Source: a virus
IMG/VR virus record: IMGVR_UViG_3300025874_000006
Location: 87,104 to 151,103 of that record
Direction: 5' to 3' (one strand)
DNA length: 64,000 bases
Position numbers and translations under genes: made by a program
Shown: positions 1-64,000 of the stretch, piece by piece
Layout of the letters: every line of letters starts with the position of its first letter
Position numbering within the stretch: position 1 is the stretch's first letter
Notes under the pieces: generated by a model
What the model saw: only the letters and a program-made list of their open reading frames with translations
Databases searched by the model: none
Told to the model about the DNA's origin: nothing

Positions 1-3000
1 CAAATCTGTCAATCGAGTACCGTGACCACCAACTACACCACCTAGGGTGCTGTCAGCATTCTGGAACTCAGTAACGATTTCTGCAAGAGAGTTCAGTGCA
101 GTCGCATCCGTGTTAGACAAGACATTAGAGATCTGAGACTGTAGACCAGATTCTGCACTTGTTGCACGAGATATTTCAGCATCAATTGCAGACTGTAGAT
201 CACTATCACCAGCAATACGATCAGCAGTTTCATTAGCTACCGCAGTTGTTCTTGCTGTAGTCTCTGAAGAGATCGCATCGTTGGACGAACCAGTCAGTGC
301 ATCAATTGCAGACTGTAGACTTGCGTCACCAGCAATACGATCAGTTTCTTCTGCACTAATAGACGCAGATAGATCCGAATCACCGGCAATACGACCACTT
401 GTTTCAGTAGCAAGAGCAGTATCGAGTTCAGACTTATCTGAATCAAGTCTTAGACCAAGTGCAGTATCACCAGCGCCACGTGCATTCTCTTCAGCGCTTA
501 AGTCCGCTTCAAGTGCAGTGAGGTTGTTCTCAGCAGTAGTCAATCGACCTTCGTTACCATCAACACCAGAGTCAACATAGTCTTTGGTAGCGAATACTGA
601 AGTATCAACACCATAAGAAACAACACTTGTTGTTGGAGCTGTAGCAAGAATAGGAGGGTGAGCTCCAGTCGTCCCTTCATCCATATCAATGATAGTTGAA
701 CCGGAAACCGTGAAATAGTTATAGGTGTCTATTTCGAACCTTGAACCATTGTAGGTTTCTAGTGTATTTACAGTTTCACCAGTCAGAATGTTGTAGATAA
801 TTAGACCTACATAACGGGTTTGTCCGTCACTAGACATGTGACCAGTAGGAACAAATAACATATCTCCAGACAACGCAAGACCAGCTTTACCAAGACCTTT
901 TGAATTGTTCAAGACTTGCCAAGGAGTACTGCTTTCCTCTACAAATGAACGTATGAAACTACCATCATCAGGATTATGGACGTGTGCACGGTTTGTACCA
1001 TCTGTATCTTGAGTCCGGAATACTACATACTTGTCACTTACAGCGATACCATTAGCATACATGTTGGTGTTGTTACTAGGGCCATGAATGGTAGTACTGA
1101 ATACAGTCCCTGCAAGACCATAAGCACCGGAAGTTTTCAGTATAGTAACACCCTGATTCGTCTGGCCAGTCGTGCCACCAGTTACAAAGTAACCGCCACC
1201 GAAGTCTGCTTCATCCGGAGTTCCCATAGGATCATAAGAGTATAACTCAGCCCAATCGGAGATGTTGTGAACTTTAACAGTGTCAATTGCGCTCCAAATT
1301 GACCCATAAACCGCGATTGCTCTAGTATCATCTACAACAAAAACTCTGCGTATAGTAGGGTCAGTGATAGTCGTAACTAAACCGTGGTCTGCTTGGGCAA
1401 TATTTCTTATATCATAGATTTTACTATACTGTAGATTATCATTACTGCCTCTAGTAAACGCAATGTGGTTGCCATTGATAGAGAGATAAGATAACCAAGG
1501 ATGGTTTAGTTCTGGGTAATCATCAAATGACCAAGACTTGACCAGTGTACCATCTAATAGATGCAAGGCGATAATAATTTCACGGCCGCCAGATTTTTCC
1601 AGCAGAAGAGTCACGAAATGGGTGTCCGAAGCATCCACAGCCTTGATCTCGTTGTCGCCAGAATATAACTCATCTACACCAGTTATCGCAACAAAGTCTG
1701 ATGGAGTTAATGAAGACCAGTCCACTACAGAAGAAGATACTTCCGCAATACCAGTACCCAAATCAGACGGCTGTATAGCACTTTCAGCAGTTTGCTTGAT
1801 TGGTTCCATTCGAATATCAACTTCAGCTATACCAACTTTAGATGCGATAGATGCAGCAGTTGCATCAGCGTCTGCTTTAGTTGCGATAGATGCAGTAACA
1901 GTAGATGCAAAGTTCGCGTCATCACCCAGAGCAGCAGCTAGTTCGTTAAGAGTATCCAACGAAGCAGGAGCAGCGTCTACAGTAGCAGCGATTGCTTGTG
2001 TTGCGGCAGTTCCAGCAGCAGCGATTGCGGCAGCTTGTGCAGCGTCTGCTTTGGCAGTTGCATCAGCAGCTGCGGTTGCTTCAGCGGCAGCCTGTGCAGC
2101 ATTTGCTTTGGCAGTTGCATCAGCAGCTGCGGTTGCTTCAGCGGCAGCCTGTGCAGCATTTGCTTTGGCAGTTGCATCATCACTTGCAGTAGAGATTGCA
2201 GATGTTACCGCAGTTTCTCTAGCACCAGTCTCAACAGCAATTGCAGAATCCATCTGTGCAGTAGTTGAGTAAGGAGTCAAGTCAGTCGCAGGAATTGCAG
2301 CAATAGCTGAATCCATCTCAGCAGTAGTTGAGTAGTCAGAAAGGTCTACACCAGCAACACCAGAGTCAACATAGTCTTTAGTAGCAAATAGTGAAGTGTC
2401 TACACTGTAATTGGTTGTTGTAGAAGGTACACCTTCCCAAACCTGTACGGTTCCCGAAGAACCAGCACGCCCACCACTAGCGATAGTGGTAACGATGGTT
2501 CCATTAGATGAGGGGTTAAACGAACTATACTCCCCTTTACTCCATAGAGCAACCGGAGAAAATACACCTGAATCGGAAATTTCGTGTATGTACCAAGTGT
2601 AATTATTACCCAAATCCCAAGGCTGCCCAACAATGGCAAACGCTACAAGATTATCTGTTATCTTAGAAACTAGATTGTAACCATAAGAATAGTCGTGTGT
2701 ACCAGAAATTGCGTCTCGTTCACTACTTACCAAATAACCAGTGGTATGATCAAACGTGTACACATTTTTTCCATACCACGACTGAGCAACTAGAAGATAA
2801 TTTCCAAACACTTCGAAAGTATCACTGAAATGTGACCTATAAAAGTCTGATTGAATAGAATCAGATGACAAATCTTCTGGATAAGGGTCTTGGTAACTTC
2901 TAATTAGAGAACCCGTTGACAGAGAGAATTGGTGAATAGACCCCTCCGAGAATCTTCCACCAGCACCGATGAACACAGTGTCTCCAGAAACCTTAACGGT

Positions 3001-6000
3001 CTTGCCGAATCGTCCAATATATCGTCCACCATCACTATAACTAGGGTTTGTGAACTCTTTTACAATAGAACCGTCCTCAACATCAATGAGTAATACTCTA
3101 CCACCTTCATTCTCACCATTAATATCTCTTGCTTTACTATCAGAAATTATCGCAGTACTGGTACCATCTATTAAAACAACATTATCACCAAAAGAACTAG
3201 CGTCCCAGTTGTTTTTGTAATCACCCGTATAGTCATTTCCCTGAAGTAGTGCATGAAGTGTAACTGTCCATTGATCATGGGTCTTGTATACGTACACAGC
3301 ACCTTCTGAAATATTGTCTAATGAGTTACCAGAACCATCTTTCGCATCTACATTTTCAAAATTATGGGCAGAGACGACCATATAACCATCATTAAAGGCA
3401 ACTTTTTCACCAAAGCCAGACCCTTGCGTACCTTGGGGACTCTCGATCAAAGTGCCCGTCTCTAAATCTGTTAAGTAGACTGTAGGTTGTACACCATTAT
3501 AGGTAGTACCGGGCCCGTTAGTTCGTCCACTTGAGAAAATATCTATACTTCTGCCGGTCAAAACATGTTCCCAACTGCCCATATGAACTCCACCGTTCAA
3601 ATCGTTAGTAGTTATGTTAGGCCAATTGGTTATAGAAGTTCCTAATATTTCTGAGGAAGGAGATGGTGGTTCAACACTAAAATCGATGACCGCAGTTGTC
3701 GTCTGAGCAATACCAGTTCCAAAATCTTCTGGTTGGATCGCAGATTCTGCTAGTTGCTTGATTGGTTCCATTCGAACATCAACTTCAGCTATACCAACTT
3801 TACTAGCAAGTGCGGCAGTAGTTGCAGCGTCATCAGCTTTAGTAGCAATTGAATCAGTAACAGTAGATGCAAAGTTTGCGTCATCACCTAGAGCAGCAGC
3901 CAACTCGTTAAGAGTGTCTAGTGCGGCAGGAGCAGCGTCAACTGTTGCAGCAACAACTTGATCAGCATAAGACTGAGCTTCTGACTTAGCAGTTGCGATC
4001 GCAGAACCCATTTCAACAGTAGTTGAGTACGGAGTTAAGTCAGTTGCAGGAATTGCAGCGATAGCAGCAGTTCTAGCAGCAGTCTCAACAGCAATAGCTG
4101 AATCCATCTCAACGGTAGTTGAGTAAGGAGTCAAATCTGTAGAAGGAATTGCAGCGATAGCTGAATCCATCTGTGCAGTAGTTGAGTAGTCAGAAAGGTC
4201 TACGCTTGGAATATTAGCAATTGCAGTTTCTATTGCATTAAAGGCGGAACCGAGTTCACTTACGTCATATTGTCTGACGTATGTAGGATTTTTCCAAGAA
4301 TCTAAATCTGCAAAGTAATCTGTTACATATAGTTGGTTAGTAATCGAATCATACGAAAGATAAGTCCACTGGACGTGATAATTGTCCCAAACATTGGTAA
4401 ATGCTACGGTGGATGTGTCAGACTTGTCGTACCAATGCAAACCACCTTCCAGACGAGGAATTGCGTAGTAATTACCAACACTAGTAATCGATGTATATCT
4501 CCTACCAGAACCAGAGTCTGGTGTGGTAATAGAGAATGCTATATCAGAAGTCCCTTTGTTATAAAAGGTGAATGTGTCAGAGTTATTGTAGACCGCAAAA
4601 TAATCATCTATTACCACTCCGTATTCGGTGTAATTCGTTGCGAGGGTGCCCACAAGTGAGTTATCGGAGGTATCTATTATGGTATAGTCACGATTAAACA
4701 AATCATTAACATAAACATAACCACCACCAGCTGACATGTTACGACCCCAATACAGATCTCTACTGTAATTTTGAGGCCCGTTGCTGATAAGACCTAGGTC
4801 ACTTGGGTTAATTTCGACTGGGGTAGCGGTGATGTTAGTTGCATCATAAACAAATAGTTGACCAACCTTAGTTTCTGGCGAATTACCAGTATCACCGTAT
4901 CTAGTTGCATAAAATTTATTCGCAACTTCATCGTATCCACTTCCAGCACCCAACATGTAATTCGCACCCTGGCCTGTAGGAAATGCATGTTGATAGACTT
5001 TAGTTATGTTGGATAGGTCGGTAAGGTCATAGAACTGAAGTGAACCGTGATTATCACTACCAGCATCGTGGTTTGCAACCATTAGAATCTTAGATGTTTC
5101 TGAGTAATAAAAAGTGTTACCCCATGACCTATTCCATGTGAACTCTCTGTCGTAGAGTTCTACTGGGTTTTCCATATCATTTCTATCATATATGAATATA
5201 GAACCAGACTGATTTAAACCCGATGTTTCATCATTGTGGGACACTAAGATATAATCGGTGTACGTCTTGATAGTTTCTCCGAAACCACTGTAGTTGCCAT
5301 TAGCAGCATTGTTCAAAGCATACTGTGGTTGTGGGTCATCTAAGAGAGAAAATTTACTTGGTGCTTGAGGGAGTACTTCAACACCATTCAGATAATCAAC
5401 AATACCTGAAACCACAGATCCGTCTGCTTTGCTGTCTAGTGCAGCAGTAGTCGCAGCATCGTCTGCCTTAGTAGCAAGTGCGGCAGTAGTTGCAGCGTCA
5501 TCAGCTTTAGTAGCAAGAGCAGCAGTAGTTGCAGCGTCATCAGCTTTAGTAGCGATAGAAGCAGTAACAGTAGATGCAAAGTTTGCATCATCTCCAAGAG
5601 CAGCAGCCAGTTCATTCAACGTGTCCAATGCCGCAGGAGCAGCGTCAACTGTTGCAGCAACAACTTGATCAGCATATGTCTGTGCTTCTGACTTAGCAGT
5701 AGCAATTGCAGAAGTCATCTCGCTAGAAGTTGAGTATGGAGTCAAGTCAGTTGCGGGAATTGCAGCAATTGCAGAATCCATTTCAGCAGTGGTTGAGTAT
5801 GCAGAGAGGTCTACACCAGCAACACCAGAGTCAACATAGTCTTTAGTAGCAATTACTGAAGTGTCAACGGAATATTCGTTACTAGTTGAACCTGACGGAG
5901 ACACTGTTGTATAAACTCTATTAGAACTGTCTCCACCAACTGCATAAAAACTAGTTCCATCATTCGTGAATCTTCCATTTTTGTCAGTTCCGAAAGATTC

Positions 6001-7431
6001 AGTAATTTCATAACGTAAGTCTGTACTCAAATCTAATAGGTATCTTGTCGCAACATCACCGTTCATTTCAGATACTAATAAAGCGGTTCCCATCACACTG
6101 AAATCAGCACCAAAATTATCGGCCGCAGTTTCAGAAGAGTAAGAAGTTATTAAACTACCATCAGTGACATCGTAAACATGTATATATCCAATGTTATTTG
6201 CCATCGACTCTATCGAATACACATAGAGCTTACTATCAGAGATTTCAACTCTCAATGCAAAGTTTATGGTAGGAAGAGGTTTCTGAATTTTATAAATTAA
6301 ATTCGTAGAACCACTTGTTTCCCATCCATCCGGAATATTGCTAACCGTGAGTTCCGCAGCACCAGTATTCGAAACTGCAAGAAAATTTCCTTCGATTGCA
6401 AGGGAGACGCCCCACAGTCCACTAGGAGATTCCTTTGTCACTGTATTAGTTTGACTTCCAGTAGTAATATCAAAAGTTAAAACTACACTTTGTCGATTAT
6501 GATTACTGTCTTTCGGCCCTCTGGCAGATAAGTAAAGATAATTTCCTCTCAATGCCATGTCCATCGGCCGATCACCCAAATCGGCTGATATGGTCGAACT
6601 TTGATATGTACCATCACTAAGATTTATTCTGTGTAATTTTGCATTATTAGCTCCACCACTTGTCATGTAGGTTACAACAAAAAGTGTGGTAGAATTAATT
6701 GCCAAAGCTCCGCTTATATAAGATCCGCTGTGTCCGAGAGAACTAGACCCTTGGAAAAAGTGCAACTGGTCTCCAGTAGTGGTATCAAAGATAGTAACAC
6801 CAGCACCAGAGGATATGGCCGAAACCGTACCATTTGTTACAAATGTATCTTCTCTATTAGTGCCTGGACTTCCAAAAAATTCTGTATTACCTGAGACCAC
6901 AACGGAAGATACTGAAGGTTGGACACTTAAATCTGAAGCCGTTGTGGAAACAGTTAAGATACCAGCGCCAAAGTCTTCTGGTTGAACAGCAGTATCAGCA
7001 AGAGCACCCTGTGCAGCAGTTGCAACACCGTCTGTGATTTGAGCAATAACCGCATCTAAATCTGCTTGTTGTGCAGCAGTATCAGCAAGAGCACCCTGTG
7101 CAGCAGTTGCAACACCACTTGCAAGTGTCTGTTGAATCTGCGTAATTGCAGTAGAGTTGTTCGTGATTAAAGTTGAAATGTCACCGTCTTCACTTTGGAA
7201 TAAAGCGACAATCTCTTGGAGTGTATCCAAGTGTTCCGGAGAAGTGCCAAGGATTGCATCTACCTGTGCCTGAAGTGCTGCGATGTCAGTCGCGACTGCT
7301 TCGTTCACAGCCTCAGTTATTGCTGGTAGTACAAGTTTGCCTTCTGCGGTAATTACAAGTTGGTTACCGACAACTACTTCACCAGTAATGTCGACACCAT
7401 TTTGTATTCTAAATTTCTTATTAGTACTCAT
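1..7431 (-). CDS. giant tail fibre, C-terminus beyond window edge
   Basis: Open from an ATG at 7431 to the window edge: 2,477 codons with no stop noticed, so the C-terminus is missing. The first ~35 residues ([16 protein letters not shown], then [15 protein letters not shown]) nearly match the N-terminus of the S74 fibre upstream, suggesting a shared virion attachment module. Four globular blocks follow (about residues 155-517, 678-1057, 1245-1677, 1898-2277). They are rich in patterns such as VYDVTDGSLITSY and FGDNVV and look like FG-GAP or propeller-type sheet domains. They are separated by Ala-rich linkers that repeat KDYVDSGVAGVDLS and YSTTAEMDSAIAAIP. The last ~200 residues are heptad-like (SLQSAIDA, RIAGDSDL). 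Most likely a receptor-binding fibre. The propeller assignment is inference from sequence pattern. Confidence 0.8.
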   Translation of the reverse strand, partial: MSTNKKFRIQNGVDITGEVVVGNQLVITAEGKLVLPAITEAVNEAVATDIAALQAQVDAILGTSPEHLDTLQEIVALFQSEDGDISTLITNNSTAITQIQQTLASGVATAAQGALADTAAQQADLDAVIAQITDGVATAAQGALADTAVQPEDFGAGILTVSTTASDLSVQPSVSSVVVSGNTEFFGSPGTNREDTFVTNGTVSAISSGAGVTIFDTTTGDQLHFFQGSSSLGHSGSYISGALAINSTTLFVVTYMTSGGANNAKLHRINLSDGTYQSSTISADLGDRPMDMALRGNYLYLSARGPKDSNHNRQSVVLTFDITTGSQTNTVTKESPSGLWGVSLAIEGNFLAVSNTGAAELTVSNIPDGWETSGSTNLIYKIQKPLPTINFALRVEISDSKLYVYSIESMANNIGYIHVYDVTDGSLITSYSSETAADNFGADFSVMGTALLVSEMNGDVATRYLLDLSTDLRYEITESFGTDKNGRFTNDGTSFYAVGGDSSNRVYTTVSPSGSTSNEYSVDTSVIATKDYVDSGVAGVDLSAYSTTAEMDSAIAAIPATDLTPYSTSSEMTSAIATAKSEAQTYADQVVAATVDAAPAALDTLNELAAALGDDANFASTVTASIATKADDAATTAALATKADDAATTAALATKADDAATTAALDSKADGSVVSGIVDYLNGVEVLPQAPSKFSLLDDPQPQYALNNAANGNYSGFGETIKTYTDYILVSHNDETSGLNQSGSIFIYDRNDMENPVELYDREFTWNRSWGNTFYYSETSKILMVANHDAGSDNHGSLQFYDLTDLSNITKVYQHAFPTGQGANYMLGAGSGYDEVANKFYATRYGDTGNSPETKVGQLFVYDATNITATPVEINPSDLGLISNGPQNYSRDLYWGRNMSAGGGYVYVNDLFNRDYTIIDTSDNSLVGTLATNYTEYGVVIDDYFAVYNNSDTFTFYNKGTSDIAFSITTPDSGSGRRYTSITSVGNYYAIPRLEGGLHWYDKSDTSTVAFTNVWDNYHVQWTYLSYDSITNQLYVTDYFADLDSWKNPTYVRQYDVSELGSAFNAIETAIANIPSVDLSDYSTTAQMDSAIAAIPSTDLTPYSTTVEMDSAIAVETAARTAAIAAIPATDLTPYSTTVEMGSAIATAKSEAQSYADQVVAATVDAAPAALDTLNELAAALGDDANFASTVTDSIATKADDAATTAALASKVGIAEVDVRMEPIKQLAESAIQPEDFGTGIAQTTTAVIDFSVEPPSPSSEILGTSITNWPNITTNDLNGGVHMGSWEHVLTGRSIDIFSSGRTNGPGTTYNGVQPTVYLTDLETGTLIESPQGTQGSGFGEKVAFNDGYMVVSAHNFENVDAKDGSGNSLDNISEGAVYVYKTHDQWTVTLHALLQGNDYTGDYKNNWDASSFGDNVVLIDGTSTAIISDSKARDINGENEGGRVLLIDVEDGSIVKEFTNPSYSDGGRYIGRFGKTVKVSGDTVFIGAGGRFSEGSIHQFSLSTGSLIRSYQDPYPEDLSSDSIQSDFYRSHFSDTFEVFGNYLLVAQSWYGKNVYTFDHTTGYLVSSERDAISGTHDYSYGYNLVSKITDNLVAFAIVGQPWDLGNNYTWYIHEISDSGVFSPVALWSKGEYSSFNPSSNGTIVTTIASGGRAGSSGTVQVWEGVPSTTTNYSVDTSLFATKDYVDSGVAGVDLSDYSTTAEMDSAIAAIPATDLTPYSTTAQMDSAIAVETGARETAVTSAISTASDDATAKANAAQAAAEATAAADATAKANAAQAAAEATAAADATAKADAAQAAAIAAAGTAATQAIAATVDAAPASLDTLNELAAALGDDANFASTVTASIATKADADATAASIASKVGIAEVDIRMEPIKQTAESAIQPSDLGTGIAEVSSSVVDWSSLTPSDFVAITGVDELYSGDNEIKAVDASDTHFVTLLLEKSGGREIIIALHLLDGTLVKSWSFDDYPELNHPWLSYLSINGNHIAFTRGSNDNLQYSKIYDIRNIAQADHGLVTTITDPTIRRVFVVDDTRAIAVYGSIWSAIDTVKVHNISDWAELYSYDPMGTPDEADFGGGYFVTGGTTGQTNQGVTILKTSGAYGLAGTVFSTTIHGPSNNTNMYANGIAVSDKYVVFRTQDTDGTNRAHVHNPDDGSFIRSFVEESSTPWQVLNNSKGLGKAGLALSGDMLFVPTGHMSSDGQTRYVGLIIYNILTGETVNTLETYNGSRFEIDTYNYFTVSGSTIIDMDEGTTGAHPPILATAPTTSVVSYGVDTSVFATKDYVDSGVDGNEGRLTTAENNLTALEADLSAEENARGAGDTALGLRLDSDKSELDTALATETSGRIAGDSDLSASISAEETDRIAGDASLQSAIDALTGSSNDAISSETTARTTAVANETADRIAGDSDLQSAIDAEISRATSAESGLQSQISNVLSNTDATALNSLAEIVTEFQNADSTLGGVVGGHGTRLTDL
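2051..2178. repeat. 57-bp tandem repeat inside fibre gene
   Basis: Two perfect 57-bp units starting at 2051 and 2108 and a partial third from 2165. They encode a 19-residue Ala-rich unit (AAAEATAAADATAKANAAQ) in a linker of the giant fibre. The unit is in frame, so copy-number change would lengthen or shorten a coiled segment without a frameshift. Confidence 0.9.
5438..5554. repeat. 39-bp tandem repeat, three units
   Basis: Three near-identical 39-bp units start at 5438, 5477 and 5516. They encode a 13-residue Ala/Thr-rich unit (ATKADDAATTAAL) in another linker of the same fibre, again in frame. Confidence 0.85.
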
Positions 7432-7543
7432 TTTTAAGTATACCTTTTAGAATTGTTAATTGGGAGCTGGACTGATTCCAGTCCCGATGAATGAAAGTAG
7501 AAGAATTCTACTTTCGATTTGGAATATATTCTGAATCCAGAAC

Positions 7544-7551
7544 ATATTTAT
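7544..7551 (-). promoter_or_regulatory. T4-type late promoter
   Basis: Exact TATAAATA on the minus strand, about 110 bases upstream of the giant fibre start at 7431 and just after a terminator hairpin. This is the box recognised by the T4 gp55 late sigma factor. No -35 element is expected. Confidence 0.75.
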
Positions 7552-7558
7552 AATGTTA

Positions 7559-7578
7559 CCCGACTCTGGTGAGCCGGG
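7559..7578 (-). terminator. terminator-like hairpin
   Basis: On the minus strand CCCGGCTC and GAGTCGGG pair over 8 bp (one G-T wobble) around the loop ACCA. It lies after the 67-residue gene ending at 7612. The U-tract is poor (AACATTATAAATA) and merges with the next late promoter. Confidence 0.6.
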
Positions 7579-7611
7579 TAATACTGTTATACGAAGGGGT
7601 TGATTAGGGGG

Positions 7612-7815
7612 TTATTCTTCAGCTAAACTGTCAGTTAATATTTTTACAAATGCATCTTTACCAACAGAGAGTTGATCAAGATTAAATTGAGTTGAACTGA
7701 TTTTACGTTCCAAGTCAGCAATGTGGTTTACTACCATTTGCTGTTGTTCGGTCATATCTTCGTATTGGTGTTCCACACCGTCTATAATTACTGGGGTTGT
7801 TTTTTTCTCGCCCAT
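7612..7815 (-). CDS. small conserved phage protein of unknown function
   Basis: 67 residues. The core IIDGVEHQYEDMTEQQ is followed by a helical, probably coiled-coil segment (MVVNHIADLERKI, FNLDQLSVGKDAF). Proteins of this layout are common in T4-like marine phages; I believe they match a DUF6447-type family, but that name is from memory. The ATG is preceded by AGAGGA. It has its own late promoter at 7852-7859 and a hairpin on each side, so it forms a one-gene late unit between two fibre genes. That suggests a virion or fibre-assembly role, which is inference. Confidence 0.7.
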   Translation of the reverse strand: MGEKKTTPVIIDGVEHQYEDMTEQQQMVVNHIADLERKISSTQFNLDQLSVGKDAFVKILTDSLAEE

Positions 7816-7851
7816 GTCATATTTCCTCTTAGGTTAGTTAGTGACAGAACT

Positions 7852-7859
7852 TATTTATA
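7852..7859 (-). promoter_or_regulatory. T4-type late promoter
   Basis: Exact TATAAATA on the minus strand directly after the hairpin at 7861-7889 and 37 bases upstream of the 67-residue gene. Confidence 0.75.
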
Positions 7860-7860
7860 A

Positions 7861-7889
7861 CACCCCCAGCCCACTATGGGCCGAGGGTG
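7861..7889 (-). terminator. strong hairpin after S74 fibre gene
   Basis: A 13-bp stem (CACCCTCGGCCCA with TGGGCTGGGGGTG, two G-T wobbles) closes a 3-base loop. It follows the S74 fibre gene and the 11-codon frame. The next minus-strand bases are TTATAAATAA, so the U-tract is weak and doubles as the next late promoter. Confidence 0.7.
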
Positions 7890-7901
7890 AGTTTGCAATC
7901 A

Positions 7902-7937
7902 TTACCAAGGAGTTCCTACAGATACAGTTACTGCCAT
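7902..7937 (-). CDS. candidate 11-residue peptide
   Basis: ATG at 7937 opens MAVTVSVGTPW followed by TAA. It starts 4 bases after the S74 fibre stop and has a good ribosome site (GAGGAA, about 8 bases upstream) inside the fibre's last codons. It ends just before the terminator stem. It may be a real micro-protein or only a translated trailer; nothing in it suggests a function. Confidence 0.35.
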   Translation of the reverse strand: MAVTVSVGTPW

Positions 7938-7941
7938 GATT

Positions 7942-10900
7942 TTATTCCTCTAGTTGTGCAACACGGTTGCGCAATGATTGTATTTCTTTGATTAACATTG
8001 GGACTAGCTTGCTGTAGTCCACACCCATCATCTCTTCTGAGTCTTCTGGTACTGATACAGATTCCGGTGCTACCTCAAGTAGCTCCTGTGCCACCATTCC
8101 GTACTTCTGGTGTGACCCGTCAGCTTTCCAGTCAAATGAACGTACTTGGATAGCGTCAATGTCGTCAGAAGCAGAAGGGGCATCTACGATGTTTTCTTTG
8201 GCTCGCTCGTCAGAAGTCGTGTTAAACAAAATCTGAGAAGTTCCATGCTGAGTAATAGACCCAAGTTGAGAGGTGTTATAAGTGAAAGCCATAAAGAGGC
8301 TGCCCGACCCAGTGCCATTAGCATGACGAACATAAATATTAGAGTCAGCCGCTTGTCCAGAAAGTGATATTCCAGATTGCGCACCCGGCCCTTCTACAGT
8401 ACCGCCCACCAACAAAGCGCCTGAGTTATTAATAGTCACAGCAGTATTCCAGCTTATAGCTGAGTTTGCTGAACCTGAGGCGGCTACTTTAAACTCTTGC
8501 TTACCATCAGCAGTATGTGCAATCTGAGCGGAAGTATTGGTGTTTATACGTTTCCAAGAGCCATCATAATATGCGTTCGTATTAAACCAAGTTGAAGTTC
8601 CGCCCGATTCACCCGCAATAGAAGAACCTGTTCCTACCCGTAGAACTTTAAATACAGAAGACCACGCCTCTGGAGTTACACCAAGACCCAAGCGACCTGC
8701 GCTATCCAGCCTAGCGCGTTCTGCGCCACCAGTACTGAAGCCAAGAATGTCAGCGCCGCCGAAGAACAGACCAGTGTCGGTGTCTACATGGCTTGTAATA
8801 GATGGGTTGCTATTTTCTCCAGCGCCTGCTATTACTTCGCCTGATAGGAAGATGTCTTTGAAGCGATACGCTGCCGCGCCTAACGATTCTGTTCCATCAC
8901 TGAGAGCAGCAGTTTCATTCGTTGGGTAGATTGCATTAGTAGTAAAATGCAGACCTGCGCCACTTGCGTCTGCCCTGTAAATGTAACTGGCTTGCACTGC
9001 GCCTGATAGGTAGAGGTTTTTGAACCTATGACTAGAAGCTCCTAAATCAATAGCGGCATCTCTCTGTGCGCCATTGGCGGTTGCAGGATAAATACCGTCA
9101 CCACCACCTGCAAAGTTTAACCCTACATCATTACTCACAATATAAAGGTTTCCTGCGGCAGCACCAATACTACCTACGGCTGCACCGTCTTTCATCCACT
9201 CAGAAATTGTGCCGGCAGAACCTGTCCTGTTAAATGTAGTTACAACATTACCGACACGAGTTGCCTCAATCTTACCCTTGGTTCCTTCAAGTCGTATGCC
9301 TTGCGTTCCGATATCTGTTGTAAGTTTACCCACCAACAGGTTGCCTTCGCCATCAATTCGGGCGCGTTCTGTTGCAGCACCACCAGTAGCAAACTTAATA
9401 TGGTCAACGTTTTCAGCAGACTTTGTAGAAATTAACAGGCTTCGCTCTGTGGTGTTGTAAGTAAAGCCAGCGTTGTAACTGCTATTTAAATACCATCCCC
9501 ACGTTTGATCAGCAAATCCACCATCAAGGTTATAGGTGGGGTTTGTCTGCCCTGCAATACCCACGCGGCCTGCGCTGTCTATGCGCATTGCTTCTACTGG
9601 AGAAGTAGTCCCAGCAAGCCCTTGAATTAAGTTGAAAGTCATAGCCGCGTTATTAGAACCACCATTCCAAGTACCAATGCCTTCAACATCAATAGACCCA
9701 ACAATACCCGATGAGTTTGTTGAATTGTCATCAGAGTAAAACTCAACAGAGCCTATCGTTGGGATGGTATCAATGCCTGTGGCGCTTCGTAAGCGTAGTC
9801 TAGCTCCGTCTGCATTGGACGAGTCTTTTAAATCAACTAGCCTTGCAGGCGAACTAGTACCAATACCCACGTTTTGAGATGAGTCTATCGTGATAGCTGG
9901 AGAAGCACCCGTTGCTAACTTCATAGTGTCTGTATTGTGGTCGTAGCTTACATAGCCTCTGTATCTTTCATTGCCACTTGTTCCGTCTGCAAATAAAAGA
10001 TAATTGGTATCTGTTGTAGCATTTGACCTGATGGTGATACCGCCTAAGTTAACAGAAGAATGCACTACTAGCTGTGGAGAAAAGTAACTTGAAGGACTGC
10101 TAGTGCCGATACCCACGTTGCCTGCGCTGCTCAAGGTCATCACTGTCTTATCTAAAGAGCTTGCGTTAGACAACCTAAAGTTAATGCTCTGACCAACAAC
10201 ACTGTGGTCAATATAGGATGCGCCTGTTGGTTTAAAACGGATATAGTTATTGGCGTATTCAGTGTCATTAGTACCAACCTTGAGCAAGCCTGAAGTGTTT
10301 ACGTCACCTGTTACGTCTAGAGATTTGTTGAGATCCCAAGTTTGGTTAGACTGGTTCCAAAGCATAGAGGCACCAGAACCGTCAACTACGATACCTGAAC
10401 CACCTGATAGTGATTCTAGTTGACCATGTCCTACAGTGATGGTCTTGTCTGCAACATCTAGGTCAGTAACATTGTACTGGTTAATACCACCACTAAGATT
10501 CAAAGAACCTGTAAGTGAAAGGTCACCTGTTATGATAGTGTCTGCGTCAACGTTGACCGCGTCAGAACTTTCTGATACACTAGGAAGACCAATGTCACTT
10601 GGAGTAGATGCAGTAGCATCTTGACCATCTTGACCAGCAGGGCCAGTTGCACCAGTTTCGCCCTGTGGGCCTTGTGGGCCAGTAGAACCTTGTACACCAG
10701 CAACACCGGCAGCACCAGTTTGTCCCTGAAGACCTGTTAGACCTTGTGGGCCTTGTGGGCCTTGTGGGCCAGTAGCACCAGTCGGGCCTGCTGGGATATT
10801 TGCGATAGAAGCGTTCAGTTCATTAACCGCTCCAATGATAGTAGTTGCGTTGGTATCAAGAGAACCCGAACCTATAGCTGTCTGTAAAGCAGTCACCGCA

Positions 10901-11172
10901 GCAGATGTGTTTGAAATTAAAGTTTGTAGGTCACCGTCTGCCGATGAAAACGCAGCAACAATTTCTTGGAGAGTATCCAGTTGTTCTGGCGAACTTCCCA
11001 ATATTGCATCAATTTGTGACTGAAGACCATCAATTTCCGAAGAAGAGACCGCTTCACCAGTGACAGCAGCTACAAGAGTACCATCAGCATTAATTACTAA
11101 TTGTCCTCCTACTACGACTTCACCAGTAATGTCGACACCATTCTGTATTCTAAATTTTTTGTTAAAAGCCAT
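7942..11172 (-). CDS. tail fibre with collagen-like stalk and S74 chaperone
   Basis: 1,076 residues. Residues 1-75 share the attachment module of the neighbouring giant fibre ([29 protein letters not shown]). Residues about 129-185 are collagen-like Gly-x-y triplets. A long sheet-rich shaft follows, with repeats of VGIGTSSP and ERARIDSAGRLG type. The C-terminus (about 987-1076) is a peptidase S74 intramolecular chaperone: SDERAKENI, then [15 protein letters not shown], and a coiled coil ([13 protein letters not shown]). In the family this domain trimerises the fibre and cuts itself off at the Ser of SDER (Ser987 here). Codon use in the shaft differs from the N-terminal part, suggesting mosaic origin. 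Confidence 0.9.
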
Positions 11173-11201
11173 TTCACTTTACCTTTTAGAATGAATTAAA
11201 G

Positions 11202-11221
11202 GGGGGTGGAAACCCACCCCC
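11202..11221 (-). terminator. terminator-like hairpin
   Basis: GGGGGTGG and CCACCCCC form a perfect 8-bp GC stem with a 4-base loop directly after the stop of the 1,824-residue fibre gene. The following CTTTAATT is a weak U-tract. It separates the two fibre genes. Confidence 0.75.
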
Positions 11222-11237
11222 GATTTTATGGTTTATG

Positions 11238-14200
11238 TTATACGTCAACGTAAGAAGCAGATACCGATACTACTGCACCAGCAATTACCGATGTATAAGT
11301 CAATTCAACACTTGAACCATTGATTTGAACATCAGTATCACCCAACATGTTAACACCTGTGAATAGGATACCATATTCAGTGATGTATGGGTTTGTCCCG
11401 TCATGAATAACTAGACATTCGCGAGTTTCGAATTCGCCATTGCTTTCTACAGTAACAATGTACTTGGCAGAACGATATAGGGCTTTATTGAATGAAGAAA
11501 CTACTGTAGCAGAAGTTCCAGCAATAATGTCATTACCCTGTTCGAATACCTTGATGTTGTCCGCAAGAGTCTCTAGACCAACAGACTTAGGATCTAGTAC
11601 ACCAACCGAGTTAGTAGACTGAGCGATTACAACCGCCTGTGTACCGACTGGAAGTGCAGCATTGAAGGTGATTTGTTGTGCAACAGCATCAATCGAGTAG
11701 TGAACCGATGGATCCTGAATAACACCACCAACGAATACCATTGCGTTAGCTTCTTGAGTGTGGAAGTCCAAAGCAAACATAGACTGTGCACCGTCACCAG
11801 AGATGACCTGACGTTTTGCGTCATTGAATGCCAACTCTTTAGGGTCAACAAGTTCCATAGCAGAACCGTCAGTCTTAACACGAGCAACAAAACCGTTCTT
11901 ATCTACTAGGTCTGTATCGACAACGTCTTCTAACTCAACGAACTTCTTACCAGTTGATACTGATAGAACACCAGATGCACTGTTGTAAGATACGTTACCT
12001 TCACCGTCTACGTCTGTGACCGCGATTGAAGCACGTGCACGAGCAGGAGTGAAGTATTCGTTATCACCTTCGGAAAGGTCAGTAGTTGAGAATACAGAGA
12101 TATGTTGAGCAGCAAGACCGCCATCCAATTGACCTTTGTTAACTGCATCAGAAGAGAACGTACCGTTTGCAAGACCACCGACCTTGTTACCGGACATGTC
12201 TAGTACACCAAACATCGCATCGCCAGACTTAGAAACCTTACCGTCAATCTGAGTCTGTAGACCCGCATCGGCAGCAGCGAACTCACCACGGATCAAACCG
12301 TCTTGGGTTGCACGAGTAGTTGCTTCTGTTACGAGGTCATCAGCGTTAGTAGCGATATCTGTTTGGTTCTGAGTGATCAGACCAGTTAGAGTACCATCTG
12401 CACTTTGGAATGCAGAAACGATTTCAGTCAATGAATCGAGAGCAGCACTGTCAGTGTTTGAAGTGATGAAGTCAATTTGATTCTGAAGTGAACCTTCAAC
12501 ACCTTGCGCACGTGATGACTCATCAGAAATCGCAACAGCGTTTGCAGTGATTAGTACACCGTTTGCAGCTTCAGCAGCAGTCGCACGACCAACTTCTGTT
12601 GCTAGGTTAGTTGTTAGTACACCTTCAGCAGCAGTAGCACGAGCAACTTCAGCATCCATTTGTGATTGCAAGTTTGCATCACCAGCGATACGAGAATTGT
12701 CACCAGACTTGATTGCAGCGTCTAACTTCCTGTCTGCATCTGTTAGAGATGTAGCTAGGTCAATATAGTTAGTAGTTCCACTATCTGGAGAAGCGTAAGT
12801 ACCGTCAGCATTTAGACCAGCAGCAGTTTGTGTTGCAGTCATTTCTGTTTCAAGTACAGTAGCACGAGAATCAAGAGCGTTATCAGCAACTTGACGTGTG
12901 TTTGCTTCTGTAGAAATCTTACCGTCTAGTACGTTATCTGCATTGTCACGTAGAGTTGCTTCGTTAGCAACGATACCGTCTGCATAAATCTTAGCAGTAG
13001 CCTCAGCATCATCTGCTTCTGATTCCGCATAAGACTTAGCAGATGCAAGAACAGCAGCGTCACGAGCAATGTAGTCCGCTTGGTCAGTTACACGATGTGC
13101 AGCTAGGTCAGAACGGATTAGTGAATCAGCGGCAGTTCGGTCAAGAATTTCTGTAGCAAGTGCGTCACTGTCAGCATCAGCACGAGCAACAGCAGATGCA
13201 AGTCCGGAAGTGTTAGTAGAAGTTTCAGAGTGAAGTTCATCGATTGCACCAGTGATAGACTGAGCAGTAGTATCAAATACACCGTCACCTAACTTAGTTT
13301 CTAGAGCGTCAATGTCTGCTTCGTTAACAGTTAGACGACCACCTTGTAGTGTCTGTTCTGTTTCAAGAGCAGTAGCACGAGTTTCTAGACCAGTAGCACG
13401 ACCTTCAACATTGTCCATCTCAACTTGTAGAGTAGCAACTTTACCAGTTTCTGCATCTAGTTGAGTGTGGAGTTCGTTTACAGCTGTAGTAACATCAGTA
13501 GCAACAGTTGCAAGAGTTGAAGAACCCATCTGAGTTTGTAGAGTATCAACATGACCTTCTTCTGTAGAAACACGTGATTCTAGTGAAGTTGCACGACCTT
13601 CTACTGCGTCCATTTCAGACTGTAGAGTGTCTACATTTGCTTCTTCTGTAGTAACACGAGCAGCAAGAGCGGCAAGAGCAAGAACATCTGCGTCAATCTC
13701 ACCATGCAATTCATTGATTGCAGCTGATAGATCAGATGCTACAGTTACTAGGGTTGCAGTACCTTGCTTAGTTTCTAGTGCATCGATGTCTGTTTCATTA
13801 ACAGTTAGACGACCTGATTGTGCAAGTTGTTCTGTTTCAAGAGCAGTAGCACGACCTTCGACTAGAGTTGCACGAGATTCTACGTCAGTTGCACGTACTT
13901 CTAGTGCATCAATGTCTGTTTCGTTAACAGTTAGACGACCAGAGTTTGCAGTAATGATGTTTTGAATGTCTGAGTCAGCATCTTCGAACGCAGCAACGAT
14001 TTCTTGAAGTGTATCAAGAGTCTCTGGAGAAGTACCGATGATTGCATCAACACGACCAGTTACACTGTCAACGTCTGTACGTAGACCAGCTTCAACACCA
14101 GTTGCACGAATTACTTCAGCAGTAATCTGTGATTGGTTGTCTGCATGGTCAGCAGCTTGTAGAGTTTGTAGAGCAAGAATCTCACCGTCATTTGCGGTGA

Positions 14201-16712
14201 TTTGTGCTTGGTTTGAATCAACGTCTACACGTAGACCCGCTTCAACACCAGTTGCACGAATTACTTCAGCACCGATTGCTAGTTCGTTAACTACTTCAGC
14301 AGCTTTAGCACGTGTAACTTCAGCAGTGATTTGTGCTTGGTTATCATCATGGTCAGATGACTGAAGAGTTGCAAGAGCAAGAATATCAGAATCGTTTGAA
14401 GTGATTTGTGCTTGGTTTGAATCAACGTCTGTACGTAGACCAGCTTCGATACCAGTTGCACGAGTGATTTCTGAAGTGATTTGAACCTGTAGGTCTGAGT
14501 CAGCATCTTGGAAATCTGTGATAGCACCATCTACACGTAGGTCTAATGCAGCTTCTGCCGCTAGAGCACGTGCTCGTTCAGTGTTAATCGCACCTTGGTT
14601 AGCTGAGATGTTTACAGTATTAGTGTTAACGTCTGTACGTAGACCAGCTTCAATCGCTTCTGCACGTTGACGTTCTGTAACAACAGCAGTAGCATTAATA
14701 GCTTCCGCAGCAGTAGCACGAGCAACTTCAGTAGTGATTTGTGACTGTAGACCAGAATCACCAGCAATACGACTAGCAATTTCAGAAGTGATTTGACCTT
14801 GTAGGTCTGAATCGCCACCAGCGCGAGCAACTTCTTCTGCACGTAGGTCGATTTCATTCTGTGCAGCAAGAGCTTCAACAGAATCCATATCGCCTTCTAG
14901 TACTGTAGTACGTAGAGATAGTGCATTGTCAGCAGCCAAACGAGTTGCTGCTTCAGCAGAAACCTGTGCGTCTGTGTATGCAGTTGCCTGTGTTTTAGCA
15001 GTTGCGATACGAGCAGTAACAGTGTTACCAACAGTGCCGTCTACAGATGCGTCACCGATAAGTGCAGCGTCTTGTGCGTCAGCATGTGCCTGTGCAGCTG
15101 CCTGATGTGAATCTGCCTCTGCGTCAGTGTACGACTTAGCAGATGCAAGTGTTGCAGCGTCAGCAACAATTCGAGCAGCTTCTTCAGCAGTAATCTGTGA
15201 TTGTAGACCAGTGTCCGCAATTGCACGAGTTGATGCTTCAGTGTCGATGTTAGTTTGTAGAATACCTTCAGCAGCTTCTGCACGTGCTTTCTCAGTAGAG
15301 ATTGCAGTAGTGTTAGAAGAAACAAGAGCAGACATATCGCTATCAGCATTTTGGAATGCAGAAACGATTTCTGTCAGTGAGTCTAGTGCAGCTGAGTCAG
15401 TGTTTGAAGTGATGAAGTTGATTTGAGTCTGCAAATCAGCATCTTGTGCAATACGAGCACTTTGTTCAGCAACGATTGCGGCAGTGTTAGCGTCTTCAGC
15501 AGCAGTAGCACGAGCTTCTTCCGCATCAAGTTCAGTCTGTAACGCAAGGTCACCAGCGACTCGTTCGAGTTCTTCAACAGTTAGTTCTGCTTCTGCTTTA
15601 GCAATTGCTTCTGCTTTTGCAGTTGCAATGCGGTCAGTAACAGTATTGTTTGCAGTACCATCAACAGTATCGTCACCGATGAGTAGGTCATCATGCGCCT
15701 TTGCAGATACTAGAGTTGCAGCATCTCCAGAAATGATGTCAGCGCCTAAATCAATACGAACCTGAGTATCGGCAATAGCACGTGCGTTAATTTCGTCTTG
15801 TAGGTTTTGTGCGTTTGCAGCTTCTGCACCAGTAGCACGAGCAACTTCGTCTGCAAGATCCTGAGTAAGGACACCTTCAGCAGCAGTAGCACGAGCAACT
15901 TCAGAAGTAATCTGAGACTGGAGTGATATAGATGTTGCTTCTTCAGTTGTTAGACGTGCAGATAGTGCATCGTCAGCTGAAATACGTGCAGTCTGTTCAG
16001 CAGTAACCAATGAAGTGATTGCAACTTCAGCAGCAGTAGCACGAGCAGTCTCAACAGAAATCGCAGTTGCGTTTTCAGTTTCTTTGTTGATTGCACGAGA
16101 AACTTCCGAAGTAATTGCAGCAGAGTTAGCAATGATTGAAGCAGATAGTACGTCATCCGCGTCTTCGAACGCTTTGATTACTTCTACGAACGAATCGATT
16201 GCAGCTGAATCAGTGTTGCTTAGGATGTCATCGATACGACCAGAAAGGGCTGTATCAGCAGACTGAGATGAAGCTTCAATTGAATCTTCCCGAGCTTTCG
16301 CACGAGTTTCTTCAGCAGTGATGTTTGATTGTAGTGTAATATCTGCTTGTGCACGTGTTGATGCTTCAGCAGCAATATTAGACTGTAGTAGTTGTTCTGC
16401 AACTGTCGCACGACTTGTTTCTACCGCTACCGCGTCTGCGATATCTTGAGCAACAGCAGCCTGAGCGCGAGCAGGTGTAAAGTATTGATTGTCACCTTCT
16501 TGCAAATCATCTGTTGAGAATGAAGAGAAGAACGCGTCTGCTGTAATTTTCTTTAATGAGTCAGAACCGACATCATAAAGAAGAGTAAAACAGTCCGCTG
16601 GGTTGATCATACCTGTAAGGGTTGATTGTCCCTGTACTGCACTTTCGTCAAGTTTGGTATTGATTACCGCCTTATCAGCTAGTGCTGGGGATTTAATCTG
16701 CCTAAATGCCAT
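11238..16712 (-). CDS. 1,824-residue coiled-coil tail fibre
   Basis: The start is supported by AGGAG 8 bases before the ATG. Residues 1-100 are a globular head (FRQIKSPALADKAVINTKLD; NQYFTPARAQAAVA). Residues about 100-1,480 are an almost unbroken series of heptad-like modules ([58 protein letters not shown]), typical of long fibre shafts. The NEYFTPARARASIA motif recurs near residue 1,550. The last ~300 residues are sheet-rich (AMVFVGGVIQDPSVHYSID; SVSASYVDV). Probably a long trimeric tail fibre that places a tip on the host surface. No S74 domain, so a separate chaperone may be needed. No exact TATAAATA lies directly upstream. Confidence 0.85.
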   Translation of the reverse strand: MAFRQIKSPALADKAVINTKLDESAVQGQSTLTGMINPADCFTLLYDVGSDSLKKITADAFFSSFSTDDLQEGDNQYFTPARAQAAVAQDIADAVAVETSRATVAEQLLQSNIAAEASTRAQADITLQSNITAEETRAKAREDSIEASSQSADTALSGRIDDILSNTDSAAIDSFVEVIKAFEDADDVLSASIIANSAAITSEVSRAINKETENATAISVETARATAAEVAITSLVTAEQTARISADDALSARLTTEEATSISLQSQITSEVARATAAEGVLTQDLADEVARATGAEAANAQNLQDEINARAIADTQVRIDLGADIISGDAATLVSAKAHDDLLIGDDTVDGTANNTVTDRIATAKAEAIAKAEAELTVEELERVAGDLALQTELDAEEARATAAEDANTAAIVAEQSARIAQDADLQTQINFITSNTDSAALDSLTEIVSAFQNADSDMSALVSSNTTAISTEKARAEAAEGILQTNIDTEASTRAIADTGLQSQITAEEAARIVADAATLASAKSYTDAEADSHQAAAQAHADAQDAALIGDASVDGTVGNTVTARIATAKTQATAYTDAQVSAEAATRLAADNALSLRTTVLEGDMDSVEALAAQNEIDLRAEEVARAGGDSDLQGQITSEIASRIAGDSGLQSQITTEVARATAAEAINATAVVTERQRAEAIEAGLRTDVNTNTVNISANQGAINTERARALAAEAALDLRVDGAITDFQDADSDLQVQITSEITRATGIEAGLRTDVDSNQAQITSNDSDILALATLQSSDHDDNQAQITAEVTRAKAAEVVNELAIGAEVIRATGVEAGLRVDVDSNQAQITANDGEILALQTLQAADHADNQSQITAEVIRATGVEAGLRTDVDSVTGRVDAIIGTSPETLDTLQEIVAAFEDADSDIQNIITANSGRLTVNETDIDALEVRATDVESRATLVEGRATALETEQLAQSGRLTVNETDIDALETKQGTATLVTVASDLSAAINELHGEIDADVLALAALAARVTTEEANVDTLQSEMDAVEGRATSLESRVSTEEGHVDTLQTQMGSSTLATVATDVTTAVNELHTQLDAETGKVATLQVEMDNVEGRATGLETRATALETEQTLQGGRLTVNEADIDALETKLGDGVFDTTAQSITGAIDELHSETSTNTSGLASAVARADADSDALATEILDRTAADSLIRSDLAAHRVTDQADYIARDAAVLASAKSYAESEADDAEATAKIYADGIVANEATLRDNADNVLDGKISTEANTRQVADNALDSRATVLETEMTATQTAAGLNADGTYASPDSGTTNYIDLATSLTDADRKLDAAIKSGDNSRIAGDANLQSQMDAEVARATAAEGVLTTNLATEVGRATAAEAANGVLITANAVAISDESSRAQGVEGSLQNQIDFITSNTDSAALDSLTEIVSAFQSADGTLTGLITQNQTDIATNADDLVTEATTRATQDGLIRGEFAAADAGLQTQIDGKVSKSGDAMFGVLDMSGNKVGGLANGTFSSDAVNKGQLDGGLAAQHISVFSTTDLSEGDNEYFTPARARASIAVTDVDGEGNVSYNSASGVLSVSTGKKFVELEDVVDTDLVDKNGFVARVKTDGSAMELVDPKELAFNDAKRQVISGDGAQSMFALDFHTQEANAMVFVGGVIQDPSVHYSIDAVAQQITFNAALPVGTQAVVIAQSTNSVGVLDPKSVGLETLADNIKVFEQGNDIIAGTSATVVSSFNKALYRSAKYIVTVESNGEFETRECLVIHDGTNPYITEYGILFTGVNMLGDTDVQINGSSVELTYTSVIAGAVVSVSASYVDV

Positions 16713-16758
16713 TAGGTTATCTCCTAGGATTGAGTTTTATTGGTTTTTTTGTTATATA

Positions 16759-16772
16759 ATTAAACGTTTAAT
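16759..16772. repeat. 14-bp perfect palindrome
   Basis: ATTAAACGTTTAAT lies between the stop of the 119-residue gene and the start of the 1,824-residue fibre. It is too AT-rich for a strong terminator; it could be a protein-binding site or chance. Confidence 0.35.
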
Positions 16773-16778
16773 AATATA

Positions 16779-17138
16779 CTAACGAAATTTGATATAGATG
16801 TCCGTTCCGAATGGAGGGATTTCAAAGAACTGTATAGTGTTGTCGATGGTTTCATAGATTTCTTCGGGATGTTGAAGAACATCGTTCACCCATACGTCAA
16901 TCAAATCATCACGGGAGGGTGTCCCGTTCAACGTGAATAGTGCAGTATCGCCCTGAGCAGTGATCGATTGTGCTTCTGGGATCACTGTACGTCCAGAGGT
17001 CGATGATGATGTACCTTCAATAAGGTCAAACAAAATTGTTTCTTGGCCAGGAGTTGCAGTAACCTCTTGTTCCTTAGACTTCGCTAAGTTAAACAAACTT
17101 TCTGCAAGTACCCGATTAAAAGATTTATTATTGATCAT
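16779..17138 (-). CDS. small structural protein, fibre-associated
   Basis: 119 residues, unrecognised at family level. The C-terminal part (LFTLNGTPSRDDLIDVWVNDVLQHP) resembles the VYLNGVLLxP type of module seen in phage fibre and baseplate proteins, also present in the next gene upstream. The late promoter at 17176-17183 sits about 40 bases before it. The ribosome site is weak. Late expression and position point to a virion component; the exact place is unknown. Confidence 0.6.
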   Translation of the reverse strand: MINNKSFNRVLAESLFNLAKSKEQEVTATPGQETILFDLIEGTSSSTSGRTVIPEAQSITAQGDTALFTLNGTPSRDDLIDVWVNDVLQHPEEIYETIDNTIQFFEIPPFGTDIYIKFR

Positions 17139-17175
17139 ATTGATGGAGTTCTATAGGGTGGTTAATATACCTTTC

Positions 17176-17187
17176 TATTTATAAATA
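17176..17187. promoter_or_regulatory. palindromic late promoter box
   Basis: TATTTATAAATA reads the same on both strands, so the TATAAATA box exists in both directions (minus 17176-17183, plus 17180-17187). Only the minus direction has a matching downstream gene (17138). Confidence 0.7.
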
Positions 17188-17219
17188 AAAAGAACCTGAC
17201 TCGAAAATTAATTTTATAT

Positions 17220-18092
17220 CTATTGTAACAAAGCTTTGATTTCTTGAACATCACTGTCCAAAGAATCAATTCTTGCATTAATTAAATCAATATCAGATTG
17301 AGTAACTATAGTTTCATCGTTTAAAGTGTAGTGTCCAAGAAGTTGAACACCGGATTCCTCAAGCACAAATCTATCATCATTGAGGTATTGTATCTTAAAT
17401 CGACTATCATTGAAACCCATATGTTTAATGATAGTGTCGACACTGTTATGATAGAATCGAGTTTCTTCGTTTGTCCCTACCGAGAATGAAAAGTGGTCAT
17501 CCAAGATAAGGTCATTACCGAGCGAAACTCCGGTTGAGTTGTAGGCGGCAACCTGAATAACCTGTTCTTCGCTTACAATGTGGGTTAGGGATATACTATC
17601 CCCAGTATCCGCAACGTAGTCTATTCCTGGCTGGAGTAAGACACCGTTAAGGTATATTTGAATTCTTGAGGCGGTAGTTGAGTCTGGGTCGTACTGTAGT
17701 ACATTACCTACGTCATCTGCCCCTGTTACTATTTCTAGTGTACCGTCCGAAGTATAGATGTAAGAGTTGAATGTGGTGGTAGCAGAGAGGTTGTCTGTTC
17801 CAGTACCAATCTCAACGATTGTTTGGATTCCCCCGTCATACTCTCTTTTTATATAGAGTTTACCATCTTGAGTGTTGATACCAATCTCACCAAGTTTCAA
17901 CTCATCAATCGCTGGGATGTCACCGAGACCATCAAAAGTCTTGATGTTGCCTCGACCTCCGGATATTACACTACTAATAGGTCTCCCAAGAGTGACCCGT
18001 CTTACTTTAGTCGTACCGCTACCAACCCCACTAATTCTTTTAACTAGGGTTTCGCTTTCTGGGCCTGAGGTGGACACCTTCCTTATAGGCAT
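17220..18092 (-). CDS. virion structural protein with fibre-type domains
   Basis: 290 residues. A basic N-terminus (KVRRVTLGRP) is followed by LKLGEIGINTQDGKLYIK (about residues 66-83), the GEIGxNxxDGKLY motif common at the head of phage fibre and tropism-determinant proteins. Next come a QIYLNGVLLQPGIDY module (about 147-161), a sheet-rich middle, and a coiled C-terminus (IDLINARIDSLDSDVQEIKALLQ region). Starts 8 bases after the 118-residue gene with AAGG upstream, so the two are probably co-translated. Likely a short fibre or fibre adaptor. Confidence 0.7.
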   Translation of the reverse strand: MPIRKVSTSGPESETLVKRISGVGSGTTKVRRVTLGRPISSVISGGRGNIKTFDGLGDIPAIDELKLGEIGINTQDGKLYIKREYDGGIQTIVEIGTGTDNLSATTTFNSYIYTSDGTLEIVTGADDVGNVLQYDPDSTTASRIQIYLNGVLLQPGIDYVADTGDSISLTHIVSEEQVIQVAAYNSTGVSLGNDLILDDHFSFSVGTNEETRFYHNSVDTIIKHMGFNDSRFKIQYLNDDRFVLEESGVQLLGHYTLNDETIVTQSDIDLINARIDSLDSDVQEIKALLQ

Positions 18093-18099
18093 GGTATTA

Positions 18100-18456
18100 T
18101 TACCTTGTTACCGAAGGATTAACTTTTATTTTACCTTCCAACACTCTTTCTATAATAGTGTTGCCTTCTCCATCGACATAACTTATCTCGACATCATAGA
18201 CATATCTACCACGAGCAGATAGTAAATCGGTTTGGAGGTTAGATAGGGATATAGTAACGACACCACTTGTTGAGGGTTCTGCTACGATAGCAGTGAAATC
18301 AACAGTATTGTCGGCAGTGCTTTTGAAGGTTTTCTTCATTTTAGCAGCAACCGAATACCCAGTGAGGTCTTTTGTTGATTCGTCAGGGTCTACTAGTTCT
18401 ATTTGCAAAGCAAAATCAGAACCCTGATCGATTGTGAAATCTTCGTAAGTCGCCAT
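18100..18456 (-). CDS. small Ig-like virion protein
   Basis: 118 residues. Begins MATYEDFTIDQGSDFALQIEL and continues with LTGYSVAAKMKKTF and RYVYDVEISY. This is the beta-sandwich pattern of the BppU-like N-terminal domain found beside tail fibres in many phages. First gene after the late promoter at 18497-18504. A structural role is inferred from pattern and neighbours. Confidence 0.65.
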   Translation of the reverse strand: MATYEDFTIDQGSDFALQIELVDPDESTKDLTGYSVAAKMKKTFKSTADNTVDFTAIVAEPSTSGVVTISLSNLQTDLLSARGRYVYDVEISYVDGEGNTIIERVLEGKIKVNPSVTR

Positions 18457-18496
18457 ATTCTTCAGAACCTTAAACCGTTTATAAATTGTCTTCCTA

Positions 18497-18504
18497 TATT
18501 TATA
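18497..18504 (-). promoter_or_regulatory. T4-type late promoter
   Basis: Exact TATAAATA on the minus strand, 41 bases upstream of the 118-residue structural gene and after the oxygenase-like gene ending at 18534. Confidence 0.75.
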
Positions 18505-18533
18505 ACAGTTTAAGGCTTGAAGATAATGATATT

Positions 18534-19241
18534 TTATTCCGCAGAAGAGATATCTGCTAGAACCATCTCACGGAAATCTGCTGATTCGTCTGACCAGTCG
18601 AATACGTAAGATACTGTGCAACGCCAATCGTCTGTAGATGCAGCGTGATACATTACTTTGTCTGACTCATCGTAATGTCCAAAGTATGCTGCTTTACAAG
18701 TCCACTTACCAGCTTCATCTTGACAACGTACCACTTCCTTTGTTTCAGGATGGATGTAGTCGAAGTAACCAGAACCATCTTCTGAGTAAGAGAAGATTAA
18801 GTTGAAGCCTGGAGCGTTAGCATTGTTGTGCCAAGAGATGAATCCACCTGGCGGATATACTGCTGCAAGAGCATTATGTTTAACGGATAAGAAGTTCATC
18901 ATCTTATCGTTTAAGTCACGTAGGTGATGAGTCATGTCACGTTTGAAGACAGGGTCAGCGTCCTTCTCAAACATTTGATGAGCACGGTCAGAAAGTTTGA
19001 AGTTGTAACCGACCAACTGGTCTGGGAAACCTTCGTGTTCTTTTCCTTGCCCAACAATCTCTTCCATGTGCACAGGGCCTACGTAAAAATTACGTTGACG
19101 TTTATGTTGTGCAGAAGTAAGGTGACAGTTTTCTTCAAAACCGTTTATGGTATGCAACTTGGAGTATTCGTTTAGAATTTCAAGCAGTTCAGGGTTATTA
19201 ACCTCAACATGCTTGAGATATTGGTCGTTTACCTGTGTCAT
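18534..19241 (-). CDS. 2OG-Fe(II) oxygenase-like protein
   Basis: 235 residues with the layout of the prolyl-hydroxylase-like double-stranded beta-helix: AAVYPPGGFISWHNNANAPG (His138), then FSYSEDGSGYFDYI, then VMYHAASTDDWRCTVSYVF (His199, Arg207). In the family, HxD plus a distal His bind iron and the late Arg or Lys binds 2-oxoglutarate. Here the first motif is H-x-N (His138, Asn140), which is unusual. Start overlaps the stop of the glycosyltransferase-like gene (ATGA), so the two are translationally coupled. The substrate is unknown; a virion protein modified together with the glycosyltransferase is one possibility. Confidence 0.7.
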   Translation of the reverse strand: MTQVNDQYLKHVEVNNPELLEILNEYSKLHTINGFEENCHLTSAQHKRQRNFYVGPVHMEEIVGQGKEHEGFPDQLVGYNFKLSDRAHQMFEKDADPVFKRDMTHHLRDLNDKMMNFLSVKHNALAAVYPPGGFISWHNNANAPGFNLIFSYSEDGSGYFDYIHPETKEVVRCQDEAGKWTCKAAYFGHYDESDKVMYHAASTDDWRCTVSYVFDWSDESADFREMVLADISSAE

Positions 19242-19975
19242 ACGATTGGAGTATCCTTATTTAAACCTGCTGAGAAGTGACGTATAATCACTGGGCCCGT
19301 TTCAGGTTTTGTGATCGCCCAGTTAAGAGCGTTATAATAGTTCCACCTCAAGTCGTCATCGAAGATACCAACCTTGAGATCCTTATATTTTTCTTCTTTG
19401 TTGGTCAACCACCAGAGAGAGAACTGATCCCAAGACTTGAGACTGTCCGCATATCCTTTTGGCCACCAAGTATCGTTCATTTGTCTGAACGTTAAGTCCC
19501 ACCAGTCATCCATGAATTCACGGACAATCGGTTTAGACATATCATATAAACAGACAGCACCACATAATGTGAATTTAGAAACTCCCTCTGGAGTATCAAA
19601 ATCTCTTTCCGCGTAAATATAGTCACGGTCATCTGTAAGGGCGGTGAATACCACATCGTGGTCTTTCATCTCATCCCATACCTTGGTGATGTCTTCATGC
19701 TCAACTTCCATGTCAGCATCAATATACATCGTTATATCGTATGGTGTTTTTGCCATACCATACAACTTAGCGCGATAGTGGTCGTCACATAATATAATAT
19801 CATCCGCAACGTCGCGACCACGGTCATCTAGGAACCTTTCTTCAGTTACTAGACATATTTTACAATCGTCTTCTGGTTCATAGTAATCTCTTAGAGACTC
19901 TGCCAGATTGATTGCATACAAGTAAAAGTTGCGTTTCTTAGACGCAACGATTATAAATCCTTTACTCTTTTCCAT
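19238..19975 (-). CDS. glycosyltransferase-like protein (GT-A type)
   Basis: 245 residues from the ATG at 19975, chosen over an upstream in-frame TTG because GAGG lies at the right distance. N-terminus KGFIIVASKKRNFYLYAINL and the DxD motif in YDITMYIDADMEV (Asp86, Asp88) fit a GT-A fold. Such enzymes move a sugar from a nucleotide donor, with the metal held by DxD. Later motifs WDQFSLWWL and VIIRHFSAG support a GT8-like family. It overlaps genes on both sides within the fibre region. The target could be a virion protein, host glycan or DNA; unproven. Confidence 0.7.
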   Translation of the reverse strand: MEKSKGFIIVASKKRNFYLYAINLAESLRDYYEPEDDCKICLVTEERFLDDRGRDVADDIILCDDHYRAKLYGMAKTPYDITMYIDADMEVEHEDITKVWDEMKDHDVVFTALTDDRDYIYAERDFDTPEGVSKFTLCGAVCLYDMSKPIVREFMDDWWDLTFRQMNDTWWPKGYADSLKSWDQFSLWWLTNKEEKYKDLKVGIFDDDLRWNYYNALNWAITKPETGPVIIRHFSAGLNKDTPIV

Positions 19976-20429
19976 CTGTCTCGGCCTCAAGCTGAAGTTG
20001 GTCTTGTAAAATCATAATTGACCACATGTCCACTTCAATCCTTGATTTTGCCCGGCGCAACTTTGCCTTCAACTTACGGTTCTTAGAGTTTTTAATCTCT
20101 TCAACTTCAAATGCTTCCAACTTATAGTTGAATAACTTCTCAAGCTTTCGTGCCTTTTGATGTTCATCTTCACGAATTTTTTCTTCTTCAACTTGTGCCT
20201 TCTTACGGACAACCCTATCTGTAGTTTCCCTATCGACAGCGTCTTCACCCAAGGCATCAATTACTTCATTGAATAATTCGTTCTCACTACCGTCCTTATC
20301 GTGACGATGTAAAAACATCTGTTGGCGTGTAACTCGACCAACGTCATCTTCAAGTTCTAGGATACAGTTCAGTTCTTTCTTTTCTTCTGTTTCCCAGAAT
20401 GCATTATCCATCCACTGCTTACGACTCAT
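19962..20429 (-). CDS. conserved T4-like phage protein, unknown function
   Basis: 155 residues, strongly helical and charged. N-terminus SRKQWMDNAFWETEEKKELN is followed by LELEDDVGRVTRQQ and a long Lys/Glu helix (KARKLEKLFNYKLEAFEVEE, KNSKNRKLKAKLRRAKSR). Similar proteins occur in cyanophages, as I remember them, without known function. Its 3' end overlaps the glycosyltransferase-like gene by 14 bases. It follows the hairpin at 20484-20505 and has no exact late box upstream. Confidence 0.65.
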   Translation of the reverse strand: MSRKQWMDNAFWETEEKKELNCILELEDDVGRVTRQQMFLHRHDKDGSENELFNEVIDALGEDAVDRETTDRVVRKKAQVEEEKIREDEHQKARKLEKLFNYKLEAFEVEEIKNSKNRKLKAKLRRAKSRIEVDMWSIMILQDQLQLEAETDGKE

Positions 20430-20483
20430 TAAATATCTCCAGAGAGTTCAATTCAAATTATAATGTATATAGTGTTGAGATAA

Positions 20484-20505
20484 GTGGGTCAAATGAATGA
20501 CCCAC
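20484..20505 (-). terminator. terminator-like hairpin
   Basis: Perfect 8-bp stem GTGGGTCA/TGACCCAC with a 6-base loop after the stop of the tetrad-repeat gene (20540). The following TTATCTCAAC is not a strong U-tract. Confidence 0.65.
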
Positions 20506-20539
20506 CGTTCTATCTCATATTATACCACAGTACAGTCGA

Positions 20540-23500
20540 TTAAGCAACCCGTACGTATAAGGTATATGTTTCTGGGGTGTCGAATGACGTTCCACTAATC
20601 GTCTCACCGGCATAATTACCAGTGAATGAACGAGAGTAATTACCAGCGAAGTCATTGTTATAGTTTCCACCGAATGTACGAGAGTAGTTACCCACGAAGT
20701 CACCAGCATATGCAGATGCACGATTGCGAGAGTAAACACCAGTATATGATGAATTACGTATTCTTGCGTAAGCTGATACGCGAACTCTAGCGTAATCACC
20801 AACGTAATCAGTGGAGAATGTGCCAGCATACTCACCAACAAATCCACGTGAATAGTTTCCTACAAAGTCACCTGTGTAATCGCGAGTGTAATTACCAATG
20901 TAATCACCAGTGAAGGTGGTTGCATAATTACCAGTGAAGTTACCTACATATTCGCGAGAATACGTTCCTACGTAGTCACGTGAGTAGTTACCAGTGAATG
21001 TATTGGAATATGTTCCACTATATTGACCAGAGAAGTCACGTGAGTAGTTACCAATGTAGTTACCACCAAATGCACGAGTGTAAGTACCAGCATAAGCTCC
21101 AGCATACTCACCAACAAACGTTCGGTTATAGGTACCAGTGTACTCACCAGTAAAGCCGCGGGAGTAGTTGCCTACGTACTGACCAGAGAATTCACGTGAG
21201 TAGTTACCAATGTAGTTACCACCAAAGTCACCAACGTAATTACCGACAAAGTTGCCAGCGAAGTCACGAGCATAATCCCCCGCGAAAGTACGGGAGTAAT
21301 TACCGGCAAAGTCACCTGCGAAATCAGTTATACGGTCACGAGAGTATGTTGATGCTCGGTTATTCACATATGAAGACACACGAGTGGTAATATATGCGGA
21401 GTAACGAGTACGAGCAGAGGCACGGGTATACTCACCAATGAAGTCTCCGGCATACTCACCCGCAAATCCACGTGCGTAGTCACCAACAAAATCACCAGCA
21501 AAACCACGAGCATAATTACCTACGAAGTTCCCACCGAAGTTAGTTACTCGGTCTCTAGTGAATGCACCAGAATAGTCTGTAATGCGAGTACGTGCGTAAG
21601 ATGAAGAACGATTGAGAATAGAGTCACGAGTACTTGTGCGAGCATAGTTACCTACGAAGTCGCCAGCATAGTAACCGACACGAGTATAGTTACCAGTGTT
21701 GGTAAATGTCTGAACACGGTTACGGGTATATGCAGCTGCATAGTTGCCAGTGTAGTATAATGTGCGAGTATAGTAACCAGTATTTGTAGAAGTACGAGTA
21801 CTTGTACGAGCATAAGCTCCATTATAAGTGCCAGTGCGGGTACGAGCATAGTCACCGACATAGTACAATGTCGCTGCACGGTTGCGAGAATAGTCACCAG
21901 CGTATGAGAACGCACGGTTACGAGTGTAGTTACCAGTATAGGTGGCACCACGAGTACGAGCATAGTCACCAGCGAAGTTACCAGTAAAGTTAGTTACACG
22001 GTCACGTGAGTAGTTACCAGTATATGACGCGGCACGAGTACGACTATAGTCACCAACAAAGTTGCCAGTATATACGGTTGCACGATTACGTGAGTAATTA
22101 CCTACATATGAGAATGCGCGGTTACGACCATAGTTACCAGTATAGGTGGCACCACGAGTACGGCCATAATTACCAGCATAGTATAAAGTGCGAGTGTAGT
22201 TACCAGTATATGACGCGGCACGAGTACGACCATAGTTACCAGTATAGGTGGCACCACGAGTACGAGAATAGTCACCAACGTAGTACGCTGTTACGGTGTT
22301 ACTAACATAGTTACCAATGTAGTTACCAGCAAAGTTGCCAGTAAAGTTGCCAGCATAACTACCACCGCCGGGAGGAGTCGTTCCGAATCCAGTACCCCAA
22401 TAATAAGAATATGCGGCCGCATAATTAGTATCCCTATAGTAAGTATTTGAACCATATGGGTTAGCAACTACAACGGATGTTACTAAAAGGGCATCAGAAT
22501 AATGACTGAAGTACTGACTATATCTCAGGTATCCACCAATGTGTATCTTAAGCGTACCTGAGTTATTTGTTGAAGCGAAAACTTCCCAAGATGTGCCTGG
22601 GTTGGTCGATGAGTTACCAGTATATGCATATTGACCATTAGTACCACCAGTCGTAGACGTGCGAGTAGAAGTACGAGTACTTGTACGAGAATAGGTAGTA
22701 GATCTAGTGTAATATGAAGTTGCGCCTACACGAGTTCGACCATAGTTACCAACGTAAGAAGCAGCCCGGTTACGAGAATAGTCACCAACGTAAGAAGCAG
22801 CACGTGCACGAGTATATGTTCCAGTACCTGTCCCAGTTCTTGCGTAATCACCAACGTAAGACGCAGTACGGTTACGAGAATAGTTACCGGCATAAGAACC
22901 AGTACGAGTGCGACCATAGTTACCTACGAAGTCACCAGTGTAGTTTGTTACACGAGTTCGACCATAGTTACCAACGTAAGAAGCAGCCCGGTTACGAGAA
23001 TAGTTACCTACGAAGTTACCGGCATAGTCTGTTACACGAGTTCGACCATAGTTACCAACATAAGATGCACCACGTGCACGAGTATATGTTCCACCATAAG
23101 TGCCAGTACGAGTTCGACCATAGTTACCAGTGTAAGTGACACCAGTGGTACTTGTGCGAGCGTAGTTACCCACGTATGAGAATGCACGTTGACGAGCATA
23201 GTTACCTACGAAGTCGCCTGCATAGTACAATGTACGAGAGTATGCTGGAGTAGCAGAGTAGTCCGCTGAATAGTTACGAGCATAGTTGCCGGTAAAGTCA
23301 CCAACATAATATAGTGTACGAGTGTAGTTTAGTGTACGAGTAGAAGTTCTAGTAGAAGTTCTTGCGTATTCGCCTACGAAGTCACCGATATAGTTACCAA
23401 CAAAGTTTCTTGCGTAGTCACCTACGAAGTCGCCAGTAAAGTTACGAGCGTAATTACCTACGAAGTTACCAGCAAAGTCAGTTACACGGTCACGTGCATA

Positions 23501-25204
23501 TGCAGAGTAACGTGTGCGTGTTGATGTGCGAGCATAAGCTGAGTAACGAGTTCTAGCAGAAGCGCGAGTAGAAACACGAGCGTAGTCACCGATAAAGTCT
23601 CCGGCAAAAGCACGAGAATAGTTGCCTTCGAAATTTCGTGAATAATCACCCACGAAAGTCCTTGCATAGTTACCTACAAAGTTGCCAGCAAAGTTAGTAA
23701 CACGATTGCGGGTGTATGCAGATACTCTAGCGCGAGAGAAGACCCCTGCGAAGTTAGTTACACGATCACGAGAATATTCGGTGATGCGTGTACGAGTATA
23801 GTCTAGTGAATAAGAAGAAGTTCTTGTACGACTATAAGTGCCTGCATAAGCAGACCCACGAGTGCGAGAATAAGTCCCCGCATAAGCAGATACTCGGTTA
23901 CGTGTATAAGTGCCACTATATGTTCCGGCATATGAAGAAACTCGTATGCGAGTGTAATCAGCGGAATAGGTTGAAGCACGAGTGCGTGAATATTCACCTG
24001 TGTATGTTGATACTCGGCCTCGTGTATAAGAAGATGGACGATTACGAGAATAAATTCCACTAAAGTAACTTACACGGTCGCGGGTATATGTTGATACACG
24101 TGCACGACTATAAGTTCCAGTAAAAGTTGCAGCGAAAGCAGTCAATCGATTACGTGAGTAAGTTGAATTACGGGTGCGTGAGTAAGTTCCAGCGAAAGTT
24201 GAGTTACGTGTTCTTGTATACTCTCCGGTAAAGTCACGGGAGTAATTACCTCCAAAGTCACGCGAATATACACCAGTGTACTCGCCTACAAATTCACGAG
24301 AGAAGTCTGCAATACGATTAGTGGTGTAAGAAGAAACTCGGTCACGGGTATAGGCTGATACTCTAGTACGCACATACGCAGATGCACGAGTACGTGAGTA
24401 ATCGGCAGTAACGATTGAACGTTGAGTATTCTCAGCAGAACCACGTGGGGCCCATGTACCGGATGAAGTTGGAACACCTTGTGCAGATGAACGCAACTGG
24501 TATGAACCAATTTCACCTGCTGTCGCTCGAAGGGATTTAGCACGTTGACCAAGAGTGTACTTGATCTCTGCGTCTGACATTTCTTTTAGACCATTAAACG
24601 ATGAGGTACCGTCATAATCGGTCGCAACTGGACGAACTGTTGTAACACCAGCTGGTGGCGTCGCAAGAGTAACTCTTTTCCAGATATGATAATTTACTGA
24701 CGTACCGTCTCCCAGAGTATTGGAAAACACAGTATCAATGTGTTTAGCCCAGTCACCGCCTGGGGATGTGACAGAAAGTTCGAATGCACCTTGAAGACCT
24801 AAAGTCTCTAGATTTTTTAGTGCACGGTTGGTTAAGTTATCCAAATCTGCGTCTACCATTTCGTAGAAGCCTGGGTTTGGTTCAACTTCGTAATAACCGA
24901 CAGGACGGACAAAATCAGTACCAGTTTCACTTGCAGAACCACCTACCTGTTTAAGGGTAGTAGTTACTGTAGTACCTGTGATGTTTGACAACGGGTGAGT
25001 ACCCTCTGGTTCATTGTAGTACGTATCTACATATGAACCGATGCTAACACCATCAGTTAAACTGATATCACCGACATCACCAGCAGAGGCCTCTGCTAGT
25101 GCTTCGCCCACCTTTACAGCGAGATACATCTCTTCTGTAGGTGTTAATTCCTGTAGGTCACCATTAGCATTTTTAATTTTTAGTGGTATACTAGATGCTG
25201 ACAC
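20540..25204 (-). CDS. giant aromatic-x-(G/R)-x repeat protein, probable fibre
   Basis: 1,554 residues from a GTG at 25204 that follows GAGAG. The N-terminal ~270 residues are globular (PLKIKNANGDLQELTPTEE; IGSYVDTYYNEPEGTHP; NYHIWKRVTL) and match the style of conserved cyanophage virion proteins, supporting this start. Residues about 271-840 and 955-1,535 are a period-4 repeat: Tyr, Phe or Arg, then any residue, then Gly or Arg (or Ser), then any residue (for example NFVGNYARNFTGDFVGDYAR). A globular island (about 841-955; TSWEVFASTNNSGTLKIHIG) interrupts it. A late promoter precedes the gene. I know no named fold for this repeat. Probably a long fibre or sheath-like filament. Confidence 0.8.
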   Translation of the reverse strand: MSASSIPLKIKNANGDLQELTPTEEMYLAVKVGEALAEASAGDVGDISLTDGVSIGSYVDTYYNEPEGTHPLSNITGTTVTTTLKQVGGSASETGTDFVRPVGYYEVEPNPGFYEMVDADLDNLTNRALKNLETLGLQGAFELSVTSPGGDWAKHIDTVFSNTLGDGTSVNYHIWKRVTLATPPAGVTTVRPVATDYDGTSSFNGLKEMSDAEIKYTLGQRAKSLRATAGEIGSYQLRSSAQGVPTSSGTWAPRGSAENTQRSIVTADYSRTRASAYVRTRVSAYTRDRVSSYTTNRIADFSREFVGEYTGVYSRDFGGNYSRDFTGEYTRTRNSTFAGTYSRTRNSTYSRNRLTAFAATFTGTYSRARVSTYTRDRVSYFSGIYSRNRPSSYTRGRVSTYTGEYSRTRASTYSADYTRIRVSSYAGTYSGTYTRNRVSAYAGTYSRTRGSAYAGTYSRTRTSSYSLDYTRTRITEYSRDRVTNFAGVFSRARVSAYTRNRVTNFAGNFVGNYARTFVGDYSRNFEGNYSRAFAGDFIGDYARVSTRASARTRYSAYARTSTRTRYSAYARDRVTDFAGNFVGNYARNFTGDFVGDYARNFVGNYIGDFVGEYARTSTRTSTRTLNYTRTLYYVGDFTGNYARNYSADYSATPAYSRTLYYAGDFVGNYARQRAFSYVGNYARTSTTGVTYTGNYGRTRTGTYGGTYTRARGASYVGNYGRTRVTDYAGNFVGNYSRNRAASYVGNYGRTRVTNYTGDFVGNYGRTRTGSYAGNYSRNRTASYVGDYARTGTGTGTYTRARAASYVGDYSRNRAASYVGNYGRTRVGATSYYTRSTTYSRTSTRTSTRTSTTGGTNGQYAYTGNSSTNPGTSWEVFASTNNSGTLKIHIGGYLRYSQYFSHYSDALLVTSVVVANPYGSNTYYRDTNYAAAYSYYWGTGFGTTPPGGGSYAGNFTGNFAGNYIGNYVSNTVTAYYVGDYSRTRGATYTGNYGRTRAASYTGNYTRTLYYAGNYGRTRGATYTGNYGRNRAFSYVGNYSRNRATVYTGNFVGDYSRTRAASYTGNYSRDRVTNFTGNFAGDYARTRGATYTGNYTRNRAFSYAGDYSRNRAATLYYVGDYARTRTGTYNGAYARTSTRTSTNTGYYTRTLYYTGNYAAAYTRNRVQTFTNTGNYTRVGYYAGDFVGNYARTSTRDSILNRSSSYARTRITDYSGAFTRDRVTNFGGNFVGNYARGFAGDFVGDYARGFAGEYAGDFIGEYTRASARTRYSAYITTRVSSYVNNRASTYSRDRITDFAGDFAGNYSRTFAGDYARDFAGNFVGNYVGDFGGNYIGNYSREFSGQYVGNYSRGFTGEYTGTYNRTFVGEYAGAYAGTYTRAFGGNYIGNYSRDFSGQYSGTYSNTFTGNYSRDYVGTYSREYVGNFTGNYATTFTGDYIGNYTRDYTGDFVGNYSRGFVGEYAGTFSTDYVGDYARVRVSAYARIRNSSYTGVYSRNRASAYAGDFVGNYSRTFGGNYNNDFAGNYSRSFTGNYAGETISGTSFDTPETYTLYVRVA
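20614..24390. repeat. 12-bp-period coding repeat region
   Basis: About 3.4 kb of degenerate 12-base units, interrupted by a unique island at roughly 22340-22680. Plus-strand reading shows endless variants of TAGTTACCNNNNAAGTCACC. The period equals four codons of the tetrad repeat. Local copies are near-identical over tens of bases, a good substrate for recombination or slippage. Confidence 0.85.
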
Positions 25205-25254
25205 AATATCGTCTCTCTTTAGCTAAAGTTAAATTTAAGGTTAATGACGTAGTT

Positions 25255-25262
25255 TATTTATA
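25255..25262 (-). promoter_or_regulatory. T4-type late promoter
   Basis: Exact TATAAATA on the minus strand 51 bases upstream of the GTG start of the tetrad-repeat gene and immediately after a rho-independent terminator. Confidence 0.8.
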
Positions 25263-25269
25263 ATAAAAA

Positions 25270-25300
25270 AAATGTGCATAAACCAAGTCTATACACATTT
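25270..25300 (-). terminator. rho-independent terminator
   Basis: An 11-bp stem (AAATGTGTATA with TATGCACATTT, one wobble) and a 9-base loop run into a T-rich stretch (plus-strand A-run at 25265-25270). It ends the long adsorption/baseplate operon that finishes with the chaperone-like gene at 25331. Confidence 0.85.
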
Positions 25301-25330
25301 TGTCAAATATCTTTAATTAATATATTTTGT

Positions 25331-25795
25331 TTAAATATCTAATGTTGGCCATACAACATCATCTAAAGAACCTACTATTGACATATCCAAAGTCTCTGTG
25401 ATATCACGCAATTCTTGTCTATACGACATGATGGTTTGTCGTTCTTCTTCTGTAAAGGGAGAATCGACAACAAGCATCCAATCAGTCTCTATGATTTTTT
25501 GGTTGCGGACAAATCGTATTTCGTTAACAATATGTTCTATGTCCCATACCCATTCACCGTTTTCCCACGTAGCGTATACATTTGGTTTTGGTGGAACCTC
25601 AATAAACATCTGGTCATCTTCGTCCCAGACGCGAGTATTCATGAACTCCATCTCGCTAAGGCCTTCCAAATCCCAAATCCTATGAACTAGTCTATCATCG
25701 TCTACGGAATGACCGTCTTCCGGATACATTCCATTATCCATGTCGGTTCTTACGATTACGCCTGCTTCTGTATGTATGGCGACTTTAGGGTGCAT
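25331..25795 (-). CDS. tail assembly chaperone-like protein
   Basis: 154 residues from the ATG at 25795, preferred over an in-frame TTG at 25810 because GGAGAG lies at the right distance. The C-terminal segment (IRFVRNQKIIETDWMLVVDS, then EERQTIMSYRQELRDITE) matches the Phage_tail_APC pattern: R..R...L..tDW...D.p...E....yRq.LRDi. That domain is seen in small proteins encoded after tail fibres. The N-terminal half (WDEDDQMFIEVPPKPNVYA) also fits fibre-assembly proteins. Last gene before the terminator. Probably helps fold or attach one of the operon's fibres. Confidence 0.75.
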   Translation of the reverse strand: MHPKVAIHTEAGVIVRTDMDNGMYPEDGHSVDDDRLVHRIWDLEGLSEMEFMNTRVWDEDDQMFIEVPPKPNVYATWENGEWVWDIEHIVNEIRFVRNQKIIETDWMLVVDSPFTEEERQTIMSYRQELRDITETLDMSIVGSLDDVVWPTLDI

Positions 25796-25820
25796 CTTAT
25801 ATCTCTCCAATTAATAAATT

Positions 25821-26633
25821 TTATTGTGGGTCGTATGTGCCCAATGTTTTTCTTCCGGCAAATGTCGGTGACAGTGCTTGAGGGTATGTCCAATTTGGCG
25901 AACTGTAAGGATTATTCATTTCTGAAAAATGGTAAACCCCACCATTAGATGATGGTGACGCGGTTATTATTCCAGAAACTCCAGTACTGCCATATGAACC
26001 ATAAATTGTTTGACTAGTATTAGCAGTTGTCCACAGAAACCCATATTTACGTGTTCCACCAGTCCACGAACTCCATTCTAGAGGGTATGCAAAATAGAAA
26101 TCGTCTCCGGTGGAACCACTTCTATCAGCACCATTCCAACCTTGTGCTAATCTACTACCATGGCCGTATAGTCCCGAATATGCTTGAGTAGGGTCTATCT
26201 GGACTTCACCTTCACTCGAACGGAACATTCTACTATCAAAGGTTATTCCTCCAGCATAAGCACTGCACTGTAGACCATAGGTGTCATAACTAATTCCATC
26301 GTCACTGGTCTTTAACACAACATAATTGACTCCAGTAACCTGGCCACTACCCGTATTAAGACTAGAACCGCCCACATGTTCTTTCTGGAATTCCCACGTA
26401 ATATTATCACCCGAACGGGTCTTCACCGCAGTAACTAGGATATTAGCAGAACCACTTGTTGGTCTGGTTAAATTAATCATCAACAGGTCACTAACTTTAG
26501 TGGTTATAGTGGAACCGAAAGAAAGAGTGCCCTTACTTGATTGGTAAGTGCCTGTTCCAACATTTCGACTATCAAAGAGAACTGCTTCGTTACCGTTTCG
26601 CGTTCCTGTAACCTGTAATCCGTAATCTGCCAT
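25821..26633 (-). CDS. tail tip protein, related to next gene
   Basis: 270 residues. Begins MADYGLQVTGTRNGNEAVLFDSRNV; the GLxV...(G)...xxFDS pattern is shared with the 94-residue protein just upstream and with small proteins encoded downstream of lambda-J-like tip proteins in many phages and prophages (DUF6453-like, from memory). The rest is sheet-rich with Gly/Ser/Tyr-rich loops (GSTGDDFYFAYPLEWSSWTG). Probably exposed at the tail tip; possible receptor contact is inference. Confidence 0.65.
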   Translation of the reverse strand: MADYGLQVTGTRNGNEAVLFDSRNVGTGTYQSSKGTLSFGSTITTKVSDLLMINLTRPTSGSANILVTAVKTRSGDNITWEFQKEHVGGSSLNTGSGQVTGVNYVVLKTSDDGISYDTYGLQCSAYAGGITFDSRMFRSSEGEVQIDPTQAYSGLYGHGSRLAQGWNGADRSGSTGDDFYFAYPLEWSSWTGGTRKYGFLWTTANTSQTIYGSYGSTGVSGIITASPSSNGGVYHFSEMNNPYSSPNWTYPQALSPTFAGRKTLGTYDPQ

Positions 26634-26634
26634 T

Positions 26635-26919
26635 TTAATTTAACCTAATCGCAACGTAACCAAAAAAGTTGGTAGATCCAGAAACGTTTTTTATAGTGAA
26701 TGAAGTGCTGGTCTTAGTGATCGTAAATGCTCTTTCAATATTAACGGTTGGGCCAATAGCATAAACGTAGTCAAACCCTGTAGGGACGCTAATCGTCTCA
26801 GAGGCCTGATTGCCTAGGAACACAGTTCCGGAAGAACATACCTTGACATAAGAATCCATATTCTCTGAGTCGAAAGCAATATATCCAGCTGCTGTCCAAA
26901 TTTTTAAACCGTAAGCCAT
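26635..26919 (-). CDS. small tail tip protein
   Basis: 94 residues. MAYGLKIWTAAGYIAFDSEN followed by repeated beta strands (TFLGN-type turns, FTITKTSTSFTIKNVSGSTN, FGYVAIRLN). The N-terminus is paralogous to the 270-residue neighbour. Good ribosome site (GGAG) and 1-base spacing to adjoining genes. Likely a small fibre-tip or cap protein. Confidence 0.65.
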   Translation of the reverse strand: MAYGLKIWTAAGYIAFDSENMDSYVKVCSSGTVFLGNQASETISVPTGFDYVYAIGPTVNIERAFTITKTSTSFTIKNVSGSTNFFGYVAIRLN

Positions 26920-27816
26920 TTATAACTCCGTTAAAGGGACTCTTGTATTATGCAGTCTATTCTGCCCCTGTAAATTTTCTATTTCTTTTAGAAGAGATTT
27001 CATCCAAGAGATGAATCCCTTTCCTCTGTCACGACCACTTTCCTTTACAGCAATACCCGATATTCGCAAATCGTAGATATATGTAGGATGTGTTTCGTCA
27101 TGGGCAACCATCTTCAGTTCGCCTCTGTCGTGAGCATCTTTTAACTCTAAGTATTGAAAAGTGTCCTCTCCAACTACTAAATTTTTAAATCTGTATGGTA
27201 ATACCTTTCTGGACATAAACACTAGTCTAGTGCTCAATTCGTCTATACCCATTCCATATTTAAGAAGAGTTACATATCGTTTAAAATCCTCGACCTCATC
27301 TTCAGATACTTCGGGCATGTTGTCTGTCAACAAATCCCCTTGAGCTAGTAAGTCCCAGTCAACCACAACAGCCCCCTGAGTATATTTAGACGTTAATTTG
27401 GACATGTCCTCATTCGGTCTACTGGGGTCTTGACTTTTTGCGGTATTATCCTGTTCTACGGAAGTTATGCTTATTTGATTAAACAATACAACCGCATCTG
27501 GAATATCTTTCTTTTCCATGAGTCTCTGGTAACACTTAACTCCCCTCGGCGTTAAGAAGTCATCACCGTCAATCAATACTGCATGTGATACACCGTCTTC
27601 ATCAAACTGGTCTAGAAAACTGTTCTTACCAGTGGTTGCGGTACCATCACTCTGTGTCACATAATAACGAATATCATTTTCGGTACAATACGATTGCGCT
27701 TGTTCTCGAAACGAGTCATCTAGAGTATTTATTATTACTGTGGTTTTATTCTTTGGTAATGTCTTAAACTGTCGCTGTAGTGCATAAATGTTGTGACTAG
27801 ACAAAACATAAAACAT
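26920..27816 (-). CDS. glycosyltransferase-like protein
   Basis: 298 residues. The N-terminal half has the order of a GT2-like domain: MFYVLSSHNIYALQRQFKTL, TVIINTLDDSFREQA, and a DxD-type motif in HAVLIDGDDFLTPRGVK (Asp83, Asp85, Asp86). The middle has YRFKNLVVGEDTFQYLEL, where the GED could be the catalytic acid region. It lies inside the tail tip operon between a J-like fibre and the tip proteins, so it may glycosylate a virion component. A host-glycan target is equally open. Confidence 0.65.
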   Translation of the reverse strand: MFYVLSSHNIYALQRQFKTLPKNKTTVIINTLDDSFREQAQSYCTENDIRYYVTQSDGTATTGKNSFLDQFDEDGVSHAVLIDGDDFLTPRGVKCYQRLMEKKDIPDAVVLFNQISITSVEQDNTAKSQDPSRPNEDMSKLTSKYTQGAVVVDWDLLAQGDLLTDNMPEVSEDEVEDFKRYVTLLKYGMGIDELSTRLVFMSRKVLPYRFKNLVVGEDTFQYLELKDAHDRGELKMVAHDETHPTYIYDLRISGIAVKESGRDRGKGFISWMKSLLKEIENLQGQNRLHNTRVPLTEL

Positions 27817-27819
27817 ATA

Positions 27820-29073
27820 TTAACTCAATCTACCTAATTTAACCCGTATATTATTACTCTCAAATATTGAAATAACATCATTTGTTATCTCCATATGAGA
27901 ACCCGTTTCATTCGTACCTATATCTAGTTGTCCAGTAACTGTTGCATTTGACAACCGGACTTCGTTACCAGAAACAGTAAACGGTTGAATCTCATTATTA
28001 GAGGCATTAATTATTTTGAATGTGTCTGCGGTTATCGCAAAGTTTGCAGTGCTCCCGTTATTGTCTAAACGAATTCCTGCGATGTGATTGTTGACATTTA
28101 GGTCAAGTGCATAAACTGCACTAGCGCCAGAACTATTTGCAAGAGTGGTCAAAGATTGATTGACACTAGCAAAGTTGCTATCGACACTGGACGTTAATGC
28201 TGTTATGTCGTTCGCCTGAGAGGTCACTCGGCCGTCTATTAATGCGACAGTCGCTGACAGTGCACTACGTGCGTTTGCTTCTGCCTGAATCTCCGCACCT
28301 GTGGTACTATCAAGAGCAGTAAGTGCAGCATCCAATGAAGTAATCTTAGCCGCTTCCAGTGTCATCTTATCACTATCAGCATCAAGTCTGAGGGTCAACT
28401 CATCCAGTGCACCACCGATTGCCTCAGTAACCTGTTCTGGGGTAAGGTCGATTCCATCTGTGATTAGTTGGTTGAGGTCTATGTTTAACTGCGTCACGTC
28501 CCCTACGACAGCGGACAACCCATTAGAGTTTGCAGTCACAGTAGAGGTCAATGCACTTACGGCATTAGTCTGGATATCGATTCGGTCATTGGTCGCAGAA
28601 TCTAAAAGAAGTAAACTTGCATTTACACTGTCTATGTTGCCTGCAAATACACTAACACTACTATCTGTTGCATCGATACGTGAAACTAGACTGGTGTTTG
28701 CATTCGCAATAGCATTTGCAAGTAAGTCAGAATCGATACCACCTAGAACAACGCCTTCAAGTTGCGCTCGAGTTTCAGCCTGTTGAGTTGCGAGAACAGT
28801 GATTCCACTATCGGTCTGAGTGATACTTGCATGTAATGTCAATAGTGAGGCTGCGTTCGCTGCAATACCTGCTTCAACATCAGTTAGGTCAACGTTAGTA
28901 GTTAGAGTGAATTGACTCAAATATTCTTGGTTAACTACATTGGTGATATTTGCAGAATCGAGACCACCACCAAAAGCTCCTGTTGCTACCAACTCGAAGT
29001 TTTCATTAATCTTATCGAATGCCGCATTGACATTATCCGCAAGATTGACTAATTGTATGTTACCTGTGCTCAT
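27820..29073 (-). CDS. fibre with lambda-J-like C-terminus
   Basis: 417 residues. N-terminus NVNAAFDKINENFELVATGA is the INxNFxEL motif that opens many T4-like fibre proteins. The middle is Ala/Ser-rich and helical. The C-terminal ~110 residues (YALDLNVNNHIAGIRLDNN, FAITADTFKI, NATVTGQLDIGT, NNIRVKLGRL) match the DUF1983-like end of lambda J-type host-specificity proteins. The final RVKLGRL also ends the collagen-like protein at 36282. ATG overlaps the previous stop and is preceded by AGAGGA. Probably a central tip fibre contacting the host. Confidence 0.75.
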   Translation of the reverse strand: MSTGNIQLVNLADNVNAAFDKINENFELVATGAFGGGLDSANITNVVNQEYLSQFTLTTNVDLTDVEAGIAANAASLLTLHASITQTDSGITVLATQQAETRAQLEGVVLGGIDSDLLANAIANANTSLVSRIDATDSSVSVFAGNIDSVNASLLLLDSATNDRIDIQTNAVSALTSTVTANSNGLSAVVGDVTQLNIDLNQLITDGIDLTPEQVTEAIGGALDELTLRLDADSDKMTLEAAKITSLDAALTALDSTTGAEIQAEANARSALSATVALIDGRVTSQANDITALTSSVDSNFASVNQSLTTLANSSGASAVYALDLNVNNHIAGIRLDNNGSTANFAITADTFKIINASNNEIQPFTVSGNEVRLSNATVTGQLDIGTNETGSHMEITNDVISIFESNNIRVKLGRLS

Positions 29074-29299
29074 CTTTATCCTCTACTAAACGAAAAAGCA
29101 ATTCTTTTATTTGATTCATATCAGTTCTTAGAGCGTCAACTTCGCTAGTTAGATTGATGATATGGGCTTCTTTTTGTTGCGTTACTATTTTTAGTTTTCT
29201 TGCTCTTTCTATTTCGTTTCTATTGGTATTTAGGATAGCACCAGTTCGTCTATCCCTCACTAAATTACTATGTCCACTGACTCGTTGATGTCTGTCCAT
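29060..29299 (-). CDS. small coiled-coil protein
   Basis: 79 residues. SGHSNLVRDRRTGAILNTNR, then a coiled coil (KEAHIINLTSEVDALRTDM, IKELLFRLVE). Short proteins with the HxNLxxDxxTGAIxN opening are conserved in cyanophage-type T4-like genomes, as I remember them. It is stop-start coupled to genes on both sides. Likely a small virion or assembly protein; function unknown. Confidence 0.7.
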   Translation of the reverse strand: MDRHQRVSGHSNLVRDRRTGAILNTNRNEIERARKLKIVTQQKEAHIINLTSEVDALRTDMNQIKELLFRLVEDKDEHR

Positions 29300-32200
29300 T
29301 ATACCACCAGAGCAATCACTCGAAGGTCTCTAATGATAGGAGACTTACTTGAGTTGGTAGACTTCATCTCAATCTTCACTTGGAATACCGAGAACAAGTC
29401 AGCGTCAACTGTATACTCGTAATCGCGGAACACTTCAGGGTCTTCGTCAGAAGGGATTATTTTATCCGTAGGTACTAATACCCAATCAATTACAGAGTCA
29501 CCTTCAGAATCAACCTGATTCAAACTATCTTCATCAGCTGCAGTTCTAATATAAACGTCAAACTCTGATGTTGAAGGTCGGTTCGCTGCAAATATAATCT
29601 TCAGACCCACCGAGGATTCGTCAACCACTGTAGGTGTAGTTATATGTTGTGCAGAATCATCGAGTCCGATAACATTCTCAAGAGTAAGAACCGAAGTCCT
29701 TTGTAGGTCAACAATCGGAGAGACCTTAGAGTCTTGGGTAGCCAAAGTGATAGAAAGTGACAAGTTAGGAGATGTCCCCGCATTGTCTTCTGTCGATACA
29801 ACCTTCGGGGTGGTGTTGATATTAATATCATTCAAGAAAACTAATTGGTTTCCTGTACTGTTGTACAGGTTACTTGGAGTTCCAGAAGAACGACCACTTC
29901 CGTATGATGAACCTTCTGTAGTACTTCCTTGGGCAACAACGGTTGTTGTGTTCGGGGTAAGCGTCTGTATTAATGGAACGAACTGGTCAAACATAACTTG
30001 TTGAGATGCAGTCACGTCATTACCACCACCTACAGAACTACCGGACGCTAATGTTGTTACGTCTATAGTATACCCTTCCCAAGTTGGATTTATAACTTGG
30101 AATAGACCTTCTAGGTCAGATGTGAGTAACCCGCCTGTACCATTGGTCACGTCCGATATAGACACGGTATCACCAGAAGTGAACCCGTGACCTTCATGGC
30201 TAACAGTAACCAGAGAAGAACCAGAAGTAGTTTCGAAAGGGTCTGTCCCTAGAGTGACCTTCGGTAAAGGTGCGTTATCAAGAAGAAGTGTTCCGGAAGC
30301 ACTGAAGTCTGCACGGTCTAATTCGAACATGAGGTCTTTAGTTTGATCGGGTGTCCAAGTAAATCCGTTCTGTGATAGGAATAGTGAACCTAGAGTAGGT
30401 TGTTTAGATACCCTATCCTCTCTTGAACCAAATACATTCTTATAAGTCTCGGCAATATAAACGTTATACTCTACCGACTCTGCAAGTAGGATTATCGCAT
30501 ATTCTTCACCACTTGTCAAGTAAATTGGTTCATCAAACTCAACTATTGTTGCAGCTGCTTGGACATCTTCGATTGTTTCTGGGTTTGTCGCAACGGTAAT
30601 ATCAGCAGGGTCGATAAACTTAACTGCGCCAGGCAGAATAATGTTTGTAGGAATACCATTCTCTACTGAACGAATCTGTACCTGTAGTGGAATGTTTTGG
30701 TCGACAGTCTCAACGAAGATACGTGCCTTGGTCAAAAACATACCATTTGGATTTTCTATCTGGTCTACAAAGAAAGTCTGTGCAAGTGGGTCTCTTCGAC
30801 CAGCACGTCTACCTACCAAACGAGTACTACGTACAGTTCTCTGTACGTTTTCAATTGTACCTGTAGAGGTGTAAGATGCACGAGTAGAACAAAGTGCTTC
30901 AGTTTCATCATCAACACTTACGTCTAATAGTTTAAATTCCTGTGTACCCGTACGGAAGTTTATGGCAGAAGTGTTCGGTAGGAAGAACGTACCGATTATC
31001 TCACCCTTAGAATCTGTTTCTAAAGTAGTTGATCCACCAAGAACAGCAGGGTATCCAGTTGCATTTGCATATTGGCTACCAAACTCTTGAGTATCATCAG
31101 AGAAGTTAGTTGCGGTTACTTCTTGTCGTACCCATGCACTGACATCAACCCCACCAAAGAATGCGAACATTTTAGTATTAGGTCGTAGTCCTTTAACAGT
31201 AAAGTTGATTCTACGAGAACGCATGAACGGAACAATTTCTACGTTTGCTACTTGTTCACCGATGAAGTCTTGAATGCTTCGTGATGCTGTTCGGAAAGAC
31301 ACGTCTCTAGGTATTGTGGTAAACAAACCACTGTTACTGGCATTGTTACTCAATCTACCCGAGCGCAAAGCTGGTCTAGTATCGAAATCTTCCGTGCGAG
31401 TTTCGTCAAATCTACGAATAGTAGTTTGCATGATAGGTGGTAGGTTACGAGTCTCTACCCATTCATCTGATGATGGAGACAGGTTCATATGTCCTGTCTG
31501 AGTGATTACCGCAAATGGGTTGACGTTCATTGTACTAGTTGCTAACAACTGTGACACCAACGAAACATCGATATATGGTAGAGTTACTAGATCACCCTTC
31601 TTAGTAACAGAAGTTGTATTGTCTGTACTATACACCATTCGTACGGAGTTCTCACGGAAAGACGGTTTCAACCGACCATTAGGGTCGATGGAAGCTCGGT
31701 AGTCCTGATTATCGATATCCGAGAAATCAAAGTTAGTAAAGTTGTCTGCGATGAATCCCGCCTTAGTTCTGGAAAGACCATTATCATCTAATACATTTAA
31801 TGTATTGGTATTAGTTTCCAAAAGACTTAGTGTGGTCAATTCGTATAGATCTTCTACTCTCTCCGATAGTTTGGAGATGTCTTTCATCGTAAATCGTTTG
31901 TTTGGAATATATGTGCTTGAAAGATCGGTGACTCCAAAAGTGTATGGATTCAACTTGAACTTATACAACGCAAGAGAACCTGTAGGCACTTCTGGTTCAC
32001 GTGGACTTTCAGCTGGTTCGCCTTGGACAACTTGTAACTCACCAAACCCAATGTCCCCTCGACTGTCTATAGCATTAGCAACAAGTATGTCGATACGAGG
32101 CAAGTAGTACGACATATTGTTGATAGTAATTGCCGAAGAATTCTGGGGTAATGGGAAAATGTCGAATTCGTTAGTGTAACTAGAAGTGGGTTTCCTGACT

Positions 32201-34251
32201 GGTCGGAAGTCTAGTACGTCACGTAGAGAAATCACTTCACCTGTAACTGTAGTATGACTAGGAATTTCATCATAGTCATCTAAGTCATATGAGTTTGCAG
32301 CAAAGTATTGTCCGATGTTCTCATGTACGTAGTAAGTAAACTCAACTTTGACCTGAGATTCTGCGCCAGAAGGTATATTATACCCAGGCTTGATAAGTAC
32401 TTGCGCATTATCATAGAAGTTGTCTCGTTGACCACCATCTAATGTAAACTGGTAAGTGATATCTTCCCAATCGTCTGTAGCTAAAAGTTTATGTTGAACG
32501 GATTGAATTTCTATTGCGTCCGCAACATCTAGAGTAATAGGTCGTCTCTCCCAGTCTACTGACGGTATATCTTGAGTCACTGTCGCAGCAGTTATGGTTT
32601 TCTTACGTGGTGCAGAGGTCACTTCTTCGAATGATAAGATTTTATAATTTCCACCAGCAGTTAATCCGGTGTAAGTGCCGTTAGTCGTAGTTATAGGAAG
32701 AATAGGCCCAGCGTCTTCAGCGATTACCCAACTAGAATATTCAGTACCTGCTATAGTGATTTCACCACTAGAGTTTGCAGTTACTTCATGATATACCTGT
32801 ATGGTATAGTTAGCAGTGATTGCATCCTTAGTCGGACTTTTACTAGGTAGAGGGAAGAGTAGGTTGTTGTCCGCAGTAGCATAAAGATTACTGTTGATAA
32901 GTGGCAACACGTCTCCTGACAAAGGGTCGTCCAGTTCAACTGCATCCGAGAAGTTTTCGGTACCTATTCGGCCGGTTTGATCGAATATACCGTTCATTAA
33001 TATGTTGAATAGGTAGGCACGATATCCTGTAGCATCCTGTTCAATTGCTCGGATATTTGCATAACCAATGACATCGTTCGTTACATTTTTTATACGTACA
33101 TAACCGAACACATCTAGACGACCGATACCTTGACAGTTATCTGCATCGATGTACACATAGTTACCAAATCTAGCTTCAACATTCTCATTAGTTTTATCAA
33201 TAGTGTCTCTTGCTTTTGGTACCGTTATATCCGTGGTGCCGATTTCTAGTCGATAACCGTCTACGTAAGCAATACCTTCGGTCACGTCTAGATTTAAGTT
33301 GGTGTCATCGAGTTCTTCAAAGATTGCTTTGAACTGTTCTACTACGTAGTCACCAGACTCTTCTTTAGTTCTTTGTGCGAGTAGATCGTTGATTCTATTG
33401 TAGGCATCGAACGTAGACACTTCGCGAGTGATAACTCCATCGACAACACGTGCAATGAATACGAAGTTCTCTTCTTCTTCAACTTGTTCACGCGTGGTTG
33501 GAGTTAATTTAATTTGGTATCTGTGAGCGCCAGGAGCTGTTGCATTAGGAACCTCACCTTGGTTGTCATATAGACTATCGTCTTCACCTTCAGTGATGAT
33601 TGTCTGTACAATTCGGAAACCTACATCAACTGTTGGTAGGGCACTATACTTGTCGATGAAAGAACTACCACCTTCCATATAGACGAAGTGTCCCTGAACA
33701 AAGAAGTCACCAGCAGCAAAGTATGCTTTAGTTCCACGGCCAGTTGCCGGAATTGCACCGTCTGCGGCAACAGTGATACTAGATGACACCGTTCCGTCTA
33801 GTGCGACTAGAGTGTCTAGAGCAGAAATACGAGGAGCAACTGTATTGTCAGTTACTACCGAGGTGTCCATGTATTGGACATAAAGAGTTGCTGGGTCGGT
33901 TGCTGTCGCCTCTACTACCTCTACTACCTTTACCTCAATACCCTTATCAACAAGAGTGCCGTTAGTTAGGGTTTTACCTAGTAGGTCTGGGGAGAGGATG
34001 CTAACAGCATCTAGACGAATGTATTCTAATCTGTTATCTACAGTAGCGCCGCCTGGGTTTACCAGAGCACCTTCTTTGAAGATGTTACGGCCGAATCGTG
34101 CAATCTCTTCTTGGATGATTGTCTGAGACTCAATTAGTTCACGTGCCTGTAGTGCTCGTCCAGAGTTAAACAATACTCGATGATAACCATCTTCTTCTTT
34201 CCAGAAATCTCTGTATGTTTCTTCGAACGTTTTGTTTGTAAAATCTGCCAT
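29299..34251 (-). CDS. 1,650-residue DUF4815-type virion protein
   Basis: N-terminus FTNKTFEETYRDFWKEEDGYHRVLFNSGRALQARELIESQ-type sequence matches the DUF4815 proteins of T4-like marine phages: FN.gralQARELiesQ...eeI.rfG. Later sections are sheet-rich (DFRPVRKPTSSYTNEFDIFP; RDPLAQTFFVDQIENPNGMF; SGEEYAIILLAESVEYNVYI). Such proteins are large virion components near the baseplate, sometimes listed as fibre or wedge periphery. It follows gp8 with 8 bases between, which supports a baseplate-peripheral role comparable to T4 gp10/gp34 positions. Confident as structural; exact T4 equivalence not claimed. Confidence 0.8.
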   Translation of the reverse strand: MADFTNKTFEETYRDFWKEEDGYHRVLFNSGRALQARELIESQTIIQEEIARFGRNIFKEGALVNPGGATVDNRLEYIRLDAVSILSPDLLGKTLTNGTLVDKGIEVKVVEVVEATATDPATLYVQYMDTSVVTDNTVAPRISALDTLVALDGTVSSSITVAADGAIPATGRGTKAYFAAGDFFVQGHFVYMEGGSSFIDKYSALPTVDVGFRIVQTIITEGEDDSLYDNQGEVPNATAPGAHRYQIKLTPTTREQVEEEENFVFIARVVDGVITREVSTFDAYNRINDLLAQRTKEESGDYVVEQFKAIFEELDDTNLNLDVTEGIAYVDGYRLEIGTTDITVPKARDTIDKTNENVEARFGNYVYIDADNCQGIGRLDVFGYVRIKNVTNDVIGYANIRAIEQDATGYRAYLFNILMNGIFDQTGRIGTENFSDAVELDDPLSGDVLPLINSNLYATADNNLLFPLPSKSPTKDAITANYTIQVYHEVTANSSGEITIAGTEYSSWVIAEDAGPILPITTTNGTYTGLTAGGNYKILSFEEVTSAPRKKTITAATVTQDIPSVDWERRPITLDVADAIEIQSVQHKLLATDDWEDITYQFTLDGGQRDNFYDNAQVLIKPGYNIPSGAESQVKVEFTYYVHENIGQYFAANSYDLDDYDEIPSHTTVTGEVISLRDVLDFRPVRKPTSSYTNEFDIFPLPQNSSAITINNMSYYLPRIDILVANAIDSRGDIGFGELQVVQGEPAESPREPEVPTGSLALYKFKLNPYTFGVTDLSSTYIPNKRFTMKDISKLSERVEDLYELTTLSLLETNTNTLNVLDDNGLSRTKAGFIADNFTNFDFSDIDNQDYRASIDPNGRLKPSFRENSVRMVYSTDNTTSVTKKGDLVTLPYIDVSLVSQLLATSTMNVNPFAVITQTGHMNLSPSSDEWVETRNLPPIMQTTIRRFDETRTEDFDTRPALRSGRLSNNASNSGLFTTIPRDVSFRTASRSIQDFIGEQVANVEIVPFMRSRRINFTVKGLRPNTKMFAFFGGVDVSAWVRQEVTATNFSDDTQEFGSQYANATGYPAVLGGSTTLETDSKGEIIGTFFLPNTSAINFRTGTQEFKLLDVSVDDETEALCSTRASYTSTGTIENVQRTVRSTRLVGRRAGRRDPLAQTFFVDQIENPNGMFLTKARIFVETVDQNIPLQVQIRSVENGIPTNIILPGAVKFIDPADITVATNPETIEDVQAAATIVEFDEPIYLTSGEEYAIILLAESVEYNVYIAETYKNVFGSREDRVSKQPTLGSLFLSQNGFTWTPDQTKDLMFELDRADFSASGTLLLDNAPLPKVTLGTDPFETTSGSSLVTVSHEGHGFTSGDTVSISDVTNGTGGLLTSDLEGLFQVINPTWEGYTIDVTTLASGSSVGGGNDVTASQQVMFDQFVPLIQTLTPNTTTVVAQGSTTEGSSYGSGRSSGTPSNLYNSTGNQLVFLNDININTTPKVVSTEDNAGTSPNLSLSITLATQDSKVSPIVDLQRTSVLTLENVIGLDDSAQHITTPTVVDESSVGLKIIFAANRPSTSEFDVYIRTAADEDSLNQVDSEGDSVIDWVLVPTDKIIPSDEDPEVFRDYEYTVDADLFSVFQVKIEMKSTNSSKSPIIRDLRVIALVV

Positions 34252-34259
34252 GATTAATC

Positions 34260-35594
34260 CTAAACGGTGATTACTATCTTGATGTCTTCTTGTTGTTCTG
34301 CGTCACGTCGTATTCTTGCTCGGTTCTCAATATATAGTACATCTCCTGAGAATCGATTTATACCATTTACTGATGACATAGATTCAATTTCTCCAGATAC
34401 CGCAACACCTGCTTGGGATACAGATTCACCCACTTGAAATGCTTGGAATCCAGTAGATTCATTTTGGTGGTAATGTACTACAGAACCAGCAGACTCATCC
34501 ACGTGTGCAACTGCACCAGAGATTGCGCCTGTTATCGTCTTACCCGACTCGAAAGGAGAAGAGTTGACAAGGGTAATTGTCGGTAGTACTTTAGCAGAGG
34601 TTGCTACGAAAGGTGAAGTGTCCGGAGCTAGTGGGTTCTTTACTACACCCATCTGACGGAAAGTGTTCTCCACAACAAACGTGTCATCTACAACACCATC
34701 TGGTTTGATGTTCATAAGAACTGAATTTGTTTTCAAATCTTCTATAGGGTCGAAACCAATACCAGTTGCGCTGGTAACGATAGCACGAAGTTCGCAGTCG
34801 TATCCACCACCACCACCAACTTCAAATGATGCGGAGGAATACCCTGAACCATAGTTGGTCATTTCAATTCTAGTTACCACACCTTCGGATACATGAGCAA
34901 CAGCTGTTGCACCCACACCATTTCCGATTACGGTCAACGTAGGAGCTACGGTATAACCCGAACCACCGTTCTCTACAGATGCACTGATAACCTGTCCACC
35001 AACTGCACCAAGTTTAACAGTAGTCTGTAGGTCTTCGATAGGGTCTCCCGTAGGAAGACTTGGTTCTGCTTCTTGGACAGGAATGTGATTAGACGATAGG
35101 AACTGGAAGATGGTCTCTGGTCGTAGAGAATATAGGAATTTCCATGTATACCCGTCTACTGTAGTAAAGTGTTGTTCGTAAGGCACATTAAGCAGACCAT
35201 AGTTAGGTTCTACCATAGATGGTTTAGGTGACCCGTCTAGGTTCTTAGCGTGGTCTAAGCAGATGTACACTTCCTTTGCATCGTTCAATACGTACCAAGG
35301 TGTGGTGTTCTCTGGGTCGACTGAATCGTCCCATCCGGCGTAAGTAGTACCGGAAGACCAGTTTACTCTTTTCGCTACGAATGTAGACCCTTCTACTTTC
35401 TTGATTGATTGTAGGTTGTGACGAAACTCTCTTTCTTCAAATGGAGAGTCGATAGGGGATATAACCGTATCTTCTTGATTGAAGAGGTCAGACTTACCAA
35501 TACCGATATAATATTCATTGGAAGATGTCTGGATATCAGTAAGGAGACTTCTCGCTAAACTCCTACCCATTGTTTGTCTTACTATAGCTGGCAT
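34260..35594 (-). CDS. 8: baseplate wedge protein gp8-like
   Basis: 444 residues. N-terminus YYIGIGKSDLFNQEDTVISP corresponds to the start of T4 gp8 (IGRSEPW). The segment TTVDGYTWKFLYSLRPETI matches GDGYVWEYLFEIPPD. The C-terminus FSGDVLYIENRARIRRDAEQ then EDIKIVITV matches the T4 end (HSGEMIYMENRPPI...EEINILFTF). It is longer than T4 gp8 (334 residues) because of an insertion with GSGYTVAPTLTVIGNGVGAT repeats. gp8 is a dimeric wedge component that joins gp10/gp7 in the baseplate. It has its own late promoter. Confidence 0.85.
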   Translation of the reverse strand: MPAIVRQTMGRSLARSLLTDIQTSSNEYYIGIGKSDLFNQEDTVISPIDSPFEEREFRHNLQSIKKVEGSTFVAKRVNWSSGTTYAGWDDSVDPENTTPWYVLNDAKEVYICLDHAKNLDGSPKPSMVEPNYGLLNVPYEQHFTTVDGYTWKFLYSLRPETIFQFLSSNHIPVQEAEPSLPTGDPIEDLQTTVKLGAVGGQVISASVENGGSGYTVAPTLTVIGNGVGATAVAHVSEGVVTRIEMTNYGSGYSSASFEVGGGGGYDCELRAIVTSATGIGFDPIEDLKTNSVLMNIKPDGVVDDTFVVENTFRQMGVVKNPLAPDTSPFVATSAKVLPTITLVNSSPFESGKTITGAISGAVAHVDESAGSVVHYHQNESTGFQAFQVGESVSQAGVAVSGEIESMSSVNGINRFSGDVLYIENRARIRRDAEQQEDIKIVITV

Positions 35595-35630
35595 CTTTCT
35601 ATCCTGTGCAGTGTTGAAAACATTTGTAGT

Positions 35631-35638
35631 TATTTATA
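35631..35638 (-). promoter_or_regulatory. T4-type late promoter
   Basis: Exact TATAAATA on the minus strand 37 bases upstream of the gp8-like gene. No strong hairpin separates it from the oxygenase-like gene upstream. Confidence 0.75.
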
Positions 35639-35666
35639 CTAATTATAAGGCATTATTTTTATTTTT

Positions 35667-36218
35667 CTATTTTGCGTCAAAGAAAAATGTCTGAAACAGT
35701 CTTCCGTCTTCCTTACCCAACCCAAAGCCAGGAATTGTGGAACAATGATAGTACATTGAATCATAAATGACAGCACGGTTATAGATGTTCTTTATCTCCG
35801 TAACTATCTCCCAATCTTCCATCAAGGTAGGGGTTTCATTAAAGTCCGGCAGACCTTCTTCGTGTCTCATTATACCTGTTGTTTTATGTCGATACATTGA
35901 TGTACCGGAATCTAACATAGGGTTGGGGTGGAGATATACCACAGCGGCATACGACATCGCATCGTGATGTACCCAAGTAGTATCCTTCCAAGTGGTATAT
36001 TGAAATGAGGTATTGTATTCATCCAAAGGAAAGTTCGTTATCTTCTTATTAAGGATGTTTTCAAAAGAGGTCTTCATCTCTTCAATGTAGTTACCATCAT
36101 TACTGCACGGTTCTGTGCGAAGGCCAGGATAGTTTCCCGAAACATTGAAGTCTAAACTTAGTGCGAATTCACGAACGGAATCCGGATTCTTGTAGAAATT
36201 TTCTACCACGTGTATCAT
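35667..36218 (-). CDS. 2OG-Fe(II) oxygenase-like protein (DUF6445-type)
   Basis: 183 residues. Iron-binding HxD motif in TTWVHHDAMSYAAVVYLHP (His84, Asp86), distal His158 in YDSMYYHCSTIPGFG, and a basic residue for 2-oxoglutarate in GRLFQTFFF (Arg173): the complete set for a cupin-fold dioxygenase. Family proteins of this size (DUF6445-type) often occur in marine phages. It follows the collagen-like gene across a terminator and has AGAGAA before the ATG. Hydroxylation of a virion protein is attractive given its neighbour but unproven; a small-molecule substrate is possible. Confidence 0.7.
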   Translation of the reverse strand: MIHVVENFYKNPDSVREFALSLDFNVSGNYPGLRTEPCSNDGNYIEEMKTSFENILNKKITNFPLDEYNTSFQYTTWKDTTWVHHDAMSYAAVVYLHPNPMLDSGTSMYRHKTTGIMRHEEGLPDFNETPTLMEDWEIVTEIKNIYNRAVIYDSMYYHCSTIPGFGLGKEDGRLFQTFFFDAK

Positions 36219-36238
36219 ATAAGCATTCTCTAGAAAAA

Positions 36239-36256
36239 GGGGAACCGAAGTTCCCC
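36239..36256 (-). terminator. rho-independent terminator
   Basis: GGGGAAC-TTCG-GTTCCCC followed by TTTTT on the minus strand: a perfect 7-bp stem with a UUCG tetraloop and a U-tract. It lies between the collagen-like gene and the DUF6445-type gene and should cut the upstream baseplate transcript here. Confidence 0.9.
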
Positions 36257-36281
36257 CTGCAAATTAATATGTCGTTAGTAC

Positions 36282-38756
36282 TTATAACCTGCCTAACTTG
36301 ACTCTTAGTTTGTTGTTCTCTAGAATTTGTATGTTGTCTTCTTCGAACCGTATGGAAGAACCACCAGTGAATGCGTCTTTAATACCCTGTAGACTCAATA
36401 CACCAGTAGAAGTAATTTCGGTAAACGCAACATCAGCGCCACTATAGTTACTAGCACCCTGATATTGGAAAACGCGTCCTGTACCTAAGTTCCAATAGAC
36501 ATCGTTATTAAGAACTTCATTGCTTCCACGGAACTGTCGAACCAAATCCGACTTAGAACTTGTACCAGAATCTGAGTTTATAGACGAGTCGGTATCAAAT
36601 ACGATTGCATTACCAGCGGAACCTGCTGCGCCAGTTGGGCCTTGTGGGCCTTGAGCGCCCTGAGAACCTTGTGGCCCTTGTGCACCAACATTACCTTGAG
36701 CACCAGTGTTACCCTGTGGGCCTTGTGCACCAGTGTCACCTTTAGCACCAGTGTTACCCTGTGGGCCTTGAGCACCAGTATCTCCTTTAGGGCCAACGTT
36801 ACCCTGCGGGCCTTGTGCACCAGTGTCACCTTTAGCACCAACGTCTCCTTTAGCACCAACGTTACCCTGTGGGCCTTGAGCACCAGTGTCGCCTTTAGGG
36901 CCTGCATCACCTTGAGGCCCGGCAATACCTTGAGCACCTTGTAGACCTTGTGCACCTTGGTCTCCGACATCTCCTTTAGCACCAACAGAACCTTGCGGGC
37001 CCTGTGCACCTTGTGGCCCGGTGTCTCCGGTTAAACCTCTTGGGCCAACCAAACCTTGTGGGCCTGCAACGCCTTGTGGGCCTATGTCACCCTGTGCACC
37101 GATATCACCTTGGTCACCTTTCGGGCCAGTATCACCTTGCGGGCCCTGTGCACCCTGAAGTCCTATTTCCCCTTGAAGTCCTATTGCCCCCTGTGCACCA
37201 ACAGCACCTTGTTGACCCTGAGCGCCTTGGAGACCTATATCCCCCTGAAGACCTACATCTCCTTGAGGGCCTTGGATACCTTGTTCACCTTGAACACCAA
37301 TAGGGCCTTGAGCACCCTGCTCTCCTTGTAGTCCAGTTGGGCCAATAGCACCTTGAAGTCCTTGTGGGCCTTGAGCACCTTGATCACCAATCGGGCCTTG
37401 AGCACCAACTGTTAGAAACGCATCTAAGAAACTACTTGACGTAATATTTGAAGCAACAGCAGCAATCGCATATATCTGCCAGTTGATGTTAGTAACACCG
37501 CCTGGCACTGCGGTCGGGTTTGGATTCCACAAGTAAGTACCACCATTAGTTTGGTAGATACCACCAGTCAAAGATGACCCTGTAGGTTTTAGGTTATTCG
37601 GGTCATAGTCCCTAGGAGCATTAGTATAGTATGGGAAGTTAGTCTCACCCGTAGCACCAGCAGCACCTTGTTGTCCAGAACTACCTTGTAGTCCAGTTGG
37701 GCCAGGCAAACCTTGTGCACCTTGAGGGCCTTGAGCACCAGTGTCACCTTGAAGACCTTGGGCACCTTGCAAACCTACCGCACCGTCTTCTCCTTTAGGG
37801 CCTTGTTCTCCTTGAAGACCTCTTAGTCCCTGTGCACCTTGTTGTCCTCTAGGGCCTTCTTCTCCTTGAAGACCAGTTGGGCCTTGAGCACCCTGTTCAC
37901 CAATATCACCTTTAGGGCCTACCGAACCAGTCGGCCCAGTAGGGCCTTGGATACCTTGTTCACCTTGAATACCAATATCACCCTGAAGTCCAGTTTCACC
38001 TTGACTACCTTGAACACCTATATCACCTTGAGGGCCCGGAAGTCCTTGTTCACCAGTTTCACCCTGATTACCTTGAAGACCCTGTAGTCCAATTGGGCCT
38101 GCGGGGCCAGTTTCACCTTGTTCTCCTTGGTTACCTTGAATACCCTGTAATCCGATTGGGCCAGTTAGTCCTTGCGGGCCTGTCTCACCTTGGTTACCTT
38201 GGACACCTTGTTCTCCTTTCTCACCAACATCGCCTTGCGGGCCAGTCTCTCCCTGATTACCCTGAAGACCCTGTTCTCCTTGAGGGCCTGGGTCACCTTG
38301 AGGGCCTTGAAGACCTATGTCTCCAGCAGCACCTTGAGGGCCCTGTGGGCCATCTGGGCCTTGGATGCCCTGTTCTCCCTGAAGACCTACATCTCCTTGT
38401 GGGCCAGGCAAACCTTGTGCACCTTGTGCACCCATGATAGCAATTCGTGTCGGTACTTCCCATTGTGCCGGTACTGAGTCTCCGGTAGAAGGATTTCCGT
38501 TTACGTATCGTCTACATTGCCAGAGGACTGGAAAGGATTGACTTAGGTCACCTTGAGAGGTGCTCCAAGATATTCCGTCTGTTCCTCCGTCTGGAGAAGG
38601 TAAACCATAAGTCCAACTATCACTAGGAAGTTGAGACGATAGGAAATCCCCAGCATCATCGATACTGGAGATTGTTTTAGTATAAATGTACTCAAAGCCA
38701 GACGCATCATATAGATCTGTAAATGTTATAGATTGTGAGGCTCTTATGGTTGCCAT
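36282..38756 (-). CDS. collagen-like virion protein
   Basis: 824 residues. N-terminal domain 1-108 ([33 protein letters not shown]), then about 88 Gly-x-y triplets (109-372), a globular insert (373-450; [19 protein letters not shown]), about 89 more triplets (451-718), and a C-terminal domain ending [20 protein letters not shown]. Triplets are mostly GPQ, GLQ, GAQ, GDx; Gln dominates the third position, and only a few GLP triplets carry Pro there. Collagen-like trimers form thin stalks in phage fibres. The end motif RVKLGRL is shared with the J-like fibre, suggesting both end in the same kind of tip fold. Confidence 0.85.
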
Positions 38757-38781
38757 TTTACTTCCTACTAATTAGATTAGT

Positions 38782-39999
38782 TTATGGTGTAGTTACTGTA
38801 ACGTTACAACGAATACTGATTGGTGCGCCAGTATCTGGGATATCAGACGGGCCAACGATTACTTGGTTAGAGTTAACTTCGGTTGCACTTGTGCTACCAT
38901 TAGCAGCACGTCTTGCTGGACTACCACCAGAACCTAGTGGGGTACCGGAAGCGTCTGTCTGTACTTCTAAACTTGTGTTAGCAACGTAAACCTGATCGCC
39001 CGAAATCCATTCCCAATCGTATGATACTGCAATACCACCAACACCATCGCTGATTTCTGAACCGTCATTTGCGTCATAGACTTTTGCGGTCAGTGTGACT
39101 GGGTCACCTTCGTTATTACGGAATACAACTGGGTTGTTAGCTACTAGTTCAACATATACTGCTGCACGTCCGGCACGAACCTTACTGAATGTAACTGCAT
39201 CTTTACCCTGTTCACCACTTACACGAATTGCAAGAGTTGCGTTTGAGTCACCGATGTTTTCTGGTTTAATCTCTAGACGAGCACCAGAAGTTGCAGCAGT
39301 TGGTAGAGAACCAGTTGAGAATGCACCAGAGGCATCATTATCAAAACCAGCAATACCACCAGCGTTATCTGAAGTAGCAGTCTGTTCAATGAACGGAGAA
39401 CCATCCAAAGAAGTTTCGTAAGTCAATGCGCCCGGAGAACCAGCAATATCAAATAGGACAGTACTGTTGTTCTGACTACCTAGAATCTTACCATCTGCAT
39501 CCGCAGAGAAGATTTGACTAGATGGGATTAGGTTGATGATTGTACCACCAGCACCATCTTGAATACGGTTAACAGAAAGTTCTAGTGTGAAAGTTCCGAC
39601 TGTACCACCATTGTTATATGTAACAGGTACAAGAACAATAGCTGAAGCAGGTACGCCGATTGCGTCAGCGTATACAACACCAGCACCTTTAAGTACACCA
39701 CCACCAACATCTGTACCGGCAGATTGTGATACTAGGAATTCCCAACCACTTACTGCTGAGATAGAACCTAGTGTGAACTGTCCCTGTTGTGGGGTAGAAC
39801 CAGTTGCGAATGCCTGTTCAGTACCACCTACGAATACTTTAACAGAACATGAAAAGTCGCGTCTTGTAGAGTCAGATACCACGCCTGCATCATTTGCAGC
39901 GAATGTGTGGTTTTCATTAGTTAGGAACGCGGTTACCGAACTTTGACCATCGGCCAAATCGGTTAGGGTTATGGCGGCGGTTGCCGTTCTAAGTGCCAT
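38782..39999 (-). CDS. Ig-like virion protein of tail tip region
   Basis: 405 residues. N-terminus ALRTATAAITLTDLADGQSS and the [15 protein letters not shown] start of the next protein share a (T/S)ITLTDL element, suggesting related heads. The rest is sheet-rich (CSVKVFVGGTEQAFATGSTP; PVVFRNNEGDPVTLTAKVYD; VSYDWEWISGDQ). The YDWEWISG and NPVVFRN patterns recur in the 292-residue neighbour (FNYEWTSGG; GNIFRNDIG). This suggests repeated Ig-like domains. Good ribosome site AAGAGGA. Probably part of the tail tip fibre complex with its collagen-like neighbour. Confidence 0.65.
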   Translation of the reverse strand: MALRTATAAITLTDLADGQSSVTAFLTNENHTFAANDAGVVSDSTRRDFSCSVKVFVGGTEQAFATGSTPQQGQFTLGSISAVSGWEFLVSQSAGTDVGGGVLKGAGVVYADAIGVPASAIVLVPVTYNNGGTVGTFTLELSVNRIQDGAGGTIINLIPSSQIFSADADGKILGSQNNSTVLFDIAGSPGALTYETSLDGSPFIEQTATSDNAGGIAGFDNDASGAFSTGSLPTAATSGARLEIKPENIGDSNATLAIRVSGEQGKDAVTFSKVRAGRAAVYVELVANNPVVFRNNEGDPVTLTAKVYDANDGSEISDGVGGIAVSYDWEWISGDQVYVANTSLEVQTDASGTPLGSGGSPARRAANGSTSATEVNSNQVIVGPSDIPDTGAPISIRCNVTVTTP

Positions 40000-40001
40000 T
40001 G

Positions 40002-40880
40002 TTAATCCTCTTGTTTATCGTTAATTGTTAATTGCAAAGGTAAGGTACCCGAATTAGGAACCGCCTGCGCTTCTATGTTTAAAGTTTTTAACTCCCCGTT
40101 AGGGAAGTTGTCTACGTCTCCAGAGTTAGTGGCGGGAACGCCAAACCCTATAGGACATGTACCATCAGCCCCCACAGTTACAATGTTTCCATTGATATGT
40201 GAGACGTACCGCGTTGTTTCATGGACACAGACAGGTACACCGCCACTAGTCCACTCATAATTAAATTTATTATAGTCAGCCGAAGAAATCTCGGTTCCAT
40301 CAGATGTTATAAATGCTTTTACTTCTGTCTCCCCTATATCATTACGGAAGATGTTTCCATTAGGAGCTATGATGTCAACCATTAGGTTAGGCAACCCACG
40401 GTCATAAATTAATACTGGGTTAGACCAGTTATCAGCAGGAACCTCTTGAGTGTCCTCTGTACCAATAACAGTAGTCTGTATCATGAACACATAACGACCA
40501 GTTGTAGGTAGGTCATCGCTCCAACCATTGAAGTTAGATGTGGAACCCACTGTAGTAACTAGGTCACCAGTCTCGAATGTATATGTTGTGGAAACGTTTA
40601 TATCTTCTTCGGGGGTGAGTGTCTCTACTTCGGAACTCTTGTATATGAGAAGATTCGCTGTACCTGATCCACCATCTGGGTCTATACCATCCAGTTGTAC
40701 AGTTATCTCATCCTCTACAATCTGTTTGAGGTCTTCGGCAGATATACCACCACCTCCACCTAGAGAAACTAAAGTGTACAGTTCAGCAAAGTTGTCGTTA
40801 ATCTTTTGGCTCGCATTGCGAAGAGTGTCACCTTGACCATCGTTCGCAGCACCACCTGTATTGAGTATTTGTCTAGACAT
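40002..40880 (-). CDS. tail fibre-type protein with INxNFxELY head
   Basis: 292 residues. Begins RQILNTGGAANDGQGDTLRN followed by KINDNFAELYTLV, the classic opening of T4-like fibre and baseplate-peripheral proteins. A Gly-rich hinge (LGGGGG) precedes sheet-rich Ig-like domains (RYVFMIQTTVIG; APNGNIFRNDIGETEVKAFI; NYEWTSGGVPVCVH). Late promoter at 40904-40911 sits 24 bases before the ATG. Likely links the collagen-like and Ig-like tip proteins to the baseplate. Confidence 0.7.
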   Translation of the reverse strand: MSRQILNTGGAANDGQGDTLRNASQKINDNFAELYTLVSLGGGGGISAEDLKQIVEDEITVQLDGIDPDGGSGTANLLIYKSSEVETLTPEEDINVSTTYTFETGDLVTTVGSTSNFNGWSDDLPTTGRYVFMIQTTVIGTEDTQEVPADNWSNPVLIYDRGLPNLMVDIIAPNGNIFRNDIGETEVKAFITSDGTEISSADYNKFNYEWTSGGVPVCVHETTRYVSHINGNIVTVGADGTCPIGFGVPATNSGDVDNFPNGELKTLNIEAQAVPNSGTLPLQLTINDKQED

Positions 40881-40903
40881 CTGAGTTCCCTATTTCGTCT
40901 GAC

Positions 40904-40911
40904 TATTTATA
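40904..40911 (-). promoter_or_regulatory. T4-type late promoter
   Basis: Exact TATAAATA on the minus strand between the wedge-type gene ending at 40915 and the fibre-type gene starting at 40880. Confidence 0.75.
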
Positions 40912-40914
40912 AAA

Positions 40915-41844
40915 TTAGAGATAGTCATCACCATCTAATGTTTCGTATCCTGAAGACATGTCTAGGTTACCATCATCGAGTGACGCAGCTTTAACACTGA
41001 CCCAATCCGCAACAGTACCATAGTCGTTCATAAGGTCTTCTAGGGAGACATTGGTGAACCTGTTTAGAGTCTCTAGTGAACTAATAATGATTCCAGTATC
41101 CACTCCATCTTCTTCCATAGTCAATAGATTGTATCTGGAAGTCATTGCGGTTGGTAGAGCAGTACCCTGAATCGCAATTGGATAGTTAGGTATTTCTAGT
41201 GGGTCAGTCGTAACACCAGCACGTAAATTGATATCCGCAGTACTGAGGAGTTCAACTTCGGCAGCCAGATAGAATCCAGCAGGGTGTACCAACTTCTTAT
41301 AGAGTGCTTCATAGTCATTAAAGGACAGACCTGTTTTCAAAAGAACCGAGAATATTTGGTATCTCTTGTTGTCTTGAATATACTTCAATGATTCAGGCCC
41401 AATGAGAGAACCACCTGGCTTATCATTCAATATGAAGATGTTACGCTTCGGGTATGACACCTCGACAGTTTCATTGTAGAATGCTTTGAAGAACTGTTCA
41501 GCAGATAACTGTGTACCCTTGTTACGGTAGAACTGAGAAAGAAGTCTTGCCATCAATCGTGGGTTCTGATAGAATGAGGACGACTCTAAACCGTCACTGA
41601 TCTCTCCTATCAAAAGGTCTAGATGTCTGATATCAGTAGAAGAAATGTTTCTTATATTAAACAAATCCTGAATTTGTTCATTAAATGAAACAGATCCGTC
41701 TTCTCCAGTATACTTGTAGTACGCCTCGATGAATCTAATAAGATCAGGATATTGTTCCTGATAGAATTCAGGAAGTATCTGAGTTACATGACTCTGATGA
41801 AACTTAGTATTCGTTCTGTACTGATTAGCAAGAAATTGTGACAT
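40915..41844 (-). CDS. baseplate wedge-associated structural protein
   Basis: 309 residues. Contains FIEAYYKYTGEDGSVSFNEQ, RLLSQFYRNKGTQLSAEQFF and VHPAGFYLAAEVEL. The YRxKGTxxSxxxFFxxFY region is typical of a conserved virion protein encoded next to gp6 in cyanophage-type T4 relatives, as I remember them. By position (directly after gp6, TAATG overlap) it may play part of the role of the much larger T4 gp7, but I see no clear gp7 match. The helical N-terminus suggests wedge contact. Confidence 0.65.
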   Translation of the reverse strand: MSQFLANQYRTNTKFHQSHVTQILPEFYQEQYPDLIRFIEAYYKYTGEDGSVSFNEQIQDLFNIRNISSTDIRHLDLLIGEISDGLESSSFYQNPRLMARLLSQFYRNKGTQLSAEQFFKAFYNETVEVSYPKRNIFILNDKPGGSLIGPESLKYIQDNKRYQIFSVLLKTGLSFNDYEALYKKLVHPAGFYLAAEVELLSTADINLRAGVTTDPLEIPNYPIAIQGTALPTAMTSRYNLLTMEEDGVDTGIIISSLETLNRFTNVSLEDLMNDYGTVADWVSVKAASLDDGNLDMSSGYETLDGDDYL

Positions 41845-43691
41845 TACAATAGAACCTTAGTTACTCCGGAATCAATACTACCCTTGGTGGTTGATGCTTC
41901 TGCATCCAGACTAAAGATGTAGTTTCTCAACGGGCTGATTGTACTCTGGTTTGCAGGGGTTGCACTCACTTTAATACCCTCGCCTACGTACCCAGCCTTG
42001 TCCACACGCAGTGAGCTTAGGAATACCTTACCTTTGGCAGGGTCATAAAAACCTACGTTAGTTATCTTCACGACACCATTGAGGTCTACTAGTTGTAGTC
42101 TGGTTGAACCCAATTCATTCTTAACCAATACGTTCTGACCATTTGACTTAAATACAGTAGTTGTTACTATGTGTTCGTCTTTGTCCGGTGCAGATAGAAT
42201 AACAGGGAAGTTGAGTGTGTAGTCCTGTTCAATGTATGTGTCGAAGGGAATACCTGCAGCTGCTTGAGCTGCTTCGAGATCCGCGACCAACTGAGTGATA
42301 TCAATTAGTTGTTGTACCTTGACATCTATTCTAGAGTTCAGAATAGCAGTAGAGAGACCGTCTATATCAGACAATAGGTTCGAACGTCTGAACACGGAAT
42401 TGAATTGGTTCAAATTAACTGACATGTAACTCTGAATCAGTTCGTCTACCTGAGTCTGTAAAGCTTCTGGAGTTGTAGTATTCTTAACAGGGTCGATGTT
42501 GAAGAACGTCTGTAGTTCTAGGTACGTATACTCCGGTTCAACGAACTCTGTATCAATAGACATGATAGAAAGATTAGAAGTCAATTGACTCTCAATCATA
42601 TCTTCGACCATTGTCTTAGAAGACTCGTCTACTCCTTCAGGGAAATTCAAACTGACAAATACCTTACCATACTGCGGAGGTACGTTATCGTTACCACCCC
42701 ATGTGGTTACGTCATCGACATATGCACCGTAGCTGCTTAGAATCAATCCTGTGTAATCATCTGCGGTGACCAATCGGTTCTGCGCAGAGTATGCAAGAGG
42801 AGCATTCAACTTGATGCTCTGTATAGATTCGATGTCTGAACCACCAGCTGAATTAGCGACTGTGGTCACATCTACAACATAATCGGTATCTGCGAACTCG
42901 TTCAACACGAAGACTTTTGCACCGTTTGCCGCAGGGCCATTGGATGCAATGTACTCTACCTTAATAATGTTACCTGTCTCTGGTCGAATACCGAGTACGT
43001 TACCGTCTCCAAATATAATCTCGTAGTCGCCATTGTGGGACTCACGTACCATGTACACGCGTGAATCATCGGTGATGGTAGAAACCTGTTTGATATCTAG
43101 ATAGACATTAGACTGGTCGGTGGTACCGTTAGGGAACACGTTGACCAACATAGTAGAAGTGTCGATTGTGCTATCTGGTATCACATAAGGTACATCGATA
43201 TTACTATCGGCAAGGAACGTTTTAATTTTACTCTTACCTTCTACTAGAGTAACTCCAGTGAAGGTGAAGGTATCTCCATCGTTGACCGCACTGTAGTTCT
43301 CTGTAGTAAAGAACTCGTAGTTGGTCTCATCGATAGATGTGAAGAAACTTGTACCCCTAGCTAGCGTAAAAGTAGTCGGGGCAGGGGACGGTATTGTAAT
43401 AGATACATCAACCACCCCACGAGCAGCAGTGACTGACTTAGGGAAGTACCCTAGACTCTCTGCATGGGATACAACCGATGAACGTAACTGAGATGTACTC
43501 AGAAACGACTCGTTGATAGACATGTTAGCGATAAGACCATTGATATGGGTATTGTATGCTAGTACATCTAGAATGTTAGACAGACCACTCGCATCAAAGT
43601 CATAGTCCTCAAACTCCCCACTATTTCGGAAGTGTGTCTTTAGTTTGGACTTGATATCATAAAAATCTAAGTCAGAGGTATTAATAGTCAT
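41844..43691 (-). CDS. 6: baseplate wedge protein gp6
   Basis: 615 residues, close to the T4 gp6 length (660). N-terminus INTSDLDFYDIKSKLKTHF and DASGLSNILDVLAYNTHING are the gp6 signature (joining FRxSxxFxDYDFxGSxLxxLxDxLAYNT). NESFLSTSQLRSSVVSHAESLGY follows, then a Baseplate_J-like core with FGDGNVLGIRPETGNIIKVEY. gp6 forms the continuous inner ring of the baseplate around gp25 and gp53. It starts right after the gp25 stop. Confident. Confidence 0.9.
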   Translation of the reverse strand: MTINTSDLDFYDIKSKLKTHFRNSGEFEDYDFDASGLSNILDVLAYNTHINGLIANMSINESFLSTSQLRSSVVSHAESLGYFPKSVTAARGVVDVSITIPSPAPTTFTLARGTSFFTSIDETNYEFFTTENYSAVNDGDTFTFTGVTLVEGKSKIKTFLADSNIDVPYVIPDSTIDTSTMLVNVFPNGTTDQSNVYLDIKQVSTITDDSRVYMVRESHNGDYEIIFGDGNVLGIRPETGNIIKVEYIASNGPAANGAKVFVLNEFADTDYVVDVTTVANSAGGSDIESIQSIKLNAPLAYSAQNRLVTADDYTGLILSSYGAYVDDVTTWGGNDNVPPQYGKVFVSLNFPEGVDESSKTMVEDMIESQLTSNLSIMSIDTEFVEPEYTYLELQTFFNIDPVKNTTTPEALQTQVDELIQSYMSVNLNQFNSVFRRSNLLSDIDGLSTAILNSRIDVKVQQLIDITQLVADLEAAQAAAGIPFDTYIEQDYTLNFPVILSAPDKDEHIVTTTVFKSNGQNVLVKNELGSTRLQLVDLNGVVKITNVGFYDPAKGKVFLSSLRVDKAGYVGEGIKVSATPANQSTISPLRNYIFSLDAEASTTKGSIDSGVTKVLL

Positions 43692-44135
43692 TTATCTTGC
43701 CCTTGCAATAGTTAGACCTAGGGTAACAACCTTGGTGGTATTGACCACACCAAAGACTATCGTTAGGTCTGCCGAATTATAATCTGGTCTAATGTTAACC
43801 TTCACTTCTCTTAATTCCGCTCTAGGCTCATAGTTATCTATGGTAGAACGTACCCGTAATTCTATGTCTTCCTCGTCCAAGTCAGTAGATAGGGAGAAAA
43901 GTATACCTTCCAAGCCCGCACCATAATACGGACGAAATGGCATAGACCCCTTCTCTGTCATTAGGAGGTTCTTTACAGATTGACGGACTGCGTTAGCGTC
44001 AGTCTTCTTGTAGATGTCACCTGTAGTAGGATTCGGTGTAAAAGAACAGTCGATATCTTTATTGATACGATCGATCGTGGTTGTGATCGGTTTGTTCTGT
44101 AAGTTACCGTCTTCTATTGAGAATGCTTTTGCCAT
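43692..44135 (-). CDS. 25: baseplate wedge protein gp25
   Basis: 147 residues. Shows the GPW/gp25 family core: ANAVRQSVKNLLMTEKGSMPFRP, then a turn GAGLEGILF, and the conserved EPR in STIDNYEPRAELREVKVNI. gp25 sits at the sheath-facing side of the wedge and nucleates the sheath; the EPR loop is the best conserved element of the family. Late promoter at 44158-44165. Immediately followed by gp6, the usual T4-like order. Confidence 0.9.
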   Translation of the reverse strand: MAKAFSIEDGNLQNKPITTTIDRINKDIDCSFTPNPTTGDIYKKTDANAVRQSVKNLLMTEKGSMPFRPYYGAGLEGILFSLSTDLDEEDIELRVRSTIDNYEPRAELREVKVNIRPDYNSADLTIVFGVVNTTKVVTLGLTIARAR

Positions 44136-44157
44136 AATGGTTAAACTCTTTTTGTAC

Positions 44158-44165
44158 TATTTATA
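44158..44165 (-). promoter_or_regulatory. T4-type late promoter
   Basis: Exact TATAAATA on the minus strand, 23 bases before gp25. It overlaps the last codons of the 434-residue gene upstream. Confidence 0.75.
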
Positions 44166-45465
44166 CAGAAACCGCAACGTCTATCTGAGGTAATTCAGGT
44201 AAAGTCAAATCTATTGACATCGGAACCCCAATCAACTTCAAAAAGTCACAGAATGTGATCGTTAGTAGGTCTAATATGGCACCTAGTCCTATAGCATCTA
44301 GGAATGATTTGATCTTATTGATCCACATAAGAATCAACTCCTTCTGCCATTGCGCAAACCAGTCACGTGCCGCACGTACCATTTCGTTTATCTGGTCTTC
44401 CGGACATTCTACATTGGTATCGATCTCACCCCCAATGATATCCAGAAGAGACATACCGAACAAGGATACGTCTTTGAGTTGATCGACAATGAACCCATTG
44501 ATAGTAAAGTTTACGATATCATCTTCCAACTTAGCAATCTTTTCTTCAGCATCTTTTTTAGCATCTTCCGCTAATGTCTCAACATCTACCTTGAGCTGCT
44601 CTAACTGTGCTTCAAGAGATGCTAGTTCTCCTAGTGCTTGTTCTTTGAATGCGTCTATCTGTGCACGTATAAAGGTTTCTACATCGAACTCTAATAAAGC
44701 AGGTAGACTAGGTAGACCCAAGGTATCCCAGATCTCTTTGAATGCATCAATCAATGCACCGAATGCTGCTTGTAATAGATTGGTACACCACTTAACCAAC
44801 TCGTTTTTAAAATATGCCCAAGTAAGTTTACCCTTCCACTCGTCACATTCGATACCGAACTCACCTTTGTAGTACTGATATCCTTCGGGTACCAGAGCAT
44901 AGTACTTGTCCACCTCATTGGTGATTTGTTTCTTGAGTCGTTCCTGTTCTTCCTTCTCTAGTACCCTGAGTAGGTCAACCTCTATACCCATCACGGTTAC
45001 TGTGAACTCTATCGGTATCACTGTGGATATCAGTTCAAGTATCTTGGTTGGGATGTACATGTGGAACTCATCAATCAGTTCCGACCATGCATCGTTAGCT
45101 TCTTTCTGCCAGTTACGTATCTGACCGTTCTGCCACCACGGTGATAGAAGGTTTTCTTGCAATGCCATGAAGTCTTCGACCTGTTTGATGATATCTTCGA
45201 TGACAGCGAATTGTTCGAGGTACTTGTCGAGCTCTTTCTGTATCTCCGCATCGATGTCTATATCAGGACGGGTTTTCAACTCTTCTTCTAATTGCTTTCT
45301 TTTATCCTCTTTAATCTTTTCTAAATTGATGGTCGACATTGACGCCTTCAACTTACTAGGTATCATTGCGATATCATTATAGAACTGTACGTACTCAGCT
45401 TTGGTAGGGAGCAACGAACCGGAACAAGGTAGTTCCAGACTAATTTCTGGGAGTTGGTATGTCAT
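44161..45465 (-). CDS. conserved helical virion protein, unassigned
   Basis: 434 residues, mainly amphipathic and coiled-coil helices (LEKIKEDKRKQLEEELKTRP; ASLEAQLEQLKVDVETLAED) with hydrophobic segments (LLDIIGG; AILDLLTITFCDFLKLIG). N-terminus PEISLELPCSGSLLPTKAEY and C-terminus DLTLPELPQIDVAV look like sheet-forming arms. It lies between the gp5-like spike and gp25 and is stop-start coupled to the spike. Similar-sized unassigned virion proteins occupy this slot in cyanophage-type genomes. A hub or baseplate-internal role is likely; function unknown. Confidence 0.6.
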   Translation of the reverse strand: MTYQLPEISLELPCSGSLLPTKAEYVQFYNDIAMIPSKLKASMSTINLEKIKEDKRKQLEEELKTRPDIDIDAEIQKELDKYLEQFAVIEDIIKQVEDFMALQENLLSPWWQNGQIRNWQKEANDAWSELIDEFHMYIPTKILELISTVIPIEFTVTVMGIEVDLLRVLEKEEQERLKKQITNEVDKYYALVPEGYQYYKGEFGIECDEWKGKLTWAYFKNELVKWCTNLLQAAFGALIDAFKEIWDTLGLPSLPALLEFDVETFIRAQIDAFKEQALGELASLEAQLEQLKVDVETLAEDAKKDAEEKIAKLEDDIVNFTINGFIVDQLKDVSLFGMSLLDIIGGEIDTNVECPEDQINEMVRAARDWFAQWQKELILMWINKIKSFLDAIGLGAILDLLTITFCDFLKLIGVPMSIDLTLPELPQIDVAVSV

Positions 45466-46073
45466 TATGAGTTCAGTTTTACCACACCACCGTTCACGCT
45501 CACTACTGGTGCAGTGACATTGACTTCAGCAGTACCGTGGATGGTAACCTTCGTGTCACCCCATATCTCTATGCCGTCATCGGTCATCTCGTAGTACGTA
45601 CCCTTCTTGTGGTATTCTTTGATACGTCCGGTACCTGAATCATCATACTCTTTGAAGTGTCCGGTCTCTGTCTGATACACTTTGTTGTGTGGGTAGTTGG
45701 CCTCCGCCTTAGGGTTCGCATCACTTTTTAAAATAGGTTTTTTATTAGAGTCCACTTCTCCGGTGTCTATCACTTTAGGTACAGTACCAATCACCATAGG
45801 TAACTGAGAACTCTTGCCATCCAAGAACATACCGAACACCTGTGTACCCACTAGGATACCTAGGTACTGTCCCTTACCTTCATGGACACCCGTAGTGACA
45901 GGTACAACGATCTGGGCCCAAGGTAGGTCAGCCTCATCGATATCATCATATACACCGAAAACCCTAACCTTGACTCTACCCAACTTCTCTGGATCGTCCT
46001 TTACATTGACAACCTCACCAAGGAACCAACGTGATTGGTCACCATAGAATTCAGTAAAACTGCTCGGCATCAT
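45465..46073 (-). CDS. 5: gp5-like baseplate spike without lysozyme
   Basis: 202 residues. Residues about 13-105 are the gp5 OB-fold domain: RWFLGEVVNVKDDPEKLGRV, VRVFGVYDD, LPWAQIVVPVTTGVHEGKG and LDGKSSQLPMVIGTVP. The C-terminal end is a short beta-strand series (YYEMTDDGIEIWGDTKVTIH; VNVTAPVVSVNGGVVKL), like the start of a gp5 needle. T4 gp5 (575 residues) carries a lysozyme between these parts. None is present here, so wall cutting must come from another protein. ATG overlaps the stop of the gp27-like gene. Confidence 0.85.
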   Translation of the reverse strand: MMPSSFTEFYGDQSRWFLGEVVNVKDDPEKLGRVKVRVFGVYDDIDEADLPWAQIVVPVTTGVHEGKGQYLGILVGTQVFGMFLDGKSSQLPMVIGTVPKVIDTGEVDSNKKPILKSDANPKAEANYPHNKVYQTETGHFKEYDDSGTGRIKEYHKKGTYYEMTDDGIEIWGDTKVTIHGTAEVNVTAPVVSVNGGVVKLNS

Positions 46074-47368
46074 TGTACTTCTCCATTAGATAGTTTCAGA
46101 CCAGACATAGTCACATAGTATGAACTGCGTGATATTGAATGCTTACATGCAAAGATGAGAAAGTCTCCGGACTTCTTGGGGTCATATACGTTCGAATCAC
46201 TCTCGTCCATTCGGTTACGTAGGAATGTGAGAGAGATCTTTCTACCCAACGTGCTGTTCTCATCACCATCCAAGAACTCTACTCCTTCAAGCACAAAGTC
46301 TATCTTGCTCTTAGTTAGCATATGGGTCATGGCTCGGTTGATGATGTTCAACCTATACTGCGCTACCTCTTCACTCTCTGAGTAAGACTTGTTGTTCGGG
46401 TGTGCAGAAGACCCACCTATCTGACTTATACGTCTACTTTTTATATCAGCAGTGATCTCTTTGTACCTACCATTGTCAAACAACGGTGTACCCTTGTCGA
46501 TGATCTTATCTTTCTTTAGTGGTTTGATGACCTCTTCATCTACGTTGAATGTGAAGCGGTCTACCTTGTTCTTGGTTACATTAATGTAACGATAGTCCGA
46601 ACCAATGAGTCCGTCCTGTATCAGTTTAAATAGGTTCTCTGTACCCTTTGATTGATATCTAATAATAACCCTCTCCTTCTTTTCAGGAGGGTTCACAGAT
46701 TCACTGAACTCGCCCTCAGAGAATGTGAAGGGTTGACCCTTATTCATTATAGTCGAAGTCATGAGAGACTTCAAGTCCTTCATCTGAAGATCTTTGTCGA
46801 TCAGTGTGGAGTACAAGTAGAATGGATACCCGTCTGCTGTAGATGCTCGATTCTTTATCCAGCACATAGCATCAATCGGAGTTAGGTTGGGTACAATGAC
46901 CTTCATCGATTGAAAGTCGCTAGAGACTTGATTGATCTTCTTTTTGAGAAACTCTTCGGAGATATTGCTAATGATCTTACTAGGTTTGCCACTATAAGAT
47001 CTGTTCACATTGTGTAGGTTAGATATGTACCCGATGTCTTCTATCAGATGAAACACATAGAGCTCCGATATGTCCGTACTCTTATCGGATAGGATTACCT
47101 TATCAATAAAGAATGTTTTGGAAACACTTAGAGTATCAGCGCGGTTGCTCTTTAGCGTGATATGCATCTTCTCACCACCAGAGATGTCCATGTTGGCGAC
47201 AACACTATCCCTATCGGTGTAACCCAATATGGCGGTTAGGTAAGGTTTATCTAGATGCTCGAAGATATCGATGTCCGAGACACCGTTCGCTATCTGCGCA
47301 TCCTTCGTAGACTCACTCACTTCAATGATTACAGATTCAATAGTGATCGAATCAGCTGTATTGTCCAT
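46070..47368 (-). CDS. 27: baseplate hub protein gp27-like
   Basis: 432 residues. IFEHLDKPYLTAILGYTD, VSKTFFIDKVILSDKST, LYVFHLIEDIGYISN, and PIDAMCWIKNRASTADGYPF follow the domain order of T4-like gp27/gpD hub proteins. YPFYLYSTL is the typical point before the tube-like domain. Length is near T4 gp27 (391). In T4 the gp27 trimer forms the cup holding gp5; here the gp5-like spike gene overlaps by 4 bases, fitting that partnership. Confidence 0.8.
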   Translation of the reverse strand: MDNTADSITIESVIIEVSESTKDAQIANGVSDIDIFEHLDKPYLTAILGYTDRDSVVANMDISGGEKMHITLKSNRADTLSVSKTFFIDKVILSDKSTDISELYVFHLIEDIGYISNLHNVNRSYSGKPSKIISNISEEFLKKKINQVSSDFQSMKVIVPNLTPIDAMCWIKNRASTADGYPFYLYSTLIDKDLQMKDLKSLMTSTIMNKGQPFTFSEGEFSESVNPPEKKERVIIRYQSKGTENLFKLIQDGLIGSDYRYINVTKNKVDRFTFNVDEEVIKPLKKDKIIDKGTPLFDNGRYKEITADIKSRRISQIGGSSAHPNNKSYSESEEVAQYRLNIINRAMTHMLTKSKIDFVLEGVEFLDGDENSTLGRKISLTFLRNRMDESDSNVYDPKKSGDFLIFACKHSISRSSYYVTMSGLKLSNGEVQ

Positions 47369-48093
47369 TACGACCTCAAGGCTTCTTTAAATAATTTCTG
47401 TACGGTATTGATCTCTCTTGGTTTGACAATACGTATCTGTTTCAGTTTATCATTCTCTTCTAGGTAGAAGTCTAGGTTGGTTACAGGTACCGCATTCACG
47501 GGTACACTCATATCCGTTAGATCCAAGTCAACATGTTCACCGTTCACTTCATAGTGATGTGCCGCAAGATGTGCTTGAACCGCAGCGATGATCACGACAT
47601 TTTCATTAATGTCTGTATCAGAGACTACCATCTCACCTTGTTGAAAAGTTTCAATACCTTGAAGTTCAACGTAGATCTGTCCTAGGTCTAGGTTCTTGTA
47701 CTTAATGATACCTACTGCATTACTTATGGCACCCGTTATACTATCCCCTACTGCGAGGATACTGTGTATGGAGTCCTGTGTACTGAGCACATAACCAGAG
47801 TAGTCCGACTTCACTCGTTCGACAACTTGATTGTATGCTAGAGGCCAACCCTGTTCACGTATCTTATCGTTCATCAAGTAGAACGTCCAATGCAAGTGTG
47901 GGTTCTTGTACAACATGAATGCAGTCTGGTCTGGTCTCTCTCCACCTTGAATGTAATGATCTTGGTAGAAAGACGAGTTAAGTTTAATATCATCCAGAAT
48001 ATCTACATAAGTTGCAATGTTTTGTACCAGTGCTGATTCTTCTCCGTCACCGAAGGAATAGAACTGTAATGGGAAATCTTTAAAGTATGACAT
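47368..48093 (-). CDS. 53: baseplate wedge protein gp53
   Basis: 241 residues, near the T4 length (196) plus an insert. SYFKDFPLQFYSFGDGEESA, NIATYVDILDDIKLNSSFYQ and ERPDQTAFMLYKNPHLHWTF match the gp53 family (yF..fp...Y.....d.....nI..R.......n...y....i..gerPe..A...Y.dp.lhWvilL.N). C-terminal RIVKPREINTVQKLFKEAL is also typical. gp53 clamps gp6 and gp25 in the wedge. One-base overlaps on both sides show tight coupling. Confidence 0.85.
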   Translation of the reverse strand: MSYFKDFPLQFYSFGDGEESALVQNIATYVDILDDIKLNSSFYQDHYIQGGERPDQTAFMLYKNPHLHWTFYLMNDKIREQGWPLAYNQVVERVKSDYSGYVLSTQDSIHSILAVGDSITGAISNAVGIIKYKNLDLGQIYVELQGIETFQQGEMVVSDTDINENVVIIAAVQAHLAAHHYEVNGEHVDLDLTDMSVPVNAVPVTNLDFYLEENDKLKQIRIVKPREINTVQKLFKEALRS

Positions 48094-49220
48094 TAGAAAC
48101 CATCCTCATCCATAATATCTGATCGGTTTAGTGTTCTCTCTTCCACGAAGGATAGAGATAGGTCAATCTCGACAGGGTAACCATCAGGATGGAATGCCAT
48201 GCTACTTGAGTTGTAGTTAGTAGAGATTGCTTTCAGATGACATTTCTTCATCTTGGTACCGACACGTTTCTTAACCCCAGACTCGTTCTCGTAGAATAGA
48301 TCCAACTCGAACATGTGTGGGTACTTGTACCCTGCATTGACTCCAGCGATGTTAATCGTATCTGGGTACGCATAACTACGGAATCTTTTAATAATCTTTT
48401 CAACTTCTTTTGCTTCCAACGAAGACTTAGGAATGAACTTGAACTGGAATGCGAACTCTCGGATGTTAACACCCTTGAATACGGTTCTGGCATTAGGGTT
48501 CACGGTCACACCGAACGCAAGAGAAGCAGCATTACCGGCGGTACCGTTCATCGCGGCAGCAGTTCGTTGTAATGCAAGTCCTGCGGCAGCACCCTGTAGG
48601 TTACCAGCGACCATGTCGGCCATATTAGAGAAACCTTTCTCGGCAGCTTCTCCTAGAGTTTCGAGGATACCTTTACCTTGACCCATCGCAGCTGTGGCGC
48701 CGGCACCAAAGGGCCCGAGCTCCGGTTGTGCATAGCTCAATCCATCCGCTTGGGTCAATGCGATAGGTAGGTACAGTTTAACCATGTTTCCGGTATCTTC
48801 TATATTCCTATCGGAGTACTCCATAGGACTATCTTTGCCATGTTTCTCAATGTACCTAGCATCCATAGAGTTCTTGACCCTAGTCTTCTTATCTTTGTAT
48901 TCGCGATAATCTATCTGTTTGTTAGCGTACTGTTTATCGATGGCCTTACTTTCATCGTTCAACTCTTTATATTTGCTATCACCCCCGTCACCCAACATAC
49001 TACTGACAGTAGCAGAGTCACCCTTCAGAGTAGGAGGTATCAACTCGAACACCTTAAAGGTTATACTTGCACCGTATCGCTCTTGGTTATTGAGTGGATA
49101 GATCAACTTGTTAGGGGTGGAAACCACTGTGTTGAGAGGAGTTGCCTGCCCTTTCTCCGCTTCAGACCCTTCTCCTTGGAGAGAATCTACTATGCTGGAA
49201 AGAAATTCTTTGATTGCCAT
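48093..49220 (-). CDS. 48: baseplate tail tube cap gp48
   Basis: 375 residues (T4 gp48: 364). Contains YGASITFKVFELIPPT, an Ala/Gly-rich segment, and the conserved T4 tail-cap core: FGVTVNPNARTVFKGVNIRE followed by FQFKFIPKSSLEAKEVEKII. It ends with MAFHPDGYPVEIDLSLSFVE. gp48 caps the hub and, with gp54, starts the tail tube. It is the first gene of the minus-strand baseplate operon, about 34 bases after the late promoter at 49254-49261, divergent from gp4. Confidence 0.85.
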   Translation of the reverse strand: MAIKEFLSSIVDSLQGEGSEAEKGQATPLNTVVSTPNKLIYPLNNQERYGASITFKVFELIPPTLKGDSATVSSMLGDGGDSKYKELNDESKAIDKQYANKQIDYREYKDKKTRVKNSMDARYIEKHGKDSPMEYSDRNIEDTGNMVKLYLPIALTQADGLSYAQPELGPFGAGATAAMGQGKGILETLGEAAEKGFSNMADMVAGNLQGAAAGLALQRTAAAMNGTAGNAASLAFGVTVNPNARTVFKGVNIREFAFQFKFIPKSSLEAKEVEKIIKRFRSYAYPDTINIAGVNAGYKYPHMFELDLFYENESGVKKRVGTKMKKCHLKAISTNYNSSSMAFHPDGYPVEIDLSLSFVEERTLNRSDIMDEDGF

Positions 49221-49236
49221 CGGTAAATCTCGTGTT

Positions 49237-49244
49237 TATAAATA
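49237..49244 (+). promoter_or_regulatory. T4-type late promoter, divergent pair
   Basis: Exact TATAAATA on the plus strand, 18 bases before the gp4 ATG, so the leader would be very short. Confidence 0.75.
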
Positions 49245-49253
49245 GGTTTACAG

Positions 49254-49261
49254 TATTTATA
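49254..49261 (-). promoter_or_regulatory. T4-type late promoter, divergent pair
   Basis: Exact TATAAATA on the minus strand for gp48. It lies only 9 bases beyond the plus-strand box, with the two facing each other, so transcripts would start across each other. Confidence 0.75.
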
Positions 49262-49262
49262 C

Positions 49263-49787
49263 ATGAAGTTAAGAATGAAAACATATAAAGGTCGATACAA
49301 ACCAAAGAACCCAGCCAAGTATGCCGGAGACGTGGACAACGTGGTCTACCGTTCTGGGTGGGAACGACATGTTATGAAATGGTGTGACGACAGTTTAGAC
49401 ATAGAACAGTGGATGTCCGAAGAGTTGGTCATCCCGTACATCTGCGAGACCGATAAGAAACCTCACCGATACTTCATGGACTTCGTTATCAAGTACAAGT
49501 CTGGTCGTGTTGTACTGGTAGAAGTCAAACCCTTCAAGGAGACCAAGTTACCTGAACGTAAACAGGGGAAGTCTCGTAGAACCATTCTAAACGAAGGTAT
49601 GACTTACATCAAGAACCAGTCCAAGTGGAAGGCCGCATCCGAATACGCGAAGGATAGAGGGTACCACTTTGAGATATGGACAGAGAAAGAACTCACCGCT
49701 ATGGGTATCATGCCCAAGTCCACGCAACGTATGCGTACCAAAAAACCGTTAAAGAAACTGCCTCCGTTCAGAAAGAAGAAAAAATAA
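49263..49787 (+). CDS. 4: head completion protein gp4
   Basis: 174 residues (T4 gp4: 150). YKGRYKPKNPAKYAGD, VVYRSGWERHVMKW, EELVIPYICETDKKPHRYFM, VLVEVKPFKETKLPE, and SKWKAASEYAKDRG with IWTEKEL follow the T4 gp4 (50/65) pattern with its nuclease-like D...E-x-K motif (DFVIKY...VEVKP). In T4 it acts on packaged heads before tail joining. The start at 49263 or the Met at 49275 are both possible; neither has a strong ribosome site. The C-terminus is a basic tail (LPPFRKKKK). Confidence 0.85.
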   Translation: MKLRMKTYKGRYKPKNPAKYAGDVDNVVYRSGWERHVMKWCDDSLDIEQWMSEELVIPYICETDKKPHRYFMDFVIKYKSGRVVLVEVKPFKETKLPERKQGKSRRTILNEGMTYIKNQSKWKAASEYAKDRGYHFEIWTEKELTAMGIMPKSTQRMRTKKPLKKLPPFRKKKK

Positions 49788-49789
49788 CG

Positions 49790-49797
49790 TATAAATA
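49790..49797 (+). promoter_or_regulatory. T4-type late promoter
   Basis: Exact TATAAATA on the plus strand directly after the gp4 stop and 28 bases before the next start at 49825. Confidence 0.75.
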
Positions 49798-49824
49798 GAA
49801 GTACGAATTTTAACGGAATCTACA

Positions 49825-50412
49825 ATGTCCAACATATTTCAACGATTAGAACTACAAGCGTTTCGTGCTGGTATCACACCACGTACAAAAGAATCCCGTG
49901 AGTGGTTCCGTAAGAAGATCAAGAATCTCCGCAGTATCAATAGAGAAGCGTTGATGAAAGAAGATCCGTTGAAACAAACGGGTCAAGAGATCGTGGGCGG
50001 TATGTACATGTTCTTCTATGACCCTAAGCATAAGGATACACTACCGTACTACGATACGTTTCCGTTAGTTATTGTTGTAGGGCCTGCCGAGGGTGGGTTC
50101 TACGGGTTGAACCTACACTATCTACCACCTATCCTACGTGCGAAGATGTTGGATGCGTTGATGGATATAACAAGTAACACTAAGTTCAATGACTCTACCC
50201 GATTTAAAATGTCGTATGAGTTGTTGGTTAAGAGTAGTAAGTTGAAGTATTTCCAACCCTGTTTCAAACACTACTTGAACGATCAAGTAAAGAGCAAGTT
50301 CGCAATGGTGCCTGCACCTGAGTGGGAAATCGCAACCTTCCTACCAACAGCACAGTTCAAGAAGGCGAACTCTAAGAAAGTATACTTCGACTCTCAAAAA
50401 ATGATAGGATAG
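49825..50412 (+). CDS. conserved T4-like protein, unassigned
   Basis: 195 residues. FRAGITPRTKESREWFRKKI, MYMFFYDPKHKDTLPYYDTF followed by PLVIVVGPAEGGFYGLNLHY, and AMVPAPEWEIATFLPTAQF are conserved blocks I recognise from cyanophage-type genomes beside gp4. The FY-D-PL-I...GFYGLNLHYLPP core suggests a compact alpha/beta domain. Some relatives may be listed as DNA end protector (gp2-like), by analogy with the T4 gene order; I cannot confirm that. Late expressed, probably a virion or packaging protein. Confidence 0.6.
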   Translation: MSNIFQRLELQAFRAGITPRTKESREWFRKKIKNLRSINREALMKEDPLKQTGQEIVGGMYMFFYDPKHKDTLPYYDTFPLVIVVGPAEGGFYGLNLHYLPPILRAKMLDALMDITSNTKFNDSTRFKMSYELLVKSSKLKYFQPCFKHYLNDQVKSKFAMVPAPEWEIATFLPTAQFKKANSKKVYFDSQKMIG

Positions 50413-50423
50413 GCGGTTAATAG

Positions 50424-51134
50424 ATGGCGGGCATAGAACAACTAAAAGGTAAGCTAACCTCTAAGAATGGTATCGCGATGGCAAATCAGTTTGCGGTCAC
50501 TCTTCCATCTATAGGGAATTTAGACTCTCGTGAACTGAATGTCATATGTAAGGACGTTACCTTGCCTGGCAGACAGGTGATGAGTCTGGATAGAAATGTC
50601 GGTATATTCAATGAGAAGATCGCGAATGGATTTGGAGTAGAAGACGTTTCAATAACATTCTATGTGTTGAATGACTACGGTGTTAAGAAGTACTTTGATA
50701 CGTGGGCAAACACTATAGTGGGAATGTACTACAAAGTAAAACCAGAAGCTGCGGCAGAGGATGCTGACCCTGAAGATAAGGCAGCTGTCAAACAGGCGCA
50801 AGAAGAATTTGCGAATAGTCTCAAGATGGGTGAGGTAGGATACAAGAACAGTTATTCGAAATCTATTACTATACGACAATTACGCAAACCTATCGCACGG
50901 TTCGGTTTCGACCTCGGGCCCTTTGATTTTAATTTCGATGTTGGGGGTGCTTCTATATACAGTGTAGAACTATTAGAAGCGTTCCCTACATCTCTCAGTT
51001 CAATCCAACTGAGCAATGACGGACAACTCGTTGAGTGTACAATGCAGTTCTCTTACACCAACTGGAAAGTGATAGACGATAAACGAAGTTTACTTGATGG
51101 AAAACTCAATCTAAACTTAGGTGGATTAATTTAA
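50424..51134 (+). CDS. 54: tail tube family protein, probable gp54
   Basis: 236 residues of the gp19/gp54 family: AMANQFAVTLPSIG, VICKDVTLPGRQVMSLDR, VEDVSITFYVLNDYGVKKYF with DTW, and a C-terminus LLEAFPTSLSSIQLSNDGQL then CTMQFSYTNWKV. The last block corresponds to the family's eC.Pt.ig.i.ld......t.t..F.Y..W. A 45-residue acidic insert (about 110-155; EAAAEDADPEDKAAVKQAQE) is longer than in main tube proteins. Position beside gp4 and opposite gp48, and away from any sheath gene, favours the baseplate-tube initiator gp54 over the major tube gp19. Confidence 0.7.
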   Translation: MAGIEQLKGKLTSKNGIAMANQFAVTLPSIGNLDSRELNVICKDVTLPGRQVMSLDRNVGIFNEKIANGFGVEDVSITFYVLNDYGVKKYFDTWANTIVGMYYKVKPEAAAEDADPEDKAAVKQAQEEFANSLKMGEVGYKNSYSKSITIRQLRKPIARFGFDLGPFDFNFDVGGASIYSVELLEAFPTSLSSIQLSNDGQLVECTMQFSYTNWKVIDDKRSLLDGKLNLNLGGLI

Positions 51135-51155
51135 TTATATAATATAGGATACATC

Positions 51156-51863
51156 ATGGCTTTACCAAAACTGAATTCAGCACCAACATATGAAATGAAA
51201 ATCCCCTCGACGGGTCAGAGTGTGGTCTACCGACCATTCCTTGTAAAGGAACAGAAGAACCTCCTCATAGCATTTGAGGCACAGAACCGCCAAGACTTAG
51301 TCAGGGCAGTTATACGAACAATCGAGGCATGTGTAGAAGATTCTATCAAAGGAACTCTAACAACATTTGATGTCGATTACATGTTCACTAAGATACGTTC
51401 TAAGTCCGTTGGTGAGACTGCTGATATCCTTGTACCCTGTGAAGAGTGTGATACTAATAATGAAATCACAGTTGAACTAGACAAGGTAGAAGTCACTGGC
51501 GATATGCCTGAGATGTTGATACCAATCAATGACGATGTCACTGTTAAGATGAAGTTCCCGACATACGAGGAATTCTTATCTAACCAGACCCTTCTGGATA
51601 GCACGAGTGCAACCGAAGCGTTACTCCAACTCATCGTCACATGTTTAGATTCGGTGTTGACCGAAGAAGAAAGGTTCGCTATTAAAGACGAACCACAAGA
51701 AGAAATTGTAACCTTCTTGGAGTCTATGACTACCGAACAGTTCGGAAAGGTTTCTGCCTTCGCTGCTTCGATACCGGCATTGACCCAAGACCTAGAATTC
51801 GCATGTGAATCATGCGGTCATAATAATAAGAAAACACTGAAAGGACTTGACGATTTTTTTTAA
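51156..51863 (+). CDS. 26: gp26-like baseplate hub/assembly protein
   Basis: 235 residues. KIPSTGQSVVYRPFLVKEQK then LLIAFEAQN, DVDYMFTKIRSKSVGE and PTYEEFL are the T4 baseplate protein (PF12322-type, gp26) pattern. Two CxxC pairs (Cys95/98 in CEEC, Cys217/220 in CESC) probably bind zinc. In T4-like phages this protein is a hub or assembly factor placed just before the tape measure. That is the slot of the frameshifted tail assembly chaperone in other phages. The gene ends on eight T residues followed by TAA; a -1 shift would continue into the reading frame described next. Confidence 0.8.
   Translation: MALPKLNSAPTYEMKIPSTGQSVVYRPFLVKEQKNLLIAFEAQNRQDLVRAVIRTIEACVEDSIKGTLTTFDVDYMFTKIRSKSVGETADILVPCEECDTNNEITVELDKVEVTGDMPEMLIPINDDVTVKMKFPTYEEFLSNQTLLDSTSATEALLQLIVTCLDSVLTEEERFAIKDEPQEEIVTFLESMTTEQFGKVSAFAASIPALTQDLEFACESCGHNNKKTLKGLDDFF
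51854..51861 (+). promoter_or_regulatory. candidate -1 frameshift slippery run
   Basis: Eight consecutive T residues overlap the stop of the gp26-like gene (GAT TTT TTT TAA). Slipping back one base reads TTA ATA AAT CTC and enters an open frame of 58 more codons. Confidence 0.55.
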
Positions 51864-52042
51864 TAAATCTCTCTCATGACACCCTAGCCAATTACTACCA
51901 AGTCAACTTCCAACTACTGAATAACTTCAATTATTCGTTAGATGAAGTAGAAGGAATGATACCTTGGGAGAGAGAGATTTACTTGACGATGTTGGTTGAC
52001 GACATCAACGAGAAAAATCAGAGGGCTAAACAGAAAGGATAA
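51860..52042 (+). CDS. -1 frame extension of gp26-like gene (gp51-like)
   Basis: An open frame in -1 relative to the gp26-like gene. It reads NLSHDTLANYYQVNFQLLNN then YSLDEVEGMIPWEREIYLTM then VDDINEKNQRAKQ before TAA, 3 bases before the tape measure ATG. The only ATG is deep inside (before IPWERE), so independent translation of the whole frame is unlikely. IPWEREIY resembles the end of tail assembly chaperones and T4 gp51-like proteins. Best read as the C-terminal extension made by -1 frameshifting; a separately started gp51 homologue using a non-ATG start is the alternative. Confidence 0.65.
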   Translation, partial: LINLSHDTLANYYQVNFQLLNNFNYSLDEVEGMIPWEREIYLTMLVDDINEKNQRAKQKG

Positions 52043-52045
52043 CCA

Positions 52046-53710
52046 ATGAGTCTTAAACGAGTATCAGAGAAACTTGGAGAACAGAACGACCTCTTAACGG
52101 AGATTGCGCTGGATATCTATGGGTATCTGGATAGTGCGATATCTAAGGTAGAGACCTCTAGTAAAGCATTGGATGCTATAAACGCTACCAATAATAACAT
52201 CTTGAATGTCGTACAATCGTTTCAGACTCAGGGCGGAGATGCCCTAGAAGAAAAGCGCGACAACAAACTGGCTGACAGCAAAATGCTCGCGGCCTTAGAG
52301 GGTATCCAGAAGAACACCAAGGGTGGTGCCACTAGCAAGAAGAGTTTCGGAGAGACTGCCGGTAAGGGTATCGGAGCAGGTGTTGGTGCTGGTCTAGGTT
52401 TCGCTATGAAAGGACTTGGTGCGGTCGCAACTCTGGGTGCATTAGGTTTTGGTATCGGTGCATTCTTTACTGGTTTGGCATTAGGTGATAAAGCACAAGC
52501 GATGATTGGCACGGATATGACTGCCACCAAGAAGAACATGATTACTCTTGGTGAAGCATTCGCAGAGACACCTACTGAAGGTCTCCTTGCGATGGGTGTG
52601 TTGGCAGGAGTAGGTGCAAAGTTCGGTAGTATGAAAGGTGCCCTCAAGATGGGATTCTTTGGTGCTGGTATTGGTGCATTCTTCTCTGGTCTAGCATTAG
52701 GCGACAAAGGAATGTCGTTACTGAATACTGACGGTTCTGCACTCAAGAACATGATGGTAAGTCTAGGTGAAGGACTCAACGCATTTAGTGGTACCTCACT
52801 AGTAGCATTAGGTGGTCTTATTGCATTCGGTAGTGCATTCGGTAGTGCAGCTGCTGTCGGTCTTCCTCTACTGGGTGTAGGTCTAGCAGGATTCTTTGGT
52901 GCATTCGATCTTGCTGCCATGGCAGGTATAGATGGTAGTGGTCTAGGTACAATGTTAGGAAACCTTGCGACTGGTCTTGCACCGCTCAGTGAACTGGACG
53001 GTACTAACCTTATTGCAGTCGGTGGCGCTATGGCTGCACTAGGTGTCGGTATGGTTGCTCTAATGGGTGGCAGTGGTCTCGCTAGTGTCATGGATTTTGT
53101 CGGTGGATTGTTTGGTGGTGACGATGAGGATATCTTCACTAAACTATACAACGGTCTACAACCCCTATCTACATTGAACGCAGACAACCTTAAAGGACTT
53201 GGAGATATATCTACTGTCATCGATGGTCTTGCAGATTCTCTAGATAGACTTATTGATACAGACTATGATGCAGTCAACGATTCCATAGGGGATTTCGGTA
53301 AGACAATGTCATATGCGATACCTATGCTGGCTGCAATGAAAGGTCAAGGTACCGGAGAGAACCCTTATGTTGTTGGTAATGGTTGGTTTGATGGTCAGAA
53401 AGAACTTGACTTCTCGCCAGGCATAAACTCTTTTTCTACCAAAGATATAGAGATGATGAATAACATCGCATCCGCAGGATCTCAGATATCATCTAACTCT
53501 TCGGGACAACAACAGAAATCAACTTCCGCAGGGAACGTTAGTAAACTGGTTACAGAAAAAGATTCGGTCGCTTCAGCTGCTCCGGTCGTTATCATGGACA
53601 ACAGCACAAACACCTCATCTTCCGGTGGCGGTGGTGGGATGACTGTCTTAGGTGGGCCTATATCACCTTTCGATCTAATGGATCCTTACTTCTCTACTCG
53701 ACCAGCATAA
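52046..53710 (+). CDS. 29: tail tape measure / hub protein gp29-like
   Basis: 554 residues (T4 gp29: 590, so the tail length is probably similar). N-terminus helical (VSEKLGEQNDLLTEIALDIY). Residues about 110-400 are long hydrophobic Gly/Ala-rich repeats: GFGIGAFFTGLALGDKAQAM and GAGIGAFFSGLALGDKGMSL are near copies about 70 residues apart. The polar C-terminus has a Ser/Gly linker (NTSSSGGGGG). The order, directly after the frameshifted gp26-like gene, is the classic tape measure slot. It fills the tube lumen and exits on injection. Start has AAAGGA upstream. Confidence 0.8.
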   Translation: MSLKRVSEKLGEQNDLLTEIALDIYGYLDSAISKVETSSKALDAINATNNNILNVVQSFQTQGGDALEEKRDNKLADSKMLAALEGIQKNTKGGATSKKSFGETAGKGIGAGVGAGLGFAMKGLGAVATLGALGFGIGAFFTGLALGDKAQAMIGTDMTATKKNMITLGEAFAETPTEGLLAMGVLAGVGAKFGSMKGALKMGFFGAGIGAFFSGLALGDKGMSLLNTDGSALKNMMVSLGEGLNAFSGTSLVALGGLIAFGSAFGSAAAVGLPLLGVGLAGFFGAFDLAAMAGIDGSGLGTMLGNLATGLAPLSELDGTNLIAVGGAMAALGVGMVALMGGSGLASVMDFVGGLFGGDDEDIFTKLYNGLQPLSTLNADNLKGLGDISTVIDGLADSLDRLIDTDYDAVNDSIGDFGKTMSYAIPMLAAMKGQGTGENPYVVGNGWFDGQKELDFSPGINSFSTKDIEMMNNIASAGSQISSNSSGQQQKSTSAGNVSKLVTEKDSVASAAPVVIMDNSTNTSSSGGGGGMTVLGGPISPFDLMDPYFSTRPA

Positions 53711-53715
53711 AAAAA

Positions 53716-53733
53716 GGGACTCTTTCGAGTCCC
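53716..53733. terminator. bidirectional terminator
   Basis: GGGACTC-TTTC-GAGTCCC with an A-run on its left (T-run for the minus strand) and CTTCTG on its right. It lies between the converging tape measure and gp32 genes. It should stop minus transcription well and plus transcription moderately. Confidence 0.85.
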
Positions 53734-53742
53734 CTTCTGAAA

Positions 53743-53760
53743 AGACCTGTTAACTGGTCT
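53743..53760 (-). terminator. second small hairpin after gp32
   Basis: AGACC/GGTCT plus one inner G-C pair around TTAA, directly after the gp32 stop. Probably an accessory 3' structure of the gp32 message. Confidence 0.4.
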
Positions 53761-53761
53761 C

Positions 53762-54706
53762 TTAGTCTTCAGCAGCCATCTGCGCGAAGTATGAAAGTGT
53801 GTCATCTTCTTCTGCGACAGCAGCAACAGGGGCAGGAGCAGCTGCGACAACAGTCGGTTCGATTGCTGATCGAATCGGAGCAGCTTCAGCAGTCTGTGCT
53901 AGTGCTTCGTTCTTAATAGTAGAACCGGCACCAGTCGCAAGACCTAGTACTGTCTCCAACTTGTTCTTTAGATCGTCATAAGACTTGAACCAGTTTGAGT
54001 CGAACGCACTTGGGTAATTAGGAATGATGAACTCATTCAAGTCATACAGTGAGTTGTAAACTGATTCTAATTGAGTCTCATCTGATCCTAGGAATGCAGA
54101 AGGCGACTTGAAGTCCGACTTATCATAGTTTCTGTAACCAGCAACATTACGGATCTTCAGTTCAAAGTCCGCACCAGACCAAAAGTCAAAAGGATTGACC
54201 GGAGTCTCGCCAGGAAATTCTGGTTGCATCTGATCCATGATCTTATCAAAGATCTTCTTACCGAACTCGTAGATCATTACCTTGCCATTGTTGGCAGGGT
54301 TTGCAGGGTCGTTAATAACTTGAATGTTAGTAACGTAGTGTAGACGCCGCTTCTGTCTGCGAGCAGTTTCTTTATCTTCTTCGATACCGGAGTTCCACAG
54401 ACGAGAGTTTAACTCACCTAATGGGTCGTTCTGACCTAGTGTGGTCAATGAACGTTCGATGTACCACTGTCCGGTAGGGCCTTTAAACGCGTGATCCCAG
54501 TAGCGAACCCACGGTAGGTCTTGACCTTCAGTAGCAGGAAGAAAACGAATAACTGCATAGCCGTTGCCCTGTTCATCAACAGTAGGCTTCCACTTGCGGT
54601 CGTCTTGGTATTTGTTAGTGTTTTTAGTTTGTCCGGATGCCGCTGATGCAGCGTTGACAAGTTTCGAGATATCCATAGATTTGGATTTTAGATTTGCAAA
54701 AGACAT
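53762..54706 (-). CDS. 32: single-stranded DNA-binding protein gp32
   Basis: 314 residues (T4: 301). An N-terminal cooperativity segment (FANLKSKSMDISKL) is followed by the OB-fold core: YAVIRFLPATEGQDLPWVRY, GQNDPLGELNSRLW, QKRRLHYVTNIQVINDPANP, GKVMIYEFGKKIFDKI and NPFDFWSGADFELKIRNVAG. The tail is acidic (EEDDTLSYFAQMAAED), as needed for binding partner proteins. T4 gp32 binds zinc with His/Cys ligands; this protein has no Cys at all, as in cyanophage homologues. It coats ssDNA in replication, recombination and repair. A late promoter and AT-rich leader precede it. Confidence 0.95.
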   Translation of the reverse strand: MSFANLKSKSMDISKLVNAASAASGQTKNTNKYQDDRKWKPTVDEQGNGYAVIRFLPATEGQDLPWVRYWDHAFKGPTGQWYIERSLTTLGQNDPLGELNSRLWNSGIEEDKETARRQKRRLHYVTNIQVINDPANPANNGKVMIYEFGKKIFDKIMDQMQPEFPGETPVNPFDFWSGADFELKIRNVAGYRNYDKSDFKSPSAFLGSDETQLESVYNSLYDLNEFIIPNYPSAFDSNWFKSYDDLKNKLETVLGLATGAGSTIKNEALAQTAEAAPIRSAIEPTVVAAAPAPVAAVAEEDDTLSYFAQMAAED

Positions 54707-54768
54707 AATATTTCCTTTAATATAAACTTAAATATAAACAATGTATGATATTGCCTCTAGGGCATTAC
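54707..54768 (-). promoter_or_regulatory. gp32 mRNA leader
   Basis: A 62-base leader with a small hairpin (TGCC-CTAGA-GGCA, about 54752-54764) followed by an unstructured AT-rich run to AAAGGA and ATG. T4 gp32 represses its own message by binding a 5' pseudoknot followed by AU-rich sequence; this layout is similar but no pseudoknot is proven. Confidence 0.45.
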
Positions 54769-54776
54769 TATTTATA
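54769..54776 (-). promoter_or_regulatory. T4-type late promoter for gp32
   Basis: Exact TATAAATA on the minus strand, overlapping the stop of gp33. Confidence 0.75.
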
Positions 54777-55008
54777 CGTCTAGTTGATTCTGTTTTGGCA
54801 GAAAATTCAACTGACGTGCTTCACTCTCTAGATGTTCTACGATAGTGGGAGACAGATACTTCTTGATGTCTTCCAGTTCTAGTCCGTTCTTTTCACAGAG
54901 ATGCACAATGGAATCCATGTAAGTCATTCTGTGTTGGAACACGAAACTCTCTATCATAGACGAGAATGATTTTTTGGTTAAGAACTTCTCTTCTGTCTTA
55001 TCATCCAT
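54772..55008 (-). CDS. 33: late transcription co-activator gp33
   Basis: 78 residues. FLTKKSFSSMIESFVFQHRM, YMDSIVHLCEKNGLELEDIK and EHLESEARQLNFLPKQNQL match the cyanophage-type gp33 pattern (tkkaFs...e..v....msyidAi...ce.n.ie...v.k.i......kle.ea..lNflp). In T4, gp33 binds the RNA polymerase beta flap and links it to the sliding clamp at late promoters. That fits the many TATAAATA boxes here. Shorter than T4 gp33 (112). Start overlaps the previous gene by 8 bases. Confidence 0.8.
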   Translation of the reverse strand: MDDKTEEKFLTKKSFSSMIESFVFQHRMTYMDSIVHLCEKNGLELEDIKKYLSPTIVEHLESEARQLNFLPKQNQLDV

Positions 55009-55261
55009 TTATTACCTCAATCGCAGAGATATTGTCCACTCGGAAAGATCTCCAAGATTGCTTATCAATAGCGAATGCGCGTATCACAGATTTATTAACA
55101 GAAAATTCGTCTACCTGTTTGACCTTAGATTCAGATAACTCAGGCATATAGTCGGTCTGTAGAGTGCAGGGCATAACCCGTTGCTCACCGTTCACCTTAC
55201 TAAAGGTAACCTGAAGTACATTGGATCTTAGTTGGTCAACTATTTTATCATAACTAAACAT
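55001..55261 (-). CDS. small Sm/SH3-like protein (DUF2693/WYL_2-type)
   Basis: 86 residues from the ATG at 55261, chosen for an AAGGAG ribosome site; the open frame extends further upstream. LQVTFSKVNGEQRVMPCTLQ, QTDYMP, VDEFSVNKSVIRAFAIDKQS and SFRVDNI match the small RVMxCTL...W.sFr.d.i family common in T4-like phages (PF10902-type). Predicted compact beta-barrel. Possibly nucleic-acid binding; function not established. Lies just before gp33. Confidence 0.7.
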   Translation of the reverse strand: MFSYDKIVDQLRSNVLQVTFSKVNGEQRVMPCTLQTDYMPELSESKVKQVDEFSVNKSVIRAFAIDKQSWRSFRVDNISAIEVING

Positions 55262-55271
55262 ATCGTTCTCC

Positions 55272-55565
55272 TTAAAAACGGTCGTATTCATCATCTTCAG
55301 TGGGAGTTTCATCACCACTGTCCGCGTGGACAGCTTCAAGGAAATCTTCACTACCATCTAATACTGCAATAGTATGTTCGAATGCTTCTAGAGTGGCAAG
55401 GACAGCCTTACGGGTATCATCACCTTCATCTAGTTTCACATACTCTTTAGCATAGGTCTCAAGAGTTTCTAGATATGCATGACGCATGTACTCACGTGTA
55501 ATGAGTTCCACATCATTGCGAGCGTATTGACCGAGGTCAATTAGGTTTTCAATTGCTTGGGACAT
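55272..55565 (-). CDS. small helical protein, unknown
   Basis: 97 residues from the ATG at 55565, which overlaps the previous stop as TAATG and has GAGG upstream. Helical, acidic (YARNDVELITREYMRHAYLE; AVLDGSEDFLEAVHADSGDE) with an acidic tail. Unrecognised. Part of the gp33-gp32 transcript. Confidence 0.6.
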   Translation of the reverse strand: MSQAIENLIDLGQYARNDVELITREYMRHAYLETLETYAKEYVKLDEGDDTRKAVLATLEAFEHTIAVLDGSEDFLEAVHADSGDETPTEDDEYDRF

Positions 55566-55789
55566 TAATTCCATTCCTCATTTTTGGTTGCTTGATATAC
55601 ATCGGAGAAAACCGAGTTTACAAAACTTTCCTCATCTCCCCAACGTACATCGGACTTATAGTCTTGACGGTCAAGACTAACTACTTCGTCAGCAAGTTTT
55701 TTATTAGACTTACTGACCTTACTATGCTTCTGAACTTTAAGTGCAGCTGCACGAATCATCGCATAACGTACTTCTTTTGATACGGACAT
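55565..55789 (-). CDS. small protein, unknown
   Basis: 74 residues from the ATG at 55789 (GAGG at the right distance; an in-frame TTG at 55801 is less likely). SKEVRYAMIRAAALKVQKHS, then acidic ESFVNSVFSDVYQATK. Unrecognised, helical. Stop-start coupled to the next gene. Confidence 0.6.
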   Translation of the reverse strand: MSVSKEVRYAMIRAAALKVQKHSKVSKSNKKLADEVVSLDRQDYKSDVRWGDEESFVNSVFSDVYQATKNEEWN

Positions 55790-55821
55790 ATTATACCTCA
55801 ATTAGTGGTTTGTGTCAAGGG

Positions 55822-55974
55822 CTAGAACCCATTATTTGGATAAAGTTCTTCTTTGGTCAATTGACCGTATTTCTTTGCTTCCTTCTTCTTATCCACGTGA
55901 GTGGAAGCGCGATTAAATTTCCGTGCATATTTCGCGACAGGATTACTTCGCGACACACTTTGTTTCTTTTTCAT
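55822..55974 (-). CDS. short basic protein, T4-like conserved type
   Basis: 50 residues from the ATG at 55974. SRSNPVAKYARKFNRASTHV then DKKKEAKKYG: the NPVAKxxRxFNxAxxxxDKK pattern is a widespread short phage protein of unknown function. Highly basic, so nucleic-acid contact is possible. Coupled to the MazG-like gene, whose stop lies 1 base upstream of this start. Confidence 0.65.
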   Translation of the reverse strand: MKKKQSVSRSNPVAKYARKFNRASTHVDKKKEAKKYGQLTKEELYPNNGF

Positions 55975-55975
55975 A

Positions 55976-56281
55976 TCAGTTATCCGAAGGAATACCGGCC
56001 TCGTAGTTATCATCACTATCATATGCAAAGAGATTAGACCACCTACGAAGTTTACCTAACTTCTCTTGTCGGGCGTCTTCAACTGCACTATACGATACCA
56101 CTTCCCATTTTTGTAACAGTTCAATCATGCAGACTAGGTCACCCACTTCCTTGGCGAGACGGTCGATGTTATCCTTCTCTTGACCAAATCGTTTAATCTT
56201 TGATGCCTCTTGGATAACCTCAGCACACTCTTCCTGTAGAATGGTGAGCAGCTCAGTTGCAGAGTCATTATGTTTTAACAT
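55976..56281 (-). CDS. MazG-like nucleotide pyrophosphohydrolase
   Basis: 101 residues from the ATG at 56281 (GAGGGA upstream). EECAEVIQEASKIKRFG (Glu17, Glu18, Glu21) and RLAKEVGDLVCMIELL (Glu45, Asp48) form the EExxE...ExxD metal site of the all-alpha NTP pyrophosphatase (MazG/dUTPase-2) superfamily. Such enzymes hydrolyse NTPs or dNTPs to monophosphates and pyrophosphate. Phage versions may clean nucleotide pools or alter alarmone levels; which applies is unknown. Confidence 0.75.
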   Translation of the reverse strand: MLKHNDSATELLTILQEECAEVIQEASKIKRFGQEKDNIDRLAKEVGDLVCMIELLQKWEVVSYSAVEDARQEKLGKLRRWSNLFAYDSDDNYEAGIPSDN

Positions 56282-56283
56282 CA

Positions 56284-56631
56284 CTATCCCTCGTATCTGT
56301 CGTGGAAAGGAACCGCACCATAAAAACTCTGTCCTACTAATTCCCTACACTTCTTAGAGAAACGACTGTCAGATGTAGCAATATAAGTACCACCCATCGA
56401 GAACCCTTGTGTGTCCTCCTCATATCCTCCAGAAAGGGACTTGGCCGCAGGGACGCACTTTATCGTACCCTTAAAAGCACCCTCCTTAATGAAGACGGCC
56501 GGACGACCCACAGTGGGTTCAAACGGGCCTTCTACATTCACAATAGTCACCGAAGTGAAGTTGGAACTTACACCACCGTTAGAACAGTCTTTGAACATAT
56601 CGTTACGAAAAATCTCAGCAATAATACCCAT
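56284..56631 (-). CDS. conserved hypothetical protein
   Basis: 115 residues from the ATG at 56631, which follows the previous stop closely. Beta-rich: SNFTSVTIVNVEGPFEPTVG, RPAVFIKEGAFKGTIKCVPA, SMGGTYIATSDSRF. No family recognised. Its stop is followed at once by the MazG-like start. Confidence 0.6.
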   Translation of the reverse strand: MGIIAEIFRNDMFKDCSNGGVSSNFTSVTIVNVEGPFEPTVGRPAVFIKEGAFKGTIKCVPAAKSLSGGYEEDTQGFSMGGTYIATSDSRFSKKCRELVGQSFYGAVPFHDRYEG

Positions 56632-56632
56632 G

Positions 56633-56866
56633 TTATGCCACCCCCAGTGCTTTGTTATTCTTGAACTGAACACCCTCTGGGCCAGTCAACTTACCTAGCA
56701 TCCAAAAGTCTTCGGCTTGAAGTTTAGAGACACTGTTAGAAAACCCGTCACTCTCATATTCAGGGCCTAACTTATTGTACTGGTTAAGGAAGTCAACTGC
56801 TTCGGTAACGGTCTTGAAGTACTCTGCATCATGGTGATTGGTCATCTTTGGTTTTGCATAAAACAT
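56633..56866 (-). CDS. small hypothetical protein
   Basis: 77 residues. AEYFKTVTEAVDFLNQYNKL, then FWMLGKLTGPEGVQFKNN. Unrecognised. First gene after the sigma70-type promoter at 56902-56929, so it opens the gp33-gp32-side early transcript. Confidence 0.6.
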   Translation of the reverse strand: MFYAKPKMTNHHDAEYFKTVTEAVDFLNQYNKLGPEYESDGFSNSVSKLQAEDFWMLGKLTGPEGVQFKNNKALGVA

Positions 56867-56901
56867 AATATATTCTCTCTAGTAGTTAATTCAATACAAT
56901 C

Positions 56902-56929
56902 ATTATACACTATTCTGACGAAATGTCAA
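56902..56929 (-). promoter_or_regulatory. sigma70-type early promoter
   Basis: TTGACA, 16 bases, TATAAT on the minus strand: both consensus hexamers perfect. Reads into the 77-residue gene at 56866. Confidence 0.85.
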
Positions 56930-56938
56930 GGGATTTAA

Positions 56939-57106
56939 CTAAATTATTTCATTTTTTTTAGCGTGTTGGTATTCACGTTTCAGGAACCACTTATACTTAG
57001 CGAAGTACTCCTTTGATTTGTAATCGGGTTGCACTCTAGTGTAAGACTCAATCTCCTCACAATGTGCGTACCACATATCTTGACACCAGAGTCTAAAAGG
57101 TTTCAT
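56939..57106 (-). CDS. 55-residue protein, conserved type
   Basis: ATG at 57106 overlaps the previous stop as TAATG. MKPFRLWCQDMWYAHCEEIE then YKSKEYFAKYKWFLKREYQH. The KPFrxWxxxMWxxxxEE...YfxxyxWFLkreY pattern is one I associate with small proteins of cyanophage-type genomes. Function unknown. Confidence 0.65.
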   Translation of the reverse strand: MKPFRLWCQDMWYAHCEEIESYTRVQPDYKSKEYFAKYKWFLKREYQHAKKNEII

Positions 57107-57492
57107 TACGCAGCCTCCAACACATAAGGTTTGCTGTAAGTACCAACGTTGATATCGGTGTAGTGACTTCTGTGGAAGTAGTCAGTCATCATGTCATCTT
57201 CACAGAAGAAGTCTTCTCCTTCCATCGCACTCTTCAGTTCAGTCAAGAAGGCAACGACAGTAGGACACTCGTAGTTCTCTTTGATCCAGTAAGGGTTGAC
57301 TTGAATGTAATCACGAGGGCCATACTCACTAACAGGCAAAGCACCGATGATGTCTAACGCACCACTCTTGATGTTACAGACCAGAGTGCTGTGGTGTTTA
57401 ACCGCAATACTACCTTTCATCTTGTACTTCTTCAGAACAGCTTTGACTGCGGGAGCTAACTTTTTTTTGTCTTCTTGACTTACATACGCCAT
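57106..57492 (-). CDS. conserved phage protein (LPD29-like)
   Basis: 128 residues from the ATG at 57492 (GAGAGAA upstream). VSQEDKKKLAPAVKAVLKKY, KMKGSIAVKHHSTLVCNIKS and YIQVNPYWI form a pattern common in phages and plasmids: maY.sqe.K..lap.ik..lkkYg.kgsi.vrhhstl. I recall it as the LPD29-type domain. Function unknown. Preceded by a sigma70-type promoter. Confidence 0.7.
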   Translation of the reverse strand: MAYVSQEDKKKLAPAVKAVLKKYKMKGSIAVKHHSTLVCNIKSGALDIIGALPVSEYGPRDYIQVNPYWIKENYECPTVVAFLTELKSAMEGEDFFCEDDMMTDYFHRSHYTDINVGTYSKPYVLEAA

Positions 57493-57526
57493 AATATTCT
57501 CTCTCAACTCGATTAACTAAGTACCT

Positions 57527-57555
57527 ATTATACTTCTTTTTGAAACAAAAGGCAA
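57527..57555 (-). promoter_or_regulatory. sigma70-type early promoter
   Basis: TTGCCT, 17 bases, TATAAT on the minus strand, followed by the shared leader style (TAGTTAATCGAGTTGAGAGA) before the ATG at 57492. Confidence 0.8.
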
Positions 57556-57559
57556 GCGT

Positions 57560-57733
57560 TTATTTAAACTTTTTTACCCATTGCCAGAAGTCATTTAAGA
57601 ACCCGCCTTCTTCCCACATCAGGGGGAGACTTTCACCTTGGTGTTTCTCATTTTCCATATGGAGGTTGACATATATAAGGAACAGTAAAAAGGTGAACAG
57701 TGCTATACCTAAGATTTCATATACTAGTTCCAT
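57560..57733 (-). CDS. small single-span membrane protein
   Basis: 57 residues; ATG at 57733 overlaps the previous stop (TAATG). Hydrophobic segment 3-21 (VYEILGIALFTFLLFLIYV), then a polar tail ending FWQWVKKFK. Function unknown; co-translated with another membrane or secreted small protein. Confidence 0.6.
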   Translation of the reverse strand: MELVYEILGIALFTFLLFLIYVNLHMENEKHQGESLPLMWEEGGFLNDFWQWVKKFK

Positions 57734-57930
57734 TACTTCACCCAAACGTGGCTGTAAAGTTCTGGAAGGTTTTTGCAAGTGTATTCGTCATCGGGATTGT
57801 AGTTGATGACTCGTACACATTCTTGGGTCATATTGCTGATGTGAACTTGGGGGGCAGACCATATGCCAGGCGATGACCAAGCGTATCCAATTGCTGCTAT
57901 TGCGATAATAACAAAAATAATTTCTTTCAT
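57733..57930 (-). CDS. small membrane or exported protein
   Basis: 65 residues. N-terminal hydrophobic segment (EIIFVIIAIAAIGYAWSS) works as a signal anchor or signal peptide; the rest has two Cys (QECVRV, EYTCKN) that could form a disulfide outside the cytoplasm. First gene after the promoter at 57965-57993. Function unknown; superinfection exclusion or envelope roles are only possibilities. Confidence 0.6.
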   Translation of the reverse strand: MKEIIFVIIAIAAIGYAWSSPGIWSAPQVHISNMTQECVRVINYNPDDEYTCKNLPELYSHVWVK

Positions 57931-57964
57931 AATATATCCTTTCTCAACTCGACTTTATATAACC

Positions 57965-57993
57965 ATTATACTTGTTTTCTAAACAAAAGTCAA
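57965..57993 (-). promoter_or_regulatory. sigma70-type early promoter
   Basis: TTGACT, 17 bases, TATAAT on the minus strand upstream of the membrane protein gene at 57930. Confidence 0.85.
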
Positions 57994-58014
57994 CACATTC
58001 TTTAGATTGATTTG

Positions 58015-58206
58015 TTATATCAAAGGTCTTTCATATAACGGGTCTTCTTCTAACACTTCGAGCAACATCTCCAGACGATTTCTGTCTTTCATTATAGCAT
58101 CTCGTAGGTATTCTGGTAGGTCTCCGTACTCTGGATTAATGATGGCATCGAGGATGGTTTCTAGTTCCTCACTCAGTTGTTTGTGTGCTTCCATTAATTC
58201 GGTCAT
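58015..58206 (-). CDS. small helical protein, unknown
   Basis: 63 residues. EAHKQLSEELETILDAIINP, then RLEMLLEVLEEDPLYERP. Two-helix acidic protein, unrecognised. Starts 4 bases after the metallopeptidase-like gene. Confidence 0.55.
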   Translation of the reverse strand: MTELMEAHKQLSEELETILDAIINPEYGDLPEYLRDAIMKDRNRLEMLLEVLEEDPLYERPLI

Positions 58207-58209
58207 ATT

Positions 58210-58623
58210 TTATACCCAGTGTTTGTTGAACAGTTCTTCTTCTAGACGGTATGCCTCTTTCTCCCAAGGAGCGTTCTCATACTTGTAGTTGCGAGGTTTA
58301 CGTCCCTTCCAAGAGAAACTGTAACCACACAGTTCACGACGGAGATACTGCTTAGCGTGAACCATTTCGTGCGCTAGGGTCTGCATCATCTCTTCTAAGG
58401 TGAATGCATCACCATTACTAGTACGGGCGATAGATATCTCAGCGTGACTCTTATAGTCACCCCAGCAGAGACCTTGAGCTCCGTGGTCGAGCTTAGTATA
58501 GAACTTGACAAAGATGCCTTTACTGTAAAGACGGTTAATACCCAACTCTTTCGCAAGAGCGTGGATATATTCTTCGACTTTCTTCTTGTTCTTGACTCGA
58601 CCTTCGATAATCACTGGATTCAT
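58210..58623 (-). CDS. SprT-like zinc metallopeptidase
   Basis: 137 residues from the ATG at 58623. Zinc motif HExxH in QTLAHEMVHAKQYLRREL (His85, Glu86, His89); PWEKEAYRLEEEL (about 119-131) supplies a possible Glu third ligand, as in SprT-like phage proteins. IEISIA-type strands before the motif fit the minimal metallopeptidase fold. Role unknown; SprT/Spartan relatives cleave DNA-crosslinked proteins. First gene after the promoter at 58653-58680. Confidence 0.7.
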   Translation of the reverse strand: MNPVIIEGRVKNKKKVEEYIHALAKELGINRLYSKGIFVKFYTKLDHGAQGLCWGDYKSHAEISIARTSNGDAFTLEEMMQTLAHEMVHAKQYLRRELCGYSFSWKGRKPRNYKYENAPWEKEAYRLEEELFNKHWV

Positions 58624-58652
58624 AATGGGTTCTCTCAATCAATTAGGTAACT

Positions 58653-58680
58653 ATTATAACACATTGGGGACAAAAGTCAA
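58653..58680 (-). promoter_or_regulatory. sigma70-type early promoter
   Basis: TTGACT, 16 bases, TATAAT on the minus strand. A small hairpin (AGTGA-AATAA-TCACT, 58680-58694) abuts the -35 box and overlaps the end of the upstream gene, a PeSL-like arrangement. Confidence 0.85.
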
Positions 58681-58689
58681 GTGATTATT

Positions 58690-59082
58690 TCACTTTTTTG
58701 TAGGTCTTTTCTTGACCGGAGTCTTCTTTTTGGTCACGGGAGAGAAAGACTTCTTTCTGGTCGTGGTAGGTTTCTTGACCGGAGTCTTCTTTTTGACTGT
58801 TGGTTTCTTGACCGGAGTCTTCTTTTTGACTGTTGGTTTCTTCTTTACCTTTGGGGGAGTTATTTCGAAGGTCTTCGCTAGGAACTCGTTCACCGATAGA
58901 CCACAGTTTCGTAGAAGTTTCTCATAGACCGCAATATCGTCCATATCCCAACCATGTGGGGTCTCTAGGAACTGTCCGTAGTGATCCATTATCTGTTCCG
59001 CAAGTCGGCTACACTCTTCAGTATCCTTGTCGTAGAGGTACCTTACCTTACGGTCATAGTTAAGTTTAACAATTTTAGGCAT
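58690..59082 (-). CDS. protein with Lys/Pro-rich histone-H1-like tail
   Basis: 130 residues from the ATG at 59082. Residues 1-83 are globular: KLNYDRKVRYLYDKDTEECS, HYGQFLETPHGWDMDDIAVY, NCGLSVNEFLAKTFEI. From about residue 84 the chain is repeats of PTVKKKTPVKK type to the end. Lys-Pro tails of this kind bind nucleic acid non-specifically (histone H1-like). A DNA or RNA contact role is therefore likely, with the head giving specificity. TAATG-type coupling to the gene before it. Confidence 0.65.
   Translation of the reverse strand: MPKIVKLNYDRKVRYLYDKDTEECSRLAEQIMDHYGQFLETPHGWDMDDIAVYEKLLRNCGLSVNEFLAKTFEITPPKVKKKPTVKKKTPVKKPTVKKKTPVKKPTTTRKKSFSPVTKKKTPVKKRPTKK
58771..58840. repeat. 33-bp tandem repeat
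   Basis: Perfect 33-base units begin at 58771 and 58804, with a third start at 58837. They encode the 11-residue Lys/Pro unit in the tail of the histone-like protein. Confidence 0.85.
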
Positions 59083-59297
59083 TATAGTAACCCACAAGTC
59101 TTTTGCCAAATCTCATCTAACTCTTCACGCATACTCGACTCTTGCCATTCGGTAGATGTGTATATGGTTGGAGCAGGGCCACCATGAGAATTGACAGCAT
59201 AGGATAGGAACTGAGGAGACCGACCAGCGGCAAGTAGATTGCCCTCAGAGTATAGTTCAATCAATCCGTCTGAATCAACACTGATAGTATCAATCAT
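59082..59297 (-). CDS. small hypothetical protein
   Basis: 71 residues. ISVDSDGLIELYSEGNLLAA then APTIYTSTEWQESSMREELD. Unrecognised. ATG overlaps the previous stop (GCATGA). Confidence 0.55.
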   Translation of the reverse strand: MIDTISVDSDGLIELYSEGNLLAAGRSPQFLSYAVNSHGGPAPTIYTSTEWQESSMREELDEIWQKTCGLL

Positions 59298-59509
59298 GCC
59301 GCGACCTCACCGAAGAAAATTCCGATAGGCGACCCGTTGGGACTGCGGTATCCAAGTTCATGAATATCGTTGATAGCAACCTCCATGCGGTCACCGTCAT
59401 CCCACTTGATAATGACTCTGTCCTGACCAATGTGTTGGTCGATCAGACCTTCTACTGTAGGGAACATTGCACCCCAATTCGCTTCAACTTTCTGACCAAT
59501 CAAATTCAT
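59294..59509 (-). CDS. small SH3/Tudor-like protein
   Basis: 71 residues from the ATG at 59509. NLIGQKVEANWGAMFPTVEG, DRVIIKWDDGDRMEVAIND. The GxKVEANWG...G.I......vIIKWDDG pattern fits a small five-strand barrel. Function unknown. Confidence 0.6.
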   Translation of the reverse strand: MNLIGQKVEANWGAMFPTVEGLIDQHIGQDRVIIKWDDGDRMEVAINDIHELGYRSPNGSPIGIFFGEVAA

Positions 59510-59519
59510 AATAAATTCC

Positions 59520-59714
59520 TTATAGTAATTGAGTAACAAAACCACACACACTTATCGCGTTCAGAGCGACAAGGTTCCACATCTTTGCATTAACTGATTG
59601 AACAGATAGTAGAAGTAAACCAGCCACTGCAATCATTGGGTTCATATGAAAGGCAAAGATTGCCATCAAAATCGCTCCGAGGTATCCGCACAGGGTTGGA
59701 AAGTCTTTCTTCAT
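59520..59714 (-). CDS. small membrane protein, two spans
   Basis: 64 residues. Hydrophobic throughout: YLGAILMAIFAFHMNPMIAV, AGLLLLSV, LVALNAISVCGFVTQLL. Predicted two or three membrane helices. Function unknown. First gene after the promoter at 59745-59773. Confidence 0.6.
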   Translation of the reverse strand: MKKDFPTLCGYLGAILMAIFAFHMNPMIAVAGLLLLSVQSVNAKMWNLVALNAISVCGFVTQLL

Positions 59715-59744
59715 AACACTACTCTATCAATCAATTAGGTAGCC

Positions 59745-59773
59745 ATTATCTCACACTTCTTTTGAAAACACAA
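59745..59773 (-). promoter_or_regulatory. sigma70-type promoter of cassette unit A
   Basis: TTGTGT, 17 bases, GATAAT on the minus strand. The spacer TTTCAAAAGAAGTGTGA is nearly identical in three other copies (61014, 61769, 62406). Confidence 0.8.
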
Positions 59774-59781
59774 GTCATAAA

Positions 59782-59809
59782 CGTGACCCAAACACAAGGG
59801 TTGGTCACG
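59782..59809 (-). terminator. terminator of cassette unit A
   Basis: CGTGACC/GGTCACG stem (7 bp) just upstream of the unit A promoter. The TGA stop of the 56-residue gene lies inside the stem. TTTA follows. Confidence 0.75.
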
Positions 59810-59975
59810 CAACGTAACTGGGTGACGCCATGAACTCTTCAAGGAGGTAAGAATTCTCAGCAGCTTCTAATAGGGCATCTCCATTACAGAGGGTGACCTC
59901 AGAGGGGCAAGCATTGTCTAGGATAAAGTTTTGGTAGTTATCAAAGTTTGTATCGTTCATATCGTATAAATTCAT
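59805..59975 (-). CDS. 56-residue acidic protein, unknown
   Basis: ATG at 59975. MNLYDMNDTNFDNYQNFILD, then SEVTLCNGDALLEAAENSYL. Acidic, no family recognised. Alone between the promoter at 60004-60032 and the terminator stem that contains its stop codon. Clear punctuation on both sides argues that it is real. Confidence 0.6.
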   Translation of the reverse strand: MNLYDMNDTNFDNYQNFILDNACPSEVTLCNGDALLEAAENSYLLEEFMASPSYVA

Positions 59976-60003
59976 ATTTTATTTCTCAAGTAATTAAGTA
60001 ACT

Positions 60004-60032
60004 ATTATACCCTACTTCTTTTGAAAAATCAA
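60004..60032 (-). promoter_or_regulatory. sigma70-type early promoter
   Basis: TTGATT, 17 bases, TATAAT on the minus strand. Spacer TTTCAAAAGAAGTAGGG is close to the cassette spacers. Reads into the 56-residue gene. Confidence 0.8.
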
Positions 60033-60064
60033 GGTATTTCTTAGAACATTTTAGAATAAAAAAG

Positions 60065-60119
60065 GGTGGGGTTAGTACACATAGCAATAAGTAGCAATCT
60101 TCGTAACACCTTCCCCACC
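60065..60119 (-). terminator. terminator with long loop
   Basis: GGTGGGG pairs with CCCCACC across a 41-base loop and is followed by CTTTTTT on the minus strand. It lies after the metallopeptidase gene ending at 60133. The loop contains a repeated TAGCAA and may fold further. Confidence 0.7.
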
Positions 60120-60132
60120 TAGGGAAACTCAA

Positions 60133-60810
60133 CTATTTGTCGTACTTTTTCATTCTTTCGTGCATCGCAAGACAGTCAGCACGGAATTCTTTCTCCCAAC
60201 GCATCTGTTCCATTTTCTTCTTGGAGGCCAGCCAGACCTCGAAGGACTGGGGTTTACGGGCATCACCACACTTCAACTTTGCCCTCTTAAACTCCTCTTT
60301 CAGAATCTTCTTCTCATTCCCGCCCATGAAGGCACCGACCAGACTCAGGAGACACTGTCGGAAAGACCGTCCGTGGTGCATATTACCAAGACAGTGTGCA
60401 AGTTCGTGTAGGAGGGTGTACTTGTTCAGACCAGTGACCAAGTCCAATGACACAGTGAATCCATCGGTGTGACCACTTAACTTTTTCGTGCGACTTCCCA
60501 TCGCGACTACTTTAGGTTGCGCACCGAAGATGCGACCAACGTCATCCTCTATAGACTTGTTCCATAGTTTCACCCAAGTCTTGGACTTATAAATCGTCTT
60601 GGCGAACTTCTGAGCCTCCTCGATAGACGCGAACTCAGGGTTGGTTATCTTGGACTGGAACGTCCACTCTGCTCGGTAGGTCTTCAGTCGTTCAGAGTCC
60701 TGACCGCGACTCCCCTTGTTTTGTTTGTTGATGTGATTACCAAGATACTGATTGTACAGGTATTCATCTGAATCATATGTTGGGTAACTAAAGTAGTTAT
60801 AACCTTCCAT
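60133..60810 (-). CDS. metzincin-type metallopeptidase-like protein
   Basis: 225 residues from the ATG at 60810 (GGAGGT at the right distance; an ATG five codons upstream lacks one). Zinc motif YTLLHELAHCLGNMHHGRSF: HExxHxxGxxH with His135, Glu136, His139, Gly142, His145, the metzincin consensus. Before it, FAKTIYKSKTWVKLWNKS and GHTDGFTVSLDL form the expected strands. Similar single-domain proteins (TIGR04338-like) occur in phages and actinobacteria. The target is unknown. It is coupled to the small gene before it. Confidence 0.65.
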   Translation of the reverse strand: MEGYNYFSYPTYDSDEYLYNQYLGNHINKQNKGSRGQDSERLKTYRAEWTFQSKITNPEFASIEEAQKFAKTIYKSKTWVKLWNKSIEDDVGRIFGAQPKVVAMGSRTKKLSGHTDGFTVSLDLVTGLNKYTLLHELAHCLGNMHHGRSFRQCLLSLVGAFMGGNEKKILKEEFKRAKLKCGDARKPQSFEVWLASKKKMEQMRWEKEFRADCLAMHERMKKYDK

Positions 60811-60811
60811 A

Positions 60812-60982
60812 TTAAAGACCTCCAATGAAAGCGTAACGAGGGTTCTGGCAGAACATTCCTACCTCATCGAAACCCATCAGGCAGAAACCGTCCATAGGGT
60901 CGGTACCCGCTTCGTACTCAACCAGTTCAAAACCGGCACGAAACTCTCTAACGTCTTTGATGTCTACTGGAATCACATTCAT
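60812..60982 (-). CDS. 56-residue protein, unknown
   Basis: ATG at 60982 with GAGAGG upstream. DVREFRAGFELVEYEAGTDP, then GFCLMGFDEVGMFCQNPRYA. Unrecognised. Follows the promoter at 61014-61042. Confidence 0.6.
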   Translation of the reverse strand: MNVIPVDIKDVREFRAGFELVEYEAGTDPMDGFCLMGFDEVGMFCQNPRYAFIGGL

Positions 60983-61013
60983 ATTCACCTCTCTATTAAT
61001 CAATTAGGTAGCC

Positions 61014-61042
61014 ATTATCTCATACTTCTTTTGAAAACACAA
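61014..61042 (-). promoter_or_regulatory. sigma70-type promoter of cassette unit B
   Basis: TTGTGT, 17 bases, GATAAT on the minus strand, spacer almost identical to unit A. Upstream only a weak AT hairpin is seen, so this copy lacks the CGTGACC stem. Confidence 0.8.
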
Positions 61043-61061
61043 GGGTCTAGAGCTAAATAAA

Positions 61062-61325
61062 TCAATTATTTTTAGAACCGTTTTGCATATCAATATGTCT
61101 TTTTATATCTTTCTTGTTCAACTTGCGGAACTTGCGGCGCGACACTGACCAAGACTTCTTGGGGGTATTGAACATGTGAATCACTCCAGTACTTCGGGCG
61201 ACATAGCCCATGAGGTCGGTACCCTTCGTGATGTACGTGTGGTTGGTGATTTTGTGTTCACCCCAATCAGTGATTTCTTCGCGCCACAGAAAGTGACACG
61301 CTTCTTCGAGACTAAGCGTACTCAT
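61062..61325 (-). CDS. small hypothetical protein
   Basis: 87 residues from the ATG at 61325 (GGAG upstream). LSLEEACHFLWREEITDWGE, then TGVIHMFNTPKKSWSVSRRK and a basic C-terminus. Unrecognised. Overlaps the previous gene by 14 bases. Confidence 0.55.
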   Translation of the reverse strand: MSTLSLEEACHFLWREEITDWGEHKITNHTYITKGTDLMGYVARSTGVIHMFNTPKKSWSVSRRKFRKLNKKDIKRHIDMQNGSKNN

Positions 61326-61521
61326 ATTTTTCTCCGTAGATTTCACCGAACACTACATCAACTTCTTGGGCAGTCAGAGTATCGTCAACAACAATACAAT
61401 CGACATCACCGTTAAGCAATAGAAACTCCATCTTGTCAACAAACACATCCTTCGTGCGGTTGTAGTAGTAGGTCATGGTATTTTCGGTCTTGTTTTTGTA
61501 AACAGTCATAGGGATATCCAT
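61312..61521 (-). CDS. small hypothetical protein
   Basis: 69 residues. TENTMTYYYNRTKDVFVDKM, then VDCIVVDDTLTAQEVDVVFG. Unrecognised alpha/beta protein. ATG overlaps the previous stop (TAATG). Confidence 0.55.
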   Translation of the reverse strand: MDIPMTVYKNKTENTMTYYYNRTKDVFVDKMEFLLLNGDVDCIVVDDTLTAQEVDVVFGEIYGEKYEYA

Positions 61522-61739
61522 TACACATTTACCTCAGTATTGAAGACTTCACGTTCCTGATACATACCAGTCACTTCGGTACTTTCTTTACGGACAACAA
61601 CATAGGTATTCTCGTAACCATGTTGTTCTAGTTGGGTTTGGTATATGAACGCAGTCTCACGGTCATAACATGGAGTAAAGAAACCAGCAAGTGGTTTATC
61701 GGTTTCGGCACATCGAACAACATAAGTAACTTCAGACAT
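61521..61739 (-). CDS. small hypothetical protein
   Basis: 72 residues from the ATG at 61739. EVTYVVRCAETDKPLAGFFT, then RETAFIYQTQLEQHGYENTY. Unrecognised. First gene after the unit C promoter. Confidence 0.55.
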   Translation of the reverse strand: MSEVTYVVRCAETDKPLAGFFTPCYDRETAFIYQTQLEQHGYENTYVVVRKESTEVTGMYQEREVFNTEVNV

Positions 61740-61768
61740 AATCAACTCTCATCTCAATTTGTACAACC

Positions 61769-61797
61769 ATTATCTCACACTTCTTTTGAAAACACAA
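61769..61797 (-). promoter_or_regulatory. sigma70-type promoter of cassette unit C
   Basis: TTGTGT, 17 bases, GATAAT on the minus strand; spacer the same as unit A. Confidence 0.8.
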
Positions 61798-61805
61798 GCC
61801 ATAAA

Positions 61806-61833
61806 CGTGACCCAAACAAAGAAAATAGTCACG
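61806..61833 (-). terminator. terminator of cassette unit C
   Basis: CGTGAC/GTCACG stem (6 bp) with a 16-base loop. The TGA stop of the 66-residue gene (61829-61831) lies in the stem. Same TTTATGxCTTGTG link to the promoter as unit A. Confidence 0.7.
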
Positions 61834-62029
61834 CAGAAAGATTCATCACATTCATCGTAGACATCGTGTCACTGTCGAGGAAGTGCCTGTCCATAGGATT
61901 GGATCCGGTGGCAATACTATAGTAGTCAACACCATCACCCGCAATGTCCTCATGGACAAACACTATCTGACCTGAAAGGACACCACGATAGGTGTCCCAT
62001 TGAATTGTCTCACCAACTGAACCGTACAT
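61829..62029 (-). CDS. small hypothetical protein
   Basis: 66 residues. GETIQWDTYRGVLSGQIVFV, then GSNPMDRHFLDSDTMSTMNV. Short beta-rich protein, unrecognised. ATG overlaps the previous stop; its stop lies in the terminator stem. Confidence 0.55.
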   Translation of the reverse strand: MYGSVGETIQWDTYRGVLSGQIVFVHEDIAGDGVDYYSIATGSNPMDRHFLDSDTMSTMNVMNLSA

Positions 62030-62373
62030 TATACCATCCTCTGTATGCCGAAACCATTCACTGTACGTTGCGCAACAGTACGTTTCTTACGTGGTTGCCA
62101 ACCCAGCATGTACATTGCTTCCCTAGGACTCTCTTTCTCAGACAGTTCAAGATACTCTTCAACTGTAGAGTGTTTGACTAGATGGTTGACCCAAGACTTC
62201 CATGGCTTAGAACCATATTTGAATCGTGCAACGAAAGCGGGTTTCATCTTACCTACCCAAGATGGGTGACAGTCAGGATGAACCTCATCCATAGTCTTGG
62301 AACCCTCGTAAGGGCCATTGTACATCAGATACATACCGTCCCACTCGAAGTTTTCTTTAACAAATGCAGTCAT
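62029..62373 (-). CDS. conserved hypothetical protein
   Basis: 114 residues. NFEWDGMYLMYNGPYEGSKT, FVARFKYGSKPWKSWVNHLV, YMLGWQPRKKRTVAQRTV. Basic C-terminus. I cannot place the family. First gene after the unit D promoter. Confidence 0.55.
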   Translation of the reverse strand: MTAFVKENFEWDGMYLMYNGPYEGSKTMDEVHPDCHPSWVGKMKPAFVARFKYGSKPWKSWVNHLVKHSTVEEYLELSEKESPREAMYMLGWQPRKKRTVAQRTVNGFGIQRMV

Positions 62374-62405
62374 AATCTATCTCTCTATCAGTCAATTAGG
62401 TGTAC

Positions 62406-62434
62406 ATTATCTCACACTTATTTCCAAAACGCAA
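62406..62434 (-). promoter_or_regulatory. sigma70-type promoter of cassette unit D
   Basis: TTGCGT, 17 bases, GATAAT on the minus strand; spacer related to units A-C. Confidence 0.8.
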
Positions 62435-62442
62435 GTAGTAAA

Positions 62443-62470
62443 CGTGACCAATCAGCGATAGTTGGTCACG
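62443..62470 (-). terminator. terminator of cassette unit D
   Basis: Perfect 9-bp stem CGTGACCAA/TTGGTCACG with a 10-base loop, then TTTA. The TGA stop of the membrane protein gene (62466-62468) lies in the stem. Confidence 0.8.
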
Positions 62471-62891
62471 ATGCTACTAGAGTGTCCACTAGGTTCATTA
62501 GTACTGATGTACCTGATATAGCACTCCCTATCATAATTGCTTTGTCATTCCAACAGTGACCGACATATACCCATGCAGTAGCGGCTGACGCATAACATAT
62601 CTGTCCGGTGATACCAAACCCTGCACTCATAGCGAATACTCCAACCACACCAAATACAGTCGCTCCCCACTTAACATAACTGTCAATCGTACCTGTAGGT
62701 GTTGCCGGTTTCAAGTCTTCGACTTCTAATTGTAGTTCTTCCATCTCTTGCTTGAGACGTTTGCGTTCGACATTAAGTTCCATAGCAAGTCTCCCTGCCT
62801 TGGACATTGTACTGCCCGAGAACTCCGATTGAACTTCGGGACTAAGTTGACCCTCGACTCTTGCAACTCGTTCGTCTTCGTTCATAGACAT
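62466..62891 (-). CDS. coiled-coil membrane protein, unknown
   Basis: 141 residues from the ATG at 62891 (GGAAGG upstream). Residues about 35-60 are a coiled coil (LNVERKRLKQEMEELQLEVE); the C-terminal half has two or three hydrophobic spans (WGATVFGVVGVFAMSAGFGI; CYASAATAWVYVG; AIMIGSAISGTSVLMNLVD). The layout could suit a holin-like or membrane-tethering protein, but nothing decides this. Confidence 0.6.
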   Translation of the reverse strand: MSMNEDERVARVEGQLSPEVQSEFSGSTMSKAGRLAMELNVERKRLKQEMEELQLEVEDLKPATPTGTIDSYVKWGATVFGVVGVFAMSAGFGITGQICYASAATAWVYVGHCWNDKAIMIGSAISGTSVLMNLVDTLVAS

Positions 62892-63265
62892 ATCATTACC
62901 TTCCAATCTTCACGAGTTCTTTCGTCATCAGGTTCAATCAGTTCAAGTTTAACATCAACACCAGCTGAACTAACTTCCTGCATTTGTTCCCATATACCAG
63001 CAGTGTTCATTCTTAGACGTTCCTGAGTCTTGTCACATATGTACCGACTACCACTACCACCAATAAAGATGAAAGAATCGGTAGTCTCTTCAACGTCAAC
63101 GATACCACTGTTCAGTCTCCAATTATCACTACCAAGATAACCACCTGACCATCCACCGAGTACTTTGTAGAACACTTTTTCTGTTCTACCATATCCGGTA
63201 TTGCCACTTTTCATTTGTTGGGTAAACTTAATAACAACCCAATTGTCTGGATGATAATCTGTCAC
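62882..63265 (-). CDS. conserved hypothetical protein
   Basis: 127 residues. PDNWVVIKFTQQMKSGNTGY, FYKVLGGWSGGYLGSDNWRL followed by NSGI, then SRYICDKTQERLRM. The DNWVVIK...YkVLgGWsGGYl...WRlNSGI pattern is conserved in cyanophage-type T4 relatives, as I recall. Beta-rich; function unknown. Overlaps genes on both sides. Confidence 0.65.
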   Translation of the reverse strand: MTDYHPDNWVVIKFTQQMKSGNTGYGRTEKVFYKVLGGWSGGYLGSDNWRLNSGIVDVEETTDSFIFIGGSGSRYICDKTQERLRMNTAGIWEQMQEVSSAGVDVKLELIEPDDERTREDWKVMICL

Positions 63266-63426
63266 ACCAAATCCTTCCTAATAAAGACTTTCAAAGTTCT
63301 ACCGTCATCTTGATAACTCAACTCCACACATTCATCTTCTGTAAGCATATGCACATATGAACGTCCCGTACCGTCTATTACCTCAAAACGGGTTACGCGT
63401 TCGTTGTCTTTAGTATCTTCAATCAT
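63262..63426 (-). CDS. 54-residue conserved protein
   Basis: ATG at 63426, inside the end of the previous gene, with GGAG upstream. DNERVTRFEVIDGTGRSYVH, then VELSYQDDGRTLKVFI. The ERVTRFEVID...ELSYQDDGRTLKvF pattern is common in small proteins of cyanophage-type genomes. Function unknown. Confidence 0.7.
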   Translation of the reverse strand: MIEDTKDNERVTRFEVIDGTGRSYVHMLTEDECVELSYQDDGRTLKVFIRKDLV

Positions 63427-63622
63427 CCCATTCTCCAAATACATCGGGAGCATCTTCTGCGGCACGTTCCATATAGTACTCGCCCGGATAGTGTCTAAGA
63501 CATCGGGAGGCCTGTTTACGTACCTCGGACGGAACCCTTGGAGTCTTCTTGGGATCTTGTAAGTCCATCAGGAACTGTCGTGTGTTATTCACCGCCCATC
63601 GTCTCTCACAGGGTAATGTCAT
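63419..63622 (-). CDS. BPSL0761-like small protein
   Basis: 67 residues from the ATG at 63622 (GAGG 8 bases upstream; it overlaps the previous stop). LPCERRWAVNNTRQFLMDLQ, then VPSEVRKQASRCLRHYPGEY. The mtlPcER.rAv..TR.FL.dL.......P..vR..A..lLRHYP pattern is the BPSL0761 family, widespread in bacteria and phages. Function unknown. Confidence 0.7.
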   Translation of the reverse strand: MTLPCERRWAVNNTRQFLMDLQDPKKTPRVPSEVRKQASRCLRHYPGEYYMERAAEDAPDVFGEWDD

Positions 63623-63915
63623 TGACTCATCCTCGCTAAATCTTTCATCTGTTGTTCGTCGATTACGGGTACCGCATTCGACTTGTGCATTGTACCGATA
63701 CCCTTGACTAGGGTGCCGGTGTAGTTTAACTTTTCCTTGATTTGTGTATTGAGAGTACCCGAATCGCAAGATTTGTAAACCGGAGTCTCCCTTCGATAGG
63801 GTTCACTCTGTACTTCCATAGGTTGGAATTTGGGGGCAACTTTCTTCTTGGTCGACCAAGCATTGTAACTCTTCTTGCGACCAGTTGTTGTATGTCGCAT
63901 TGAACCGTGCATCAT
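63619..63915 (-). CDS. conserved T4-like phage protein
   Basis: 98 residues. MMHGSMRHTTTGRKKSYNAW at the start and YTGTLVKGIGTMHKSNAVPV followed by IDEQQMKDLARM at the end; both blocks are typical of a short protein in cyanophage-type T4 relatives, as I recall. Function unknown. First gene after the promoter at 63945-63974. Confidence 0.7.
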   Translation of the reverse strand: MMHGSMRHTTTGRKKSYNAWSTKKKVAPKFQPMEVQSEPYRRETPVYKSCDSGTLNTQIKEKLNYTGTLVKGIGTMHKSNAVPVIDEQQMKDLARMSQ

Positions 63916-63944
63916 AATAAAACCTCAATATACATTATGTGTAC

Positions 63945-63974
63945 ATTATACGACACATTCTAGGGTGTTGTCAA
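63945..63974 (-). promoter_or_regulatory. sigma70-type early promoter
   Basis: TTGACA, 18 bases, TATAAT on the minus strand, with GAGG and ATG at 63915 downstream. The sequence from 63975 to the window end holds nothing I can call. Confidence 0.8.
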
Positions 63975-64000
63975 GTGTACAATCTTCTTGCATTCGTTAA

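Follow-up and report, generated by a model that had tools for sequence, protein, structure and literature searches.

The window, i.e. the whole 64,000-nucleotide stretch of virus record IMGVR_UViG_3300025874_000006 that was analyzed, carries a long gene for a tetrad-repeat protein, here called TET. A reading of the sequence alone had placed this open reading frame at 20540–25204 and named no strand; the frame exists and lies on the minus strand. The features of the locus, in the direction of TET transcription, are as follows.

25331–25810, minus: tail (fibre) assembly chaperone, directly upstream of TET (PF16778, E=8e-14; phrog_4912 tail fibre assembly, E=9e-12)
25255–25262, minus: late promoter motif of the T4 type, TATAAATA, lying ~50 bp before TET
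20540–25204, minus: TET, 1554 aa, GTG start (from the ORF listing)
24419–25204, minus: TET N-terminal domain, residues 1–262, non-repetitive, family signature conserved
22691–24406, minus: TET first repeat block, residues 267–838, parity unbroken
22364–22639, minus: TET central island, residues ~856–947, hypervariable beta domain
20603–22357, minus: TET second repeat block, residues 950–1534
20543–20602, minus: TET conserved C-terminal motif ETYTLYVRVA
20484–20505, no strand: hairpin (stem of 8 bp) in the gap that separates TET from the 155-aa gene
19962–20429, minus: 155-aa charged protein, next gene after TET
19238–19990, minus: glycosyltransferase (GT)-like protein, putative GT-A type, invariant DxD
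18534–19241, minus: predicted 2OG/Fe(II)-oxygenase-fold protein
18497–18504, minus: next late promoter motif, at the boundary of the predicted TET operon
18100–18456, minus: LtfC-like L-shaped tail fibre assembly protein (phrog_3304, E=3.6e-17; PF23926 LtfC, E=2.7e-5, slightly below cut-off)

TET is encoded in the late tail/baseplate region, as phage long tail fibres are, and its neighbourhood comprises two fibre-assembly proteins and baseplate genes. The N-terminal domain, which contains 36 invariant columns in an alignment of 18 homologues, is presumed to be the attachment end, and an ETYTLYVRVA-type ending was found in nearly all main-family tetrad ORFs that reach their own stop codon. The hairpin that follows TET has a terminator-like score on the plus strand only.

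Comparison of the baseplate wedge protein of the window, which is 60% identical to that of phage C48C1 and ~32% identical to those of the cultured pelagimyophage HTVC008M and of cyanophages, groups this phage with C48C1 in a T4-like lineage. No photosystem D1/D2-type protein was found in the virus record. The G+C content of the window is ~43%, versus ~34% in table rows of a study of pelagimyophages (PMC7029224).

Tetrad repeats and face grammar

The sequence-only reading described about 1,150 residues of TET as following a strict four-residue period. Counted without overlap, tetrads of the form [YFR]x[GRS]x account for 984 of the 1554 residues (shuffled sequences: mean 432, maximum 492), and 1080 residues are covered if Ser/Thr is also allowed in position 1 (shuffles: mean 670, maximum 732), so that the pattern stands while the earlier count was somewhat high. 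Lag-4 identity was likewise elevated, at 0.185 versus 0.10 in shuffles. The four-residue period is present, although it is not the dominant one: Fourier analysis gave a period of 2.0 as the strongest for Tyr/Phe, Gly, Arg, Asn/Asp and Ser/Thr, with period 4 second for most of these classes. Tyr, Phe, Arg and Gly keep a single parity for ~570 residues before the island and ~545 residues after it. The TET repeats are a beta-like alternation with almost no slip.

One face of this alternation is strongly conserved. When the repeats were compared with those of five relatives, the odd residues, which form the Tyr/Phe/Gly/Arg/Ser face, were 79–89% identical, versus 47–60% for the even residues, and dN/dS values of 0.13–0.19 reflect purifying selection. 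Among the same sequences, the codons for repeated residues were mixed, with about half of the identical residues differing in codon, which indicates that the repeat pattern is kept at the protein level and is not simply a product of DNA expansion.

Transitions from residue i to i+2 on the conserved face are nearly deterministic. Tyr is followed by Arg or Gly (Tyr to Tyr, 0.01 of expected; Tyr to Phe, 0.00), Phe by Gly, and Gly only by Tyr or Phe, with Gly to Arg seen 8 times (0.00 of expected). Arg is followed by Ser, Thr, Phe or Arg, and rarely by Gly (0.08 of expected) or Tyr (0.12); Tyr-x-Arg leads on to Arg-x-Ser/Thr or to Phe-x-Gly. These rules imply that the repeat is built from the words YRRS/T, YRFG, YG, FG and RS, and this one grammar accounts for the Gly-rich and Arg-rich styles that had previously been described as alternating. 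It also constrains, in a way open to direct testing, what is probably a new architecture of fibre, and may be useful for protein design.

Arg makes up 12.8% of the repeats across the family and Lys only 0.2%, while Lys contributes 10 of the 19 basic residues in the N-terminal domain of the window protein, which means that Arg is specifically chosen in the repeats. This bias is what would be expected if stacking or cation-pi contacts, which the sequence-only reading had suggested, are important for the structure.

Indels and DNA-level repeats

Length variation in the family follows the tetrad. Among 216 distinct indels between relatives sharing ≥70% identity, which were collapsed by similarity of the inserted peptide only and are therefore not fully independent, 179 have a length in residues that is divisible by 4, 33 a length of two modulo 4, and 4 an odd length. 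Multiples of 8 or 12 residues are not enriched: classes 0, 4 and 8 modulo 12 contain 59, 69 and 51 indels, and classes 0 and 4 modulo 8 contain 73 and 106. Autocorrelation gives best lags that are also multiples of 4 but differ between family members. The quantum of these length changes is the tetrad, not a fixed coil.

At the DNA level, the gene is repetitive, although the single 12-bp array over 3.4 kb that had been proposed was not recovered: Tandem Repeats Finder (TRF) detected only patches, with periods of 12, 24, 36, 66, 84 and 102 bp and 68–86% match. The indels in multiples of 12 bp may owe something to slippage of the repetitive DNA and not to selection.

These data bear on the idea that the repeats form a disordered brush of Tyr/Arg stickers and Gly/Ser/Thr/Asn spacers, akin to FUS-like or FG-rich proteins. 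The repeat composition, which is dominated by Thr, Arg, Tyr, Gly, Ser, Ala and Asn and is nearly free of Lys, fits such a polymer, as does the low AlphaFold2 confidence described below. However, a sticker-and-spacer polymer has no fixed register and disorder does not demand one, yet odd indels are very rare, conservation is confined to one of the two faces, and the i to i+2 pairings follow strict rules. A disordered brush is accordingly considered improbable.

Fold of the repeats

Sequence searches of Pfam, PHROGs and the PDB yielded no match for whole TET, its N-terminal domain or its island, in agreement with the earlier suggestion that the repeat lacks a described fold, and literature searches for such a repeat returned nothing relevant. 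The aromatic tetrads matched no fibre fold in the PDB when searched with phmmer. An AlphaFold2 monomer prediction of residues 780–1554 together with 15 relatives failed on the repeats (pLDDT 22–37), a test weakened by the shallowness of the 16-sequence alignment, and a Foldseek search with the resulting 775-residue low-confidence model gave a meaningless best E of 0.28.

A monomeric beta-solenoid, comprising a new type of tetrapeptide repeat with aromatic ladders, follows the sequence-only reading, which had suggested a solenoid or a cation-pi filament. Strict parity and the tetrads themselves would suit such a fold, and the low-confidence model contains a 12-residue strand pattern, EEEEEE--EE--, at approximately residues 1300–1430. 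Solenoids of the pentapeptide-repeat type and others have a coil of fixed length, while the TET indels fall on every class of multiples of 4 and the lags vary from member to member, which disfavours a fixed coil. Furthermore, the monomer prediction provided no confident fold, and Arg and aromatic residues alternate on the one conserved face. Together, these findings make a monomeric solenoid improbable, to about the same degree as the disordered brush or slightly less so. From the failure of the monomer prediction, taken with the constraints on face and indels, we infer an obligate oligomer, and an intertwined trimeric beta shaft is modestly favoured as its form.

Known fibre repeats resemble TET only in part. 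The C-terminal triple-stranded beta-helix of T4 gp5 is a trimeric beta fibre with VxGxxxxx octads and a VxGN face periodicity (PMC4576200). The octad, with its Val and Gly, is not recognizable in TET, whose tetrads have Tyr, Phe or Arg in position 1, and the aromatic tetrads did not match gp5. The structural protein SWTG_00067 of cyanophage S-RIM2 (phrog_697, with an Mtd N-terminal domain) contains [VL]TGN/[VL]TGD tetrads and matches TET with E ~4e-7. Its tetrads are aliphatic, not aromatic, lack an Arg face and occupy only a short region, and the protein has a different N terminus and no linked gene block. Such aliphatic tetrads match gp5 weakly (E ~4e-4), in a composition-biased search whose top matches were unrelated Gly-rich proteins, so that this similarity counts as no more than a lead. 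The cyanophage [VL]TGN tetrads are the nearest repeat to that of TET and may be either its simpler cousin or a convergent form. TET also differs from collagen in lacking a Gly-x-y triplet. These tests place TET outside both the gp5 beta-helix and the pentapeptide-repeat families; it would nevertheless work like a tail fibre.

The central island

The sequence-only reading had noted a unique island in the middle of the protein, and this island is real. Its core (residues ~870–940) was modelled by AlphaFold2 as beta with a pLDDT of ~66–85. Identity within the island is 22–47% between close relatives, versus 65–74% within the repeats. Other members, including a distant one, carry an island at the same position, with the loose motif W..GG..Y.RG. 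This hypervariable part of TET is a candidate for a domain that binds receptors or adheres, and a candidate determinant of host range.

Distribution of the TET family

Relatives of the N-terminal domain were found in at least 212 IMG/VR stretches, of which 80 were kept for analysis; two MAG contigs gave matches as well. TET is real, widespread and structurally unusual: the family is common in marine T4-like phages, is unannotated, and lies outside Pfam and PHROGs. Sixty-eight distinct complete proteins with the C-terminal motif, chosen by the pattern YTLY[VCA][RK], range from 368 to 3901 aa, the shortest being one of the two halves of a gene that is split in contig L095. In that contig, the second TET copy (9997–13511) is split into ORFs of 815 and 368 aa with starts ~2.4 kb apart, due to a frameshift or sequencing error. 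Tandem TET pairs occur in several contigs (e.g. L011, L014, L018, L020, L084, L085, L087, L088, L091 and L092).

Among named phages, TET was found only in C48C1 (OQ984149, Kyanoviridae), where the hypothetical protein WJE88074.1 (3347 aa) is a direct homologue. The two share the N-terminal domain, the tetrads, the C-terminal motif, the tail-gene arrangement and the downstream block. The C48C1 protein is unannotated, comes from a record that lists no host, is more than twice as long as TET, and has approximately eight islands and one duplicated stretch. This stretch (C48C1 gene at L022 10606–20649), KTRHRSYLYYSTDTSTNQQFFEPRV...SGQY, is an exact tandem repeat of ~75 residues, which was either duplicated very recently or produced by faulty assembly. 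At the sensitivity used, HTVC008M lacks both TET and the block.

Tetrads also occur in other proteins of these contigs. Separate small tetrad proteins of 157–285 aa are encoded at L007 8045–9435, L016 5273–6530 and L006 5799–6555, one kind being fused at its C terminus to a small domain similar to the product of window 26635–26919. A second kind of large tetrad-containing protein, ~970–1460 aa as seen and with other ends, is encoded upstream of TET (L046 from 5871, L053 from 1, L071 from 4994 and L074 from 5024); the L074 copy has no Pfam or PHROG match.

A conserved gene block downstream of TET and a predicted late operon

The block of genes that follows TET was missed by the sequence-only reading and is the best clue to its biology. 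The 155-aa gene lies directly after TET in all 77 contigs that extend downstream, and the genes for the GT-like, oxygenase-fold and LtfC-like fibre-assembly proteins follow in the same order across loci. Conversely, when contigs were selected by the GT-like gene, TET was upstream in 74 of the 76 with enough upstream sequence; of the two exceptions, one starts just after a TET end and the other within the operon. One to three genes intervene between the GT-like gene and TET in the clade that is most distant. The order of the block is kept among relatives whose block members are as little as ~35–50% identical, and a search of 50,697 phage records found the 155-aa, GT and oxygenase genes in C48C1 only among named phages.

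The motif TATAAATA occurs 13 times in the window versus 2.8 times expected. The sites (e.g. 17176, 18497, 35631, 40904 and 49254) are mostly intergenic, and the motif should help to map the late operons of related phages in the lineage. It precedes TET in 39 of 48 distinct loci and the LtfC-like gene in 43 of 44, and was not found before the 155-aa (0/48), GT (0/43) or oxygenase (0/44) genes. This spacing suggests that TET and the three genes that follow form one late transcription unit.

The oxygenase-fold product is confidently predicted to adopt the double-stranded beta-helix fold of 2OG oxygenases (AlphaFold2 pLDDT 92.2, pTM 0.89). The best PDB match of the model in Foldseek was prolyl-4-hydroxylase 4j25 (E=7e-6, prob 1.00), with further matches to PHD2, AlkB and many viral 2OG oxygenases, at moderate global TM-scores of 0.3–0.5. 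No match was found at the sequence level in Pfam or the PDB, and HHalign comparison of the family with six S-RIM2 2OG oxygenases was not significant. The metal center of 2OG-Fe(II) oxygenases consists of an HxD/E...H triad, accompanied by an Arg that binds 2OG. In this family H138, H199 and R207 are invariant, while all 24 sequences have Asn at position 140 (HxN, not HxD/E). Because Asn occupies the usual position of the metal-binding Asp/Glu, catalysis is not assured.

The GT-like protein is 52–98% identical across loci, with D91 and D93 invariant. It is a putative GT-A glycosyltransferase, as judged from its sequence: PF00535 matched with E=0.0012 and 19.2 bits, below the cut-off of 23.3, and was the best match in 11 of 20 members. 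A sequence search of the PDB found no match for it. The 155-aa protein is possibly a chaperone or an adaptor.

Proposed role of TET and alternatives

TET is interpreted as the shaft of a late tail fibre that bears a hypervariable knob and is possibly hydroxylated and glycosylated by the enzymes of its operon, a reading to which a probability of roughly 55% may be given. Its components differ in strength. The assignment of TET as a fibre is quite probable in view of its late tail-region setting. Its architecture, with an N-terminal domain (putative attachment), a long repetitive shaft and a variable island (putative receptor binding), would fit such a fibre. Modification of the fibre, which is suggested by genetic linkage, is rated at slightly under an even chance.

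As proposed, TET would be a structural protein made late in infection by a marine phage of the T4-like kind. Most probably it would form the shaft of a long tail (side) fibre and be joined to the tail by its N-terminal domain. The tetrads would form an extended beta-rich shaft in which the Tyr/Phe/Arg/Gly/Ser face is packed inside or between chains and the other face (Thr/Ala/Val/Ser/Asn/Asp) points outward and can vary freely. Probably three such chains would intertwine, as in other phage fibres, and gain or loss of whole tetrads would make the shaft differ in length between phages. The islands inserted in the shaft, and the hypervariable one at its center in particular, might serve as receptor-binding or adhesive knobs. 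The co-transcribed oxygenase-fold and GT-like proteins would probably modify the fibre by hydroxylation and then glycosylation, with the 155-aa protein aiding its folding or presenting it to the enzymes. For a late fibre found with a hydroxylase-fold enzyme, a likely GT and a charged helper, the simplest account would be that the fibre is folded and modified before assembly. The operon predicts dedicated hydroxylation and glycosylation of phage fibres, which, if true, would bring posttranslational maturation into phage host recognition or gripping.

Alternatively, TET may be a plain fibre shaft, with the GT and oxygenase acting elsewhere, on the host envelope, other fibres or small molecules, and linked to TET only by operon history. 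Pelagimyophages, which are T4-like marine phages, possess a host recognition cluster with tail-region fibres and GTs, and these GTs were proposed to alter host LPS (PMC7029224). Moreover, 2OG oxygenases are commonly carried by cyanophages, and the presence of collagen-like proteins and other fibres in the same region means that linkage is not proof of TET as the substrate. This alternative is considered less likely, as the sole named carrier of TET is also the sole named carrier of the three genes, their order outlasts extensive sequence divergence, and all four genes lie within one promoter interval.

It is also conceivable that TET functions outside the virion, as a secreted or surface adhesin, an amyloid-like matrix or a host-modifying protein made late in infection. 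Curli-system genes are reported for pelagimyophages in the same study (PMC7029224). However, CsgG was unmatched in the virus record, which may be incomplete, TET lies in the tail region beside fibre chaperones, and complete members keep both N- and C-terminal domains, so that a non-virion role appears very improbable.

The preferred reading, a modified tail-fibre shaft, can be carried further, although only tentatively. TET may represent a new class of fibre, a multi-chain beta shaft with a four-residue aromatic/Gly/Arg word as its structural quantum, governed by the near-deterministic face grammar and matured by its own hydroxylase and GT from the one late operon, i.e. a phage analogue of the pathway that hydroxylates and glycosylates collagen, on a non-collagen scaffold; this extension is doubtful at present.

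Other fibre-like genes in the window

Three further fibre-like genes are encoded on the minus strand of the window. The product of 7942–11172 is a fibre with collagen repeats and, at its C terminus, a Peptidase_S74 (endosialidase chaperone) domain; the hydroxylase-fold protein might have this fibre as its substrate instead of TET. A collagen-like protein of 824 aa is encoded at 36282–38756 in the baseplate region and matches mycobacteriophage collagen-like tail proteins, probably through repeats only. The 1824-aa product of 11238–16712 contains degenerate ATAAE/ITSE-type repeats, has weak PHROG matches to proteins of unknown function, and is probably another, helical, tail fibre of the region.

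Follow-up and report, generated by a model that had tools for sequence, protein, structure and literature searches.

A tail assembly chaperone locus of a T4-like phage with a putative -1 frameshift signal and a conserved long-range RNA stem

The gp26-like gene that lies before the probable tape measure gene of this marine T4-like phage ends in a run of Ts, and an open reading frame without an evident start codon overlaps its end. Does translation stop there, or is the gene extended by a programmed -1 frameshift, as a sequence-only reading had proposed?

Reading frames and protein identity of the locus

The analysed window is the whole 64,000-nt stretch of DNA, taken from a 151-kb record. The coding features at the locus are:

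51156..51863, + strand: TAC-N, the short chaperone (T4 gp26-like, 235 aa), with its TAA stop at 51861-51863; assigned by PF12322, phrog_150, a 38-row alignment and an AlphaFold2 model
51854..51860, + strand: putative slippery heptamer T TTT TTT, within a T8 run at 51854-51861; the GAT TTT TTT codons are without synonymous variation
51860..52042, + strand: TAC-C, gp51-like -1 extension of 60 codons plus stop; assigned by phrog_634 and phrog_150 columns 235-281
52046..53710, + strand: probable tape measure protein (554 aa), from position, size and hydrophobic segments

On direct reading, the zero-frame ORF (51156-51863, + strand) closes with GAC GAT TTT TTT TAA, and thus with the eight Ts and the TAA that had been described. 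No stop interrupts the -1 frame between 51851 and a TAA at 52040-52042, and entry at TTA 51860 adds 60 residues (LINLSHDTLANYYQVNFQLLNNFNYSLDEVEGMIPWEREIYLTMLVDDINEKNQRAKQKG). The open -1 frame of the earlier proposal therefore stands, although its length of 58 codons does not. Joined, TAC-N and TAC-C form a TAC-NC of 295 aa. In agreement with the claim that the extension has no usable ATG, neither ATG, GTG nor TTG occurs in the first 25 codons of the -1 frame in the window; the sole in-frame ATG is at 51956, and a start there would leave 28 residues. The downstream ORF begins with ATG at 52046, 3 bases past the -1 stop, as had been stated. Its position, length and hydrophobic segments fit the proposed tape measure gene, but it had no match in Pfam or PHROG, and a profile comparison with T4 gp29 gave none either. 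A T8 run is not rare here (4 observed in the window, 4.4 expected), so it was discarded as evidence for a slip site by itself, and that evidence has to come from conservation.

The zero-frame product matched PF12322 (2.4e-55) and phrog_150 (3.3e-57). The -1 extension matched phrog_634, annotated as 'baseplate hub assembly catalyst' (2.1e-22), as well as columns 235-281 of phrog_150, and TAC-C is conserved across 70 aligned -1 ORFs. In T4 the match of gp26 to phrog_150 ends at column 235, and gp51 covers columns 13-280 of phrog_150 and also matches phrog_634. In the reverse comparison, the zero-frame profile matched both T4 proteins, whereas the profile of the -1 peptide matched the C-terminus of gp51 (202-249) and not gp26. 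The two T4 proteins are themselves recognisable kin (BLASTP E 2e-6, 20%). These profile matches indicate that: i) T4 gp26 is the short-form domain alone, and ii) T4 gp51 has both domains and is itself the long form, which identifies the locus studied here as a putative tail assembly chaperone of the T4 family (TAC-N/TAC-NC). T4 would then make its short and long forms from two genes, and this phage from one frameshifted gene. In both phages a short domain is paired with a product that joins this domain to TAC-C; the T4 genes, however, are separate, lie on opposite strands and are divergently transcribed, with no frameshift. The 151-kb record has one phrog_150/phrog_634 locus only, with no second copy.

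AlphaFold2 modelled the short form with pLDDT 86 and pTM 0.81, and the nearest folds to this model in BFVD were predicted T4-type gp26/baseplate hub proteins. A search of the PDB with this model gave nothing significant; of the 50 matches listed, the HK97 chaperone 2ob9 (E 2.2) was the most probable at 0.47, which is not significant, and the modelled likeness to its fold is only suggestive.

The slip site among relatives

At this locus an X XXY YYZ heptamer is present in phase as T TTT TTN, close to the end of the short ORF, and is followed by a -1 ORF without a start of its own. Eighty homologues (42-97% identity) came from the first scan of viral contigs, and all 78 that span the junction carry the T run in phase and a similar -1 ORF, barring contig ends. 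Each of the 124 distinct junctions collected has T TTT TTN followed by an open -1 ORF. A held-out set, made up of relatives of the exceptions L072, L034 and L038, contributed 52 further distinct junctions in which the slip site, the frame relation and both peptides are kept; 34 of them have T TTT TTC, including a group at 32-38% identity. The held-out junctions were located by means of their T6 run (where no junction was detected, in ten loci, the contig breaks off too early), and hence they are not an independent test of the slip site, but they do test the stem described below. Among annotated phages, 17 have T TTT TTN in phase and a -1 ORF of equal length: C48C1, S-SSM7, Mosig, syn9, HTVC008M, phiM12, PhiW-14, Ochrobactrum OC, S-CRM01, Yut3, S13, RHph_I46, R10Z, AS-zj, P-HM1, Melnitz-3 and XG4. 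Alignment of the T run and of both frames in related phages, named as a check when the frameshift was proposed, thus found both to be kept in the 78 contigs, the 17 phages and the 52 held-out junctions, and the slip site and the -1 ORF are retained down to ∼25-30% protein identity.

Codon usage sets the slip site apart. Over 60 conserved columns of 38 aligned homologues, the mean codon entropy was 1.19 bits, and zero synonymous variation was seen only at the final three codons, GAT TTT TTT; at five other Phe columns that are invariant or nearly so, TTC is used in 16-37% of the sequences. The heptamer occurs among relatives as U UUU UUU, U UUU UUC, U UUU UUG or U UUU UUA, each of which permits tandem -1 re-pairing. 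The zero-frame stop may be TAA, TAG or TGA, and is sometimes found one codon later. Since both the stop codon and its place vary and the slip site does not, the stop appears free to change and the slip site does not. The site was absent from T4 and from Vibrio phage D506. In the latter (L097, 3573-3773) the junction reads CTT TTC AAG TAA, with no T6, and the -1 ORF has an overlapping ATG; this arrangement is a possible third solution.

These data bear on three other explanations of the two frames. A run of eight Ts is error-prone, and an error of sequencing or assembly in this homopolymer could have split one continuous gp26-gp51 gene; the equal frame relation in more than 120 distinct junctions, the T6C variants and the differing stops already refute this, and we give it practically no weight. 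RNA polymerase might instead add a base on T8, a run of sufficient length, and the -1 frame would then be read from an altered mRNA to give an identical fusion. This transcriptional slippage is highly improbable, because many relatives have T6 followed by C, G or A (cyanophages, PhiW-14 and the 34 held-out junctions noted above) with the heptamer phase kept, and because a stem at ribosome spacing would be needless. A run of T6 is too short for efficient polymerase slippage.

The third explanation is that TAC-C is translated as a separate small protein, either by ribosomes that re-initiate at the stop or beyond it or through translational coupling there. Public records do annotate a distinct 'gp51' from internal starts, and in the distant phages S-CRM01, R10Z, RHph_I46, PhiW-14 and Yut3 a -1-frame ATG overlaps the TAC-N stop or lies just past it. 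However, the first 25 codons have no ATG, GTG or TTG in the window, L005, L023, L044, C48C1 and AS-zj, the annotated starts remove conserved residues, the slip site is retained even where an ATG is present, and the domain is fused in T4. We consider such independent synthesis very unlikely as the general explanation. In the distant phages L091, L095, L094, L088 and L092, which have an ATG at or near the TAC-N stop and retain the slip site, TAC-C might also arise alone. On the conservation of site, phase and peptides, programmed -1 frameshifting that yields a short and a long chaperone in the manner of G/GT is strongly supported.

RNA elements flanking the slip site

Three elements flank the heptamer on the RNA:

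51840..51845, + strand: Shine-Dalgarno-like AAAGGA, possible upstream stimulator, 8 nt before the heptamer, from anti-SD pairing
51868..51876, + strand: 5' arm of the predicted stem, UCUCUCUCA, 7 nt past the heptamer, covarying with the 3' arm
51965..51973, + strand: 3' arm of the predicted stem, UGGGAGAGA, pairing with the 5' arm across a loop of 88 nt (51877-51964)

RNAalifold, run on 23 sequences, paired CUCUCUCA, immediately past the slip site, with UGGGAGAG, which lies about 90 nt downstream of it. This downstream helix was missing from the sequence-only reading and is added by the present analysis. All 8 of 8 pairs can form in 48 of 53 distinct environmental sequences and 7 in the other 5; among the 52 held-out sequences, 43 have 8 of 8 pairs and 9 have 7. 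With the 9-bp stem, at least 8 of 9 pairs were present in 107 of 108 sequences. Overall, 96.8% of the stem cells are paired, versus 45-73% in shifted registers. In the window the two arms are paired in the minimum free energy (MFE) fold (-30.3 kcal/mol), which uses a 12-bp register shifted by 2 nt; that register is possible there but is not conserved (65.8% paired), and it was rejected in favour of the 9-bp register, which is conserved.

The arms encode conserved LSH and WERE motifs and 6 of the 9 pairs are invariant, so that the conservation of CUCUCUCA and UGGGAGAG could in principle reflect a constraint on protein or codons with no RNA stem. Codon choice and covariation argue against this, as does the poor pairing in shifted registers. 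All 105 environmental sequences have CTC or CTT as the Leu codon of the 5' arm (in the set of 53, CTC in 49 and CTT in 4), although TTA dominates and CTC is rare elsewhere. The Glu codon of the 3' arm is GAG in 48 of 53, against a GAG background of ∼28% with GAA dominant elsewhere, and the Arg codon of the stem is always AGR in these 53 sequences. Two pairs at third codon positions covary (n = 108): pair 32-131 is CG in 66 sequences, UA in 35, UG in 6 and CA in 1, and pair 29-134 is CG in 50, UA in 27 and CA in 31, never U with G. In the held-out sequences CTC occurs with GAG (15), CTT with GAA (31) and CTT with GAG (6, a U-G pair); CTC with GAA, the sole non-pairing combination, is absent (0/52). 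Fisher p-values for the covariation go down to 5e-21, but these are too small and should not be taken literally, because the sequences are related. On the protein tree the CTT/GAA double change appears in at least two separate places, so the covariation exceeds one inherited change, though the independent events are few. We therefore regard a constraint on protein or codons without a stem as unlikely. L072 is the sole environmental sequence with CTC opposite GAA, and its predicted arm pairing is lost.

Folding energies point in the same direction as the covariation. With synonymous shuffles of each ORF as the reference, the MFE z averaged -2.76 in the 53 environmental sequences and -3.07 in the 52 held-out ones, against a zero-frame control value of -0.68 (sd 1.18). 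Folding of the first 100 nt downstream alone gave little signal (z 0.2 to -2.3), because the 3' arm lies further downstream. The spacing between heptamer and stem, 7-8 nt, falls within the 5-9 nt of canonical -1 signals. The stem is common to C48C1, Mosig and Melnitz-3, and was not found in the more distant syn9, HTVC008M, S13 and AS-zj. In S-SSM7 (L083) a perfect local 12-bp hairpin (AAGTATGTCTCA/TGAGACATACTT), 4 nt after the slip site, replaces the long-range stem, and several other phages have different stable folds or none downstream of the slip site.

Upstream, most sequences carry an SD-like AAAGGA or GAGGG at a distance of ∼8-12 nt from the slip site. Across relatives, anti-SD pairing is strongest there, with a mean of about -5.9 kcal/mol versus -4.8 kcal/mol after synonymous resampling (84% of sequences). 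The evidence that this element is an upstream stimulator is suggestive only; the effect is modest and may partly follow from the protein. In -1 signals of the E. coli dnaX type, a homopolymeric slip site is combined with an upstream SD-like element and a downstream RNA structure. The same three elements occur at this locus, but the tight hairpin of the dnaX type is here a long-range stem with an intervening region of 88 nt.

Taken together, the data are best explained by a tail assembly chaperone gene of a T4-like myophage of the Kyanoviridae type, with TAC-N and TAC-NC made by -1 frameshifting and the stem promoting the shift; from the sequence comparisons we put the probability of this reading at about 0.93. 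For most ribosomes translation would end at the TAA at 51861, with the 235-aa TAC-N as the product. A minority would be paused by the long-range stem, which is probably the frameshift stimulator, perhaps with the aid of the SD-like sequence; the two tRNA-Phe would shift back by one base on U UUU UUU and pair again, and 60 more codons would be read to give the 295-aa TAC-NC. Both forms might then coat the tape measure and recruit the tail-tube protein, as lambda gpG and gpGT do. Sequence comparison establishes the slip site, the -1 ORF, the homology to T4 gp26 and gp51 and the covarying stem; ribosomal slippage and its rate, stimulation by the stem and chaperone action on the tape measure are what we infer from it.

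Relation to known chaperone systems

The study of Vladimirov and colleagues from 2022 reportedly found that the frameshift persists in several groups of T4-like phages and that T4 uses genes 26 and 51. A review from 2016 described the G-T frameshift as widely conserved 'except T4' (PMC5009743). As represented in passages of two later papers, Vladimirov, Gautam & Davidson (2022) identified the T4-family TAC-N/TAC-NC genes, namely gp26 and gp51 (cited in PMC10885494 and PMC12846349); some T4-like phages carry a short gene as well as a long, fused one (PMC10885494, citing Vladimirov et al. 2022), and in T4-like phages poly-T runs within TAC-N genes serve as -1 signals (PMC12846349, citing Vladimirov et al. 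2022). The system so described has a TAC-N/TAC-NC pair and poly-T slip signals, as here. Given that study and the papers citing it, the central interpretation, gp26/gp51 as one frameshifted product, is right but is already published and not new.

The likeness to the lambda G/GT frameshift, also part of the original proposal, is strongly supported by the conservation. Lambda makes a short chaperone and a rare -1 frameshifted longer form, as proposed here (PMC5009743); its slip sequence is different, and the present comparisons gave no sequence match or significant fold match between it and this locus. The large environmental set supports a chaperone frameshift of lambda type across relatives of T4, the type member long cited as an exception.

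The conserved RNA stem is most likely the part with the best claim to novelty. We lean, by a narrow margin over even odds, towards the view that a large group of marine T4-like phages shares an undescribed signal, U UUU UUN with a covarying long-range stem 7-8 nt beyond it that closes an 88-nt region of the TAC-C sequence and sets the TAC-N:TAC-NC ratio. In this view S-SSM7 relies on a local hairpin instead, further lineages on different structures, and T4 on two genes. The compact signal with its conserved long-range stem has a role that is open to direct reporter testing.

In many annotations 'gp51' is a small gene of its own; most likely it is the C-terminal part of a fusion. Public entries take it from internal starts of the -1 ORF (L082, 3283-3387; L085, 3271-3414; L084, 3262-3396; L086, 3253-3390), so that the protein is truncated and the fusion missed. 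C48C1 has an annotated 'gp51' of 34 aa and syn9 one of 47 aa; in S13 and AS-zj it is omitted. Elsewhere in the window, 45465-46073 (- strand) encodes a gp5-like protein of 202 aa with a match to the N-terminal OB domain and no match to a Pfam lysozyme domain, and an ORF at 58690-59109 (- strand) carries terminal Lys/Pro/Thr-rich tandem repeats (KKKTPVKKPTV).
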